DNA of 64,000 nt, from positions 62,001 through 126,000 of the forward strand of contig JAKSZP010004191.1 of NCBI GenBank assembly GCA_022478985.1, written 5' to 3'. How positions within the stretch are numbered: the first letter of the stretch is position 1; each line of letters opens with the position of its first letter. Origin of the DNA: Massospora cicadina. Lineage: Eukaryota > Entomophthoromycota > Entomophthoromycetes > Entomophthorales > Entomophthoraceae. Positions 1 through 64,000 of this stretch are shown here, piece by piece. The notes below the pieces were generated by a model. The model was not told where the DNA came from and ran no database searches. It worked only from the letters and a program-made list of their open reading frames with translations. Both the position numbers and the translations under genes were made by a program.

Positions 1-905
1 CTCAAACAAGTGCTATGCGGTTTCTTCTCAAGGAGAAATTGATATCTCTAATAAATGTTCATAAAAAACTTCACTTTATTCTTCTGTTTTTCCAAATTAT
101 TTATATTCAAATATACTTTAAAAATACCATTTTAATGCCAATGTAATTCTTGTCAAAGGCGGTACATAAAGTGAAATACTATCTATCATTGATAAAGGCT
201 TTTCCATATGTTTGATCTGTTCTAAGATTATAAAAAAGATAAAAGTAGCTCCTGAATTAAACCTTACCCAAGAATATGAGACCACATGCTCCTCTTATAC
301 CAATCCTTAAGAATTTATTCTTCCCACCCATGCACTTTGAATAACTAGTTGTGACTGCACCTTATGTCATACTTAATAAATGTGATGATCCTCTGAAGGT
401 AAAGTTTTTGACTGATTTTGATGAAATAATCATTCTTAAGGGTACCTGCCTTTCTTAACTGGGTTTCAAGTACCTCTAATATTGAATAATATTACTACTA
501 GAAAGGGAGATTTAATTGACGTGTATGTCTGTAGGAATGTCCTACTTTTATACCCAGTTTGAATATCTGGTATCAGGAACAAAAACCATCCTTACTCTGT
601 TTTCTTCATGCAAAGAAACAGGTTTGCCTATACTGTAATATAACATAAATATTCTCCATTTCTCAGATGATGGCTACTATAGAAGTATATGTACTAGTGC
701 TGTTAAACCATAGGTTAGAAATACTGAGAGTTAATCCTTCTCATTTAAATTCTCTTCCATACCTGAGATAATTAAGCAAGCTTTTTTAAATTTCATAACT
801 GTTTATTAGTTAATTTTTAATAATAAACATGTGAGCTTAAACTAAAAATTTCATTGCTTATGTACGCCTAGTTACTATTAAAAAATTACTTTCTGCTCCC
901 TGATG
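1..905 (+). pseudogene. Ty3-type pol relic M, part 1 (protease to linker)
   Basis: This is a degenerate aspartic-protease region of an LTR retrotransposon. At about 226-285 the translation reads IIKKIKVAPELNLTQEYE. It lines up with the segment just after the protease active site of element A (SKYIKKIKLAFDLNYTQEF) and of element J (IIKKIKLAPNFKYTQEYG). The active-site Asp itself is not readable. The protease-to-RT linker continues to about 900 with many stops. The pol gene resumes after repeat R1 at 2268, so R1 was inserted into it. Assignment to Ty3 type rests on similarity to A and J in this window. Confidence 0.6.
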
Positions 906-2267
906 TAAGTCTTGGGGAACGTCCTTTGGCCCTCAATCAGGTCATCTTCCCATTCCCAAATAAAAAGACACTAAAGAGGATGGCGGTACTCTCACTCAGG
1001 GTGATCTCACTCACATAGTAGATAAGCGATGGGTAACAGCTCATATGCTTCAGATCCCACCCCCAATACCCACACTTACCTCAGCAGAACTATTGCGCGG
1101 AATTAGTGAAATCTGTGCTGAGATTACCAAATTGAAATTGGTCAGATCTAATTCAGTCAGCAATCTGGCTGATGGCCAAAATTTGAATGGCTTTAAAAGC
1201 ATGAATGAGATATCAGCTGGATCGCCTGACAGTTCCAATTCAATCACTAAACCAGTTGAACAAATATTGGGCGCCATTGATGAGGGTTCAAAGCCCTTGG
1301 ATAGTAATTTGGGAGTTGTGACCAATGTGCTGCTGTTGACCAAATGAATGGTTAAACAACCAAGCGTGGGCAGGTTGGCTGTCCTGAACCCATTCCCAAC
1401 CAAATGGACCCATCCCTATATGGGATGGCCTTGGGTGATTCCCATCACCTGTCAGGCCAAATGCCATCATGCTAACTGTTGTAAATGTAGTTGAGCCCTG
1501 GTTTGGACATTTGAGGTCAAAATGACAGAGACTTGGTCCACCACCAAATTTTGCGATGTCAGTTACCAAAGAATAAACCCACCCATTCCTGAACAATTTT
1601 CCAGATAGATCAAATTTGTGGGCCCCAACCCCATCCTGTCACTACCCAATTGACCACTATTAATTCAGTTGCATGGCACTGAGAAAATTGTTGGTTGATT
1701 TTCTTACTTTCCTTTCCAAATAAAATTTTCTAAAAAATCAAATTTTTTTATTTTCTGTTCCAACCACATCCCAGATGGCATTTCCCTGGTGGTCTGTCAC
1801 CCTGAATTCTGGGTAGGCTTTACCAATTATTTTGGTCACCATGGCTCCCTCTATCACTGATTGAGCCCAGCGAGTCCAACACTTTTGGTTTTACAACCCC
1901 ACTCTTATAAATTGTCAATAACAATACATGAGGATCTTATGGCCCTATGTACTACGATGGAAAGAGAGAATCCATCTCCCTATCACCCCCGATGAGTTGG
2001 CCTCTCAAGCCAAGAATCTCATTGAAACTATCCCAATAATCCCACCTCATGTAGTTAAAACCACTGGGTTGGAAATGGGTTCAGTGTGGTTTGTCATTGG
2101 GATACTCCTTACCCTGTTGTTGCATCACCACTTCGTGGTATCACATTTCCCAGCTCCATATCAAGTTGTATGGCTGGCAATGCCTCTGGCATTCTGGCTT
2201 GCTTTTTGGGTGTTCACGCATCCTGACTGGCAGGCCAGTCTAAACTTCTTCTGCCATTTCCATGACA
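906..2267 (+). repeat. R-family repeat of unknown type, copy R1
   Basis: This is the longest of three related copies; the others are near 34.8 and 63.3 kb. It interrupts pol relic M between protease and RT. Shared landmarks in order are GDLTHIVDKRWVTAH near 1003-1044, a W/Cys block PYMGWPWVIPITCQAKC near 1414-1464, and a hydrophobic block near 2160-2225. A 7-bp direct repeat CCTGATG at 899-905 and 2268-2274 may be its target-site duplication, but 7 bp is weak evidence. No RT, transposase or LTR is recognisable. I do not know what kind of element this is. Confidence 0.6.
979..1608 (+). pseudogene. R1 N-terminal coding segment (unknown protein)
   Basis: One reading frame runs about 630 bases and is interrupted only by TGA at 1345 and TGA at 1492. 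It begins with the conserved GDLTHIVDKRW block, continues through a Ser/Asn-rich stretch, and reaches the block WTHPYMGWPWVIPITCQAKC followed by HHANCCKC. The Cys/His spacing suggests metal binding, but it matches no zinc-finger consensus that I know. Copies R2 and R3 keep WDHPYVAWSW and WDWVPMTWPC at the same place. Both internal stops could be CGA-to-TGA changes. Function unknown. Confidence 0.5.
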
Positions 2268-2272
2268 CCTGA
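1928..2272 (+). CDS. R1 C-terminal ORF with hydrophobic segments, 114 aa
   Basis: This open frame is in a different phase from the upstream R1 coding segment, so it is probably the 3' part of one broken gene. Residues about 50-72 (SVWFVIGILLTLLLHHHF) and 82-96 (WLAMPLAFWLAFWVF) are strongly hydrophobic and could be membrane segments. Copy R2 keeps IWIAMLTAFWLGFWVVTH at the equivalent place, matching VWLAMPLAFWLAFWVFTH here. Conservation at both DNA and protein level argues that this is real coding sequence. No family recognised; the true start is not known. Confidence 0.45.
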   Translation: MRILWPYVLRWKERIHLPITPDELASQAKNLIETIPIIPPHVVKTTGLEMGSVWFVIGILLTLLLHHHFVVSHFPAPYQVVWLAMPLAFWLAFWVFTHPDWQASLNFFCHFHDT

Positions 2273-3882
2273 TGAGGAGAATTGTCTAAATATGTATTAA
2301 TAGATAGCTCTCTTTTTGCGCAAGTTGAAGTTATTAATAAAGGTTCTCTTAGTCCGGAACAGAAAGAGAAAGCAGAAGCTCTCATTTCTAAATACCAATA
2401 ACTTCACGAATAACTTAGAAGACTATAGGCTGATGAAAGGGGACAACATACAGTAAAAACTCAGTATGCGCCCCTATATCAAGATTTTCCTTTACCTAAA
2501 GCTTAAGATTAAGAAGGCTCAAGTATCCATTGAATTAAAGCATATTTTGGAAGGTAGATTGATTCTATTTCTCAAGTCCTTTAGCCTGTCCCGTCTGCTA
2601 ATCTAAAAAAGGATGGGGGGACATGAAGTTGTCATGGAGCTTAAAAAACTCAATGCCATTAATTAAAAAGGTTATCTTCCTTAACTCATATATTTAAATC
2701 AAATTTGATTATTAGCAGGATTTCAGTTTTTATTCTATGGATTCCATAGTGGGTACTGAAAGAAAGATTTGGCCCATGAAATGGCATAAATGTGTTTTAA
2801 TTTATAGAGAAGGTTTGTTCATTCTGACCCAGATGCTTTAGGACTTTGTAACGCCCGTGCTACTTTCCAATGAGATAAGTATGGCTTGTTTGGTAATTTA
2901 AAAATTTCCTGTGTTCTAATTTCTTTTGACAATGTAAATATATATTCTCATACGCTTTTAAAACATTTAACTACCTAGAGGTAATGTTTGAACAGCTTTG
3001 ATGGGGCTCACTAAACTACATCTAATAAGCGTTTTTTCTTTGAACTGAAATGGGGTAAATTGGTCATTAAATCAATCAGGAAGAAATATTACCTTTGTCA
3101 AAAAAAGGTAAGTGCTATATGGACATGTCAGTACCAACAGTTTACAAGAAATCAAAATTTTTGAGTAAGGTTAATTATAATCTCTACTTGATCCTCTATT
3201 TTGTTAAAATATTGCAGAGATCTTAATAAATTCATTGCACAAAAAAGTCCATTTTTTTGAAAAAAAAACTAACAAAAATTGTTTAATATTCTATGCTATG
3301 ATTTATCTACTGCTTCCAGTCTAGCTCATCATGACTTCAATAAGTCTTTCTCTTTTTTATGGACACTACCAAAGTTTCCATCAAAGCCTTACTTACCCAA
3401 CATGGTACCAAATCTGTAAATCCTATTGCATATAATAATACCATCACTTAGTCTGAGTATCTATAGCATAACAAAAGAGAATGTCTCAATATGTTTATTA
3501 GATATCAAACACTTTCAACCCAATCCCCATGACAAATCTTTTTCAATTATAACTGATCATGCCTCATCGAAGTAACTTAAGCAGCTGAAAAACCTATACA
3601 AACGCCTGGCCCCTATTCTCTAAAACTCATTAACTATGACTTTTCAATTGTTCACTATGACAATGCAGTACATCAAAATGTCAATGGTTTATCTCAGTAA
3701 CCAGTAAGAGCTCTGCTTTATGCTGAGAAAGATTATATTGTAATTAATTGGTATACCCAAACTTTGAATTTAAAAAATCTGAGAATCTATCATTAGTTTA
3801 TAAAAATGGCTAAGGACATGAATATTGAAAATGAGATTTTTTAAAAAATAACTTGATACAAATTGGTTTCTGTCATGGTGAA
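2268..3882 (+). pseudogene. Ty3-type pol relic M, part 2 (RT and RNase H)
   Basis: The segment opens with SLSPEQKEKAEALISKYQ (about 2344-2397), typical of the linker just before Ty3-type RT. The RT motif ALGLCNARATFQ is at 2835-2870. The catalytic box has decayed to SFDNVNIYSHTL near 2922, where FDN replaces YxDD. RNase H follows with ITDHASSK near 3550. The domain ends with KLINYDFSIVHYDNAVHQN and NGLSQ at about 3625-3700, equivalent to the usual HxNADALSR. Many stops; non-functional. The integrase part lies beyond a solo LTR and resumes at 4581. Confidence 0.75.
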
Positions 3883-4580
3883 TGACATGATAGTAGATAC
3901 AGATTAAAAACACAAAGCAAAGAGTGAAGAGGCAAAGAAAAGCAAGTTAATGAATCTGCCTGACCTGAGGCACACCCTAGATCAACACTGGGTAAGAGAA
4001 AAATATGCCCAAGTTGGTTCTGAGGGGTGCGCGTGATGGACTCAAGGGAGTTAAATCTTCAGTCTTGCAGTGCATTGGTTATCAATTAATTTAGGATTGG
4101 TTGTTACATTTTCTAGGAAAATGGGGCTTTGAATACCATAAAGTTATGATATCTATAAAACGGGCAACATGCTAATACATTTAATTACTCAGGTGCAAGC
4201 ATAATTGAGTTACAGCATTAAAAAGGATGGTAGTGTGCGCTTATTGGTTGGAATGGAGACAGTGCATCACCTAATGGGAAATGACCCCCAATCATTTTGA
4301 TTATTGGTTTGCAACTAACCTTCTTTATTGATTGACTGGTTTAATAAAAGAACACATCACTTTTAACTTAAAATTTATGTGCATTTATTTGGTACTGTTT
4401 GCCAGCCTACATGGGGTCCAAAATAAAGAAGTATGCAATCCTTACCTTAAGACCTTTGTGCACTGTTCTTATTTGCGGTGCTCTGTTTCTCCTCCTGTTA
4501 ATAAGATGTTCCCATGTTGTTGAGTGGGGATATCCCACCATCTCTATGGTATCTGAAGTGTTACATACACGCTACTAACA
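3883..4580 (+). mobile_element. solo LTR of the chromovirus K family
   Basis: This segment resembles the 3' LTR of element K (56,327-57,221) in order. Both share an AAGAGGC purine-rich stretch, a segment reading CTGACnTGAGGCACAC, the GTGCGCTTATTGG block, and an end at CTAACA. It starts TGACATGATAG and ends in CA. No internal region is attached, and it sits between the RNase H and integrase halves of relic M, so it is best read as a solo LTR from homologous recombination. I could not find a convincing 5-bp target duplication (GTGAA before, GTTTC after). Confidence 0.6.
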
Positions 4581-4673
4581 GTTTCCTTTTATCTGTCCCT
4601 CTTTTAGGACCAATATTGTAAGGGAAGCCCATCAACTTACTGGTCATGAAACAGTCAGTAAACTCTTAGATGA
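4581..4673 (+). pseudogene. Ty3-type pol relic M, part 3 (integrase HHCC start)
   Basis: The translation NIVREAHQLTGHETVSKLL is the His-His half of the integrase zinc-binding domain. It is cut off exactly where element A's 5' LTR starts. The matching Cys half is found on the other side of element A, at 11,144. Confidence 0.75.
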
Positions 4674-5349
4674 TGTTGGACAATTACAAGTCTGATGTAT
4701 CAAAAAGAGTGGTCTAAAGGTAAATGATGAAAAAATTGGCCAAAAGGCCCTATCAAATCCCGGTGGAACCCCTTAAATTGGGGTAACCCTTCTATTAATA
4801 ATCGGGAAAACAAAATGAGTTTGGGTGGTTGGATTGCACAAAATCATCAGTTAAATTTGGGAAGTTCATAGTAGGCTCCTCTCTAGGCCACTTCTAATGT
4901 AGTACAGCCTACACCACAAAGATTGGCTCCTTTTATAGGGGTCAGAGGGTGTCCAACAAGGTGCAAAATTTTTCCAGTCCACTGATTGGATAAAATATAT
5001 CAAAACCTTACCATACGGATTTATCTTACCTGCCCTCCATCAGCCGTTTTGTCAAAGTGAAGTGTGTTACTCTGAGCTCTGACAGATCAATTTTTTAAAA
5101 TTTCCTATATTAGACCATACTAAGCAATCTGAGCTTTGAGCCTTCACCTCTTAAATACTAAGTATTAACTTATTAAGCAGGTTCAATTTCTTAACCCCTG
5201 GCAACTAATAAGATATAAAATACAGCTTTCTAGTATTTTATGTTTTATTATTTTTACTATCAGTGGTGCTATTTAACCTTTCAAATAAAATTGTTGGACT
5301 TTAGGTGCAAAATGAACCAGTGAGCATTTAAAAAACTTAGAATCTAATA
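4674..5349 (+). repeat. 5' LTR of element A
   Basis: It starts TGTTGGACAATTACAAGTC and aligns along its whole length with 10,320-11,143. It is about 148 bp shorter than the 3' LTR. The missing block lies between two copies of TGAGCCTTnAC that are present in the 3' LTR, so a deletion by short direct repeat is likely. The expected terminal CA has decayed to TA. Confidence 0.88.
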
Positions 5350-5351
5350 AG

Positions 5352-5371
5352 TGGTGCTTACTACAAGGGAG
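5352..5371 (+). promoter_or_regulatory. candidate primer-binding site of element A
   Basis: TGGTGCTTACTACAAGGGAG begins two bases after the 5' LTR, where a tRNA primer site is expected and starting with the usual TGG. The tRNA that would match cannot be named from this window. Confidence 0.4.
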
Positions 5372-5439
5372 TCTTTACACTACAAAAAATTCCTGTTTAA
5401 AAATGATTAATGTACAGAAACCAAGGCTAGCTGCCTTAG

Positions 5440-6760
5440 AACAACTAGCCATTGCTTTGTCTCGCCTTAAAAGGTTTGAGCAGCACTCTTCATAAGGCCC
5501 TTATGGGCCACCTCTGTTATTCTCAAACCTCCGCTCAGAGACAAGTTCACAACAGGTAAGGGAAGCTTTACTTCCTTCCTTTTCGTTTATGAATCAGTGA
5601 TGGAAGTAGCGACTGACCATCAAAAAACCAAGTATACCATTCCCTGCAAAAGTCGCATGGCTCAAGAGATTATGGTTCCACATATGACCAACCTTAGCTC
5701 TGAGCGGAGGTTAAACAAACGCTTATTGATGAATTTGGCTCCTCAAAGAGTTTACAACGGCAAAAAGAGGCTATATGTGCCTTAGCTTGCAAGTGGGTGA
5801 ATTGCTCCCTCTTTTGTTAAACGCTTTTATAGTTAAGCTCAACCTCTGTTTCTTTTACAAAAATGCTCCCACTTAATAACGCTATTGCTGCTGTTTTGGC
5901 TGGATTGGTGCCTCATCCTTCTTTGGCGATGCCTATTTTCTCTTTCAAGCATTACTTTAAAAATGTATGGGATATCAAAGAGGCTTTACTATCTGTGGTT
6001 GACTTCTACGGACAGGATAAAATGTAAGACACTCTGAGACAAGCATCTCCTATAACCTCTTCAGCCTCTTCTATGGCTGTTTCCTCTTTAGAAATCAGCT
6101 CTTATGAAGCTGCCACCACAAGATGCGCCTTCCCCATGTGAGGATATGCAAAGAGTACTAGCAGTGACAGGGCAGCTCTCCCCTTCATCTTCTGTTTCCA
6201 AAGCTCAGCTGGCGAAGTTAGCTATCACTTTGCCTTGCTCCCCTTCTTCTTTATAGCATTCTTCCAAAGTGTCTGAAGTGTTGCGTCCCTCTAAGGCGCT
6301 ACCTCTATTCTTATGGCATCTCTACCAACTGTATCTCGTTCAAAACCTATGGCCATGGGACAGCCCAACCATATCACTTCCAAAGCAAAAGTCAAATTAT
6401 TACAAATCCAATACATCCCCAAAGGTTAATACGATGAAGGAACAACCCCAAGACCTATCTTGACATAAGGGAAGCCCTGAACCTACCTCACCCCCTATGG
6501 GCTCCTTAACATGCATTGATAGCCCTCTGATGATGAATCTGAAGAGGGTAGTGAAGATGTGGATCATTATGTTTAGGAGCCCCAGGTGAAGTGGAGATAC
6601 CTGACCTATTAAATCTGGAGAGAGTGGATTGGGCTAAGATCCCCCATCAAACTTATCTCTGGCAAGCGTTGAGGGGTCTTGAGATTGTTGACACTGCCAG
6701 TGACACTGACCAGCTCATCGCCACATTTATACAATATACCCAGTATGTTCATACCCTGAA
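5440..6760 (+). pseudogene. element A gag region, degenerate
   Basis: This region lies between the primer-binding site and the protease. Short open pieces remain, such as 5597-5785 and 6269-6463. The segment near 5930-6010 (IFSFKHYFKNVWDIKEALLSV) has the helical character of a capsid. No zinc knuckle can be read. The call relies on position and is otherwise weakly supported. Confidence 0.4.
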
Positions 6761-6845
6761 GTCAATATAAGAAACATACCCTGAGACTGCCAAAAGTCTT
6801 TCCTCTACTCTCCGTCTAAATAAGGTCCTTTCTCTTTCTCCCAAC

Positions 6846-7158
6846 TTGGGTGGAACTTTAACTAAAGTGGATGTCGCTGATAATGGAGTGTGGGTTAGTG
6901 CTATCCTTGACACTGGGTCCCCTGTGAACGCTGTATTATCCAAATATATAAAAAAAATTAAGCTGGCCTTTGACCTCAACTATACACAAGAGTTTGGAAC
7001 TGCGGGGCCAAACAACACTCGCGCCATTAGATCATATTCTTCTCTGCCTATTAGTTTTGGGAAGCTCATCTTGTAAGCTCCAGCGGCTGCCTTGGCCAAC
7101 AATATATATGGTCTACTCATTGGTACCCAGTTCATGCTCAAATGTGAAGGGGTTATAA
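6846..7158 (+). pseudogene. element A aspartic protease
   Basis: The active-site block ILDTGSPVNAVLSKYIKKI keeps the catalytic DTG motif. It is followed by KLAFDLNYTQEFGTAGP and then a second hydrophobic block. The open frame begins at 6846 and stops at 7074; the domain appears to run on in another frame to about 7158. It would cleave the Gag-Pol polyprotein. Elements J and relic M carry the same block in more decayed form. Confidence 0.7.
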
Positions 7159-7859
7159 CTTGAAGCAGGGATATCTCTCCTTGCTTAACTATGAGGTTCC
7201 TATGATTCTGACAAATGATGAGCTCAATAAAAAATTATGCTTACACAGTTGAGTTACCCTATTACGCCTTATCTTTGCATTACACTATGGAAGGAAGGCA
7301 TACAAAAATGCTGCCTCAATAAGTGAATCTTGGAGGGAGTCCCTTTTTATGCTTCTGAGGAGGCTGTCATCAAGGCTGGTAAACAAAGGGAAGTTGACAT
7401 GAAGATTACCTTGCAATTGACACACAACTACCTACTGCATCTAATTAGCATTGATGGTGTTAGTCCTTTAAAGCCCAGAGTTTTGCCAGGCTTTATAGAC
7501 CCTGCCTATCAACGACCTATCAACCTTCTGCTAGGGAATCTCACCAAGAAGGATATAGTTATAAAAAAGCATCAGGAATTAAAGGGGCATGTTGATTCCC
7601 CTTGAGGAAATAAAACAAGTTCACTGTATTGGATCTATGGTGGATATGGGCTTACGTAATACCTAGTTTTTGTAACTACCTTCCATTCATATCTATAATA
7701 AACTGGCCCCAGCTGAGCTGTATTAAAATCCACACCTTACTGGAGTCCTATAGCGACATCTTCTCTATCTATAAAACCAACTATGGGCACATGAAGGGTT
7801 GGACTCATACCATTGAAGTTGGTGACGCTCGGCCTATCCACTCCAAAACCTACCACAAA

Positions 7860-8600
7860 TCCAAAGTTGAGTAGCTACAGATGTGGACGGAGCTAAAACA
7901 GCTTCTGGAAGCTGGGTTGTTGGTGCCTTCCAAAAGTCCTTAGACTTCCCCTCTCCTATTGATAAAGAAGAAAAATTGAGGACATTGGGTAGTGATGGAC
8001 TACTGCAGATTATACAACCTCACAAAGAAGAACAGTTACCCTATCATACGCATTGATGACGCTTTGGCCCAACTCTCTAGGTCTAAATTTTTCTCCGCCA
8101 TGGACTTGGCTAATGGGTAGTGGCAGATGGACCTTTCTCCATAGGATCAGGAGAAGTGCGCCCTTATCTGCAGTGAGGGTTTGTTCTAACCTACTCAGCT
8201 ACCCCATGTGTTGTGTAATGTGCCTGTTACTTTTCAGCGGGCAATGGATCACATTCTCCAGGACCTTAAGCTGGGATGTGTGATCTTCTACCTCAATGAC
8301 ATTTAAGTCTTCTCCAAGATGTTCAACAAGCATCTCACGCATCTAAAGGAGATGTTTCAATCCTTGCGGGAATCTTATATCAAACTGAAGCCCTCCAAAT
8401 TCACTTTCTTCCAGAAGAAGCTGGATTTTCTTGGGCACGCCATCTCACAAGATGGGATATAGCTTCTACAAAATAAAGAAGCAATATCCAAGATGCCCGC
8501 GCCCAAAACCTTTCATAAAATCCAGGTATCCTTGGGCATAATGGGTATTACCAATAATCTATCCCAAAATTCACCCAGCACAGCGAACCCCTTATCCTCC
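7860..8600 (+). pseudogene. element A reverse transcriptase
   Basis: The usual Ty3 RT motifs appear in order. They are YCRLYNLTKKNSYPIIRIDD, then SKFFSAMDLANG with a stop in the following YWQM position, then a decayed LCNxPxTFQRAMDHILQD. The catalytic box is VIFYLND, where YLND replaces YLDD. KLKPSKFTFFQKKLDFLGHA follows. The damaged catalytic box and several stops make it inactive. Confidence 0.8.
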
Positions 8601-8639
8601 TCTTGGTTAAAAACACTCCTTTCCATTGATTGCTAAACA

Positions 8640-9115
8640 AAAAAACCACACTTGAGACCCTGAAGGAGTTGCTGCAACAAAGGATCATCCTCCATCACCC
8701 TGACTATGGCAAGCCCACATATTTTTCAAGGATGCCTCTGACTACGAAGCTGGAGATATCTTAGCTCAGTTGTATGAAAATGAGGTTGATCATCCCATTT
8801 CCTACTTCAGAAAAAATGCTTTAAAAAGCTGAGCTCAACTACAGCGTCACTGATAAGGAGTGCCTAGCTGTCCTGCACATTGTCAGATACTACCGCCCTT
8901 TTCTATATGGGACATCATTCAAGTAGTTACTGACCACGCCTCCTTGAAGTGGTTGCAGATTATGAAAGGTCCCACTGGGCGGTTATCTCTCTGGGCTCTA
9001 AAGCTCCAGCATTAAAATATGACCATTGAGCTTCGAGCTGGGACACTCCATATGAACGTTGATGGATTTACGTGACTGCCTGTCCTTCATCTTTACAATT
9101 GCAAAGCAGAGAGGT
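8640..9115 (+). pseudogene. element A RNase H
   Basis: Readable blocks include AELNYSVTDKECLAVLHIV then RYYRPFLYGTSF, a TDHASLKW equivalent near 8925-8950, and an end corresponding to DALSRLP near 9060. There the Arg codon reads TGA, consistent with CGA to TGA. The domain is frameshifted. Confidence 0.7.
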
Positions 9116-10308
9116 TGCATGACCTCCTAATGACTCATGACGCATGGGATGATGAAGATGAACTGGTACAAAAGATTTTAGCATGGCACTCCTGCAACAA
9201 AAAGGTGGAAAGTGGGTTTTATATAAGAAAGTAGGAGTATATTGGTTGACCTATCTCCTGCCATCTGAGCGAATACCTGTCATATTAGAGTCTCACACTA
9301 GCATTGGGAATGGCGGAGTATGCAAAGCCTATGAGTGAATAAAAGAGCGGTAATACTGGGAGGGCATGATGTAAACCATAACTGAAGTCTTGGATGTCTG
9401 ACTGACCTGTAAAAAAACTAGCTTCAAGACCCAATATCAGTATCAACCCACAACGCCCCAACAACCTTTCCACACCATAAATTTAGATGTGGTAGGTCCA
9501 TTACCTCAGACCACCAGCAGTAATTGTTGCATCTTGGTCAGAATTGATCATTTTACCAAATGAGTTGAAGCTGTTGCTCTCCCATCCTAGAATGCTAAGG
9601 CCAATGCCACCTTCATACATCTTTATATCTTTACGCGGCATGGTTGCCCCAGGTTCTCCTTTGTAATAATGGGAAAAATTTTACCTCCCAAGTGGTAAAA
9701 CTCCTCACCACCTTCATGGGTGCACAACAACTTATCTCAGCCCCCTATAACCCTTCTACCAATGGTGCCGTAGAAAGAGAAAATGGGACCCTGGTCTCTA
9801 TACTTCAGAAAATGTCCAACTCTGACCCTCTTCACTAGGATCTTTACTTACCCAGTACCCTCATGTCCTACCATATCAGTTACCACCAGATCCTTAAAAT
9901 GTATCCACTACATGTGTTGTATGCCAAGGCTCTGGGGTGCCTGCTTTATTAATCAAAGAAGTTTTCTCAGCTAGGACTGGTCTGGATCAAGCCATGAAGA
10001 AGTTGGCGCAGCACATAGTCCAGTTACAGTCTGAGGCGATGATTAATTTAGCAAAAACTGTCACTAAAAAGGGAAAAGCGGCCAATGAGCTCTGGATACC
10101 ACTCCCTTCCTTACAAGTGGTAGACTTGGTGCTCTACTACCACAACTAAACTATGCCTGAAAAGAAAAGCTTGGGTCCATATGAGAAGGGCCTTTTGTAA
10201 TCACTTGTAAGCAAAGAGATGAGTATTCCATTAAATTTCTTGCTTCTGGAGTTACAATCAACCAAGTGCATAAACAGTTCTTGAGACCTTATTCCCCCCT
10301 ACAATTAT
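9116..10308 (+). pseudogene. element A integrase
   Basis: The core starts at INLDVVGPLPQTTSSN, which holds the first catalytic Asp. It continues through a TRHGCP block. The open piece at 9644-9838 carries CNNGKNFTSQ and YNPSTNGAVERENGTL. The second catalytic Asp has become Asn (CNNG instead of SDNG), while the Glu is kept. The C-terminal part (AMKKLAQHIVQLQSEAMINL) runs to the polypurine tract with no chromodomain. Confidence 0.8.
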
Positions 10309-10319
10309 TGAAGGGGTAA

Positions 10320-11143
10320 TGTCAGACAATTACAAGTCTGATGTATAGAAAAGAGTGGTTTAAAGGTTAATGTTGAAAAAATTGGTCAAAAGACCCTGGT
10401 CAATTTCTGAAGGAAGCCCTCAAATTAGGGTAACCCTTCTATTAGTAATCAGGTTAAAAAATGAGTTTGGCTGTTGGATTGCACAAAATCGTCAGTTAAA
10501 TTTGGAGAGTTCAAAGTAGGCTCCTCTCTAGGTCACTTGTAATTTTGTACAGCCTAAACTATGGAGACTGGCACCTTTTATAGGATCAGAGGGAGTCCAA
10601 CAAGGTGCAAAGTTTTTCAATCAACTTATTGGATAAAATATAAAAACCTTACCACACAGATTTATCTTACTCTCCCTCTATCAGCTGTTTTGTCAAAGTA
10701 AAGTGTGTTACTCTGAGCTCTGACAGGTCAAATCTAAATAAATTCTATTTTGGAATTTAATAAGCAATCTGAGCTCTGAGCCTTCACCTTAGTAATTGAG
10801 GTGGGTCAACCTTGGGACAAATATACCACACCGAGATTTTTGTTTACATCCAGTAAGGGTTTCAAACAAGTGTCAAATAAAACCTGCACTAGAGTGGAGG
10901 CAGAATTAACCTGCCAGGATAAACGCCCTTGAGCCTTAACATCTTAAATACTAAGTATTGACTTATTAAGAAAGTCCATTTCTAACACCCATGGCAAATA
11001 AAGTATATAAGATATACAGCTTTCTAGTATTTTAGTAATCTATTATTTTTACTATCAGTGGTGCTATTTAATCCCCTAAATAAAAGTGTTGGACTCTAGG
11101 TGCAAAATGGACCAGCAAGCATCTAAAAAACTAGAATACAACA
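10320..11143 (+). repeat. 3' LTR of element A
   Basis: It starts TGTCAGACAATTACAAGTC directly after the purine-rich tract GAAGGGGTAA and ends in CA. It pairs with 4674-5349. It keeps a block of about 148 bp (about 10,790-10,940) that the 5' LTR lacks. Confidence 0.88.
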
Positions 11144-12095
11144 GATGGTTAGATTAATGCTTTCTTAGAAATATGGTTAAAACTGTATATGATGTAATTG
11201 ACTCCTGTTAGTTTGCAAAACAAGGCTTTTAATATACCCCAAATATGTGTTTCAAATTGCTGATTTTACTAACCTTTTTGGTATCAAACATTAATTTGGT
11301 AGGCCGTCTTCCTACTGCAATGTATGGTCATCGAGATATTATTTTAGCTATTGATCTCTTTTTAAATTATTTGGAACATTTCTATTTCAGGCTATGGCAA
11401 AGTCACTACCTCTTTTCTTCACAAACAACTTTCATATGACATGGTAGTCCAAGAGTCTTATTATCAGATAACTTGAATTAACTTTCTAAGTAGTTGCATA
11501 ACTTACTAAGTTAATTGGTGCTTATCATTACTGTACTGGGTTTTACCAACCTTTTAGAAATGGGCTGTTAAGAGCCAATGTCACTCATCTAGCTATACTT
11601 TAGAAAATAGCCTTTATGGAACTTTGGCAATGTATATATATCTACTGAGTGCAAGTTAGCCTATAGAGCCAAGCATCGTTAAGTAATATGTATATTTCTT
11701 CTAAAGACCTTTAAGGGCGAGATACTACTTACCTTGATTGTACAACCCATCTTAAGCTCTTATAGTCCTAAAACCAATAAATTTTCTTTAAAAAGGTTAG
11801 CCCATATACCTATATGGTTGCAGAATTGACTTATACACTATCTCTTACACTATTCATGGAGTGAGACTTCTAGTTAATGCTGAATACTGGATCCATTGAG
11901 TTTTGATTAGGAGACCTTGTTTTATTTTATCACCAATACCTGGAGGCCAAGCACATAAACTTAATTACCTTTGTTTTGGACTATATTGCAGTTTTACTAA
12001 CATGTAATTGATTTTTTTATTTGCATTTTTTGACTTAAGAAATGTTATTATTGAGGTCACAATTTATTCTTTAACAAAATGTTTCTAGTCATTAC
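11144..12095 (+). pseudogene. Ty3-type pol relic M, part 4 (integrase core)
   Basis: This continues the integrase broken at 4673. MVKTVYDVIDSC with FAKQGF near 11,172-11,230 is the Cys half of the zinc domain. GRLPTAMYGHRDIILAIDL near 11,300-11,357 is the start of the core, and the 64-aa open piece 11,245-11,439 covers it. Decay increases after about 11,600, and to 12,095 I see nothing recognisable. Confidence 0.7.
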
Positions 12096-12114
12096 TGAGG
12101 TTATCAAAATATCA

Positions 12115-14005
12115 ACTTAATCAATTTATTCAAGGTACGCCGACCAGGGGATGGACAGTACCAAATCACAACACCCAAAATGACAAAAAAACTACTAACC
12201 AAGTGGGAAGCGGAAACCGCTAACCCACCATGGCAGAGGGTGAGGAGGGGTTGGGGGTTGGTTTTCAGAAGGACCCGCCTCGATCATGGGATGTTGGTTA
12301 CAGTACCAGACTATAGTAGAGAGCCAGGGCGTTGGGGCATCCGCATAGTGGGGGTATAGGTCAGAATAGTAAGAGTTTTCCACTTCCTCATCAAGATAAT
12401 GACGGGAAAGTGTTTCAACAAAAGCTGCGAGGAAAACTTCAGCTTCTTTGTGGGCTTCAGGAAGTTGGGTGAAAAGGGAGACGCTGTGGCAGGTGATTTT
12501 GGCTGAGGGGTTGAATGAAGCAAGCGTTGCAATATTCATAACAACAACTTCAGCATCATCAAATAGTTTCAAGATGTCACTGCAGGCAGATTCAGGGAAG
12601 TTGGGGGAAGAAGAGGGTGGGCAGGCCATGCTGGAACTGAGCCACTGACTGGGCCACTGCAGTGCATAGTTTTGGGCACTGAGGAGAGGCCACCGCAGCT
12701 AAGGCAAGCTGGTGGTCACTTTGGAAGGGGGCTGTATTGGGCAGAGGAGCGAAATGGCGAGGGGTAGGGGTTTCATTGAAGTCAGGGTGGAAACTCTGCC
12801 CAACCATAATCTAATTGGCAGAGAGGTTGACCTGTATGCTTACTAATGGGGACATTACCTGATTTGTCAGTCTCAGCCAATAGATCCCATGGATTTGGTT
12901 CACTGGAATAGTGGAATTCAAATTTAGGTAGGTGGGATTGGACAAATGGGCGGCTGCTTGGGTGCCAACGGTGGTCTAGCATTGCTCTGATTGGCTGGGG
13001 TGGATTTAGGTGGGAGAGTATGGCTGGAGGTTTTGGGGGGCTGATTTTCACGCAGGCCCACTGAATGAGATTGGAGGGTGGGAGGGGGCAGCAAAGCGCC
13101 CCATACTGAACCTCCAGAGGGGGCTCAGAAGCTGCAGCCGCGGAATTGGCCTGAGGGCACGCTTTTTTTGCATGGTCAAGGCCAAAGCAGAGGGAACAAA
13201 TCTGCCTACCATTATCGGATCAAGCCCAAAAGAAATGATCAGGCGCTGCAGCCACACTAGCGCGGGGTGGGATTTGTTGGGCTATGGTAGGGTGGTGTGG
13301 GATGATGGTGGCTGTTGCACGAGGAGCAGCAAGGCGCTCCGCACCAGATGGAATGGCAAAGATGAGGTTGGGCTGAGTGCCATAAGCCATAAGCCCCGCA
13401 ACCAACTGGTCATACAAAACCTGGGGTGGAAGGTGGGATGGGAGATTTGCAAAGGATACCACTAGCATGGTGTCTGAAGGGAGGCGAGTACAGGTTGTGG
13501 GAATGGGGTTTTTTATAAATTAGAGGAATTTGTGCTGCCGCTTCAGCATCCTCCTCATATTGGAACCCAACGTCAAAGTAGCCCTTAAAAGGGCGGAAGT
13601 CTATAAAGCCAGCTGGCACAAAGGCTGCAGTGTCTAGGTCAATAATTGCCTTATTGGCATATGGGAACAAATGCCCATAGTCCACTCTGAGGCAATAGCG
13701 AATGGTGGAGCAAGGGAGGGCGAGAGGATGGGGGCAAGAAGGGCGGACGCGCGCCAGGTGGAGCGCTAAGTTCTGTGGGGGAACAAAATGGCTGGAAGCA
13801 GTGGGTGGGCTGTTTGAGCTCATCCAAACGCGCTTGCCCGCAGGGCAGAAAATTCTAGGTGGGGGTGCACCGCTGCCCCAACTGGGGTGGCAGGTGGCAG
13901 AGCCAAGGACATCAAATAATAGGTTTGGGCAGACGGCTGTGGATAAATAAAACTTAAATTTAAAATATCTCAAAAGTGACTTTGAGCGGTAAAAGAAAGT
14001 TAGGA
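12115..14005 (-). mobile_element. ORF1-only LINE-like element D
   Basis: This 1.89-kb minus-strand element is flanked by the 13-bp duplication TATCAAAATATCA (12,102-12,114 and 14,006-14,018). It carries a LINE ORF1-type gene and no endonuclease or RT. Its 3' tail, read on the minus strand from about 12,156 to 12,124, is GTCCATCCCCTGGTCGGCG then TACCTTGAATAAATT. That matches the tail of LINE B. It is closely related to element E, including the 5' terminal stretch. Confidence 0.85.
12195..13920 (-). pseudogene. element D ORF1-like protein, frameshifted
   Basis: The reading order on the minus strand has four parts. First comes an N-terminal domain with FRPFKGYFDVGFQYEEDAEA. Second is a block beginning MLVVSFANLPSHLPPQVLYD. 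Third is the zinc-knuckle region, broken by TGA at 13,220 where element E has CGG. Last is a C-terminal region with NPWDLLAETDKSGN, SDHQLALAAVASP, ADAPTPWLST and PPTPPHPLPWW. The gene would end near 12,195. At least four frame breaks are present. The role is presumably RNA binding and RNP formation, as for LINE ORF1 proteins. Confidence 0.75.
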
Positions 14006-14512
14006 TATCAAAATATCAGACATGGTGAGAAAAGATATTTGACTGATTGATTATCACGATAGAATCAACGTCTAGACCTAAGAAGTGAGTTAGAGAAATT
14101 TGATCAATTCTTTATACAGAAAAATTAATAGATGTTAAGGATCAATTCTGTACTAGGAAAATCCATCGTGCTGATTAAGCCCAGAATATACATAAATGAA
14201 TCCTTTTTATTTGTAGTGAAGGATCATTGAAACTTTAGGAGACCATTACATTGGGTGGCATATAAAATATTAAATAAAGAAGTACCTGCAAAAGAGTAAG
14301 AATCCAGAATCTGCCTGATGATTGACCTAAGTGATATCAAGTATCATCCAATTTGGTGCTTTTAACACACCTTTGTCCACATTAAATATTCTACAAAGTC
14401 ATTGTACAATCTGTATGCATTGCTTGACCAAGAGACTCCAATCCAGATTCCTCCCTTTTGTTATTTTTATAATCCTTTTCCTTACAGGGATTATAGTGTT
14501 ATATGTAACATA

Positions 14513-15241
14513 AAAAATGCATTCAAAAAGTTTTGGGAATAATGCTATTAAGGAAACGACTTAACAGATTAAGAAGTTTTGTTATGCATCATTCACATAA
14601 ACTACTTCCCTCTCTATACAGGTTTTAGAATTCTCATACAATCGTTAAAAGCATGCGCATACTCCTCCTTTAAAATCATTTTTGAAAAGCTGTCACATTT
14701 TTCTGAATTGTCTCAACTTTATTAAAACGCTGCCTCTTAAGTGCCACCTGCATCTTAGGAAACAGAAAGAAGTCAGCTGGAGCCAAATATGTTGAGTAGA
14801 GTGGATGGTTAATCACTGTGACTGTTTTTCTGACAAGAGACTTTGAGGCAATCAATGATGAGTGGCTGGAGCATTGTCATGCAGAAGAAACGACTCATCA
14901 TTAAATGCCTTAAAGTCTCTTGCTGATAATCAGCCTTAATGATTAACCATCCACCCTACTCACCAGATTTGGCTCCAGCTAACTTCTTTCTGTTTTCTAA
15001 GCTGAAGGTGGCACTTAAGAGGCAGCGTTTTAATAAAGTAGAGACAATTCAGAAGAATGTGATAACTTTAAAAAATGATTAAAGGAGGAGTATGCACATG
15101 CTTTTAACGATTGTATGAGAAATCTGAATTTGTTTGGAGAGGAAGAGATGTATGTTGATTGATAAATAATATATTTCTATTTATATGAAAAGTTGTGTCC
15201 TTATTAGCGTTAGTCCTAAAACTTTTTGAGTGCATTGTGTA
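14513..15241. mobile_element. foldback mariner: two inverted transposase 3' halves
   Basis: Two arms of about 340 bp are inverted copies of each other with a loop of about 29 bp near 14,856-14,884. Each arm encodes the mariner transposase C-terminal block; the right arm reads SPDLAPANFFLF and KVALKRQRFNKVETIQKN. The left arm plus loop read on the minus strand gives LLHDNAPATHH, the second catalytic Asp motif. The arms end in a shared terminus ATGCAnTCAAAAAGTTTT, and TA lies at each edge. It sits inside the J 5' LTR. It cannot encode an intact transposase. Confidence 0.8.
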
Positions 15242-15482
15242 TAAAAACCCCTATTTTATATTAAAAAAATTACGCCACTATAATTCTCTTTTTGGTACTT
15301 GACTTGATAGATTACTTATGCAAATCTTAATATAGGAGGGATACTATAGCTTATGGGACCTAAGAGTGACTTTTCACCCTCAAAAATGCTTAAAATACTT
15401 ATCTTGAGACTTAGACTGCTACAAGTATTGACTTTCAGGCTTTTTGGGCAGCACCTTTGAGCCATAAAATTGAAAGCTTACA

Positions 15483-17900
15483 GGCTGATGCTCACTACAG
15501 GATTAGCCAATGCTTAACAAAACCTGCATTTAATTGATCACGCCATGGAAGACAATCTGATTGATAGTTTAACCTACTTGGTGAAAAACTGTAAAAGTGA
15601 ATAAGATGACCAAATGAGAAGTTTGTTTATCGTGACAATTAAAGAAGTACAAGAAAAATCCATTGGAGATTCCTAAATCTTTACATCTAACATGATATTA
15701 ATAAAGCAGTCTGGGACTTACTTTGAGGAGTCATAAACCCAGAAGAAAGAGCCAACCTTAAAGGGATCATCATGGACAGGACTATCATGAACCTATATAA
15801 GTTATATGCTCTCCCAAATATACAGTTCAAGTTCAAATCCTTTTTGCTACATCATGTGATTTCTATACTCAGCACTTTATAATATTTTGAATTTATTTGG
15901 AGTCCATAATGGAAACTTTGTCATCATATTAATACCCATAGGGCCTTAAAGATGGCTATAACAGGTATATAATTTGGCGCCTCAAAGTATATGGGGACAT
16001 CTGCTGAAAGTTGAAGAGAATCGTTACTATATAATAAACTTTGTAAACAGATGGGGACCATTGATTCCAGTGTTATTAAGTATGTGTAGAAAGCTATGGA
16101 GCTTCTCAGAAAGACTTTTACAAAGTTTAATGAGATCACTAAAAGATTACTTGACGCTTTTGCCCAAGAATTTTGAAGTAAAATAAACTGAAACTATGGT
16201 GAAATGGTGGACCAAGAATTTACTAGCCGTCATAATTAAGAAGAACGAACTAAGCTCCTCAAGTCTTAGCTAAAGTAAGCCCTATGATGAATTGATGAGC
16301 TTGAAACCCATAAAACCTCAGAGAATCATTAAGTACCCCTAAATATTATTTTCTGATTAGTCCATGGTGAAAAAATCTGGAATCCCGTGTGACACAGGTT
16401 TCTACTCATTCTGTTACCAAGAGATATAACAAATTGAAGAGAAAAATGAGAGGCAAATCACCTAGTTAAGTAGATATTAACCAAATCCCTTGTCAACTCA
16501 ATAAAGCTGAGCAATTATGGATAATCTTACAGAAGAGCTGAATTCCAAGACTTTTAAGCCTCCTCAAAACACTGAATACTAGCAGATGAAGTTAAACTTG
16601 AATTGGTGCATTGGAGTATCAGAGGATAAAAACTCTTGCAAACTTACCGCTCATCCACTAATTAATAGGTTTAAGATCTAGAAATATGTGTTAAGAACTT
16701 AAAGAAAGACAAAGCTGTTCTTGAATTAAGAATTAACCTGCTTTATGTCACTCAACACCTAATCTAAAGAAAAAGAAGCAATATCTTAACCCTATACAGG
16801 ATCAAATATATCAACTCATGCATCAAGTTGAACAGAGCAACACATGAACCAAAATTACTAGAACCAAAGCTCCTGAAGTACACATCATCACGGGATTAAA
16901 AAGCCATTACCTTTAACCTACCTTCAAAGACAAGTTTACACCTGAAAAAGAGAATATCACATCTTTTCTTAATGTCTATGAAGCTGAAATGAAAGGTGTG
17001 AATTATCTTCAAGATATTAAGTATATATTTTACCTTGACTATGCTGTATGGTTCAAAATGTTATGGTACCTCATATGGACAACTTAAACACTTGTAGTGA
17101 AGGAAGCGCTCATCAAAGCATTTGGTTTCAAGGAATGTTTGAGTATGAAGAAACAGGACTTCATGAGAATTGATCTGCTTAAAAATAAACCAAGGCCAAA
17201 ACTTGTCATTTCTTCTATATTGATGATAAATCACTGATAACCTCAAAGATGCTTATACTGAATGATAATGTAGCTGCCATTGTTGCTGACCACATAGTAT
17301 TCCTTACCTATCCATGCACGTTGCATCTGTCAAATGAAGCTTCTACTTTGTCTTAGACATTTAAAGAGCCCTTCTAATTGTGGTTAATATATACAAGCCA
17401 TAGACATCCCAAAAGTCTATGAAACACAGAGTGTATATTGTAGAGAAAGAAAAGCTTAATAAGGTGGATAAGCTCTTATTAACTACTGCGAGAAAACAAC
17501 AATGAAGATATGTGTTTTATGAAGAGCCTTGCTTTTGCTGACCAAGGGAAAAGGGTGGTATGCTTAGAATCAGGTGCCTATAAGAAGACCAACCTAAAGT
17601 ACCTGAAAGAAAAAATTTGACAATTGCTTATCTCACGTGTATTAAGAATGATTCTAGCAAATGATTCTGGAGGGATTACAAGGACACAATTTATTAAATT
17701 TAGGTACAGTCAATGATCTCGCCATTCCTAATCGCTTTAGCACCAAAAATATTGATAATATGAAGATCTAGAGAACATTTACCTCAGCCAAGTTATTGGA
17801 CGCCCCAGAGTAATTGATACGACCATTGATGCTGATAAGTACCTTGCCCTGTTGATATGATCCATATTAAGCGTGCAAATTCTGATGGAGGTTAATAAAA
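15483..17900 (+). pseudogene. element J gag region, degenerate
   Basis: This follows the 5' LTR. A capsid-like segment TTFLNVYEAEMKGVNYLQDI followed by FYLDYAVWFKMLW is readable near 16,955-17,070. It matches the pattern of retrotransposon gag domains, and KEALIKAFGF follows. No zinc knuckle is visible. Stops are frequent throughout. Confidence 0.45.
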
Positions 17901-17959
17901 AATCCTGAGACTTCTAAAAGCTCAATACAATGTTTCAATTTATATAGAAGTTAGCCCTC

Positions 17960-18340
17960 CCACCAAAGTTTGGAGAAACCATTACCATAGTTGAAGTGAT
18001 GATTCAAAATTTTAAAGTTATGGCTAACCTGGACATAGGATCCTCAATAAACGTTGTCTCATTCTGTATAATCAAAAAGATCAAACTTGCCCCCAACTTC
18101 AAATACACCCAGGAGTATGGAACTGCCAGTCCATATACTAAAGTGATAGGCAGGTAAAAACCTTCCAATTTGAAATGGTAAATTAGTTTTCTCAGCTTTT
18201 ATAGCTGCCCTAAACAAAAGTCATTATATAATTTAATTTGTGACACAGATCATTATCTAATATGAATGAGTCATCATTCTAAATGAAGGTAGTTTATTAC
18301 TAAATAATTATGAAGTTCCTCATGTTCTAAGTAGTAAAGA
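17960..18340 (+). pseudogene. element J protease
   Basis: MANLDIGSSINVVSFCIIKK followed by IKLAPNFKYTQEYGTASP matches the element A protease, with DIG in place of the catalytic DTG. Frameshifts follow. Confidence 0.6.
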
Positions 18341-18949
18341 CTCCATAAAATAGTAATACTCTTATCTGTTTAGGTACCCTGTTTTTGCTTTAACTTTGCA
18401 ATAAACTACTTCTAGAAAAGAATTTACAAACAAGAAGCCCAACTTAGTAGTTGCAGAAGAAGAAAATCAGATTATGCCACTGAGGAGGTAAAGAGTAAAC
18501 CAGAAGAACAAAGAGTAGTTTCTTTTAGCACAACCCTGCGTATACCACAATACTGTTTACTACAATATACTATTGTTGATGGATTTAATAGATTAGAACT
18601 AAGAGTATTATCAAGAGTCCTTGGCCCGTCTTATTAGAGGCAAATTGAGCTGCCTTTGGAATTCCTGATATTCAATTTATCTTATTCAAGAACATCAAGA
18701 GAATAAAAAGGGCCAATTAATTTTCAGTGATGGAATTGACAAGGTACAATTAATTGGTACTCACCTTATTTATGGCCTACCCACCAATATAAATTGTGCC
18801 ATTTTACAAGTCCAAATATAGAAAAAGCAGGAGTAATTTGGTAAACTGTATCAATTAATTGAATATTATCAAGCTATTTTCTCTACGTCAGATGTCAACT
18901 ATTCTTATATAAAAGACTGAACATATATCTCAATGATGTAGGAAATTTA

Positions 18950-19620
18950 ATCCTGATACATCAAAGCCATAAAAGAAGTTAAATGTAGAGGAGCAATATA
19001 TGGAGAATGAGCTGTAACAAGTATCAAAAGTAAGCTTGCTTATAGCCCACCCAGAGCCCACAATCGTCCCCACTATTATTCATAAAGAAAAAATGGTGTT
19101 CACATAATAAACATGGATTATATGAAGATAAACAGCCTCACTAAGAAGGACAGCTATCTGATGCAATGGATTGACAATGCTCTGGCCTAACTCTTCAGCT
19201 CAAATTACTTCTCCGCCATAACTTTGCCAGTGACATTTGGCAGATGGATCTATTGCAGAGAGGCAAGAAAAACGCTCTTTGATATTCATGGAGGGATGTT
19301 TTTACCTTACCCAGCTTCCTCATGGATTATGCATTGTGCCCATCTTATTTCCATGAGAAATTGATCATATTATGAAAGATATCAAACTAAGCTGCGTTAT
19401 TGTCTATCTAGGTAGCATAACGGTGTTCTCAAAAACCTTAATTAATTATATAATTTTCTTTAAGTCAGTTTATAACAAAAAAGATAAAACCACATCAAAC
19501 TAAAGCCTGTAAAGTGTACCTATTTAAACAGATAATGGAACTCTTAATAATTTCATATTGCGGAAAAGAATTTGATTCATGTACAATAAGGTTGAAGCAA
19601 TCTCCAAGATACCTGAGCCA
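18950..19620 (+). pseudogene. element J reverse transcriptase
   Basis: Readable motifs include NMDYMKINSLTKKDSYLMQW then IDNALA, SNYFSAITL, a decayed block before DHIMKDIKLSCVIVYLG, and VFSKTL. The catalytic box reads YLGS in place of YLDD. Several frameshifts; inactive. Confidence 0.65.
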
Positions 19621-19779
19621 AAGAGCCTCAGACATATATTTGTGTCATTAGATGTTATGATATATTATCATTAAAATATCTCCAATTTCGCTCAATTTAC
19701 TAAACTCTTGTCTGTTTTCTTGCCAAAAACACCCTTTTTGTGTGCGAAATAGAGCAAAGAACTGCATTAAAGATCATGA

Positions 19780-20260
19780 AGAAATTTATTAAAATAAAGA
19801 TTAATGCTTTGACATCCAGACCATGGAAAGACATTCATACAAATTACAGACGCCTATGATTCAGCTGTAAGAACTATACTCTTGCAACTAGATGATGAAG
19901 TCATTGATAATCTGTTGGGTTATGACCATCTAGTACTAAAAAAAGTCATTGATAATCTGGTTTCTAAATACATCAAACGCTTTCAAAGGGTGAGAGAAAT
20001 TGCAGTTTTCACAGAGAAAGGGTACCTAGCCTTTCTTTTTGCCGTGAAACATTTCTTTCCCTTCCTGTATAATACAAACCTTATGTTGTTACAGACCACG
20101 CTTTATTAAATTGGCTGAAAACCCTGAAAGATCTAACAGGAAGACTAGCTTGGTAGTTTTTCAAATTTCAGCACTATGATAGGAAAATTTTCCTTTTTAC
20201 TGTGACAAAGCACATTAAAGGAGATGGGCTGATATAATCGTTATTATCAAATCTAGAAAA
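19780..20260 (+). pseudogene. element J RNase H with LINE micro-insertion
   Basis: The domain reads ITDAYDSAVRTILLQLDDEV, then is interrupted by a 30-bp insert with its duplicated target, and continues VREIAVFTEKGYLAFLFAV and KHFFPFLYNT. The insert keeps the frame (45 bp in all), so the 75-aa open piece 19,882-20,109 spans it. The TDHASLKW equivalent follows with stops. Confidence 0.7.
19900..19959 (+). mobile_element. 30-bp LINE C-type tail insertion with 15-bp duplication
   Basis: GTCATTGATAATCTG occurs at 19,900-19,914 and again perfectly at 19,945-19,959. The 30 bases between them begin TTGGGTTATGACC and end TCTAGTACTAAAAAAA. This is the 3' terminus of LINE C (51,363-51,393). It is an extremely 5'-truncated LINE insertion. 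Confidence 0.88.
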
Positions 20261-20269
20261 ATAGCAAAG

Positions 20270-21470
20270 CTGAACGGTTACATGACCTACTCCTGAAGAC
20301 AGACTTTTGGTAGGATGAAAATGAACCAGTTAAAAGATGTTAAAAGATGTCTGCAATATAAAAGTTTTGATGATTATTATACAAGAAAGTTATAACTAAA
20401 TTGTTATTTTACTTGCGCCCTTCAGAACAGGTATCCGTGATATAGAGGTCCATGATACCTTAGGACATAAAGGAGACCAAAAAACTTACAAATGGAATAG
20501 GGATATATACTATTTAGTAGTAATTTTGAACTATGTAGTGGAAGTTCTAGACTCTTGCATAGCTTGTAAAAACAAACACAGCACAAGGCCAAGTACAAGT
20601 ATCAGTCAATAACCCTCAGCATACATTCCATACTATCAGTACAGAAATCATAGGTTTACTGTTTGAATTCATGGGGGAAATCAATAAATTCTTGTAATGA
20701 TCAATCATTTCATGAAGTGGGTCAAAGCGATTGACATTCCTGTGCAAACTGCTAAAGCTACCACTAGATTTTTATACAAAAACATATTTACTAGGAATGG
20801 TTTCCTGCAGGTAGTACTATGAGATAAAAGGAAACTTTATTTTAAGAGTTGTGAGAATTTCAACTATGATCATGGGAACTCAACAACTATATTGAGCGCC
20901 TTACAATACAACAACTTATGGAATGTAGAAAGGGCAAATGGAACGTTATTTTAAATATTATGCAAGATAGATACTACCAATTCATTACACTAAACCAATA
21001 TCTATCAAATACATTTATGGCTTACAAGATAAAACTCCATTGTATCATCAAAATTTCACCCTCAGGCCTTATACATAAGTGAACCTGGAATCCCATGTCT
21101 TTTATCCTATAAAGTTACCAGCAATGATACTAAAGTGCCTGAAAAAGCCCTAAGAAACATCATCCTAGAATATTATACAACTTAAATCTGAAGCAATGAC
21201 AAATATAGCCAAAACGGTCACAAGAGAAGACTAAGAAGCAAATTCATTCTGCCAATGCTTACTTGATTTTAAATTTTGGATTTAGACTTGTGCTATCACA
21301 TTGTATAGCGCCCCAAGGAGGAAATTCAGAAGCACCTGTGATAGGCCATACGCTATAGCCTACAAATGCAGGGATGAATACTCAATAAAGTCCTTTCAGA
21401 AACTGGAGTAACAATCAACTGCCTAGATAGCCAACTCATACAATGATACTCATCTGCCAATATTCTTAAA
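20270..21470 (+). pseudogene. element J integrase, degenerate
   Basis: The layout matches element A's integrase. Traces include a Cys-containing CIACKNK block near 20,560, a core start near 20,640-20,720, and the C-terminal block KSEAMTNIAKTV near 21,190. The end lies at the purine tract TTAAAGGGGTGA before the 3' LTR. There is no chromodomain. Confidence 0.55.
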
Positions 21471-21477
21471 GGGGTGA

Positions 21478-22239
21478 TGCCAGATATCAGATACTGGACA
21501 TGATGAGAAGAAAAGTGACTAATTAAATCTCATGAGAAATTGACGCCTAGACCCAAAAGTGGTTAAAGAGACAAGTGATATTTTATATGGAAAAAAATGA
21601 TAGTTGGTAAGGCTCAATTAAATAATAGAAAATTCCATTGGACTGATTTGAGGCTAGAAACCTAAGATTAAATAATGCTTAATTGAGTTGAAGTATCATT
21701 GAGATGTTAGCCAATCATTAAACTAGGTGGCACATGAGAAAGTAAATTAAGATGTGCCCATAAAAGGGTAAGGATAAAGAATCTGCATGATGATCAATCT
21801 TAGTGATACCAAGTCTAATCCAATTTGGCTTAATTAACATACCTTTTAACCTTATCAAAAATATGCTACAAAGACATTTTACAATCTGGATGCATTGGCT
21901 GACCAAGAGACTCACTTCAATCTAGATTCTCCCTTTCATTATTTTATAATCCTTTTTCCTGATGGGTATTATATTTTCATATGCAACATATAAAACCTCT
22001 TATCTATAGTAAAAATAAAATTTACGCCATTATTTCTATATCAATCTTTGATACTTGACTTTGATATGTTCTTACACCAATCTTGTCATAGGACGGAAGC
22101 TCTAGCTAATGTGATCTAAACGTGACTTGTCACCCTCAAAGATAGATAAAAGACTTGTATTGAGTCTTAGACTGCTATAAGTATTGACTGTCAGGCTTTT
22201 TGGGCACAGCACCTATGAGCCAAAATTGGAAGTCCAACA
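21478..22239 (+). repeat. 3' LTR of element J
   Basis: It starts TGCCAGATATCAG directly after the purine-rich TTAAAGGGGTGA and ends in CA. It is uninterrupted, which makes it the reference for recognising the two insertions in the 5' LTR. Confidence 0.8.
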
Positions 22240-24858
22240 AAGGTCTTAAGAGGGCGTTGTTAAAAATTGAATATCCTTAAACCTTTAATTAATTCATCCA
22301 AATTCAAATCTAGTTGTATCTATTGACTGACATCTAACTATAAAGATACATCTCTGATAAAAGTTAGCTTCACTGCCCAAGGATTGTCACAACAAATGAG
22401 TATACCTTTTAGCAATAAAGCCATTTCTGATAAAAGCTACTAATAAATGTAAGAACGTTTCTATTCTTCTACAAATTCTAAGATTTTCCTTAATCAGTAA
22501 CATCAATTACATTCAAAACGAACTGTATCAAGTCCTAAAAATTTTAGCTTTAACTTTTATTACAAAGTTACTTTTCACCCAGAGATTATTATCTAGCTAA
22601 TAAGTTGTTTTTTGCATTTATTCCTTTTTAGAAAAAGTTTTCTAAAATGATGTTATTAAATAATAATCAGTAATCTTAACGCCTTAAATCACATATAATT
22701 GGATTTTAGTGTAAAATAGAACAGGGAGGAAAATTCCAAGTCAGAGTAGCTATTGCTCATATCATTTGTCAAGGTTCATTGGGAACTTAGGGATACCTGG
22801 CAGGGAAAAGGAGTATTTTGTTTGAAGTAAAGTATAATTCTGGAAATCTCAGAAAGGAGGTCAGGGGTCCTAAAGAGCCCAATATAAGAATAATAAAGAT
22901 TATAAGAAGAAGGAGAAAACATCCTAAATCATGGAGTATCCTTGTGATATAGTAGGAACTATCATAAGAAAAAATAAATTGTATATAATTTGTAATTATC
23001 TTCTTTAATATAAAAGACTAAATTTTAAGATGCAAGAAGGCAATTGGCATATTGGATATTTAAGAACCTCCTAATAAGATTTTTACCTGATTTGGACTTT
23101 CATTGTAAAGTGGGCTTTTCCTAGTTCTCCAAGTGTATTTACTTAATATGGAGAATTGGGCTCTAGTTATTTTATCCCTAGGTGTCTTATCATCTTTATC
23201 TTGTACCTGATTGTCAGCTCAATCTTTTGTTAATATTAGATCACAACTACCAACATATTAGATATTTAAAAAACTGGTCATGATTTGATCAAATTTTTAT
23301 AATAAAAATAAAATATACTTCCAAGAGATACTACATTGTGGATGATGGTCTAGAGTACTTTTATAACTATCAAAATTCACCATTACCATCTTTTTGTGAG
23401 GTTTCAACTAATTAAAATAGCAAATATAAGCTTCTAATATATAAAACTATCATTTTAATTTGGTAAATTAAGAAATACTCTTACTAAGTCTGTATCAGAT
23501 TTTAAACTAGGTTTGATTTATTATCTATGTGCATATATGTACAGTTGGTATTTTAATATGCATACTAAAGAAGCTAAATAATACTTCTTTATAGTAGCTT
23601 TAAAGATAACAGTAATTAAAAGCCTTATGACTGAATCAGTCTGATTCTAATTTTATATAAACTAAATTTATAGTATAATATTAAATATGTAGGCACCACT
23701 AAACATTACATAACTCTATTGAGTTTATGACTATCTTTTGTATGGTAGAATCTAGAGAATACATGTCTATCTACTCTGAAAATGTCAAGTAATATATTAA
23801 ATATGTACAGGATTTAGACAAGTGATACAGATGTTATTCAAGGGGTAGCAACGCCCCAAAATCCAAGTTGACTTAGTAGTTGTTACTTTTACCGAATTCC
23901 TGGTATTATAGACAAATTTATTGCTTACAGTATGGTTAAATACAGCGGATATTTAACTTATAGCCACATCAGAGTTTGCATATGCTATATAATGACATTA
24001 TTGACTGCAATGATATTTAGATTATAAACTGTAAATGTGACAGGCTTTACTAACAGTTAAAAAAGGAAGTAAATTAGGAATATAGCTACTTGCAAAAGAT
24101 GACCTAACACTTTGAAGAACCATAGAAAATAATTATCATTTGATTATCCCAAAAATAATATGCCTATCAATATGAAGAAAATAACTTCATTCAGCCACAA
24201 ACCATATTGGTATTTTTTAACTAAAGCTTTTCTATTAAACCATGTAGCTAGATATTATTCCATTATGGGAAATTTAAATTCATCTATGTGCATATTTGAT
24301 ATAAATTAGCTCCTCCTGTTGGCATCTAGATCCAATTAGTTTCAGAAATAAAGATAGCATTTGATTTTAGAACATCTTTAAGTCCTTATAAATAATACAA
24401 AATGACAGCAAAGAATATCCTAAATATTTATATAAGATCATAGTAAACCAAAACTCTCACACAAAAACCTCTTAACATTTTAGGGAAGTGATCACAATCT
24501 GCTGCAGCTTTCCAGGTAGCTTCCTCCAGGGTTGGTCTAGCTATTTTACCTGATACCTTGTTTAAAAGGGTAATTTAGCGTTTATAACAGGCTTTAAATT
24601 GTACTTTTCTTTGTGTTTTTATAAACTATCATGATCTGAAATTTCCTAGATGAGTCCAGTTTCTTAACTGTATTACTTGAAACACAAATTGGCTCTAAAA
24701 CCTTTATCAAAGCAACAATAAAAGCTTCTTTTTTAATGATGATAGGGTTTGACCCTAAATTAAAAGGTATCAGATACTGCCCTTGCGCAGAAACAGCATA
24801 ATGATATAAACTATTGAGTGTCTACTGCATTAAATCGCTATATGATCCTATTCATGCA
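22240..24858. other. AT-rich stretch without recognisable gene
   Basis: I see no open frame with a recognisable motif, no element termini and no RNA gene here. Scattered short open frames look random. It may be very old transposon DNA. Confidence 0.5.
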
Positions 24859-24959
24859 ATACTTTAATTATAGTTTAGATTTATTTGAGGTATGCTGACC
24901 AGGGGACAGACAGTACCGATCACAACACTCAAAACGGCAAAACAAACTACTAACCAGGT

Positions 24960-26678
24960 GGGAAGCAGAAACTGCTTAACCCACCATGGCAGAGGGTGAG
25001 GAGGGGTCGGGGGTTGGTTTTCAGAAAGACCCACCTCGATCAAGGGGTGTTGGTTACAGTACCAGATCAGAGCAGAGAGCCAGGGCGTTGGGGCATCTGC
25101 ATAGTGGGGGCTGAGGTCAGCGTAGTAGGAGTTTTCCACTTCTGCATCAAGATAATGATGGGAAAGTGTTTCAACAAAAGCTGCGAGGAGAACTTCAGCT
25201 TCTTTACGGGCTTCAGGAAGTTGGGTGAAAAGGGAGATACTGTGGCAGATGATTTTGGCTGAGGGGTTGAATGAAGCAAGCGTTGCGACATTCATAACAG
25301 TGATTTCAGCATCATCAAATAGTTTTGAGATGTCACTGCAGGGAGATTCAGGGAAGTCGGGGGGAAGAAGATGGTGGGCAGGCCATGCTGGAGCTGAGCC
25401 ACTGACTGGGCCACTGCGGTGCATAGTTTTGGGCAATGAGGAGAGGCCACCGCAGCTAAGGCGAGCTGGTGGTCACTTTGGAAGGGGGCTGTATTGGGTA
25501 GAGGAGTGAAATGGCGAGGGGTAGGGGTTTCATCAAAGTCGGGAAGGAAAAATTCTGCCTGACCATAATCGCCATGGCAGAGAGGTTGACCTGTATGCTT
25601 ACTAATGAGGATATTACCTGATTCGTCAGTTTCAGCCAATAGATCCCTTGAATTTTGGTTCACTGGAATAGTGGCATTTAAATTTGAGTGGGTAGGATTG
25701 GGCGAATGGGCAGCTGCTTGGGTGTGAATGTTGGTCCAAGCATTGCTCTGATTGGCTGGCTTAGATTTAGGTGGGAGAGTGAGGATGGAGGTTTTGGGTG
25801 GGGCTGATTTTCCATGTGGGCCCACTGAATGAGATTGGAGGGTGGGAGGGGGCAGCAAAGTGCCCCATACTGAACCTCCAGAGGGGGCTCAGAAGTTGCA
25901 TCAGCGGATTTGGCCTTAGGGCACGCTCTTTTTGCATGGTCGATGCCAAAGCAGAGGGAACAAATCTGCCTACCATTATTGACCCGAGCCCAAAAGAAAT
26001 GATCTGGCGCTGCAGCCACACTAGCGCGGGGTGGGATTTGTTGGGCTATGGTAGGGTGGTGTGGTATGATGGTGGCTGTTGCACGAGGAGCAGCAAGGCG
26101 TTCTACACCAGATGGAATGGCAAAGATGAGGTTGGGCTGAGTGCCATAAGCCATGAGCCCCGCGATCAACTGGTCATACAAAACCTGGGGTGGAAGGTGG
26201 GATGGGAGATTTGCAAAGGATACCACTAGCATGGTGTCTGAAGGGAGGCGAGTATGGGTTGTGGGAATGGGGGTTTTTTATAAATTAGAGGAGTTTGTGC
26301 TGCCGCTTCAGCATCCTCCTCAGATTGGAACCCAACGTCAAAGTAGCCCTTAAAAGGGCGGAAGTCTATAAAGCCAGCTGGCGCAAAGGCTGTAGTGGCT
26401 AGGTCAATAATTGCCTTATTGGCATATGGGAACAAACGCCCATAGTCCACTCTGAGGCAATAGCGGATAGCAGAGCGAGGGAGGGCGAGAGGATGGGGGC
26501 GAGAAGGGTGGACGCGCGCCAGGTGGAGCGCTAAGTCCCGTGGGGGGACAAAACGGTTGGAAGCAGTGGGCGGGCTGTTTGAACCCATCTGAACGCGCTT
26601 GCCTGCAGGGCGGAAAACGCTAGGTGGGGGTGCACTGCTACCCCACACTGGGGTGGCAGGCGGCAGAGCCAAGGGCAT
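24960..26678 (-). pseudogene. element E ORF1-like protein with zinc knuckle
   Basis: This is the best-preserved ORF1 of its family. Its order is a Pro-rich N terminus, LRVDYGRLFPYANKAIIDL, FRPFKGYFDVGFQSEEDAEA, and the block MLVVSFANLPSHLPPQVLYD. The CCHC zinc knuckle CSLCFGIDHAKRAC (CX2CX4HX4C) comes next. The C-terminal region then holds NQNSRDLLAETDESGN, SDHQLALAAVASP, ADAPTPWLSAL and PPTPPHPLPWW. Only about three frame breaks separate the long open pieces. One is at an A6C5 tract near 26,270. LINE ORF1 proteins bind the element RNA; this is the likely role. Confidence 0.8.
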
Positions 26679-26733
26679 TAAAGAATAGGTTTTTGGGCAG
26701 ATGGCTGTAGATAAATAAACTTAAATTTAAAAT

Positions 26734-26755
26734 CGCTCAAAAGTGACTTTGAGCG
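26734..26755 (-). repeat. terminal inverted repeat (hairpin) at 5' end of element E
   Basis: CGCTCAAA and TTTGAGCG are perfect 8-bp inverted arms separated by 6 bases. They lie at the 5' end of the minus-strand transcript. Element D has the same place partly decayed (TCTCAAA and TTTGAGCG). Confidence 0.6.
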
Positions 26756-26774
26756 GTTATACTTTAATTATAGT

Positions 26775-29430
26775 GTCATGATATTCCTAAATATCATATC
26801 TCTGAATTCTGAAATAAACTATACTTTATTTTTCATTTATATTGCAGCAATAATCAGATCCTCTTGCTTTTTAAAAATGTAAGGATTTTGACCAGAGTTT
26901 CATAAAATGGGAAATGCTAGTTGTTAAATGCATTTTAGTCATGTAAAGACTAAGCTAATTGGGGCCAAATATTCTAAGTCTCATGCTGAGGTAGGATACA
27001 AAGGAGACATCTTTCAAAAGCAGGTTGAATATATCAATTTGGCTATCATATTTAGAGTGTTAGCCTGAGGACCTACATGCCACAAATCTCATGCTACAAA
27101 TCCTATGTTGATGCAACAAAGGAATGGATAAACAATAAAGAAGGTACACCAATCAAATGCCATGTCTGGAAGAATTATAAACATACTCAGCCATTTTTTT
27201 AATCTAATGCAGAAATTAATTGTATGCTGAATAATAACTAAGGATGAGATGGTGGTAATGGCTTAAGCAACGCTTAGAGAAAGAAACAGTGATTATAAAA
27301 ATAAACAGATGTCATTAGCCCATTACATTTTCTACAACTCCGAGAAGTTAAGCCAAAACTAATGAAAAGCTTGAACTCTGTGTTATGAAAGCCATTATAA
27401 CCAGTGAAAGAGTGATTTTATCAAGACTTGACTTTAATCACATTCATAGGACAAGTACTTAAAAAATTGACTTGTTTGAGACATGGGCCTTTAACTATAT
27501 GCAGTCTTAGCTTATTAGAGACATGTTCTCTAATATCTACATCACATTGCCAAACATTAAGAGGGTTTCTAAAGCTATATGTTTGTTTTCTTATATGAAC
27601 TTAGGCATCCTCAGTAGTAAAAAACTATAATTAAGTAGCGGTAAGATTGAGATACTATATTGATTATAAATGTTGATGTTATAATATTAACTTTTAAAAG
27701 AAATTTGGCCTATAAATGCGTGTGCCTCAGCAGTCACAATATCAGGCATACTACCCAGCGGCGCCCTACCAGGGGAAGTTAATAATGGTAAAGAAAGAAG
27801 GAATTTTGGATTCATGCACATTGGGAGAGAAAGTGAGATTTTCCTCATACTGATTAGACCATTATATCAGCGATTTGGGTAGAGTTTATACCCAGAAGAT
27901 ATCCCTCACTTGAAGATAGCATGAAAAATTCCTTCATAGCTTAATTTTTAGTAACACTAAATTAAAGGTTTTATATATAATAAGATTAACTAAAAATATG
28001 ATAATTTTTATTATAATTAAAATAAAGAAAGAATATAACTCAACAACTTACTATTATCAGAGTGCTGGGTTTTAGGTTTGTGTAGGGTTGGTAAGGAGGT
28101 ATTTCTAAGTTCAATACTATGGAATATGAACTTTCTTCCAAATAAAGTTCTGAATAGCATTAAACGCATATTTATCAATTTAATAGTAGTAGTGATTTTG
28201 TTTAATTAAATTTTCCATAGTGACAAATTTTTCTATATTTAACTGTGCTATTTTTAATCCACTTTGATAAGATAAAACTGTCCAAATATGTTTTTAAACT
28301 TTGAAATTCATTGATGAGATTAGATCCAATTTTTTGACCTTTTACCTTGGACGTTTTCAAGGTTATAGCTTTCTAGAAAAAATTGCTTGGGGGTTGCCTC
28401 AGGTGGCAAATTTTCTCCATTTAAAGTGGCTCCTGATTGATCCATCTTCTTGGAAGGGAAACTGTGAATGTTGCGATGCAAGTTTTTGTATCACTTAGAG
28501 CTAAACAAAGTTTCCAATTTTTGTAATATATTTGAAGATTTTTAAACTATGATATGCTTGGCTTAAGAGTAAATTTAGTGGAACGTGTAAGAAAGGAGGA
28601 ACAGTAGCTACTCATCTCTCATATAGTTCATGCTTTAGGTCAGAAACCTGAGTAAAAGGTAGGGCCATAGGGTCATTTATTTTTTTATTTATAAAGGGAT
28701 GTATGGCCTAGTCTAGATTTATATCAGGAGCCATGGACCTTACAGTTGACAAAGGCTCACAACACAAAAGGTTGGTATGAGGATAAATAATTGTTAATAT
28801 TCATACTTGTGCTTGTACTAGATAACTTTGGTATCAGGAACTTTTGTTCTAATTTTATGAGACATGCCCTAACTAAAGCTCAATTTCCTAACTGTCTGAT
28901 TCTTAATAAAAAGTTTATAAGCGTAAATAAGTTGACCCTGCCACTCATATAAAGCTTGCATTATTCTTCCATATTAATAGTCATATATTTGCCTTTGTAT
29001 ATAATAGTTTTGTTTTAAATGAAAGAGGACGTTTTAATACAACATTATATCTCTTCTGGAGAAAAGTATGTATGGCAAAAGTATCTAATCAGAAAGAAGT
29101 TAAAAGAATTGGAGTGTATAATTTGTCTATATGGATTCAGTCTTTGATTTTAATGAGCTTCTTTGTTTACTATTCCCACTAAGAAGTACTTTTTAAATAA
29201 GGAGCATTAGGATGGCATAGAAAAAGATAAGCTCTTAAAACAACAGTAAGTTAACCACTATAATTGACTACTTTACCAACATTAGCCACTAAAGCGGTTC
29301 ATATTTATAACTTGTAATTAATTACAAATATTTTCATCATTTTTTTAACTTTATTATCCTAGAAAGATATTAATTCTAGTAATACTGTGAATTGAGGATT
29401 TAATGATGAGCGTGGCTTTTATATTTTGTC
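26775..29430. other. AT-rich stretch, one small GC-rich island
   Basis: Mostly AT-rich without recognisable features. The exception is 27,716-27,780, where local GC rises and one frame reads PQQSQYQAYYPAAPYQG. A weak tRNA-like stretch may lie near 27,050-27,120. A 65-aa open frame at 28,301-28,498 has no recognisable motif. Confidence 0.4.
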
Positions 29431-29446
29431 ATAATAAATTATAATA

Positions 29447-29730
29447 GGGGGGATACCCAGTGGTAGAATACGTTTCCTCTACCTCTGCCTCCCCAAGTTT
29501 AATCCTGGTAGATAAACTTTGGAATGGGACGATTATGATTTTGGTAGTGTTGTGCACCAATGCCCTAAACTGCGATAGTGAATAGCAAAGTGGTCCATGG
29601 AGTTCCTGGCCTATCATACGCTGTGCATGGAGGTTTTCTGGGTTTTGTTATCCTTTCTCATTTATCTCAAATCCCCTTCATTGGTGCAGTATTGTCCCCA
29701 GGTTGGCCCACCTCAAATAAAATATTTATG
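29447..29730 (+). mobile_element. SINE 2: tRNA-like head with LINE tail type 1
   Basis: This 284-bp element is flanked by a 16-bp near-duplication, ATAATAAATTATAATA (29,431-29,446) and ATAATAGATTCTAATA (29,731-29,746). The head GGGGGGATACCCAGTGGTAG resembles a tRNA 5' half with an A box, and AAGTTTAATCCTGG resembles a B box. The 3' end, ATTGTCCCCAGGTTGGCCC then ACCTCAAATAAAAT, matches the tail of LINE B and of elements D-G. It has no coding capacity. RNA polymerase III transcription is inferred. Confidence 0.75.
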
Positions 29731-29746
29731 ATAATAGATTCTAATA

Positions 29747-32210
29747 TATTAATTTTTACTCCATTAATATTAGACATGAAATTGATGTTATACATGTAGG
29801 CAGCGTAAAAACAAACCAAATTACCCAGCATATTTATCCTGCTTTGTAAAAAGCCTGGTGTTAGGAAAACCTACTGTTTTACTCTTAAAATTATAGAGTC
29901 ACAGTAGAAGTTTAAAGGTGGTAAATGGTTGTTAATTAAGGCAAACAATAACTTTTAAATAAAAAAATAACAAGAATAAGCTTTTTCTTTTTTTATTAGT
30001 GACCAATGGGACAATGTCCTCCATAGCTGAAAAATTGCTAAAATTAAGATATTTGATCACATTTTAATGATACGTTAAGTAGGTCCTCATGTAGACACTG
30101 TTTGATAACCATAAAATAGCAAAAATAAGTAAGCCTTAGATTGTCTCTTAAACAAAAGTAACAATGCTTGTTTCAATTGAGTTCAAGAGCCTCACAATCA
30201 GAAAATCCCAAGATGATATATAACTTTTTAAAATCTGCGCTTCTTTAACTTCTAATAAAAGTTTTAGAGCTGCCTCATTATTTTATTGATACAGCCTTAG
30301 GGTAAACTAAATAGTGCTTCCTATCTTCTATATAAGAGAGGACAAAAAAGAATACCTGAATGACTTACAGAGTATGATGCATATAAGAATTATAGGCTGG
30401 TTAGATCCTTATTTATTTTTTTATGTTTATAATTCTACACAATTAAGCTGGTGACTAAAAGCCATCATTGAACATAAATCAACAGCATCACTATGGTAGT
30501 AATGCAGCAGAAAATAGTTTCTAAAATCTATATAAATTAACTTAGAATAAGGGTATAATTATAAACTTCATGCACTGATTAATTTAATCAAGGCATCTTG
30601 ATTAAATTAAAAATTTTACACCTGTTTAATACTGTTAAGTTTCATAATTTGTCCTCAATACTGATATCAATTTTAATGATTGGGGTCTACTTACTTCTTG
30701 ACATGATATTAGAATTAATTGTTAATTAAAAAAGTTATTAATACAATTTTTATAACATAAAATCTTGAAGGATTAGACAAAGTTTTAGGGCATTCCTGGT
30801 GGCCCTTACTCAGTATCCATAGTAGAGATCTCAAGTGAATTATAAAACTTATGAAAATTATGTGTAAGATAAAAAGCATTCTCTTTTTTAGAAATGTAAA
30901 ATTAGTGTCACTTGCATCTTTTTTATGAGCATTGAGGTATTATTTTTTTGTTTACCTGGTATTCATTGGTAAACAGGCCTTCCAGTATGATTTTATAACA
31001 TGTGTTCACAGCCTTTTACAATATCCAAGAGTTAAGCCATATTATAGAACATGCAAGCTATTTTGATGCTAAGTTTTTAATTAACATATCCTTTATAAAA
31101 TATTTCCTAATATTTTAAGCTTCTGTTAAACGTTTTTATCATATCTTGTGTAAAGATGACCATGCAGCAACTAGGTTCTTTTCAGGTAACAGACACAAGT
31201 AGACATGTTAGGATACTTTCCAATTGATTTATAAATCACTCATGGCAGGATAAGACAAACTTTTGACAATCCTTTATTAAGTTGCAATGCGGTTAATATT
31301 GGTATAAAATCATGTATCTATAGATTTAGTTGGGTGCAAAAGTTTGTAAAGATAATTGTAAAGGGTCGTTTCATGATGGTTCTATATAGAGTTGAAAAGG
31401 TGTGGTAGCGTTTTGTTATCAAACCATTATAGTATAAATGAGGTGCAGTTCCAAAAATTATTTAAATATAGCTTAATCCCCTGTAGATAAGGGAAAAAGA
31501 ACCGAATTTATACATTAATTTGCAAAAGATAATTTTTTTATTTGTAAGAAGGTATAGCTTCTTTTCTGGTTAGCGTGAAAGTAAAATTAATTATTAATTG
31601 AGTTTAAAGTTTTTTGATTACCCTACAAAAGCGGCAAATAAATATTACAAATAAGCTCATTACAATATTAGGCTTTAGATGCCATAATTATAAGATGGTT
31701 TAAAGTCTTAGTATTCTTAAAGACAACCTGATATTATAACTATTGGTGAATGTAGAAATTAATTTTAATGGCTTAATGAGTGATATAACCAAATATAGTA
31801 AAACTTTAAATCATCTTTGAAAGCATATCACTTTAATAAAGTCTGATATTGTTTGTCAATATATAAAAACTAAAAAAGGAATAATGACAATAAGTAATAA
31901 CCTATCAAGAGTGAAAAATAAAAAAGGTTAAATTTTGTTTTTGTAAAACGATTTTCCACTAAGAAAATTTAAAGTATACTGTATTTAATCATCTGAAAAC
32001 ATTTTATCCATTAATTACAGAAAAATTCTCCATACTCAACTGTGCAGCATATCATCCTTTATTTAGCACAGCTTTGCTGTTAAAACATACAATATGAAAA
32101 TATCATATTCTAAGTCATCAAATTAAACATATTATGATTAAAAACATCCCAATATAAAGCAATGAGTTATTAAAAATTCTTCAAATTTTTGATATAACTT
32201 AGATAAACTG
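29747..32210. other. AT-rich stretch without recognisable gene
   Basis: I see no motif-bearing open frame, terminal repeat or RNA gene in this stretch. Confidence 0.5.
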
Positions 32211-32227
32211 AAAATCATGCTGAGATC

Positions 32228-33601
32228 CACCCAGATAAGGCCACTTTGGTAGTCCATTTTGCCAGGTTGCTGTTATTTCCCTCCCCCAAACACCTTTGCC
32301 ATGAACTGATGGAGGGTCTGGCCGTTTATGGCACAGAACCCATCTTGAAGTTTGTGGTTCTCAACGGGGTGGGTCAGTTGTCAGGGCCTCATGCCTTTGT
32401 GGTAATCTACTTTTCTCATCATGACACCCACCTCATGATTCCCCCTCACGCATGGTGATCATATCTGCACCTGATCACCCTTTTTGGGCGCATGTTGAAA
32501 ATGGCTGCGCCATATGCCCCTTGTGCTTTAAATTAGATCATTTGAAGTGCAAGTGCCCCATGGCTTCCACATCTGCCACTCTTCCTTCTGGCATTGGGCT
32601 GGCTGCTGCCTCACCCAAATTTTTTGAGTGGGGCATGATCCTCTCACCCCCAATTTCAGCTAATTCTGGCTCTTCTTCCAAAGCAGCAGCCAATTAAAAT
32701 TTAAATATTTTTAAAAATTCATCAGAATTATGGAATCCTGAGCTGATGGCTGAGACAGTTTAGCTAAGCTGCCATGGTCAACTCTTTTTAGCCAATCAGG
32801 ATCTGCCACTGCGCCAACTACAGTGGCTAGCCTGGCATTAGATGATTTAAATACATTGAAAGCACTCAAAAAAATTGATGATACAGTTTGGCCTAATAAA
32901 TGTTAAGCCCAATTTTCATATTTGAGATTTTTTGTAAATCCTCCTGATTCACATCCCTGCCAATATAGATCTAAAAATGGCTTCCCTACTTAAAGTATTA
33001 ACAAAACAGCTGCAGAAGCAGCAGCTTCTCCAGCCAACACCCTCCTCCTCCAACATCTCCATGAGGTGATGGAACCCCTTGTTGAGAGTATATCCCATAT
33101 CAATTTCCCCTATAATTTTGATGAGGATGCAAAATATAAAATTGAGGAGCTCACCTGTGGAATAAACCACGCTTGCATTGATGCAGCAAAAACTTTTCTG
33201 TTTGACCCCAATTATCCCAAACCTGCCAGTGCATTAAGTTTTTCACTTGTGTGCCTGCAATCTTCTTTTTTGCTGAGCATCAACTTTCTCAAAGTATTGA
33301 AGCAATGGACACTGTCAGCCTCATTAACATAAGAAAACTTCCAATTATACCTCTTTATGACACATGTTGCTGATGCCCCAACCACTATGCTGTCCGCCAT
33401 GGTACTCCAGCTAAATCAGGCACTGGACATAAAATTCCCCAAAGCTTCCTCACCTTCTTATATGGCTTTCTAGGCTGATCTCTTAGGAAAATATTAGGAA
33501 TTTTTTATTTCTAATAATCCCTTTATTTGGCTCATTTGCAATTAAGATGCGTGGAGGCTCCCCATTATGGGTTGGGCAACACTAGTGCTAAAAAAAGAAA
33601 G
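32228..33601 (+). mobile_element. ORF1-only LINE-like element H, 5'-truncated, tail type 2
   Basis: It is 1,374 bp, flanked by AAAATCATGCTGAGATC (32,211-32,227) and AAAATCTTGCTGAGATC (33,602-33,618), 17 bp with one difference. The sequence starts inside the ORF1 equivalent of element G (at the VVHFARL block), so it was truncated at insertion. The 3' end reads GGGTTGGGCAACACTAGTGC followed by TAAAAAAAG. This is the tail of LINE C, not that of D-G. Confidence 0.82.
32246..33590 (+). pseudogene. element H ORF1-like protein, 5'-truncated
   Basis: The order is VVHFARLLLFPSPKHLCHEL, SAPDHPFWAHVENGCAICPL with zinc knuckle CPLCFKLDHLKCKC (CX2CX4HX4C), ELWNPELMAETV (equivalent to the DLLAETD block of E), then ADAPTTMLSAM near 33,370-33,403. 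The C-terminal region is the same type as in D, E, F and G although the 3' tail differs. Several stops and frameshifts are present. Confidence 0.7.
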
Positions 33602-33618
33602 AAAATCTTGCTGAGATC

Positions 33619-34814
33619 TGGTTCAATGACAAATTCAGGTCAAACGTAGCAACAAGTTCAAGGTTACTATATCAAGTTATTAGTTTGATGAGATGAATAA
33701 AATGTTTTTAAAGAAGAAAATACTTAAGCGTGACAGGGTCATAATGATTATAAAGAAAAATATTTTTGTAAATTACTTTTTTTATCATTGGCAATTATAT
33801 ACATTCTTGTAAATAACAATTGTTAAAGAATATCCAAGAACTCTTTGAGAGTCAAATCCTAAGTCCTTTATCTATTAACTTTAGTCTTAGTGTAATTAGG
33901 GCTATTTGGTTTGTTAATAACACAAGTTATCTACCAAAAATGGATATGATGGTTAATAGAGTAAAATAAAAAAATCTGTTAGATAATGCTTTGCAAACTG
34001 ATTGTTCCAGTAATTTGTCATAGTAAATAAATGTTTTCTTTGTTATCCTATAATTTGATCTCTATCAGTACTTTGTAGTTTATTGTGTATGCTAGCTTCT
34101 TCAATAAACCTAAATGCAGGATAGTTCTAACAACTTCCATGCTTATATCATTATTAAAAGGTTGTTCTCTTGTGAATGTCTTTTCCAAATAGATACAAGC
34201 CTAGTATCTGGATATCTACTTTTTAAATATAAATAAAAACAATAATCTTAAAATTTTACAAAATAGACTGTCCTTAAATTATGATCAATTTAAGTCTTTT
34301 TTCTATTAAAATTTAAGATAAAGTGATTTACTTAAAGGGAATTTTTGGGGTGGAAGGCAAGTAAATAAGACATACAGCAAAAAATCCTTTTGTCTTTTTT
34401 GCATACAAATTAAAACTAAAAAATTGGGCGATAGAGTTGTAGTTTTAGGAATTTGGGAATGGCTTTTTGATGCTGATTTTTAGAATGGCAGGAGAGGGCT
34501 GATGGCGTAGCGCTTTTGTTTCTTCAGGGTCTGATATAATGCACTATCCTGAGTTATGGTACCAATTATTGTAAATATGCAAAGAATAAAAATAGGTATA
34601 AAAATAGTTAGACAAGTAAAAAAATAATTTTTGTTATATAAAGCTTTTGATTTTATAGGGCAATTAATTGCTATGTGGTGGAGGGCCACTCAAGTACCCT
34701 TCATTCATAATTTTTACTTCTCATCCAGTATGAGGGCTAAGCTTCAGCCTTTCTCTTTGATAGGTGTTGGTTTGTCAGCATCCTATTGTGCGAGGGCAAA
34801 TGGATGCCAACTGT
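33619..34814. other. AT-rich stretch, unassigned
   Basis: No recognisable gene. The stretch 34,640-34,814 has a less AT-rich composition and could belong to the minus-strand Ty3-type relic I or its LTR, but I cannot show it. Confidence 0.4.
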
Positions 34815-35712
34815 AACTCTTGGGGAGGAATTTCTCCATCTGGACCAGTATCAATTCCCATTCTGCTCAAAAAGGGCTGAAAGCCAACAACCATGACTCT
34901 CACCTCCCAGGGCGACTTAGCCCATGTGGTAAATGAGAGATGGGTAACGGTGTACCCTCTAGGAGTTGCAACCCTCTTCTGTTGTCCTCTTCCACTGAGC
35001 TGGTGGATAATATTTGAAGAATTTGCCAAGAATTGGCAAAATTGTGCAAAACGCCCCAAAACTGCCAAGACCCATTATAACATCCAGCCCACACCTATCC
35101 CAACAGGTATGGAGGTGGTCACCCCCTTCCTCACCAACTGGGATCATCCCTATGTTGCTTGGTCTTGGGCGCAGCCTGCCATATGTCCAAAATGTTGCCA
35201 TCATAGCAAATACATACATATGACAAAAGATTTAATTTAAGTAATGAGCCCAAAAGAAATTTGGCTAAGCATTTTGAACCCAAGTCAGTTAAAAAAAATT
35301 AGGTCCAAGAACATAATTTGATAGCTTGGTTTGAATTTATTCTTGATAGCAGTTGCATTCAAATCTAATTTTTCCCAGCGAGCTTATAAGCAGTGGTCCC
35401 TGACAGAAACCGCTGTCACTACAATTTCTTACTTTACATGCCATTAAATTTAATATAATTCTTAAACAAATTAAATACTCTAGTTTTCAGATATTTTTGT
35501 TAAAAATAAAATAAGTGATGATCCCTGATCTTAGCACCTCCTGTTTGGTCCTCATGGCCAGTTTTTTTATAATTCAAAAATCAATTTGGATAGCTATGCT
35601 TACGGCATTTTGGCTTGGGTTTTGGGTGGTAACTCACACAGAGTTCCAGGCCAATCAAATATTACTTTCAGCACGCTTCATGATAAAAACTGCTGGAATT
35701 GAGATGGAGTAA
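34815..35712 (+). repeat. R-family repeat, copy R2
   Basis: The start ACTGTAACTCTTGGGGAG resembles the starts of R1 and R3. The open frame 34,893-35,240 reads SQGDLAHVVNERWVTVYPLG and then TNWDHPYVAWSWAQPAICPK followed by CCHH. A second open piece (35,515-35,712) reads SIWIAMLTAFWLGFWVVTH and EFQAN, matching R1's C-terminal block. It is shorter than R1 by internal deletions. It lies next to, or inside, the LTR remnant of relic I. Confidence 0.6.
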
Positions 35713-35886
35713 CATCATTTGACAATTAAAAATCTCTTTTATTAATTCTTTCATGGATAAAGGCAAGAGCTCATTTGTTAATGATCCATTTAATTCTGAA
35801 GGCTTAAATGCATCAAAGGATAATTAAACATTTTATTTTCCAATATTGAGATAACTCAGGTCATTCTAGAGTAAAATTCTGACATT
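35713..35886 (-). repeat. 3' LTR remnant of relic I
   Basis: Read on the minus strand, the purine tract GAGGAGGGCAA is followed by TGTCAGAATTTTACTC. This is the polypurine-tract to LTR-start pattern seen in A (AAGGGGTAA then TGTCAGACA) and K (GAGGAGAGGGTAA then TGTCATG). The LTR is cut by R2 on its left side. Confidence 0.5.
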
Positions 35887-38800
35887 GCCCTCCTCAAGAT
35901 CTCAATGGAGGGGGCATAATGGCGCAATAACCTAGTATGGATGCTGTTAACAACTTTTCCTTGGTTGACATCTGTGGAGGAATATATGGAGCCAGCCTTA
36001 TACAGTAAGTTTTAGGGTCATAACCAGGAAGTGTATAACTTATTTGGGCGCTATCAAAGCGTTGATTGTATAATACCACATGCTCTGATATTAAATAATA
36101 GAAGAGCTAATTTTTGCATTTGAAATGTAGTTTTCCTAGTGGTAGAGACTCCTCATGGGTGGCTAGCACTTGCAGCATGATTATCTCATCAGCTAAAGCC
36201 CTCATCATCAATCCAGCCATGTTGGGAGAAACGAAATCTAGTAAATACTGAATGCTATTAGGCATTCAAAATTCCTTACCATATAGGGCCTGAGATGGGG
36301 CCATTTTGATCACTTGAGGTAGCTGATCCAATAGGCTGATAAAGGAGCTGTCAGGTATAGATTCCATCAAATAAGGTCTATGACAGCCATTTTATGAAAA
36401 GTAAAGGCAAGGGTGTCATTTGCCCGCTTCACTGCACCTTTTTGTTAAAGGTTTATAAGGTGTAGTTAATTGTTGATTAGTATTAAATAGCGAGACTAAT
36501 TCTTGAACAAAATGGGAAGAGAAATATAATTCATTGCTATAGTAAAATCTGAGGGCATCCATTTTGGTTAAAACTTTAGAGAAACAAGAACAAGGCAGTA
36601 GCCTTGGCGGTGGCAGCAGGTACCAAGATGGCCTCAAACCACTTTGTGAGATGGTTGATGCTAGGATGATGTAGAGATGACCATGGAGGCTCATGGATAA
36701 GGGCCCTATGAAATCCACGCTGACAACACTTAATGGTGTAAATGGGGCAACAGCTTCATTCTGAAAGAGATAGTTTGGCCTATAATAGGTTCTGAACATC
36801 AATAAAGCATCCAAAAAATCCTGGATAGTTTCAAGAATCTGATCCCAGTAGCATTTTTTCCTAGCCATTCAAAAATTTATTTCTGTGTCCTACATATGCG
36901 TGTCCTTTGGGGATAACTTCAGTCCTTGAGGAAGTTCATAGACATAGAAGCCACTTCTTATTAACTTACAGATATAACATGACATTATGTTTTTAAGTGT
37001 TCTGAGCCATTAGCCTAACATCACACTTTCTCTAGGTATTTTATACCCTATTTCTCTAGCAGGCAAATCAAGTCATACAAGCGGTCTTCCTCAAGTAATA
37101 ATACTACAAGGGTCAGCATTCTGGATAGCCCATCTGTTCTTTGATGAGTAGTGCCCGCCCATCACACTATAGAAAGTTGTAGCTTAAAATCCAGTGGGCC
37201 CATGTAGCCAATCGACCATCAGGATCTTTCATATTCTGGATCCACCTTAAGGAAGCGTGATTGGTGATTGGTAATTATAGTAAAATGGTTCTCATATAAG
37301 TATGGTCAGAAATTGTTTAAACGCAAGCAATACAGATAACCATTCATGTTCATTGACGCTATAGTTCCATTTGACTTTCATGGTTTTTTTTTGCAATAAA
37401 TATGTTTCAATCTATTTGTTGTTAGTCTAGTTGATCTAGGATGGCCCCTGGGTGACGTCACTGATTTCTGTAAACATTACAAATGATCAGTCAAAGTTTG
37501 GATGGAATAACTTAAGCGAGATATTAGTGCAGTCCTGAGTAGATTAAAAGACTAGTCCTGTTTTATATTCCAGATGAAGGTGACGTTCTTGTGTAGCAAA
37601 TACACCAAGGGCTCAGCCAGGTCAGTGAACCGGGGTACAAATTTCCTGTATTATTCTACCATGCTTAGGAACACTTGTATGTCCCAAAGTCTTTGAGATG
37701 ATGTCATTTTTTCTGTGGTGAAAAACTTGTCCAGCAAAGGCTGAAATTCTTGTTAGTGACTGAATGCCCTAAAACTCCATTTTAGGTAGGAAGAAGGAGC
37801 ATTTGAAGGGTTTAAGAATCATGGGAAGCTCCTCTAAGGCAATCAGAACTTGGTAAAGATAATCTAGGTGAAATCTGAAAGTTTTGGATAAAAGAAAGAA
37901 AATGTTAAAGTAAACTAGGATGCAAGACATCTTAAAATCACCTAGGAGCCCATCAATAGCTTGCTGAAGGGTGATAGGGGCATTGCAGGGCCCATGAAGC
38001 TTTTAAGTTGGTTCAAACAGCCTTTTTGCAATAAGGGTGCACTTAGATCAATCCTTAGGAGCCAACATAATCTGCCAGTACCCGCAGGCAACATCCATCA
38101 CATAGAAATGTTAGTCACTGCTAGGATCTGTAGTGAATCATTGATTTTAGGGAGGAGTAGCTATCTTTTTGCATTACTAACTTAATCTTAGAATAACACA
38201 TGATGACATGATGGCTCCTGTCAGGATGCGGGAAATGCAAACATCCCTTATTTGAGGCAGGTATCCTTAAAGCCCTTGTGGGTTGCTAACCCTTTAGAGC
38301 GTAAAACCTAAAGAGAAACTAGTGCTAAGAGAAACGATATTTACTTGGATAAAGCCTTAAAATATTTATAGTACTCAAGGCTAAAAGTGTGTGGGCGAGA
38401 ATTCAGTAAAGTCAGGTGGTGGGAGCTAGTCAATAAGTGCCTAGGATAAAGGAAATCTCTGAATATATTGATGATAACCTAAGAATAATTTTTATATTTG
38501 CTAATACAAATAAGGTTGATTATCCTCTGTATAAGTTTCCAGTAAATTCCTAAAAACACATAAGTTCAGGTTTAAGAATCAAAATGGTATTCCGCCCTGA
38601 ACCTAATTGATATTGGTAGTTTTTTTACATCCTAGACTCTAGTCGCCAGTGTCATTTTTAAACTATTAATTTAAATTTATAATGAAATGTTATTGGTTAT
38701 GACCCCCAACACTTCAAATTGGGCTCATCTCTAGTTAATGAAGAGCTCAATTCAACATTCACTAGTAGTTGATTACTAGTGAGGCATGACCCCTAGAAAG

Positions 38801-39600
38801 AGGCTTCACCCAATAAAGGGTGAATCTCAACAGCTCCCATGTTTCTTCAAACAATCAGTACTGAAGACGCCCAAGAACTTCGCAAGTGTACCAACAGCCC
38901 AGAGGTTAAAGCTAATTAAGTTTGAAGGTGGACTAATCCTCTTCCACCTTGATTTACTGGTAGGTGCAAGTGTATGGTTGAGTCGTCCCCCATTTCTACA
39001 TTGTGCACAACCCCCTTCATCTTGTAAAGTCATATATGTGGACTTGGAAAAAATCTTAAAATATTCCTCCAAGAGACATCAACCTTCCTACTTTGTTCTG
39101 AGATAAGGGTTTCCCCTATGGAGGTGGTGACAAGAGCTACAATGGAGGATTCTTATAAACCAAGTCGTGGAGGCTTTTGAACCCACATACACAGCTGATG
39201 TCATTGATTGGTACTAAATGCAGAAAGGCGACTGGAGTATTCAGGCCAATGGTTTGGGCCTTTAGAGTCAGACTAACCAGCAATACAGAATGGAGTCAGC
39301 ATATTTGGGGTCAAGGATAACTAGGCAGGTTAAGACCTCATTCATGGATGGATTTTCAGCACCGCGGATTTCCAGAAGGCTCCCAGGTGGTATACTACAT
39401 GAATCCGGGTGTCCACTATAATCTGTGATCCTGGAGGAATTACATTGAGCCTGTGTGAATATATAGGCATCTGTTCTATCCCATTCACTATGAAAGGGGT
39501 AGTTTCATGTGTGACCCTCAAACATGGTAATTAAGTTGATCAATATTGGTTTCAGTTTAAAACTTTTCTTTCTCGTTGCAAACACTTTTGCAACCCATTC
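35887..39600 (-). pseudogene. Ty3-type pol relic I (integrase, RNase H, RT, linker)
   Basis: Read on the minus strand the order is as follows. RT near 37,740-38,020 has GPCNAPITLQQAIDGLLGDF and a dead catalytic box YFNI. The RT-RNase H joint follows near 37,560-37,690 (YRKFVPRFTDLAEPLV). RNase H near 37,150-37,280 reads TNHASLRWIQNMKDPDGRLA and TWAHWILSYNF. Integrase at 36,416-36,868 reads VSVDFIGPLSMSLHGHLYII. In the integrase the SDNG site has become YSNE. Upstream, IPPGSQIIVDTRI near 39,400-39,440 may be the protease-RT linker. Many stops. Confidence 0.75.
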
Positions 39601-39725
39601 AATTCAAGACTAAATCTAGTTTGATAATCTCATAGAGGGGATTAGTCTGCGCCCATGTCTGGGAGCAGTTGGGCAAGCAAGGCAAGAGGAGCAGGCGGAA
39701 GGCCCGCGGCCTCTAACATTCAAAA

Positions 39726-41147
39726 ATGCCCTGGAGAATCCAGCGGAATAGAAAAAAATCTAAAAAAACTGGCGGTCACAATTTCCCCGGAGATACTCGT
39801 GTGGCAAGCATGATGCAACCAGTACATCAACACGCCACATTCCCAGCCACTTTTGTTGGTGGAATTCGGAGTCCATGTGTATCTGGACATCCAAAAAACG
39901 GCCCTAAGGGAAAAATTTTGTGAAGATGTACACAAAATTTTCCCAACCGTGGTGTACGTTGCACCTCACTCCATGTCACATGGTTGGCTGGACCTAGGTT
40001 TCAAAAGCAAAATAGCAGCAGATGAGGCTGCAGTGGTGCGCATAGTGGTCAACCTCCCCGAAGGGCAATGGGTCATCAAAACTAAATGCACCAGATGGAC
40101 AAAATCAAACCAAAAAATTCCTCACGTTTGACTTTTTGCCTACTACGGTAAAACGTGATATTTTATAAGCAACACCTGAAAGATGGTCTCACCATATACA
40201 GCAAAATACAATCTTTCGAAATGCAACGTTTCATGCTGATGCCACACCTGTGCACCAGCAAAGCCATCGCAGTTCTGACCCCAACCAAGGAGATCACAAA
40301 GGACCTAACCCAGATCCCGCACTCCACCTTTATTGACATCGCAGGGCACACCACCCACCCATTCTGGGTAACTGTGGACAGCGCGCCCCCCATTTGCACC
40401 CACTGTGATGCATTCAGCCATAAGGCACACACATGCCCCATCAAAGAGGGCGTCACATTCCAAGAGCACCCCTCAGTGGCCATGGCCAGCGGAGAGGCGC
40501 ACTACGAACCAACCGCAAGCACCAAGGAGGCTTTCCCGTGGGGAGCACAAGGCTGCTACCTATTGGTAAAGCCCATCTCCCCGCAGGAGTGGAAGAAGGC
40601 TAAGCAGGCCCATAGGACTGCGGCCAAGGAAGCAGCCAAGGCCACCACCACCATTCACACTCACAACGCCATGAGGACATGGAGACCTTCATGGCAGAAG
40701 CAACTCAGGAATCCATCACCCAATCAGATTGGGAGGCCCATGCCAAACAGGCCACTCAATCTGAGGATCCAATGGGAGATTCAATCTCACCCAATCGCTG
40801 CATCCAAGCCCCAGTCAAAACTGACTTGGAACCTATCCCAACCAAAAAAATTTTTTTTGCCCCACTCGACGGTGCACCGAACTTATCCACACCGCAAAAA
40901 AATTTGTCTGATGTCAGGAAAACAAAAAGCGAAGGCCAAAGCCAATGTGACTCTTTCCACAAAAATTAACAAAAACCCCAATAGCGTTGCTGCTAATACC
41001 CGTGCTGCTGTGAAAGCCCATGGGGACCTGGAAGAGGCTGGTGGGCCCAGGGGGCCCACCCCCTCGCACCTAAGGTGCGATGGGGGAAACCTTCACTCTA
41101 GGGACGCTGAATATTGCCAGACTCAAGGCCTCCCCGTCCTGGGCTAG
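39726..41147 (+). pseudogene. LINE B ORF1 (RNA-binding, CCHC zinc knuckle)
   Basis: An early block reads LVEFGVHVYLDIQKTALREK, then HGWLDLGFKSKIAADEAAV, equivalent to GYFDVGF in elements D-G. A zinc knuckle CTHCDAFSHKAHTC (CX2CX4HX4C) lies in the 330-aa open frame 40,155-41,147. The reading frame changes at least twice. Around 40,679-40,969 an alternative frame (ETFMAEATQESITQSDWEAH) looks like the true one. The last frame overlaps the ORF2 start by about 68 bp. It lacks the C-terminal region that marks the ORF1-only elements. Confidence 0.7.
41041..41079 (+). promoter_or_regulatory. two adjacent hairpins just before the LINE B ORF2 start
   Basis: GTGGGCCCAGGGGGCCCAC (41,041-41,059) is a perfect 8-bp inverted repeat with a 3-base loop. 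CGCACCTAAGGTGCG (41,065-41,079) is a second perfect inverted repeat. The ORF2 ATG follows immediately at 41,080, with an in-frame TAA at 41,071. A role in translation of ORF2 is inference. Confidence 0.5.
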
Positions 41148-44100
41148 GAAACTGAGTTTTTTACAAAACAATTTACCCGTGGATATCCTGGCCATCCAGG
41201 AGTCCCACTGTCCACGAGGTTCTGAGGAAGCTTGGAAAACAATGCTCCTACCATCCCTATCCTTTTGGTTGAAGCACTGTGGGGTGCTAATTCAGAAAAA
41301 CAATTTTTTCAAATTTACATATTCAGAAACATTCCTAAATGGCCGAGTGCTCATTGTCACCTTCTCATGGGCTGATGTTGCACACACAATCGTCAACATT
41401 TATGCCCCAAACGGTGCACATGAGTGACAGGAATTTTTCTCGTCAGTCAAATCCCTCCCGCTACCCCCCAATTCTTTCCTAATTGGCAACATGAACTGTT
41501 GGCTAACCTCACCAACAGACCGGTGGCCACCCTCACCTCACGCCCCACAGGGTCACATAGAACTACGCGTTCTAAAAGCCACCCTTGGGTTAATGGATGC
41601 ACTGCTGCAACATGCCCCACTGCTCAAAAACATGATGCGTCCTCACGTCCACAACAGCCAATTAAGGTCCATGACCCACATTGACCTTATAGTAACGCTG
41701 GCGAAATTCCAACCCCACATCTCCCACTTCAAAACAACAAAAATGGAATTCTCTGACCACCAACTGGTCTCAATAAGATACCACTTACCCATCACAGTTG
41801 CAAAGGCCCCACATTAGTACAAAATCCGCCCCCCAGAGCTCGCGTCGCCAGGATTTTCCACATGGGTGGAAGAGGCAACTTTGGCAAAATCGTTTGTTGC
41901 ACCATTTTGTGTGGACCCCATCTCCACATGGGCAACTTTCAAAGAAGACACCATCCGCCACTATCGCCATCTCTCATCCAGATGCTCATGAGCCACATCG
42001 GCGGTTATATCGCGCGCGCTGGCAGAATTGGCCCACTTGGAGTCTAACATTCCAGCCTCAGGATATAGCCCTGCATGGGGCCAGAAGTGGGCAGAGGCAG
42101 CTGCCCATCTCAATGCACTTGAAAGGCAACACAAACATTGGGTTTGTGTCCAATACAGGGCCACATGCATCACTAAAGGTGACAAGTGCACCGCATACTT
42201 CTTCAAAAATTTTTTTGCACCATGCCAGAGCATGGCCTGCACACAGGTGCAAAGATCAGATAATTCTATTGTGGACACACTGGCTGAAGTGGCAATCAAA
42301 ATGCAAAGATATTACTCCGAGTTATACTGAGCCAAACCAATTCAGCTGGCCAAAATGGCAGAATTTCTTGACCAAGCTCATATCTGCACCATTTTCTGAT
42401 ACCCAGAAATAATGAATTTAATTACTCTGAACAAATTATGGACTACCATTCGCAGTGCGCCAAACTGAAAATGCCCAGGCCCAGATGGCATTCCATATGA
42501 GTTCTACAAAAAATATTTTAAATATATATCCCCATTGCTGCTAGCCTCACTCAACCAAAGCCTGTTGGAAACGCGCCTCCTACCAGGAGGACATGAGGCC
42601 TTTACGGTCACACTCTTCAAGAAAGGGGATAGGCTAGACTTAGCCAACTGGCGCCCCATTTCTCTAACAAACACAGACACCAAAATTTTAACCAAAATCA
42701 TGGCTAACCGTTTAGGGACTGTAGCATCTGCCACCATCTCTCCAGAACAATTTGGTTTCATCCCCAGAAGGTCGATTTGGGATAACGTGCACTCTGTGGC
42801 TAATGTGTGTCAGTCCACAGCCTCTGGGGCACTTGTATTCTTGGACCAACAAAAGGCCTATGATAGAGTAAACTGGGAATACCTTAGGGCCTGCCTCCAA
42901 CAATTCCGCCTACCTCCCCGCTTCATTAACTGGGTGATGCTGCTCACGGAATCTGCAACAATGGCAGTGCGCAGCCCAGGTTTCCTAACGGAAGTAGTCC
43001 ATCCTCAAGGGGCCTGCGACAAGGGGACCCCCTGAGCCCACTCTTATACAACTTCAGCCTTGACCCACTACTGCGAAATGTGAATGCCCAACTCACTGGG
43101 GTCCATGTGCCAGGCCAAACCCCAGTCAAGATGATGGCATTTGCAGATGATTGCGTGGTGGGGGTGTCTAATAACAAAGATGCACGCGCGCTTGAAGCCC
43201 TCATCCAGGAATATTCCCGGGTAAGCAACGCGGCACTGAACGCCTCCAAAACTGAAATCATCCTCCTTGGTCAGTTTCAGAACTGCTGGGCCCCAGCAAG
43301 TAGTTCCCAACCTGGCCCATCTGCTCGCCCACGTCCACGCCTTACTAACTCAAAACACACCGCTCCACTGGTGCTCCCCTTTGTGCCACGACCTACCATA
43401 GGACCGGTACACCATCTGGGCGTGTGGTTGGAGGCAGGTGGATACGCGTCAGCAGTAATGGAGTGCCATATACTGGACAACGTGACGAAGCGAATCGCCT
43501 CTCTCAGAGCCCACCCTACTACCCTCACTGGCAGGGTTGTTCTTGCCAACTCTATGCTCCTATCCAAAGTCTGGTTCGGAGCCCATGCCATCCCCTTCTC
43601 CCCAAGCTTCTTCAAATCCCTGTATGCTTTGCTACAAGGTTGGCTTTGGTCAGGCCGCCCTCCACCAATACAGCTAGAGGTCATGTTTGGCCCTCATCAT
43701 CATGGTGGCATGGGCCTACTTGACTTCAAAGCCCATGCCGCTAAGATCCTGGGCACCTGGATTGCGGCTGTCACTGCTCCTACACTCCCATCCCAACACT
43801 GGTCCCGCGCGGCCCGCTCCAACTTCTCCCGAGCCTTGGGCCTCAACAATCCATCAAACCCCCACTCCCTGATGAAATACCTCGCATCACACACATCGGC
43901 CACAGGTCCTCACGGGACCAAAACCCACTACAAACGAATCCTACTCTCCATGCGAAGCGCAGAGTGGAGAATTTGTATTAGTGGACATACAACCTGAAGA
44001 GGCCGCCCCTCTCCTCAGTCCACACAAGAGGTACAGGGGCTACCCATCCATGATGGCGTGATCCCCATTCGACCCCAAGTCCTATCCAGGGTGGACTACC

Positions 44101-44597
44101 TGGACATGATGGACATCCCTTATTCTACTGAGACCCAAAAGACTATCTGGAAATATGCACACCATCCTCTGTTGCAGCCTCAAGTCCGCTCCCATGTGTG
44201 GCGCTGCCTGAGGCGGGTGTATCGTACAGCTGAGCACTCTTATGCTTTACACTCATCCTGTGTCATGTGTGGCCAGTATGGAACGCTGTTTCACCGCCTG
44301 GAGAAGTGCCCCACCTCTAAAGTAATATGGCGCGAAGTCCAACGTCTGCTAGGCCAGGATCAAACACATCCCTTCAGTCTGTCAAGAGATATGTTTGCTT
44401 CATCAATGGCCTCCCCCTCCCACCTCCCCTCCAGGCTCTGGTGGTTGCAATCGCCATGTGTACTATCCACACGATTGTCTTGGAGGCCATCGCTGGCTCC
44501 ATTCCCCACCCTCCCAGAAGCTGTCCACAGATTCCGGTCTCATTTGGTGGATCACTTTCAAGTGTGGATATTTGGATATCTCCCACCGCGTCGCTGA
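41080..44597 (+). pseudogene. LINE B ORF2 (AP-endonuclease, RT, CCHC)
   Basis: The ATG at 41,080 opens an endonuclease domain: FTLGTLNIARLKA, DILAIQESHCPRG, VNIYAPNG, FLIGNMN (usual GDFN) and EFSDHQLVSIRYH. RT follows: KCPGPDGIPYEFY, FKKGDRLDLANWRPISLTN, EQFGFIPRRSIWDN and QKAYDRVNWEYL. The catalytic MAFADDCVV is intact near 43,134-43,160. The C-terminal CVMCGQYGTLFHRLEKC fits CX2CX7HX4C. Stops include TGA at 41,425 and TAG at 41,815, and there are several frameshifts. It would nick DNA and perform target-primed reverse transcription; no RNase H is seen. Confidence 0.85.
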
Positions 44598-44800
44598 CAG
44601 CTGGTCTCCTCCTGGTTCCCAGTCTGGTTCATCAAATCAGACCCCTTCCTCCACACGTGCTCAATAGTGGCTACGTCCCCTACACACGTTCCCTCCCCTT
44701 CCCATAAGTGGCGTTCCCGCTGGCAACAAGAGATAGCATCGCTTCTCTGGGGTGCCTCCCCTGGTACTAAGTTTTGTCTCATCTGAGTCATATTCGGAAG

Positions 44801-44854
44801 TGTCCATCCCATGGTTGGCCTTCCCCACAATAAATTTAAATTTAAATTTAAATT
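44801..44854 (+). repeat. LINE B 3' tail (tail type 1)
   Basis: The core TGTCCATCCCATGGTTGGCC matches the tails of D, F, E, G and the two SINEs. It is followed by four tandem AAATTT units at 44,832-44,854. Confidence 0.75.
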
Positions 44855-45034
44855 ATCCATAGTTGATTAGATAACCAGTTCTGGTCCAAAGCTTGACCTG
44901 TATTTCTCCTCAAAATACTCTTATTGTCTTCAGAAGGGATTTAGACCCCTTTTCTGCTAAGCATCACTTTTCGAAAATCAATTCAGCCTGAAATTTAGCT
45001 CCACTAAAGAGATTTACGAAAACTATTAGCAAAT

Positions 45035-47795
45035 ATGGCGGGAAACCCCGCAAAAGAACCCGCAGGCTATGCCAAACGAGCCAGCACCACCCCCAAACGA
45101 AGCAACCCTCAGTTACCCACCTCAGGGTCAACCAGAATCACCCGCTCTCAAGCAGCAGCCATGAAAGCAGGCACCACCCCCCAACCTGGAGCTACTCCAA
45201 CTAGCGCCAGTTCACCTGATCGCACTTCTGCAACCTGCACGCCTAACAGCTCTGTGTGCGCTGCCTCCCACCAACCCGCTGGGCCCCCTCCAACCAAGGA
45301 GGCCATCACCCACGCTGTTTTAATGGCGTCTGCTCAGTTGAATGCAACTCAGCCCATCCAGACATTCACCTCCCCCATTGTGTCAGCTAATTCAGCCCCA
45401 TCTATTATTGCTGACACCGTGTTTCCGGCTCCCTCCATGAGGGGCGATACCCAGCTACCTGGCCCCCAAATCCTCAGATGTAAGGTTGGATTAGCCGCAC
45501 ATTCTGTTTCACTAAGCACCAAATTGGGACAATCTACTCTTCCCAATGAGGATTCAAATGGTTCGGATTTTGGAACTTCACACCAGTTCCAATCTCACCC
45601 GTCCCATTTAAACCCCATAATCGGCACTTCTCAAGTCGGCACTTTATCTCAATATGCTGAAAACGACCAATTCACCAATCAGCCAATGAGTTTTGCCCAC
45701 AAAATCACAGCAAATACTCGGGCTGAATTTACCCAAATAGATTGGGATGGTGATGAAACATCGCCCTCCTCCCAATTGGCTGGAGTTAATTCCAATCTGG
45801 ATGGGACTCCCCAATTTAGCGAGGCCCAACAATCACCTGGCCCCCAAACCCTCGGATGTAAGGTTGGATTAGCCGCACATTCTGGTTCACTAAGCACCAA
45901 ATTGGGACAATCTACTTTTCCCAATGGGGATTTAAATGGTTCAGATTTTGGAACTTCACACCAGTTCAATCTCACCCGTCCCATTTAAACCCCATAATCG
46001 GCACTTCTCAAGTCGGCACTTTATCTCAATATGCTGAAAACGACCAATTCACCAATCAGCCAGTGAGTTTTGCCCACGAAATCACAGCAAATACTCGGGC
46101 TGAATTTACCCAAATAGATTGGGATGGTGATGAAACATCTCCCTCCTCCCAACTGGCTGGAGTTAATTCCAATCTGGATGGGCCTCCCCAATTTAGCGAG
46201 GCCCAACAAACTGCCCCTCAATTTAATATGACGCCAGCAACTGCTGTAACATTCCAGCAACAAGGGAACTCCGCAAACTTGTCCAAACCACCAGCTCACA
46301 CTCAACCTGCAATTGCAGCCCAAAGCAAACACAAACGTACCAAAGGAGCCACTGGGGCGTGGCAAAAACTCTCTGGCACCAACGCTACCTAAAGCTGATC
46401 CCCGTGAAGTGGCGTTTATTGCTGATGTTAAGAAGAAATGGGCCGAAACTAGAGCGCAAAAGCTCTACCTCGCTCAACCCTCTCCACGCAATTCGCCTTT
46501 ATTATGGGCATAACCCTGTTGAATTCTATACAGAGGATTACTTCTCATACTTTGCAGCGATTGCGGAGACATTCCCTATTAACACCACCATCCATGAATC
46601 AGTGGAGGGCCACTACATCGATGTGGGCTTCACTGAAGCTGCCCTTGCTGACCATGCTGCCACCCTCCAGGTCATTATTCCACGCGGATCTCTTCGCATC
46701 TCCCGCACACGCTCTCACCTGGAGAAAATTTCATGGGTTACTTTTTCCAACCTACCAACGACCGTTGATCCTGAGTCTCTTAAACTGGCACTCCATCGTG
46801 GTTTAATGGAGTTTGGATCTATTCTTTCAGTGGACTTTAGCGTCCCCTCTTACTATGCTCCCACTCAAAGAGCTCGCACTGCTAGGGCGTCGTTCATCCC
46901 CTCCCCCACTGTATCCCGCAACATTGAGGTTATTCCTCGTGTGGCGGTAGTTGGGGCATGCCCTGAGATCTTCTTTGTCGACCCTGATCAGGCGCGCCCC
47001 CGGTGTTCATGGTGTAACGCCCTTGGACACTTGTATAATGGCTGCACAGCTCGAAAACAAGCCCTCTTAGCCACCACCCAGGGGCCTAAACCAGGCCAAA
47101 AACGATCCCACGTGGCTGCAGCAGCAATTCCACAACCCACACAATGGGTTCCCGTTCAAGACCTGTCCCCTGAGGCCTTACGCCTAGCAGTTGAAACAGC
47201 TAACCCCACTATTGGTATGGGATACCTTCGCGCTCATGCCCCCCTTCCAATGAGCACCCCCTCCAATCTCCCAGAGTCAACTCCCTCTCTCACCAAGCGC
47301 AAGGCATCTCCCACAGGGTGCCCCTCGTCAGCCACCCCCACTCAGGGCTCCGGCACCCCCACCAACCTCCACCAGCGATTTATCGCATCAACCCTCAGCT
47401 CCCAATGGAGCTATGCCCACCAGCATGGACTGGCAACTCGCGGCCTGCGGTAGAAGTGCCACCTCAAAGAGTCCTACCCCAACCCCACAGTCCATTTCGC
47501 GCGGATCCTTTGCAGTGTTGGAGGAAGTGAATATGGACTCAGACTCATCAAATGGGGACACCGCGGAGGTCACCATTGAGCACCCTCAGGTCCTTCCCCT
47601 GCAACGGAGCGGGGCAGCATCCTAGGCTGGCTTACTGGGTCCTCCGCCCCCCCACCCTCTCCTTCCCCTCAGAACCCTCGACGCTCCTCACGGATTGCAG
47701 CTAATAGTCAAGCTAAAGGACTCAAAACTAGCCGCCTCACAGCAGCAGGTTTAAGCGCTGGCAACCCCCCAGGACATGGAGGGGAACAGCTATGA
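45035..47795 (+). pseudogene. LINE C ORF1 (coiled region, GHYIDVGF domain, CCHC)
   Basis: It starts MAGNPAKEPAGYAKRA and is Ser/Thr/Pro-rich up to 46,390. This part includes a 378-bp tandem duplication whose second unit has lost one base, causing a stop at 45,986. A charged helix DPREVAFIADVKKKWAETRA follows. Next come NPVEFYTEDYFSYFAAIAET, EGHYIDVGFTEAALADHAA and ISWVTFSNLPTTVDPESLKL. The zinc knuckle CSWCNALGHLYNGC fits CX2CX4HX4C. The last frame ends GHGGEQL with its TGA overlapping the ORF2 ATG. Three frame breaks lie near 45,980, 46,500 and 47,450-47,625. Confidence 0.8.
45457..46211 (+). repeat. 378-bp tandem duplication inside LINE C ORF1
   Basis: Unit 1 (45,457-45,834) and unit 2 (45,835-46,211) are nearly identical. 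Both encode CKVGLAAHSxSLSTKLGQST and AEFTQIDWDGDETSPSSQLA. Unit 2 is one base shorter (CAGTTCAATC against CAGTTCCAATC), and that deletion breaks the frame. Confidence 0.9.
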
Positions 47796-50700
47796 GTCCC
47801 CATGGCAGCACCCTGGCCCTGCAATCCATCAACGCAAATGGGTTGCGGGACTTTAAGCGGAGAGCCCGCCTCCTCCGCAACTTCAGGTCAGCACAAATTG
47901 ACATCGCTGCTGTCCAGGAGCCCCATATCCTCCCCCACGAACAATCTGCATGGAATGAACAATTTGGAGGCAACTCCTTCTGGACAAACCATGCCGCCCT
48001 TATTGTTTTGAATCCCCGGGTTAAAACCCATTCTTTTTCACAATATCTAGGTGGCCGCCTCATACTGGCCAAACTCACCACTCCTGACTTCTCCTTCTTC
48101 GCTGCAAGCATCTACCTGCCTAATGCAGGTCAGGAGCAAAATCGGCTCTTGGAAGAGCTCCTCCAACTCAATCTCCCACGGAATACAGTCCTCTTAGAGA
48201 GATTTCAACACAACCATAAGTCGCGTCCGTGACTCTTACCCCCCTGCAGCAAAGGAACGCCCTGGATCAAGTCGCCTCCAGGATTTCCTTCGCCTGAGTG
48301 GCTTTATAGATGCGCTTCCACCCTCCGCGTCTGGCCTAGGTTGCATGACTAGGATCCAGTATGATGGAGGAGCTTTCCAGTCAGCGTCACGCATAGATAT
48401 GGCACTGATTGGCCCCCTGCTAATTGGCCGCGTCTCCTCTCCCATCTCTCGTGACAACCATCTGAGTGATCACAGGTCACTCACCGTTGTCCTCACCACC
48501 ACACTTAGACCGTCGCGTAGGTTCTGGCCTAGGGTTGCCCCAGCTCTTCTCAATAACCCCTTCACTAAGGAGAAGCTGTCTATGACGATCCGGGAGACTC
48601 TCACCTCCCCCCACCCCACCTGCTTGACCACAAGGCTAAATGGGCGGTGACCAAGGAGGGCATCACCCGCGTTGCTTACAACTGTGCTAAAGCCCAGATG
48701 ACTGCAGCTCGCGCCAGAGTCAAAAGGGCGGAAGCCAGAATCAGACATCTAGAGCGAAACTGCCAGCCTTCGCCCTCTCCCAGATGGTTGGAAGACTGGG
48801 AAGCGGCGCAGGAAGCACTCCGCTTGGAGCTCACACTGCAGGAAGAACGGGCAGCAAACTTTACAACATCTCGTTACTATGCTCAATGGGAACGCCCCAC
48901 CCGCTTCTTCTTTCAGAAACAGAAAGCCCGGTCAACAGCGCAGGATATTACTGCACTGAAGATTGGCACTACAACCACTTCAGACAAGGAGGAAATCACG
49001 CAGGAACTACACCGCTTCTACTCCAGCCTCTTCCATGCCACCCAGGTGGACCCATCGGACATCCAAGACTTCCTGTGGCGGGCTCCAGAGCCGCCCATTG
49101 ACCCACGGGCTGATGAGGCTCTACTGGCGCCTATTTCCATCCAGGAGGTGATGGAAACTCTTCTGAACTCCCCACGGCTTAAAGCCCCAGGCCCAGACGA
49201 AATACCCTTTGAGGTTTACCTTCTGGAACCTGCAGTGATAGCCAGAACCCTCCGCGACCTCTTGCTGCACTCTTGGTGAATGGCGAGGTCCTCCCCGACT
49301 CCAGAGGCTCAATCACGACCCTCATTCACAAGAAGTCAGACCGTGAGAACCTGGCGAACTGGCGCCCCATAGCGTTGATCAACACAGACCACAAGCTCTT
49401 CACGAAGCTTCTGGACAACCGCATCACCAAATGAGTGTCACCTCGCCTCTCCCCATCCCAGTACGGTTTTATTCCGGGGAGGTCGTTATGGGACAACTAT
49501 AATGACCTCCACGTGACTTTGACTGCTAACTCTCGTAAGGTGAATGGCTTTGTGGCTCTCCTGGATATGGAGAAAGCATATGATCGCGTAGCCTGGAAGT
49601 ATATTGATGCTTCCCTGGCCCGCTTCCATCTCCCACCCGCAGCTAGGCGCTGGATATCAGCGCTCTATGACCAGCTCCACACCAGAGTCCTGGCGCCAAT
49701 GAGTTTCACAGTGGCAGTACCAGTTGGACAAGGTCTCCGGCAAGGGGACCCCCTGAGCCCTATCCTTTTTAACATCACCCTTGACCCCCTCTTGGCCTCC
49801 TTACAGGACAAGCTAACAGGGATTCTGGTCCCAGGTAAAGCCCCCACACGCACCATGGCATTTGCAGATGACACTGCCATTGCATTTGGCTGCCCTGGGG
49901 ATGTTGCCCTCGCTGCTGTGACCATTGAGAGGTACACCAAGGCGTCCAACGCCATGGTCAACACCTCCAAGACAACAGTTGTGCAGGTCGGCTCCCCCAC
50001 CTTCCCCCCACCATTTGGTATTGAACCTGAGCGCGGTACCTTCCGTCACCTGGGCGTTCTCACCAACCAACAAGGAGTTGCGCTAAAAGACAATGAGGAC
50101 TTGCTCATTGCAGCAGTTAACTCCAGGATTGCCAGCTGGAACCGGCGGCACATCACCCCCAGGGTCGAGCTCTGATGGCCAATGTGTTCCTTCTCTCCAA
50201 AGTCTGGTTCCTAGCGCACGTCTGCCCATTCACAGATGCCTTTTATACGCGGCTCAATGTACTCCTCCGCTGTTGGATCTGGGGCTCAAACCATCCACCA
50301 ATGGCCCTCTCAACCATTTCCCGACCCTGCAATGAAGGGGGCCTAGGGCTTCTGGACACGCGATCCCACGCCACCACAATCTTCCTGAAGTTCCTATGGC
50401 CGATTGTCTGCTGGGACGCGACCCCCATGCCCCAATGGGCGCCCGCCCTCCGCCAGTCAGTGTCAGCAGCTCTGGGTCTTCCTAGAGCATCTCTGACCTC
50501 ATTAGGGGAGTGGCTCACAAACCACCCAGGCCATCGCCTAAAACCATCCTCATCCCCCTACTGGAACCAGGCTCTCCTTGCCCTGAAACGAGTAGGCGCG
50601 CGGATCCACCATGTCTTCCCATACAGAAGGGAAGGCCCTGGCCTCAGCCCACGTCGCCATGCAATTGTGCACAATGGACAAGTTGTCACAACTCGCCTCA

Positions 50701-51323
50701 ACCCCCAAGATCGTCCTCCCATCCGCCCAAGACTCCTTGAGCTCCTCCCTCCCTCCGTGAGATTTGACCTTAAGGAATTGTGGAAGGACGTCTATCACCC
50801 CATCCTGTCAGCAAAGGTGTCCAACACCTTATGGAGGGTGCTCCACTGTTCATACAGGACAGGGGACCGGACTGGCCCTACCTTCCAGCACCGAAGCTGC
50901 CCCCGCTGTGTGGAGCCTAATGACTCCCACCTCCATCGTTTTTTCACCTGTCCAGGTGTCGCCACATTTTGGCCAAAGGCCCGCGCGCTCCTCCATGCTC
51001 AGCCCTGGTCTGGACACCCTGTGCAAGACCTCATGTTTGAGCAGACATTGCCTGGTTGCCACCGACCCCTCCGTGTCCTCGCCTATGCCACAGCCATCTG
51101 GACCATCCATAACTCCTTCCTTCGTGCTGCCTTTGACCAGCAGGTGTGGACCCTTCCACACATGATCACCCACTTTCAGGTACACTTTGAGATGGCCCTG
51201 AAGGTCTGCACTATGTCGCCAACCCTCCCCCGCTCAGTTGTCACTGCAGCACGGCTCTGGCGCGCAAACCCCCTCCCTTTCTCGATGCCTCCTCCCTCCC
51301 CTTCCCTCGCCTCAGGCTCTTAG
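47792..51323 (+). pseudogene. LINE C ORF2 (AP-endonuclease, RT, CCHC)
   Basis: The endonuclease starts MSPHGSTLALQSINANGLRD and continues AAVQEPHILPHE and YLPNAGQEQN. A frameshift near 48,200 lies at the GDFN motif, read as RDFN. SRIDMALIG and SDHRSLTVVL follow. RT has LKAPGPDEIPFEVY, KSDRENLANWRPIALINTD, SQYGFIPGRSLWDN, EKAYDRVAWKYID, GLRQGDPLSPILFN and intact MAFADDTAIAFG near 49,855-49,890. The last 382 aa (50,175-51,323) are open and carry the C-terminal CPRCVEPNDSHLHRFFTC. TGA at 49,432 sits where Arg is likely. Confidence 0.88.
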
Positions 51324-51420
51324 GAGCCCAGGCGTAATTCAATAAACATCGATGAATCCCCCTTGGGTTGGGACCATCTAGTACTAAAAAAAAAAGGGAT
51401 TTAGACCCTTATCTGCCTAA

Positions 51421-52840
51421 CTTGATCCACGCTCAGATCCTTAATTTACAGCCTTTCCTCTGGTGAAAAGAAAGTGGCAGCAATTCCAATTTCAGCTCAG
51501 CTTATCATAAGGATCCTCATCCTTACTCTTTATTATTCTAAAGAGTCCCCAATTAAAGCACACAAGAAATGATTTTTTGAAGATGAATAAAAATAAAAGT
51601 AATAATGAATTCTGCTAGTTACTCCTTATATTGTGAATTATCATGGGAATTTATAGAGGGAATTTGGCGCCCAACCATCTTTTGACGCATCAGCCATGAG
51701 AGGCAGCCATTGACATTAAGTTTCTTTTATTTGTATCACCAGAGATGGTCTTCCCCACCTGGTTAGAAATTTTTCATTGGACATCCTTGAGACCTAAAAT
51801 GGAAAGTGTCAGAAAACGTATCCTTAACGTTTTCCACTTGATCCCTGCAAACTAACTATATTTGGTGAGTGACCTGATTAGGCAATATGACTAGTTACTC
51901 ATTATGGCAGGTTGCAAACCAATTTATCAATTTGCTAGTTGCAGGCAGCATCACTTGCCTCACTACTTGCTCTTTAGATTCTCAATTGGTCAGTGATAAA
52001 ACCAACTAATCCCAATCAGTACATCTGATAGTTAATCATAGATCAACAATCAGATGCCCCATTTTATCAGCAACTCTGCCCAATGAGAACTTAAGAATTC
52101 AACTAGACTGATCCCCAACAGATCCAATCTTGGTGAATTACCTAAAATCTTCTGAACATTTTTAACCTGAAATTGAGGTCAACTGATATATAATTTACTC
52201 GCCATAGGGAATTATTTCCTAGAGATCCATGGTGATCTAGATGATCGGAAAGGTGGGCAAAAATCCCAACAGTACCCACCCTCCTTGCCATACCTGGTGG
52301 ATATAGATTCTTTGCAATCCAAGAGTCATGATTCACCAACTTTCCACCAAATTTACAAAATTGATTATTAAAATTGTAATTTTTCTTAGTGCCACATTTA
52401 GACAGTTCAGGCAGGATCATCAATGAAGGGCCTGGTTGTGATGGCCTTGGACAATGGTGCACAACCTGTCACCAAAATGGGTATGGTGCCATTTTTGGTC
52501 CAAAACGCGTTTTATAAAAACGTCTCCATATACCACCAAGTCCTAATATTCTCTTATGGCTCAGATATGGAACACATTTCAGTGTATTAAATCACCCCAG
52601 ATAACCCACACTTGACCACAATCATGAGCTGCAGAACCCAGGAGGTGTTGAAGGAAAAAATATTACAATATAAAAACGTTTATGCAGTTGCTGAAGATAT
52701 GGTTGGATATGTGACCTCAGTAGCAAGAGTGGCCAACTATCCCTCTTTTATTCTATGATGTGGAAACGTACCCTAGAGGCATGCTAATGCCCAAAGAAGA
52801 TTTTTGTAGTGAAGTGTTGGCGTTGTCTGCTAAGAATAAA
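51421..52840. other. unassigned stretch before element K protease
   Basis: It should hold the 5' part of K (LTR, gag), but I cannot recognise an LTR matching 56,327-57,221. Near 52,430-52,500 the plus strand resembles the WPW block of the R family (TGGCCTTGG, then ACCTGTCA and AAATG), so a decayed R copy may lie here. A TGGCGCCC sequence at 51,664 resembles some retroviral primer-binding sites, but no LTR end adjoins it. Confidence 0.35.
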
Positions 52841-52845
52841 GATTA

Positions 52846-53100
52846 TTCTGGATATTTTTTGTTGACTGCTACCCTTTCATCCCCTTTAGGGAAAATCAGC
52901 ACTACTATTTTGGTGGATACATGAGCCTCTGAGAATTTTGTTAATCAAACCTAGCCGACTACCTTGAGCTGAGTTACTTACCAGGTGGTATGGTTAGGGG
53001 AGGGGCTTCCCAAGATATTCCCACACTGAAAATTATAGGGTTAGTGGATTATCAAGTTGGAAAATATAATTTTGTATAACCGCTTCCAGGCTATCAAAAA
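52846..53100 (+). pseudogene. element K protease
   Basis: GKISTTILVDT is followed by a TGA and then ASENFVNQ, matching the retropepsin pattern LIDSGASxNF with the Gly codon mutated to TGA. VTYQVVWLGEGLPKI follows. Confidence 0.6.
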
Positions 53101-53469
53101 CATCTTGTACCCCATCATTTTGAGTGTAGAGTGGTGGCAAAAGTTTGATTTCAGCACAACTTGAAAACAAAAAAAATTCCTAAACTTTGAAGAATAGTCA
53201 CGAGCTAGTTGTCCCTTTGGCTGAAGCACACTCTCAGGGCTATCTGACCCACAGGCCCAATATCCATACACTCGGTCTTTCTCCGTTGCTGAAGCCTTAT
53301 TTGGATGTTCCCATACTTTTGTTTGGAGGGGTTGGAATCAAAGTTTGATGCGGCTTCAGCCAATGTACTACCAGATCATTCAGGGTTTGATTGCAAGTTC
53401 AAGATCACTGTTGATATGGTGCGTGTATCCTCTAATACTTATCCTTAGACTGTACGGGAGGAAGCGGCT

Positions 53470-54165
53470 TTAGATGTGTGGGTTAAAGAGAAGCTAGCCA
53501 AAGGCACGATTTTTCAGCGAATCTTTCATGTATGTTCCCCACTTCTCTTTGTGGAGAAAGCCAATGATACCTTATGCCCATGCATATATTATGGGAATCT
53601 CAACAACGTCATGGTACCAGACTTGCATCCCATCCCACTGGACTCACAGATTTCACACTATGTAGAGAAGGCGAGAGTCTTCTCCAAGCTGGATTGTTTA
53701 AACGCGTTCAATCAGATCTGTATCAGGAAGGGCCAGGAGTAGCTTACTGCATTCCATATCACAAAAGTGATTTTCCAGTTTTTTGTTATGCCATTTGGGT
53801 TAAAAATGCCCCTGCTATCTTTCAATGCCATATTGATATGGCTTTAGGGATCTGCTGGGGGAATGCATGGTATCCTACATGGATGATATTCTGGTATTTT
53901 CCCCTGACAATGAGTCCCATGAAGTACACCTTTGGCAGGTGGTGGTTTGTTTTAGAGCAGTTGATCTTACATGAAAATATATAAATGTGAATTCTTTAAG
54001 TCCCAGGTCACCTTTATGGGCAACGTCATGTTTGACCAAGGGCACATGATAATTCCAGACAAGAAGAAAGCGATTTGTGAGTGGCCCACTACAACTTTGG
54101 TTAAGAAATTGAGGAGTTTTTTAGGAAAGTAGAAGTTTCTTAAGAAATTCACACCAAATCTTTCT
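53470..54165 (+). pseudogene. element K reverse transcriptase (YMDD intact)
   Basis: The open piece 53,476-53,742 reads EKLAKGTIFQRIFHVCSPLL and then KARVFSKLDCLNAFNQICI. After a frame change comes FVMPFGLK. The catalytic box SYMDDILVFSPDNESHE has YMDD at 53,876-53,887. KCEFFKSQVTFMGN follows. The catalytic aspartates are intact, unlike in A, I, J or M, but the frame is broken at least three times. Confidence 0.8.
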
Positions 54166-54665
54166 GAAGTGGCGGCGCCTTTGTATAAGGCGAGTGGGGA
54201 AAAAGTGCTCCAGTGGTCCTCAACTTTTCAGGATGCCTTTCAAGTGTTAAAATGTACTTTGCTGTCCACATCCGTCCTTTGCCATGTTCAACCCAATAAA
54301 GAGTTCATTGTGGCTTCTGATGCCACCAACCTCGCCATAGTGGCGGCCCTATTACAATTAGGAAAAGATGGAATAGAGCATCCGGTGGTATATCTTCCAA
54401 AGAGATGTCTCTACCAGAGTTAAACTATGCCGTATATGATAAAAAGTTATTAGCAATGGTTGAGGCGCTGACTTATTGATGTCATCACTTGCATGGCTTA
54501 TCCTAACCCTTCCACGTATGTACAGATAACCATGCCTTACTGTAATACCGTGCAACTCAATTCTTAAGCCCATGGCAAACCCGCTGGCATAAGACCCTTG
54601 CCCAAATTGCATTTTCTTATGATTTTACTAAGGGCAAGGAGAATGGTTTGGTGGATGCTTGAGCT
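54166..54665 (+). pseudogene. element K RNase H
   Basis: VAAPLYKASGEKVLQWSSTF leads into FIVASDATNLAIVAALLQLG (first catalytic Asp in SDAT) and HPVVYLPKRC. The TDNH-equivalent region near 54,520 and the end near 54,660 are frameshifted. Confidence 0.7.
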
Positions 54666-54797
54666 GCAACCCTGCACTAGCTCTTGATCCTAAGGAGGTA
54701 GAGGTGCATATTGCCCATTTGATGATTACACCGGGAAGATTGTGTCTCAACTTTCTCTCCCTTATCCAATGGGCCAGCGCTCGCTCCTCTGGAAAAT

Positions 54798-55960
54798 GTG
54801 GAGGAATATGGTATGTTCAGAAAGGTAGTCCTTTCCCAGCCTTTGTCAGCTGAATATGCTATGGTCCTTGCTAAGAGCGCACTGAAGCAGGAGGATATAA
54901 CCAGGGGTTATCACATGAAGGATGAGATGGTGTGGTTCCAGGGGCGCTTATGGGTTACCAACAGACCATTTCATCTGGAAATTATCCAGGACCATCATGA
55001 CGGAATTACCGTTGGTCATCTTAGGAAAGCGAAGACTCTAGAACTAGTTTGCTGCACCTAAAAATGGAAGGGTTAGCCGCACAGGTTGGTAGATATTTTA
55101 AATAGTTCCTAGTCTGCAACCAAATGAAACCAAATCAACAGCCACTAGTGGGGCTGTTAGTACCAATTAAAAAGGCTGGAGGGCCTTGGACTTCTCTATC
55201 AGTTGATTTTATTGTGGATCTGCCTGTATCTGATGGCTACAATGCCATCATTGTGGTGGTGGACTATTTTATGAAGTTCGCCCATTTTATTCCCTGAAGA
55301 ACCACAGTCACTGCGGATGAGATGGCTAGGCTCTTTGTCACTCATTTGTCTGCTCTATACAGGGCCCCCCAAGAAATAATTAGCGATCATGGACCACCAT
55401 TTACCTCCGTCTTTTGGGAAGAGTTGTTTAAGTCTCTGAAAATCCATACTGCCATACAACTGCCTATCACCCCCAATAAGATGGGCAGACTGAACGAGTG
55501 AACCAGTGCCTCAAGCAGTTCTTGTGGTGTTACACTGTCGCAGATCATTCAGATTGGGTTGCCCATCTTCATGGCCCAATTAAGTTATAACAACGCCCAA
55601 CATGCATCAATTGGTTGTTACCCCTTTTTCGACAACTAAGGCTTCAATCCAGCCTTCAACATAAAGCCCAGTTGTGGATCCAAGGTGGAAGCGGTAGTGG
55701 ACTTGAAAAATGATCAATAAAGTACACTAGGGGTGAGGACAAATTTAGACGCGGCTATGCAGGCTTACAAGGAAAACGCTGATGGTAAGAGATGAGTTGG
55801 ACAAGTGTACAAGGAAGTAGATCTCGTGATGCTGGATGCTAAAAACATTTCAATTAAGCAACCATGCAAAAAACTAGGACCAAAAAGGGTTTGGCTTGCC
55901 AAATTGTCTGAAAGGTGGGCCACGCCTCATACCAGTTAGATCTCCCCCTCATTTCGAATC
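54798..55960 (+). pseudogene. element K integrase
   Basis: DHHDGITVGHLRKAKTLELV is the HHCC start. The core near 55,170-55,480 reads AGGPWTSLSVDFIVDLPVSD, YNAIIVVVDYFMKFAHFIP, and EIISDHGPPFTSVFWEEL. The D, D and E positions (VDFI, SDHG and NE) are retained, though a stop follows the Glu. The pattern is that of chromovirus integrases. A long C-terminal region links to the chromodomain. Confidence 0.8.
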
Positions 55961-56021
55961 TTTTTAGTATTTCATGAAAGCAAGCTCACATTGTTTGAGG
56001 GCCCCAACAGAGAATCCTGAG

Positions 56022-56156
56022 GCTTATCTTGTGGATTGGGCGCCGGAGTGGGAAGTGGAGGATATAGTAACCTCCCATCAGATAAGAAGGAGACTTGACT
56101 ATCTTGTATCCTGGAAGGGATTTGACACAGTGGAGAACAGTTGGGTTCCAGTGTAG
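56022..56156 (+). pseudogene. element K chromodomain
   Basis: The block EWEVEDIVTSHQIRRRLDYL followed by VSWKGFDTVENSWVPV has the aromatic and WKG positions of a chromodomain. It lies at the integrase C terminus, where chromoviruses carry it to target heterochromatin. It ends at TAG 56,154. Confidence 0.85.
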
Positions 56157-56310
56157 GACTGTGTCCATGCCAAAAATAATTGAAGCATTCCACAAGCGTT
56201 TCCCTGAGGCTTCAGATTCCAAGTTAAGCAAGCCATCACTACCATGAAGATGACCTTGCTCACAAAAACTTTTCCATGGAGAATACCCCTGGAGGGGGGT
56301 GGAGCCCATT

Positions 56311-56323
56311 AAAGAGGAGAGGG
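56311..56323 (+). promoter_or_regulatory. polypurine tract of element K
   Basis: AAAGAGGAGAGGG lies three bases before the 3' LTR start TGTCATG and would prime plus-strand DNA synthesis. Confidence 0.7.
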
Positions 56324-56326
56324 TAA

Positions 56327-57221
56327 TGTCATGTTCACATGGCTCGATTGAAGGGGTCAATAGCCAGGATAAGTCTGGGCGCCAAGAGGCCAAGAAGGAT
56401 AAGCTTCAGTTTCTTTCTGACTTGAGGCACACATTGGAACAACGCTGGGTACATGCCAGATATGCCCAGGGTAATTCAGAGGAAGTGCATCTTGTTCAGC
56501 CATGTATAACAGCCATAGCAAAAAAACGGACATACTACCACCTGAATTATGACAGTTCTATTCAGTTAATCAGTGAACAGGGGTTCAAAACCTGTTCAAT
56601 TTATGTGATTTCTAACTCAGGTTGGGCTCAACTTCTTTTTGTTCATTTGAGTTTGGTCAATTTTGAAGTATGTTAATAAATCAGATGGAAGCGTGCGCTT
56701 ATTGGTGTACCAGGGCTTAGTACCAATTTCTCTGATCAATAATTTCCCTAAGTTGGCTAAAATATGTTTTCTTGAGACCAACCTTTCTCGCTGTTCATCT
56801 TCCCTATAATAAACCCTCATTAGTTTAACGTTTTTTCTTATGTTAACTTGGGTGTACCTGTGCGCAGACACTTTGAGGAGGTCTCACATCACATTGGCCA
56901 ATTTATTTGTCTTAAAATTACTACAGCATCAGATACACCGCTGTGCCGCCCAGGTTTCCTTTAAACTGAGGCATCTGTGCACTTTAGCCCTGTTCAAATC
57001 TTGATTATGAACGGCACTTTGGGGCACAGCCAAGTTTTGCTATTTGTTTGATCCCTATTCATGTGTACCGTGTTAATCACCATTGCTCTATGTCACTTTG
57101 GCTCAAGCTCCCTCTGCTGGGCTATATTAACTTAACACTGATGACTAGTTCCCTTGCATTTATTCAGTGCACCATGCACCACCACGCTAGGAACTGGAGA
57201 GTTAGAGACACTCTCCTAACA
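56327..57221 (+). repeat. 3' LTR of element K
   Basis: It begins TGTCATGTTCACATGG after the polypurine tract and ends at CTCCTAACA. Its limits are supported by the related solo LTR at 3883-4580, which shares the start, the GTGCGCTTATTGG block and the CTAACA end. Confidence 0.65.
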
Positions 57222-57994
57222 GGGTATGTACAATCTTGATAAGCATACATGTACCAATTGACTACAGTGCTTTGAGTGAGATATGAAATAAAGTATTCTG
57301 ACATTTTTTATAGTACCCTATAAGGGCAAACTAAGTTGTTGACAACTCATTCACAAGTACTCTTACCCTATGATGATAAAAGAGAACCAAATTACCTGGA
57401 TGATAGACAGGTAAGCACTATGGCATGACTTAAACTGTTTGGCTTCACAAGAAGTAGTTATTATAAAATACATATCAATAGCTTATAAAAGATTATCTCA
57501 TCAGCTAAAAAAGCACGGTTAATTCAACTGTCTATTGGCTAGATGCTTATATTAGGGGCAGTAAATTTTTTGGTAATATTGGGTCTCTTCCATATATATG
57601 GCCTTGAAGGGCGACATCTTTAAAATTAGTGATAGCTCACTTGGTATGCCAGTAAGGCACTAGGGAAATATCAATCCTCTCATATGGTCAGTAGCAGATA
57701 ATTCTATAAGATGGATGCCAAAGTTCCTTTAGCTCTCTCCACAGCTACATTAGTATCATGTTTTTAGAATAAAATATTGTGTAGTTAAATCTGGTAGTTT
57801 ATTCTTGTATCACTTCAGAGGTTAAATTTAGCCCATTATTGAATAGTGACATCATGTGATTTCCATGATTTGTAAAAACATGCTGAAAGAGGGATAGTGT
57901 AGTGTCATTAACTGTGGCAGTAGGCACAGTGATAGCCTCCACTTACTTACTTAATTAAATGGTTTATGGCTAGAAATATATAAATATATATTAA

Positions 57995-59888
57995 ATTTAT
58001 TTGAGGTATGCCAACCAGGGGATGGACATTGCTGAAAGAGAAACTTCAAGAACAAACCAAACTGAAAATATGAGCCAACTGCCATAAATAAGCAGCGAGA
58101 CACAATAAAATGAGAAAACAACCTACCAGGTCTCACAGCAATGAGCCGCTTATCCCACCATAGTGGAGGGGGAGGGGGATCAGGCAGATTATCAATTTTG
58201 ACTTCAGAAATGAAGAGGCAGACCAATGCTGATAGTAAAGGGGTTGGGGCGTCCATGGGATGAGGGTCAAGGTGGAGAGGATACTTGCTTAAACTGAGAA
58301 TTTGGCCTGAATCATAGCCTCCATGAGTTTGGCCACATTGTTCAGCTTGAATGTGGGCATCGGGAAGGTGGGGAAATTTTTTGATGTTGGCTCTGGTTAC
58401 ATGTGTGGATGGGGAACAATCTGCCAGAGCAGTGACATGTTTGACAGCATTGGTGGCAGTTTCAGCTATGCGTTTGATTTCCTCCTTTGCAACTACAGGG
58501 AAATTGAGTGGAACTTAGTGATGTGCAGCCCTTATTTTAATTTAGCAACAAATTTTGCCACAGCTTCGCGGAGATGGCAATTTTTGGGTGAGGCCACCGC
58601 GGCCTCAGCAAGCTGGTGGTCGATTGGTATGGGTAGCATTGTGTTTTGGAACATAATGTTTGGGCGGAAGTGGGGCATCAAAGTCTGAATTCAGATAAGG
58701 ATCTAATTTGAATGGCTTAGCCAAAGGTGTAACAATTTTTCCAGATTTGGATACTTCATCCAATAAATCCCAGGAATTTTGATTGACTTGGATTGATTTG
58801 GTGATAGGTGGCTGTGGTTGATTAAGTTTTGAGGTGAAGATTTTTTTGGATTGAACATTGGTCAAAGCCTGCACCTGATTGGTTGGCATAGGTGTGAATT
58901 AGCCAGCTTGAGTTTGAGTTACTAGATTTTGCTTCTGATTCAAGAGCATGACCTGAGGGGGTGGGGGTAGCCAAAATCCCCACTCAAACGCTGTTGGTGT
59001 GGCCTCATGGGTTGAGTTGGCAATGTTCGCAGGATGTGAATTGTATTGGCATGCTTTTTTCATATGGTCCAATTCATGGAAGAGGGGGCAAATTGTGCGA
59101 CTGTTGTCAGTATGAGCCCAAAAAGAATTGATCAGGTGTGGATGGGATTAGGCTCGTGGTGGGATGTTCTGGGCCATGGTAAGATGGTGGAGGATAATAA
59201 TGGCCATTGCCCAAGGTGCCACTAGGCGCTCAGCACCACTTGGGACAATAAATTGGAGGATGGTGTCTGTGCCATAAGTGGATAGCCCAGACATCAACTC
59301 CTAATAGAGTATTTGAGGGGGAAGGTGTGAGGGGAGGTTTGCAAAGGTCACCACGAGTGTGGTATCATTGGAGAGACAAGTTGAGTGGTGGTAATGAGTG
59401 TGTTTTTGTATATTAAGTGCGTTGCTGCTGCAGCAGCCGCGTCCTCTTCAGTGGGAAAGTCAATATCAAAATAGCCCTTGTAAGGGCGGAAGTTGATAAA
59501 TCCTGCTGGTGCAAAGGTGGTTGTTGCCAGCTCAATAATCGCTTTGTCAGCATATGGGAAGATATGTTCATACTCAACGCGGAGACAAAACCGGATAGTG
59601 GATCTAGGTAGGGCTAGGGGATGTGGGCAGGTTGGGTGGACTCACGTAAGATGAAGTGCTAAGTCCCTTAGAGGGACAAAGTGGCCAGATGTATTTGGTA
59701 GACTTATTGATCCAGTCTGCAAGCGTTGGCCTGCTGAACGGTAAACACTAGTGGGTGGAGCACCGCTGCCTCACAATAGGGCAGCAGGTGGTGGATCCAA
59801 GGACATAAATGGAAATCTTTGTGGGGAGGCGGCTTATAGATTATAGATTTTTAAGCAAATCTCAAAAGCCTTATATGGTTTAAATCAC
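57995..59888 (-). mobile_element. ORF1-only LINE-like element F
   Basis: This 1.89-kb minus-strand element was inserted into pol relic L. The likely duplication is AATATATATTAA (57,983-57,994) against AATATATTTTAA (59,889-59,900). The 3' tail read on the minus strand is TGTCCATCCCCTGGTTGGC then ATACCTCAAATAAATTT, tail type 1. It has the same length and layout as D and E but diverges clearly from them, so it is an older subfamily member. Confidence 0.8.
58140..59800 (-). pseudogene. element F ORF1-like protein
   Basis: On the minus strand, an N-terminal FRPYKGYFDIDF block lies near 59,450-59,490. A damaged knuckle CPLFHELDHMKKAC follows near 59,050-59,100, with the second Cys replaced by Phe. 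The C-terminal region then shows NQNSWDLLDEVSKSGK, DAPTPLLSAL (near 58,225-58,255) and PPPPPLWW. There are many frame breaks. Conservation of the C-terminal motifs despite divergence from D and E is the useful evidence. Confidence 0.65.
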
Positions 59889-60289
59889 AATATATTTTAA
59901 TTAGTGCTTGAAGCAAAAAAATTGACTCTATAAAAATAGTTGCAGAAAAAAAATATATTATAGCTAAACCAGATGTAGAGTTAAAAATTTCTTAGAACAA
60001 TATATAAATGACCATAAAACCAGTATGCAGGGCATTAAAACATCAATACTCACTCTATGGAAAAGCTATAAGAGGCGCCTATCTGATATTAGAACCTTGA
60101 TTTTGGTTTGTCCTGATACTGCATATCAGACAAGATACCAGAACTTTCTTAATAGGTTATATCATAACCTCCCTGTTTCTCTCTGCTCAGCATAGCTTTC
60201 CAAGCAAATTAATTTTGGTAAATTAAAAGCAAACAATTAATCGCACACCAAAGTCTTGCTCTGATGTCATCAGATTCCCCACTGACTGT

Positions 60290-61975
60290 CCCATCGTGGG
60301 GCAGCAGTGAAACTCCCCTCCATTTTCCATCTGACAGAAAAATGTACTTGGACTGTCTCACCCAGTCATTCCAAACCCTTGGAGCAATTCGTTCCTCCCA
60401 AGGATCTTAAAGCCCATCTCACCTGAACCCAAGCGGTGCCCCACTGCCCCCTGGTGCTCCCCTGGAGCAACATGCATTCCAGTCTTGGGGTTGAATATGG
60501 GAAATTCTTCCCCTACAATGACCAAGCCATTATCAAAATGGCTCAGGCGGTGATGACACCAGCCTGTTTCATAGACTTCTGCCCCTATAAGGGGTATTTT
60601 GATCTCAGCTTCCCCTGTGAAGCTGATGCAGCCACTGTGGCAACAGTGGCATTAATTTTTAATAATATTCCCCTCCCAACAACTCAGACCCAGCTCCCAA
60701 TGGACACCACCTTAGTGGTCCAGTTCTCTGGTTTGCCCACCCACCTCCCCCCCAAAGTGCTCCACCAGGAGCTGATGGAAGGTTTGGCATCCTACAGCGC
60801 CAACCCCATCTTGCAATTTGTGGTCCCAAATGGGGCCACACGCCTCGCTGGGCCTCAGGCATATGCCATGATCAGCCCTGAATTTACAAAAATTTATTTA
60901 GCAATTCCCCCTTGTTCCACCATCCCATCTGCCCCTGACCATCCATTCTGGGCCCGCGTTGAGGGTGGACGGATGATTTGTCCATCCTGTTTCGAGTTAG
61001 ACCACTCAAAACGTAAATGCCCATACTCAGAAACTTCCACCGATGCCAAAAGTTTGCCTGACGCCCACCAATCTGCCACCTACTCCGCGCCAACCCTGAC
61101 ATGGGGTACAATCCTACCTTTCCCCCACTCCAATGCCTGATGCTGCAGCTGCACCTGCAGCCACCAATCAGCACCCACCTTGCCCCAATGCCACAAATAA
61201 TTTATCCAATCAAACAACAGATTGGATCCCAGTTTGATCCCATGCATCTGCAAATGGATCAAACAAACCTCAACTGTACGCTGATTCCCCAATCCAATTC
61301 AACCAAAATCCATGGGAATTATTGGATGAAATTGACAAATCAGGTGACTTCATTGAAGAACCAATGCTGCAACTTGAGTGGCTCTGTAACGCAGAATGGG
61401 ATGCAAAATTCACACTTCAGAAATATGTCCCACAACCTAATGCTAAACCTTTCTACAGTGACCACCAGCTTGCAGTAGAAGCAGCCGCCACACCAGAATT
61501 CTGTCCGCTTCGCAAAGCTGCCTCCAAATCTGTGGCTGCGCTCACAAAAGGAATTCCACCTACCATAATCCCCATAAATCTTACTCCACAAAGTAAGATC
61601 AACATGAAAACTTTACACAAAAACGTCACTGAAGCCATCCAGAACGTGGTAACAGTAGCACGGAATCTGAAAGTAAAATAACCTGAACCAACATTGCCAT
61701 GTTCATTAAGTTTCCAGATTCCCACCTCAAAGTTGAAGACGCTTTGGGCAAATATATCGTTAGTATAATGATGGCTGGCAACTATTTGAAAGTTCCAGTC
61801 ATCAAGGATATTGAACCCTCATGCTGCTGATGCCCCCACACCCTTACTATCTGCCTTAACATGCACCATACTCTGAAATGAGGTGGATGCGGCCAAAGAT
61901 GAGCCCCCCAATCCCCCCTCACTGTACACCATGGAGGGATTGCAGTATTTGCTGCCCATCTGTTTGGATATTTTG
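60290..61975 (+). pseudogene. element G ORF1-like protein
   Basis: The longest open part (60,436-61,140, 234 aa) runs without break through YGKFFPYNDQAIIKMA, CPYKGYFDLSF, TLVVQFSGLPTHLPPKVLHQ, FWARVEGGRMI and the knuckle CPSCFELDHSKRKC (CX2CX4HX4C). After a frame change come NQNPWELLDEIDKSGD, SDHQLAVEAAATP with SVAALTKGIP, DAPTPLLSAL near 61,826-61,855, and PPIPPHCTPW. The G copy shows that the region broken in D and E at the A6C4-5 tract was one continuous frame. Confidence 0.78.
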
Positions 61976-62064
61976 TTAGGTACGATTCAATTGATCCATC
62001 CATTTTGGGCATTTTGTTTGAATTGTTGGTTTTATTTTATTATGATTTTAGTTTTATTTTGGTA

Positions 62065-62355
62065 GGGGGTGGAAGGTGAGTTGGTAAGGGCGTACAGCTA
62101 CCAACCTGAAGGTTGCGGGTTCAATTCCCACCTCTTTGCACATTGATTGGGGTGCCAGCTGAAGGAAGCTATTGGCGGTTAGTAGGTCTAATAACACGAA
62201 AACCTTACCCATGACATAACCAGAAAAATTTGAGTCCCAATCCAGAGGTGGAAAAACTTTCTTCAATGGAGTTGACCCTGTTCAGGTTTCATGTTTTTTC
62301 TTTCTTTCTTTTGGTAATGCCTGTCCCCTAGTCAGCTTGCCTCGGTTAAATAAAA
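62065..62355 (+). mobile_element. SINE 1: tRNA-derived head with LINE tail type 1
   Basis: This 291-bp element is flanked by a perfect 16-bp duplication, TAGTTTTATTTTGGTA (62,049-62,064 and 62,356-62,371). The head GGTGAGTTGGTAAGGGCG (A box) and GCGGGTTCAATTCCCAC (B box, near 62,115-62,131) lie about 30 bases apart, as in tRNA genes. The unrelated body is followed by CTGTCCCCTAGTCAGC then TTGCCTCGGTTAAATAAAA, the tail of elements D-G and LINE B. It inserted just upstream of G's own tail, so two tails lie in tandem. Confidence 0.88.
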
Positions 62356-63254
62356 TAGTTTTATTTTGGTAATGTCTGTCCCCTGGTCAGCTTACCTCAG
62401 TTAAATAAAAATATATCATAAATTCCCCATATTAATGATCAATTATAATTGGTAAGTATTCATTAATGGGCCATGTCCTACAGATGAATGCCCTTCAAGG
62501 ATCACATTTGTTCTAGAGGATGGGAAAATATATGGAAGCCAATTCTTAATCAGCTATTTTATATAGTAAACCTTCCAATATATGAATATTATCAGTTTGA
62601 ACTTATATCTGTTTGACCTCAGGTGACTCTAAGAACAGTAGATTAAGCTGGAAAATAAGGTCATGTAAGCAATCTTTGTCATCAGCAAGTAGGGTAAGGA
62701 TAAACATGTGAGTTAGTCCTTCATCATTTTTTGATAAGCAGACTATGATAATGAACAATGATAAGATTGTAGTTTTTTAGGCATATAGCCCACCTAGCGA
62801 GCCTTCCAATGGAATACTATACCTTCTAAATCCAACGTAATGAGGAATGATTAGTAATAATTGGAAAGTGTGTCCCATAAAGAAAAGGGCAAAAGTGCTT
62901 AATAGCTTTAATAACCGCTAGGCATTCTTTCTCAGTAATACTTATTCCCTTCCACTTCTGACAGGGTCTTATTAGCATAATAAGCAACCAGATAATCAAC
63001 TTTTTAAGCATCATGTTAATATAGCTCCAATGGACACATCACTACCATCAGAGAATAGAAGTGTTTATTTAATTGGGAATGCATTAAGAATGATGAAAAT
63101 GATGGAGTTTTCTGTAGGTTGTTAAAAGATTGCTGCTGATCTATACATTATTGGAATGTCACACTTTTATGTAAAAATCAAACCAAAGGTTCAGAAACTT
63201 TAGCAAAATGTGGGATAAATTTCCAGTAATATCCAATCAGATCTAGATATACTG

Positions 63255-64000
63255 TAAGCATGGGGGAGACCCTCTGTGCCTCGATAACAAGGCATTCCCA
63301 TTCTGCACCAAAAAGGGGGCTAATAAGATGGCTGTCCCCTTGTAACCCATGGCAATTTAGCCCATGTGGTGGATAAGAGGTGGTTGGAGGCATTCCCCTC
63401 AAGGTTGCCCCCTTAACCCTATCTGACCATGCAAGCTCTACTCCAGCAGATCAGGGTTGTGTGCGTGGAGGTGGCAGCAGTGAGAGGATGCCATCCAAAG
63501 GAAAGTGGCAAGCATCTATTCTTAGTGACAATTTCAAGTCATCCAAAGAGGCAAGAAATCTAAATTTATGGAAGGGTCTTGCTCCAGCAAAAATTTTGGA
63601 TTTTATCAGAGGGCAAAAATCTGGATAAATCAAGGGGTTTGGCTTCAGTGAAATTGAGGGCAATAAATACCTTTGATACCCAATGGGACTGGGTCCCCAT
63701 GACCTGGCCATGCATGCAACCACTCACCTGCCAAATGAAGCGTCGCCAATCCACAAAGCTGATTAACAGTTGGAGGAACAGTTTAATGGAAAATTAGAGC
63801 AATATTCAGATGGCCTGTGGAAGGTCAATTTGGTGTTGAGTTTGTTGCAAAATCCCATTCTGCCAAAAATTAGTTGGTGTTGGAGATCCAACTAAGATGA
63901 CTGGAATTACTCCAGATCAAGATTCAATATCTCAGCCTAATGAAATTGCAAAATCCATGACAGGTATTTCCAATTCCCAATTTTGACCAAAGAAAGACCC
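63255..64000 (+). repeat. R-family repeat, copy R3, cut by the window end
   Basis: It starts after ACTGTAAGCATGGGGGAG, within the RT-RNase H joint of relic L. GNLAHVVDKRWLEAFPS (63,351-63,401) matches R1 and R2. TQWDWVPMTWPCMQPLTCQM (near 63,680-63,739) matches the W/Cys block. The frame is broken between them. The membrane block expected downstream lies outside the window. Confidence 0.6.

Follow-up and report, generated by a model that had tools for sequence, protein, structure and literature searches.

The window analysed here, a stretch of 64,000 nucleotides from the genome of Massospora cicadina, an obligate fungal parasite of cicadas, contains five related elements (D, E, F, G and H, Table 1) that probably form one clade, a diversified group of non-autonomous LINE-like retroposons of about 1.9 kb. 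We consider it quite probable that they represent an ORF1-only group resembling HAL1 and HeT-A, which would be moved in trans by LINEs of the same genome via a hairpin at the 3' end, with LINE A and similar LINEs as putative helpers and a putative role of the ORF1 protein in the process.

Table 1. Features of the ORF1-only elements and neighbouring LINEs in the 64,000-nucleotide window.
Feature	Position	Strand	Remarks
Element E with flanking duplications	24859..26774 (core 24875-26758)	minus	
E, target-site duplication, 3' side	24859..24874	none	16 bp
E, target-site duplication, 5' side	26759..26774	none	16 bp
E, 3'-tail hairpin	24889..24917	minus	
E, ORF1 segment N	26274..26678	minus	located by tblastn
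E, ORF1 segment with CCHC knuckle	25888..26265	minus	knuckle read by eye; homologous to ORF1s of RT-bearing LINEs
E, ORF1 segment C1	25373..25879	minus	not found in the LINEs compared
E, ORF1 segment C2	25023..25355	minus	not found in the LINEs compared; protein matches only in Massospora
Element D	12124..13990	minus	about 91% identity to E
Element F	57976..59880	minus	other subfamily than E/D
Element G	about 60168..62411	plus	third subfamily; SINE-like insert near 3' end
SINE-like insert in G	62062..62364 (approximate ends)	plus	same kind of hairpin tail
Element H	32231..33419	plus	decayed and truncated ORF1 piece
LINE A	39560..44853 (approximate ends)	plus	candidate helper; ORF1 with knuckle, RT, 3' hairpin
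LINE A, 3'-tail hairpin	44796..44824	plus	stem GGAAG/CTTCC
LINE B	45008..51323	plus	RT-bearing; ORF1 middle region at 46701-47063 homologous to E

Translated comparison revealed that all five elements encode one and the same ORF1 in pieces, while neither a reverse transcriptase (RT) nor an endonuclease was seen in any of them, in agreement with a first-pass annotation of the window that had described them as carrying an ORF1-type gene without either enzyme. Over 1.88 kb D and E share 90.8% identity, and F matches both at 68–70% over 0.7–0.8 kb; DNA matches of G to D, E and F are confined to short pieces, and its protein match extends along the ORF1. A 3' tail was not found for H. The perfect 16 bp target-site duplication previously read around E is present on both sides of the element, and D is flanked by a duplication of 13 bp. 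In G a 10 bp duplication occurs where one would be expected, although an unrelated repeat of equal length emerged from the same comparison, and the flanks of F hold no duplication longer than 8 bp, such that the claim of a duplication on each element stands for D and E, is weak for G and fails for F.

To follow the elements beyond the window, the M. cicadina genome (1,469,884,898 bases in 16,968 contigs) was searched with E, and the best 40 of 5780 first-look candidates, E itself included, were scored. All 40 of these best copies cover at least 1877 of the 1916 query bases and they share both termini. As the motif TCTCTTT stands immediately upstream of the position of E's first base in 34 of the 40, E itself is missing about 10 nt of the common 5' end. 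Exact flank repeats of at least 10 bp, with a median of 16 bp, accompany 38 of the 40 scored copies; when 5' and 3' flanks of different copies were paired as a control, repeats of this length appeared in 3 of 1560 combinations, by which chance repeats were rejected. Behind the hairpin 38 copies carry AATAAAT and the remaining two a variant of it, and a 3' run of eight A was found in none of the 40. Common ends, duplications of their own and near full length throughout the scored set thus bear out the earlier proposal that the short form itself transposes as a unit. Duplications of variable length and an occasional 5' truncation (4 of 20 copies sampled by their tails, see below) are features of non-LTR elements inserted by target-primed reverse transcription. 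Most of the listed E copies also possess an inverted repeat at the 5' end, GCTCAAA...TTTTGAGC (about 26735-26754 of the window on the minus strand in E), which might form a 5' hairpin.

Copies were furthermore sampled by their tails in order to escape the bias towards complete E copies. Using the last 34 nt of the E/D/F-type tail as pattern, 694 + 654 = 1348 genomic places were retrieved as opposed to none with the reversed control, and 20 of them were fetched in listing order with 7.5 kb upstream each; one tail among the first 21 listed (C12:1059) was dropped, being too close to the contig start. All 20 fetched tails join an ORF1-only element. Thirteen are E/D-like and reach E positions 1–3, including the copy in locus L048 with an identity of only about 80%, two are F-like and reach within 63 nt of the F reference, four are truncated at the 5' side and one is cut by the contig end; RT matches within these loci belong to other elements. 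A second tail variant with the stem GGTAA/TTACC occurs at 203 + 202 = 405 places (control 0), and ten of these were fetched with 0.9 kb upstream. Again all ten join ORF1-only elements with C-terminal ORF1 sequence immediately upstream of the tail, four of them F-like, five G-like and one, L076, which gave no match at an E value of 0.01 and was placed by a C2 match at an E value of 2e-4 together with tblastx matches. The tail C11:23746 in L055 was not refetched and ends a SINE-like element, so that the first 11 places listed comprised 10 ORF1-only elements and one SINE-like element. The prediction that no copies run on into an ORF2 was thereby borne out in 30 of 30 fetched tails of two variants, taken in listing order, whereby RT-bearing relatives with other tails could be missed because the patterns were drawn from ORF1-only elements. 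A third kind of tail, ending in GTTAAATA, occurs at 3317 + 3141 = 6458 genomic places and is found on an RT-bearing LINE in locus L060, on G and on the SINE-like insert of G. Inspection of 100 listed GTTAAATA tails by eye suggests that the loop TGCC goes with TTGCC and TGTC with TTACC, perhaps as a second covarying pair or as two subfamilies.

The tail itself is a 29-nt hairpin consisting of a 5-bp stem around a near-constant 19-nt loop. GGTAC/GTACC is the stem of D and of many copies resembling E, G is among the elements with GGTAA/TTACC, and LINE A has GGAAG/CTTCC. Covariation was assessed on 34 tails, 29 of them distinct, and limited to the 5-bp stem, since the variable Y-R steps in the loop resemble decayed CpG sites. 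Paired stem cells amount to 87.6% compared with 73.9% after shuffling, cells changed on both sides to 16 compared with 4.6, and the covariation measure to 0.303, reached in 0 of 500 shuffles, compared with 0.077. The shuffles overstate the certainty because many of the tails are related; the stem types nevertheless differ on both sides. Pairing is best at slide 0 and the signal is destroyed by sliding the partner, while the outermost pair fails in 10 and the innermost in 7 of the 29 distinct tails. As single-sequence folding of the tails yields z values of only −0.31 to −2.81, it is the covariation on which the hairpin rests.

The same kind of hairpin terminates three RT-bearing LINEs: LINE A in the window, the L060 LINE and an A-like LINE in L065 whose 3' stem half is imperfect. 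It also closes an A-like LINE of which a 3' fragment lies in L061. An RT-bearing LINE with exactly the tail of E was not found among them, LINE A and the L060 LINE differing from it in the stem and the last bases. The last bases GTTAAATAAA are common to G and the L060 LINE, and AATAAATTTAA is common to F and LINE A. In stringent-type LINEs of zebrafish, binding of the 3' stem by the ORF2 protein is described as general and that of the loop as specific (PMC4176376). A constant loop on a covarying stem would fit recognition of this type by an ORF2 protein.

Homology between the ORF1-only elements and LINEs extends to the middle region of ORF1. The RT of LINE A corresponds to Pfam RVT_1, and the piece of the L060 LINE gave a sub-threshold match to zf-RVT. 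For the middle region of E, matches were obtained in the ORF1 of LINE A at window positions 40338-40439 (E value 0.003), in that of LINE B with 33.6% identity over 122 residues (E value 3e-12) and in that of an RT-bearing LINE in L063 (E value 1e-5), besides A-like copies in L050 and L065; the ORF1 of G matches LINE A at 40170-40457 (E value 1e-4). A hairpin tail of the E/LINE A kind was not found on LINE B. For C1 and C2, in turn, LINEs A and B gave no match below an E value of 1, the LINEs of L050, L060, L063 and L065 gave none at E values up to 1, and in an unfiltered comparison over seven loci both segments were present only in ORF1-only elements. In a tree of the middle region, built from 16 sequences of up to about 160 residues with L003 and L004 absent, five LINE sequences of three LINE types separate from 11 ORF1-only sequences with a support of 0.994. 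This makes it likely rather than proved that the ORF1-only elements are one clade, because the tree is unrooted for lack of an outgroup and the LINE sample is small.

The insert near the 3' end of G was read as SINE-like because a tRNA-like box was recognised by eye and because L055 and L062 contain similar stretches; a tRNA gene was not detected in it by ARAGORN. The element appears to be dispersed (window about 62062-62364, L055:4211-4516 and L062:4985-5169), its copies in G and L055 carry a hairpin of the LINE/ORF1-only kind, and in G the tail of the insert directly precedes that of G itself, resulting in two tails in tandem. Two further rearrangements in the window are worth recording. Close to the 5' end of LINE B, a segment of about 376 bp is duplicated in tandem with 96.5% identity (45457-46209), and both units are matched by a copy in L052. 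At 14510-15242 a 733-bp stretch matches its own reverse complement at 81% and looks like a fold-back insertion interrupting a repeat (14004-14517 and 15244-15476), of which an uninterrupted relative at 21483-22232 would represent the empty-site paralogue.

The ORF1 of E comprises about 534 codons in four segments separated by three frame breaks, so that the assembly presents shifted frames in place of a single open one. Among the 40 scored E copies the first junction is in frame in ten, the second and the third in none, and no copy is in frame over all four segments; an ATG frame of at least 333 codons spanning the N and CCHC segments is found in seven. In 18 further elements the first junction is in frame in seven, the second in five and the third in three, one or two of them for example in L055, L060, L062, L063 and F, with none of the 18 having all three in frame. 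Read segment by segment, 27 of the 40 E copies show no in-frame nonsense codon over the roughly 534 codons. The recurrent breaks sit at runs of A or C, and indels of the E copies concentrate in runs of at least four: deleted cells per column and copy amount to 0.018 where a run has six or more letters and to no more than 0.0003 where it has one to three. For the 1.49 Gb assembly of M. cicadina, Oxford Nanopore R9.4.1 reads are described as having been assembled with wtdbg2 and polished with Illumina data (PMC9584336). Breaks in homopolymers fit the error of R9.4.1 reads and also slippage during copying, and because the recurrent breaks lie in homopolymers of an assembly of this kind, decay and sequencing error are not separable here. 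Three ORF1 pieces gave no Pfam match at E values up to 0.1, and the C2 piece lacks one. All 28 database protein matches of the C2 piece are hypothetical Massospora proteins, in a search detecting only relatives that share exact 5-residue words, and the seven database relatives of the ORF1 of G are all M. cicadina proteins.

Selection on ORF1 was assessed for 16 pairs over the four segments together, leaving the incomplete copies in L053, L054, L064 and L065 out of the codon alignment. Between subfamilies dN/dS lies at 0.25–0.53 overall. Values of 0.25–0.32 are obtained for E or L048 against F, L056 or G as well as for F against G, 0.42–0.44 for the E/D group against L048 and 0.36–0.53 among F-like copies (E–F 0.28, E–G 0.25, F–G 0.28, E–L048 0.42 and F–L056 0.36). 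Single segments reach 0.99, and some values per segment were not computable on account of saturated dS; subfamilies with the same short architecture have diverged at dS above 1. In shifted frames 27 of 32 values fall between 0.80 and 1.54, the lowest being 0.62. Within the E/D group dN/dS amounts to 0.56, 0.58, 0.65 and 0.77, and for the pairs D–L066 and L051–L067 a shifted frame equals the true one or falls below it; taken as a ratio of means, the 40 E copies among themselves give 0.52.

Of the 1496 changes among the E copies, 662 are CpG transitions; since these bias dS, transversions were recounted alone. By codon position 1/2/3 they number 83/78/164 for E–F, 105/95/168 for E–G, 111/88/163 for F–G, 45/43/78 for L056–F and 33/23/55 for E–L048, as against 11/9/10 without positional bias for E–D. 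Both dN/dS and the transversion bias between subfamilies therefore indicate that ORF1 was constrained while these diverged, whereas recent constraint in the E/D group is not demonstrated, given the even E–D transversions and shifted frames that are equally low. A dN/dS well below 1, named by the first-pass annotation as support for selection on the protein, is accordingly observed between subfamilies, and its view that the subfamilies diverged while keeping their ORF1 is upheld for past constraint, with no copy examined being open throughout. Most of this constraint probably fell on the short form itself, given that its architecture is common to E, F and G. The observed/expected ratio of CpG is 0.35 in the window and 0.50 in the E copies, as if cytosine methylation were active in this fungus.

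Several other explanations can be weighed against this evidence. The elements might be SINE-like passengers that move solely by virtue of their tail, their ORF1 being a relic without present function. In favour of such an origin speak the 40 E copies, none of which is fully in frame, the E/D ratios of 0.56–0.77 with unbiased E–D transversions and the SINE-like element of the same genome that ends in the same kind of tail; we nonetheless judge it rather unlikely, in view of the dN/dS of 0.25–0.53 between subfamilies over four segments, the 27 E copies free of in-frame nonsense codons and the fact that the breaks lie in homopolymers of an R9.4.1 assembly, with the same junctions in frame in some copies. 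A separate origin of E, F and G in different LINEs, in which the constraint would then have acted, appears improbable as well. It is favoured by GTTAAATAAA shared by G and the L060 LINE and AATAAATTTAA shared by F and LINE A, by the unrooted tree and by mammalian HAL1 being described as having arisen several times (PMC5753468). Against it, C1 and C2 are common to all of the elements but were not found in the LINEs compared, and tail bases could be exchanged without a new origin.

Ordinary deletion derivatives of one extant LINE with the same ORF1, ORF2 and tail would likewise account for an ORF1 middle region homologous to LINE ORF1s and for a related tail on RT-bearing LINEs. Yet the 30 sampled tails without exception lack an ORF2, on which ground derivation from a present LINE was set aside, neither C1 nor C2 was detected in LINEs A and B or those of L050, L060, L063 and L065, and subfamilies at dS above 1 keep the same short architecture, all of which renders this origin very unlikely. 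An autonomous element with an unrecognised polymerase in C1–C2 is hardly conceivable to us: C2 is devoid of Pfam matches and its 28 protein matches are all hypothetical Massospora proteins, but only about 300 residues would be left for such an enzyme, and ends and a hairpin common to RT-bearing LINEs provide the simpler account.

We thus favour ORF1-only elements that are moved in trans by LINEs. Each element would derive from a unit that codes for one ORF1 protein, comprising an N-terminal region, a middle region bearing the CCHC knuckle and its own kind of C-terminal region, and that ends in the 29-nt hairpin. A full-length RNA of the unit would be transcribed and probably coated by the ORF1 protein translated from it, whereupon the ORF2 protein of LINE A or of a LINE of the L060 kind may recognise the hairpin and insert a copy through target-primed reverse transcription, from which duplications of mostly 10–23 bp would result. 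That the ORF1 protein is made and assists its own RNA, and that LINEs of these two kinds are the helpers, is inferred. A more far-reaching scenario, which we put forward tentatively and rate somewhat below an even chance, is a single ancient half-LINE lineage with its own ORF1 C-terminal domain that has long been a parasite of several LINE types, its many subfamilies tracking their helpers by changes in the covarying 3' hairpin and its ORF1 being used to compete for the helpers' enzyme.

ORF1-only retroposons encoding a protein are familiar from mammals (HAL1) and from Drosophila (HeT-A), and the M. cicadina units apparently constitute a third, independent case in an early-diverging fungus. 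They share with HAL1 that they are non-autonomous and possess an ORF1 and no ORF2, but their ORF1 bears a CCHC knuckle and its own C-terminal region, which would set it apart from the L1 ORF1, and they terminate in a hairpin followed by an AATAAAT-type end, whereas the 3' end of HAL1 is poly(A). The first-pass annotation's notion of a fungal counterpart of HAL1 is hence adequate with regard to comparable working through ORF1 only, but not to membership, as the CCHC ORF1 resembles that of the local LINEs and the hairpin takes the place of poly(A). With HeT-A they have Gag/ORF1-only coding in common; HeT-A, however, inserts at chromosome ends only, while the M. cicadina units lie inside contigs and show duplications in 38 of the 40 scored copies. 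Like SINEs of stringent-type LINEs they share a 3' stem-loop with an RT-bearing LINE, but they are about 1.9 kb long and derive from a protein-coding unit whose ORF1 was under past constraint. LINE A and the L060 LINE have a hairpin of the same kind, and LINE A also a homologous ORF1 middle region, but both carry an RT, and C1–C2 was not found in them. HAL1 (half-L1) is described as a non-autonomous element that encodes only the LINE ORF1 protein (PMC5753468) and whose helper is likely a LINE acting in trans (PMC4161310), and HeT-A as encoding Gag only.

A literature search, with most subscription papers outside its reach, returned no description of comparable elements in Massospora. The two tail variants together account for at least about 1,750 exact copies in the genome. 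An expansion of LINEs is reported for M. cicadina (PMC11105155), and the ORF1-only units may account for part of it. The contribution of an ORF1 protein to its own RNA, separate from that of ORF2, thereby becomes testable in a single genome.
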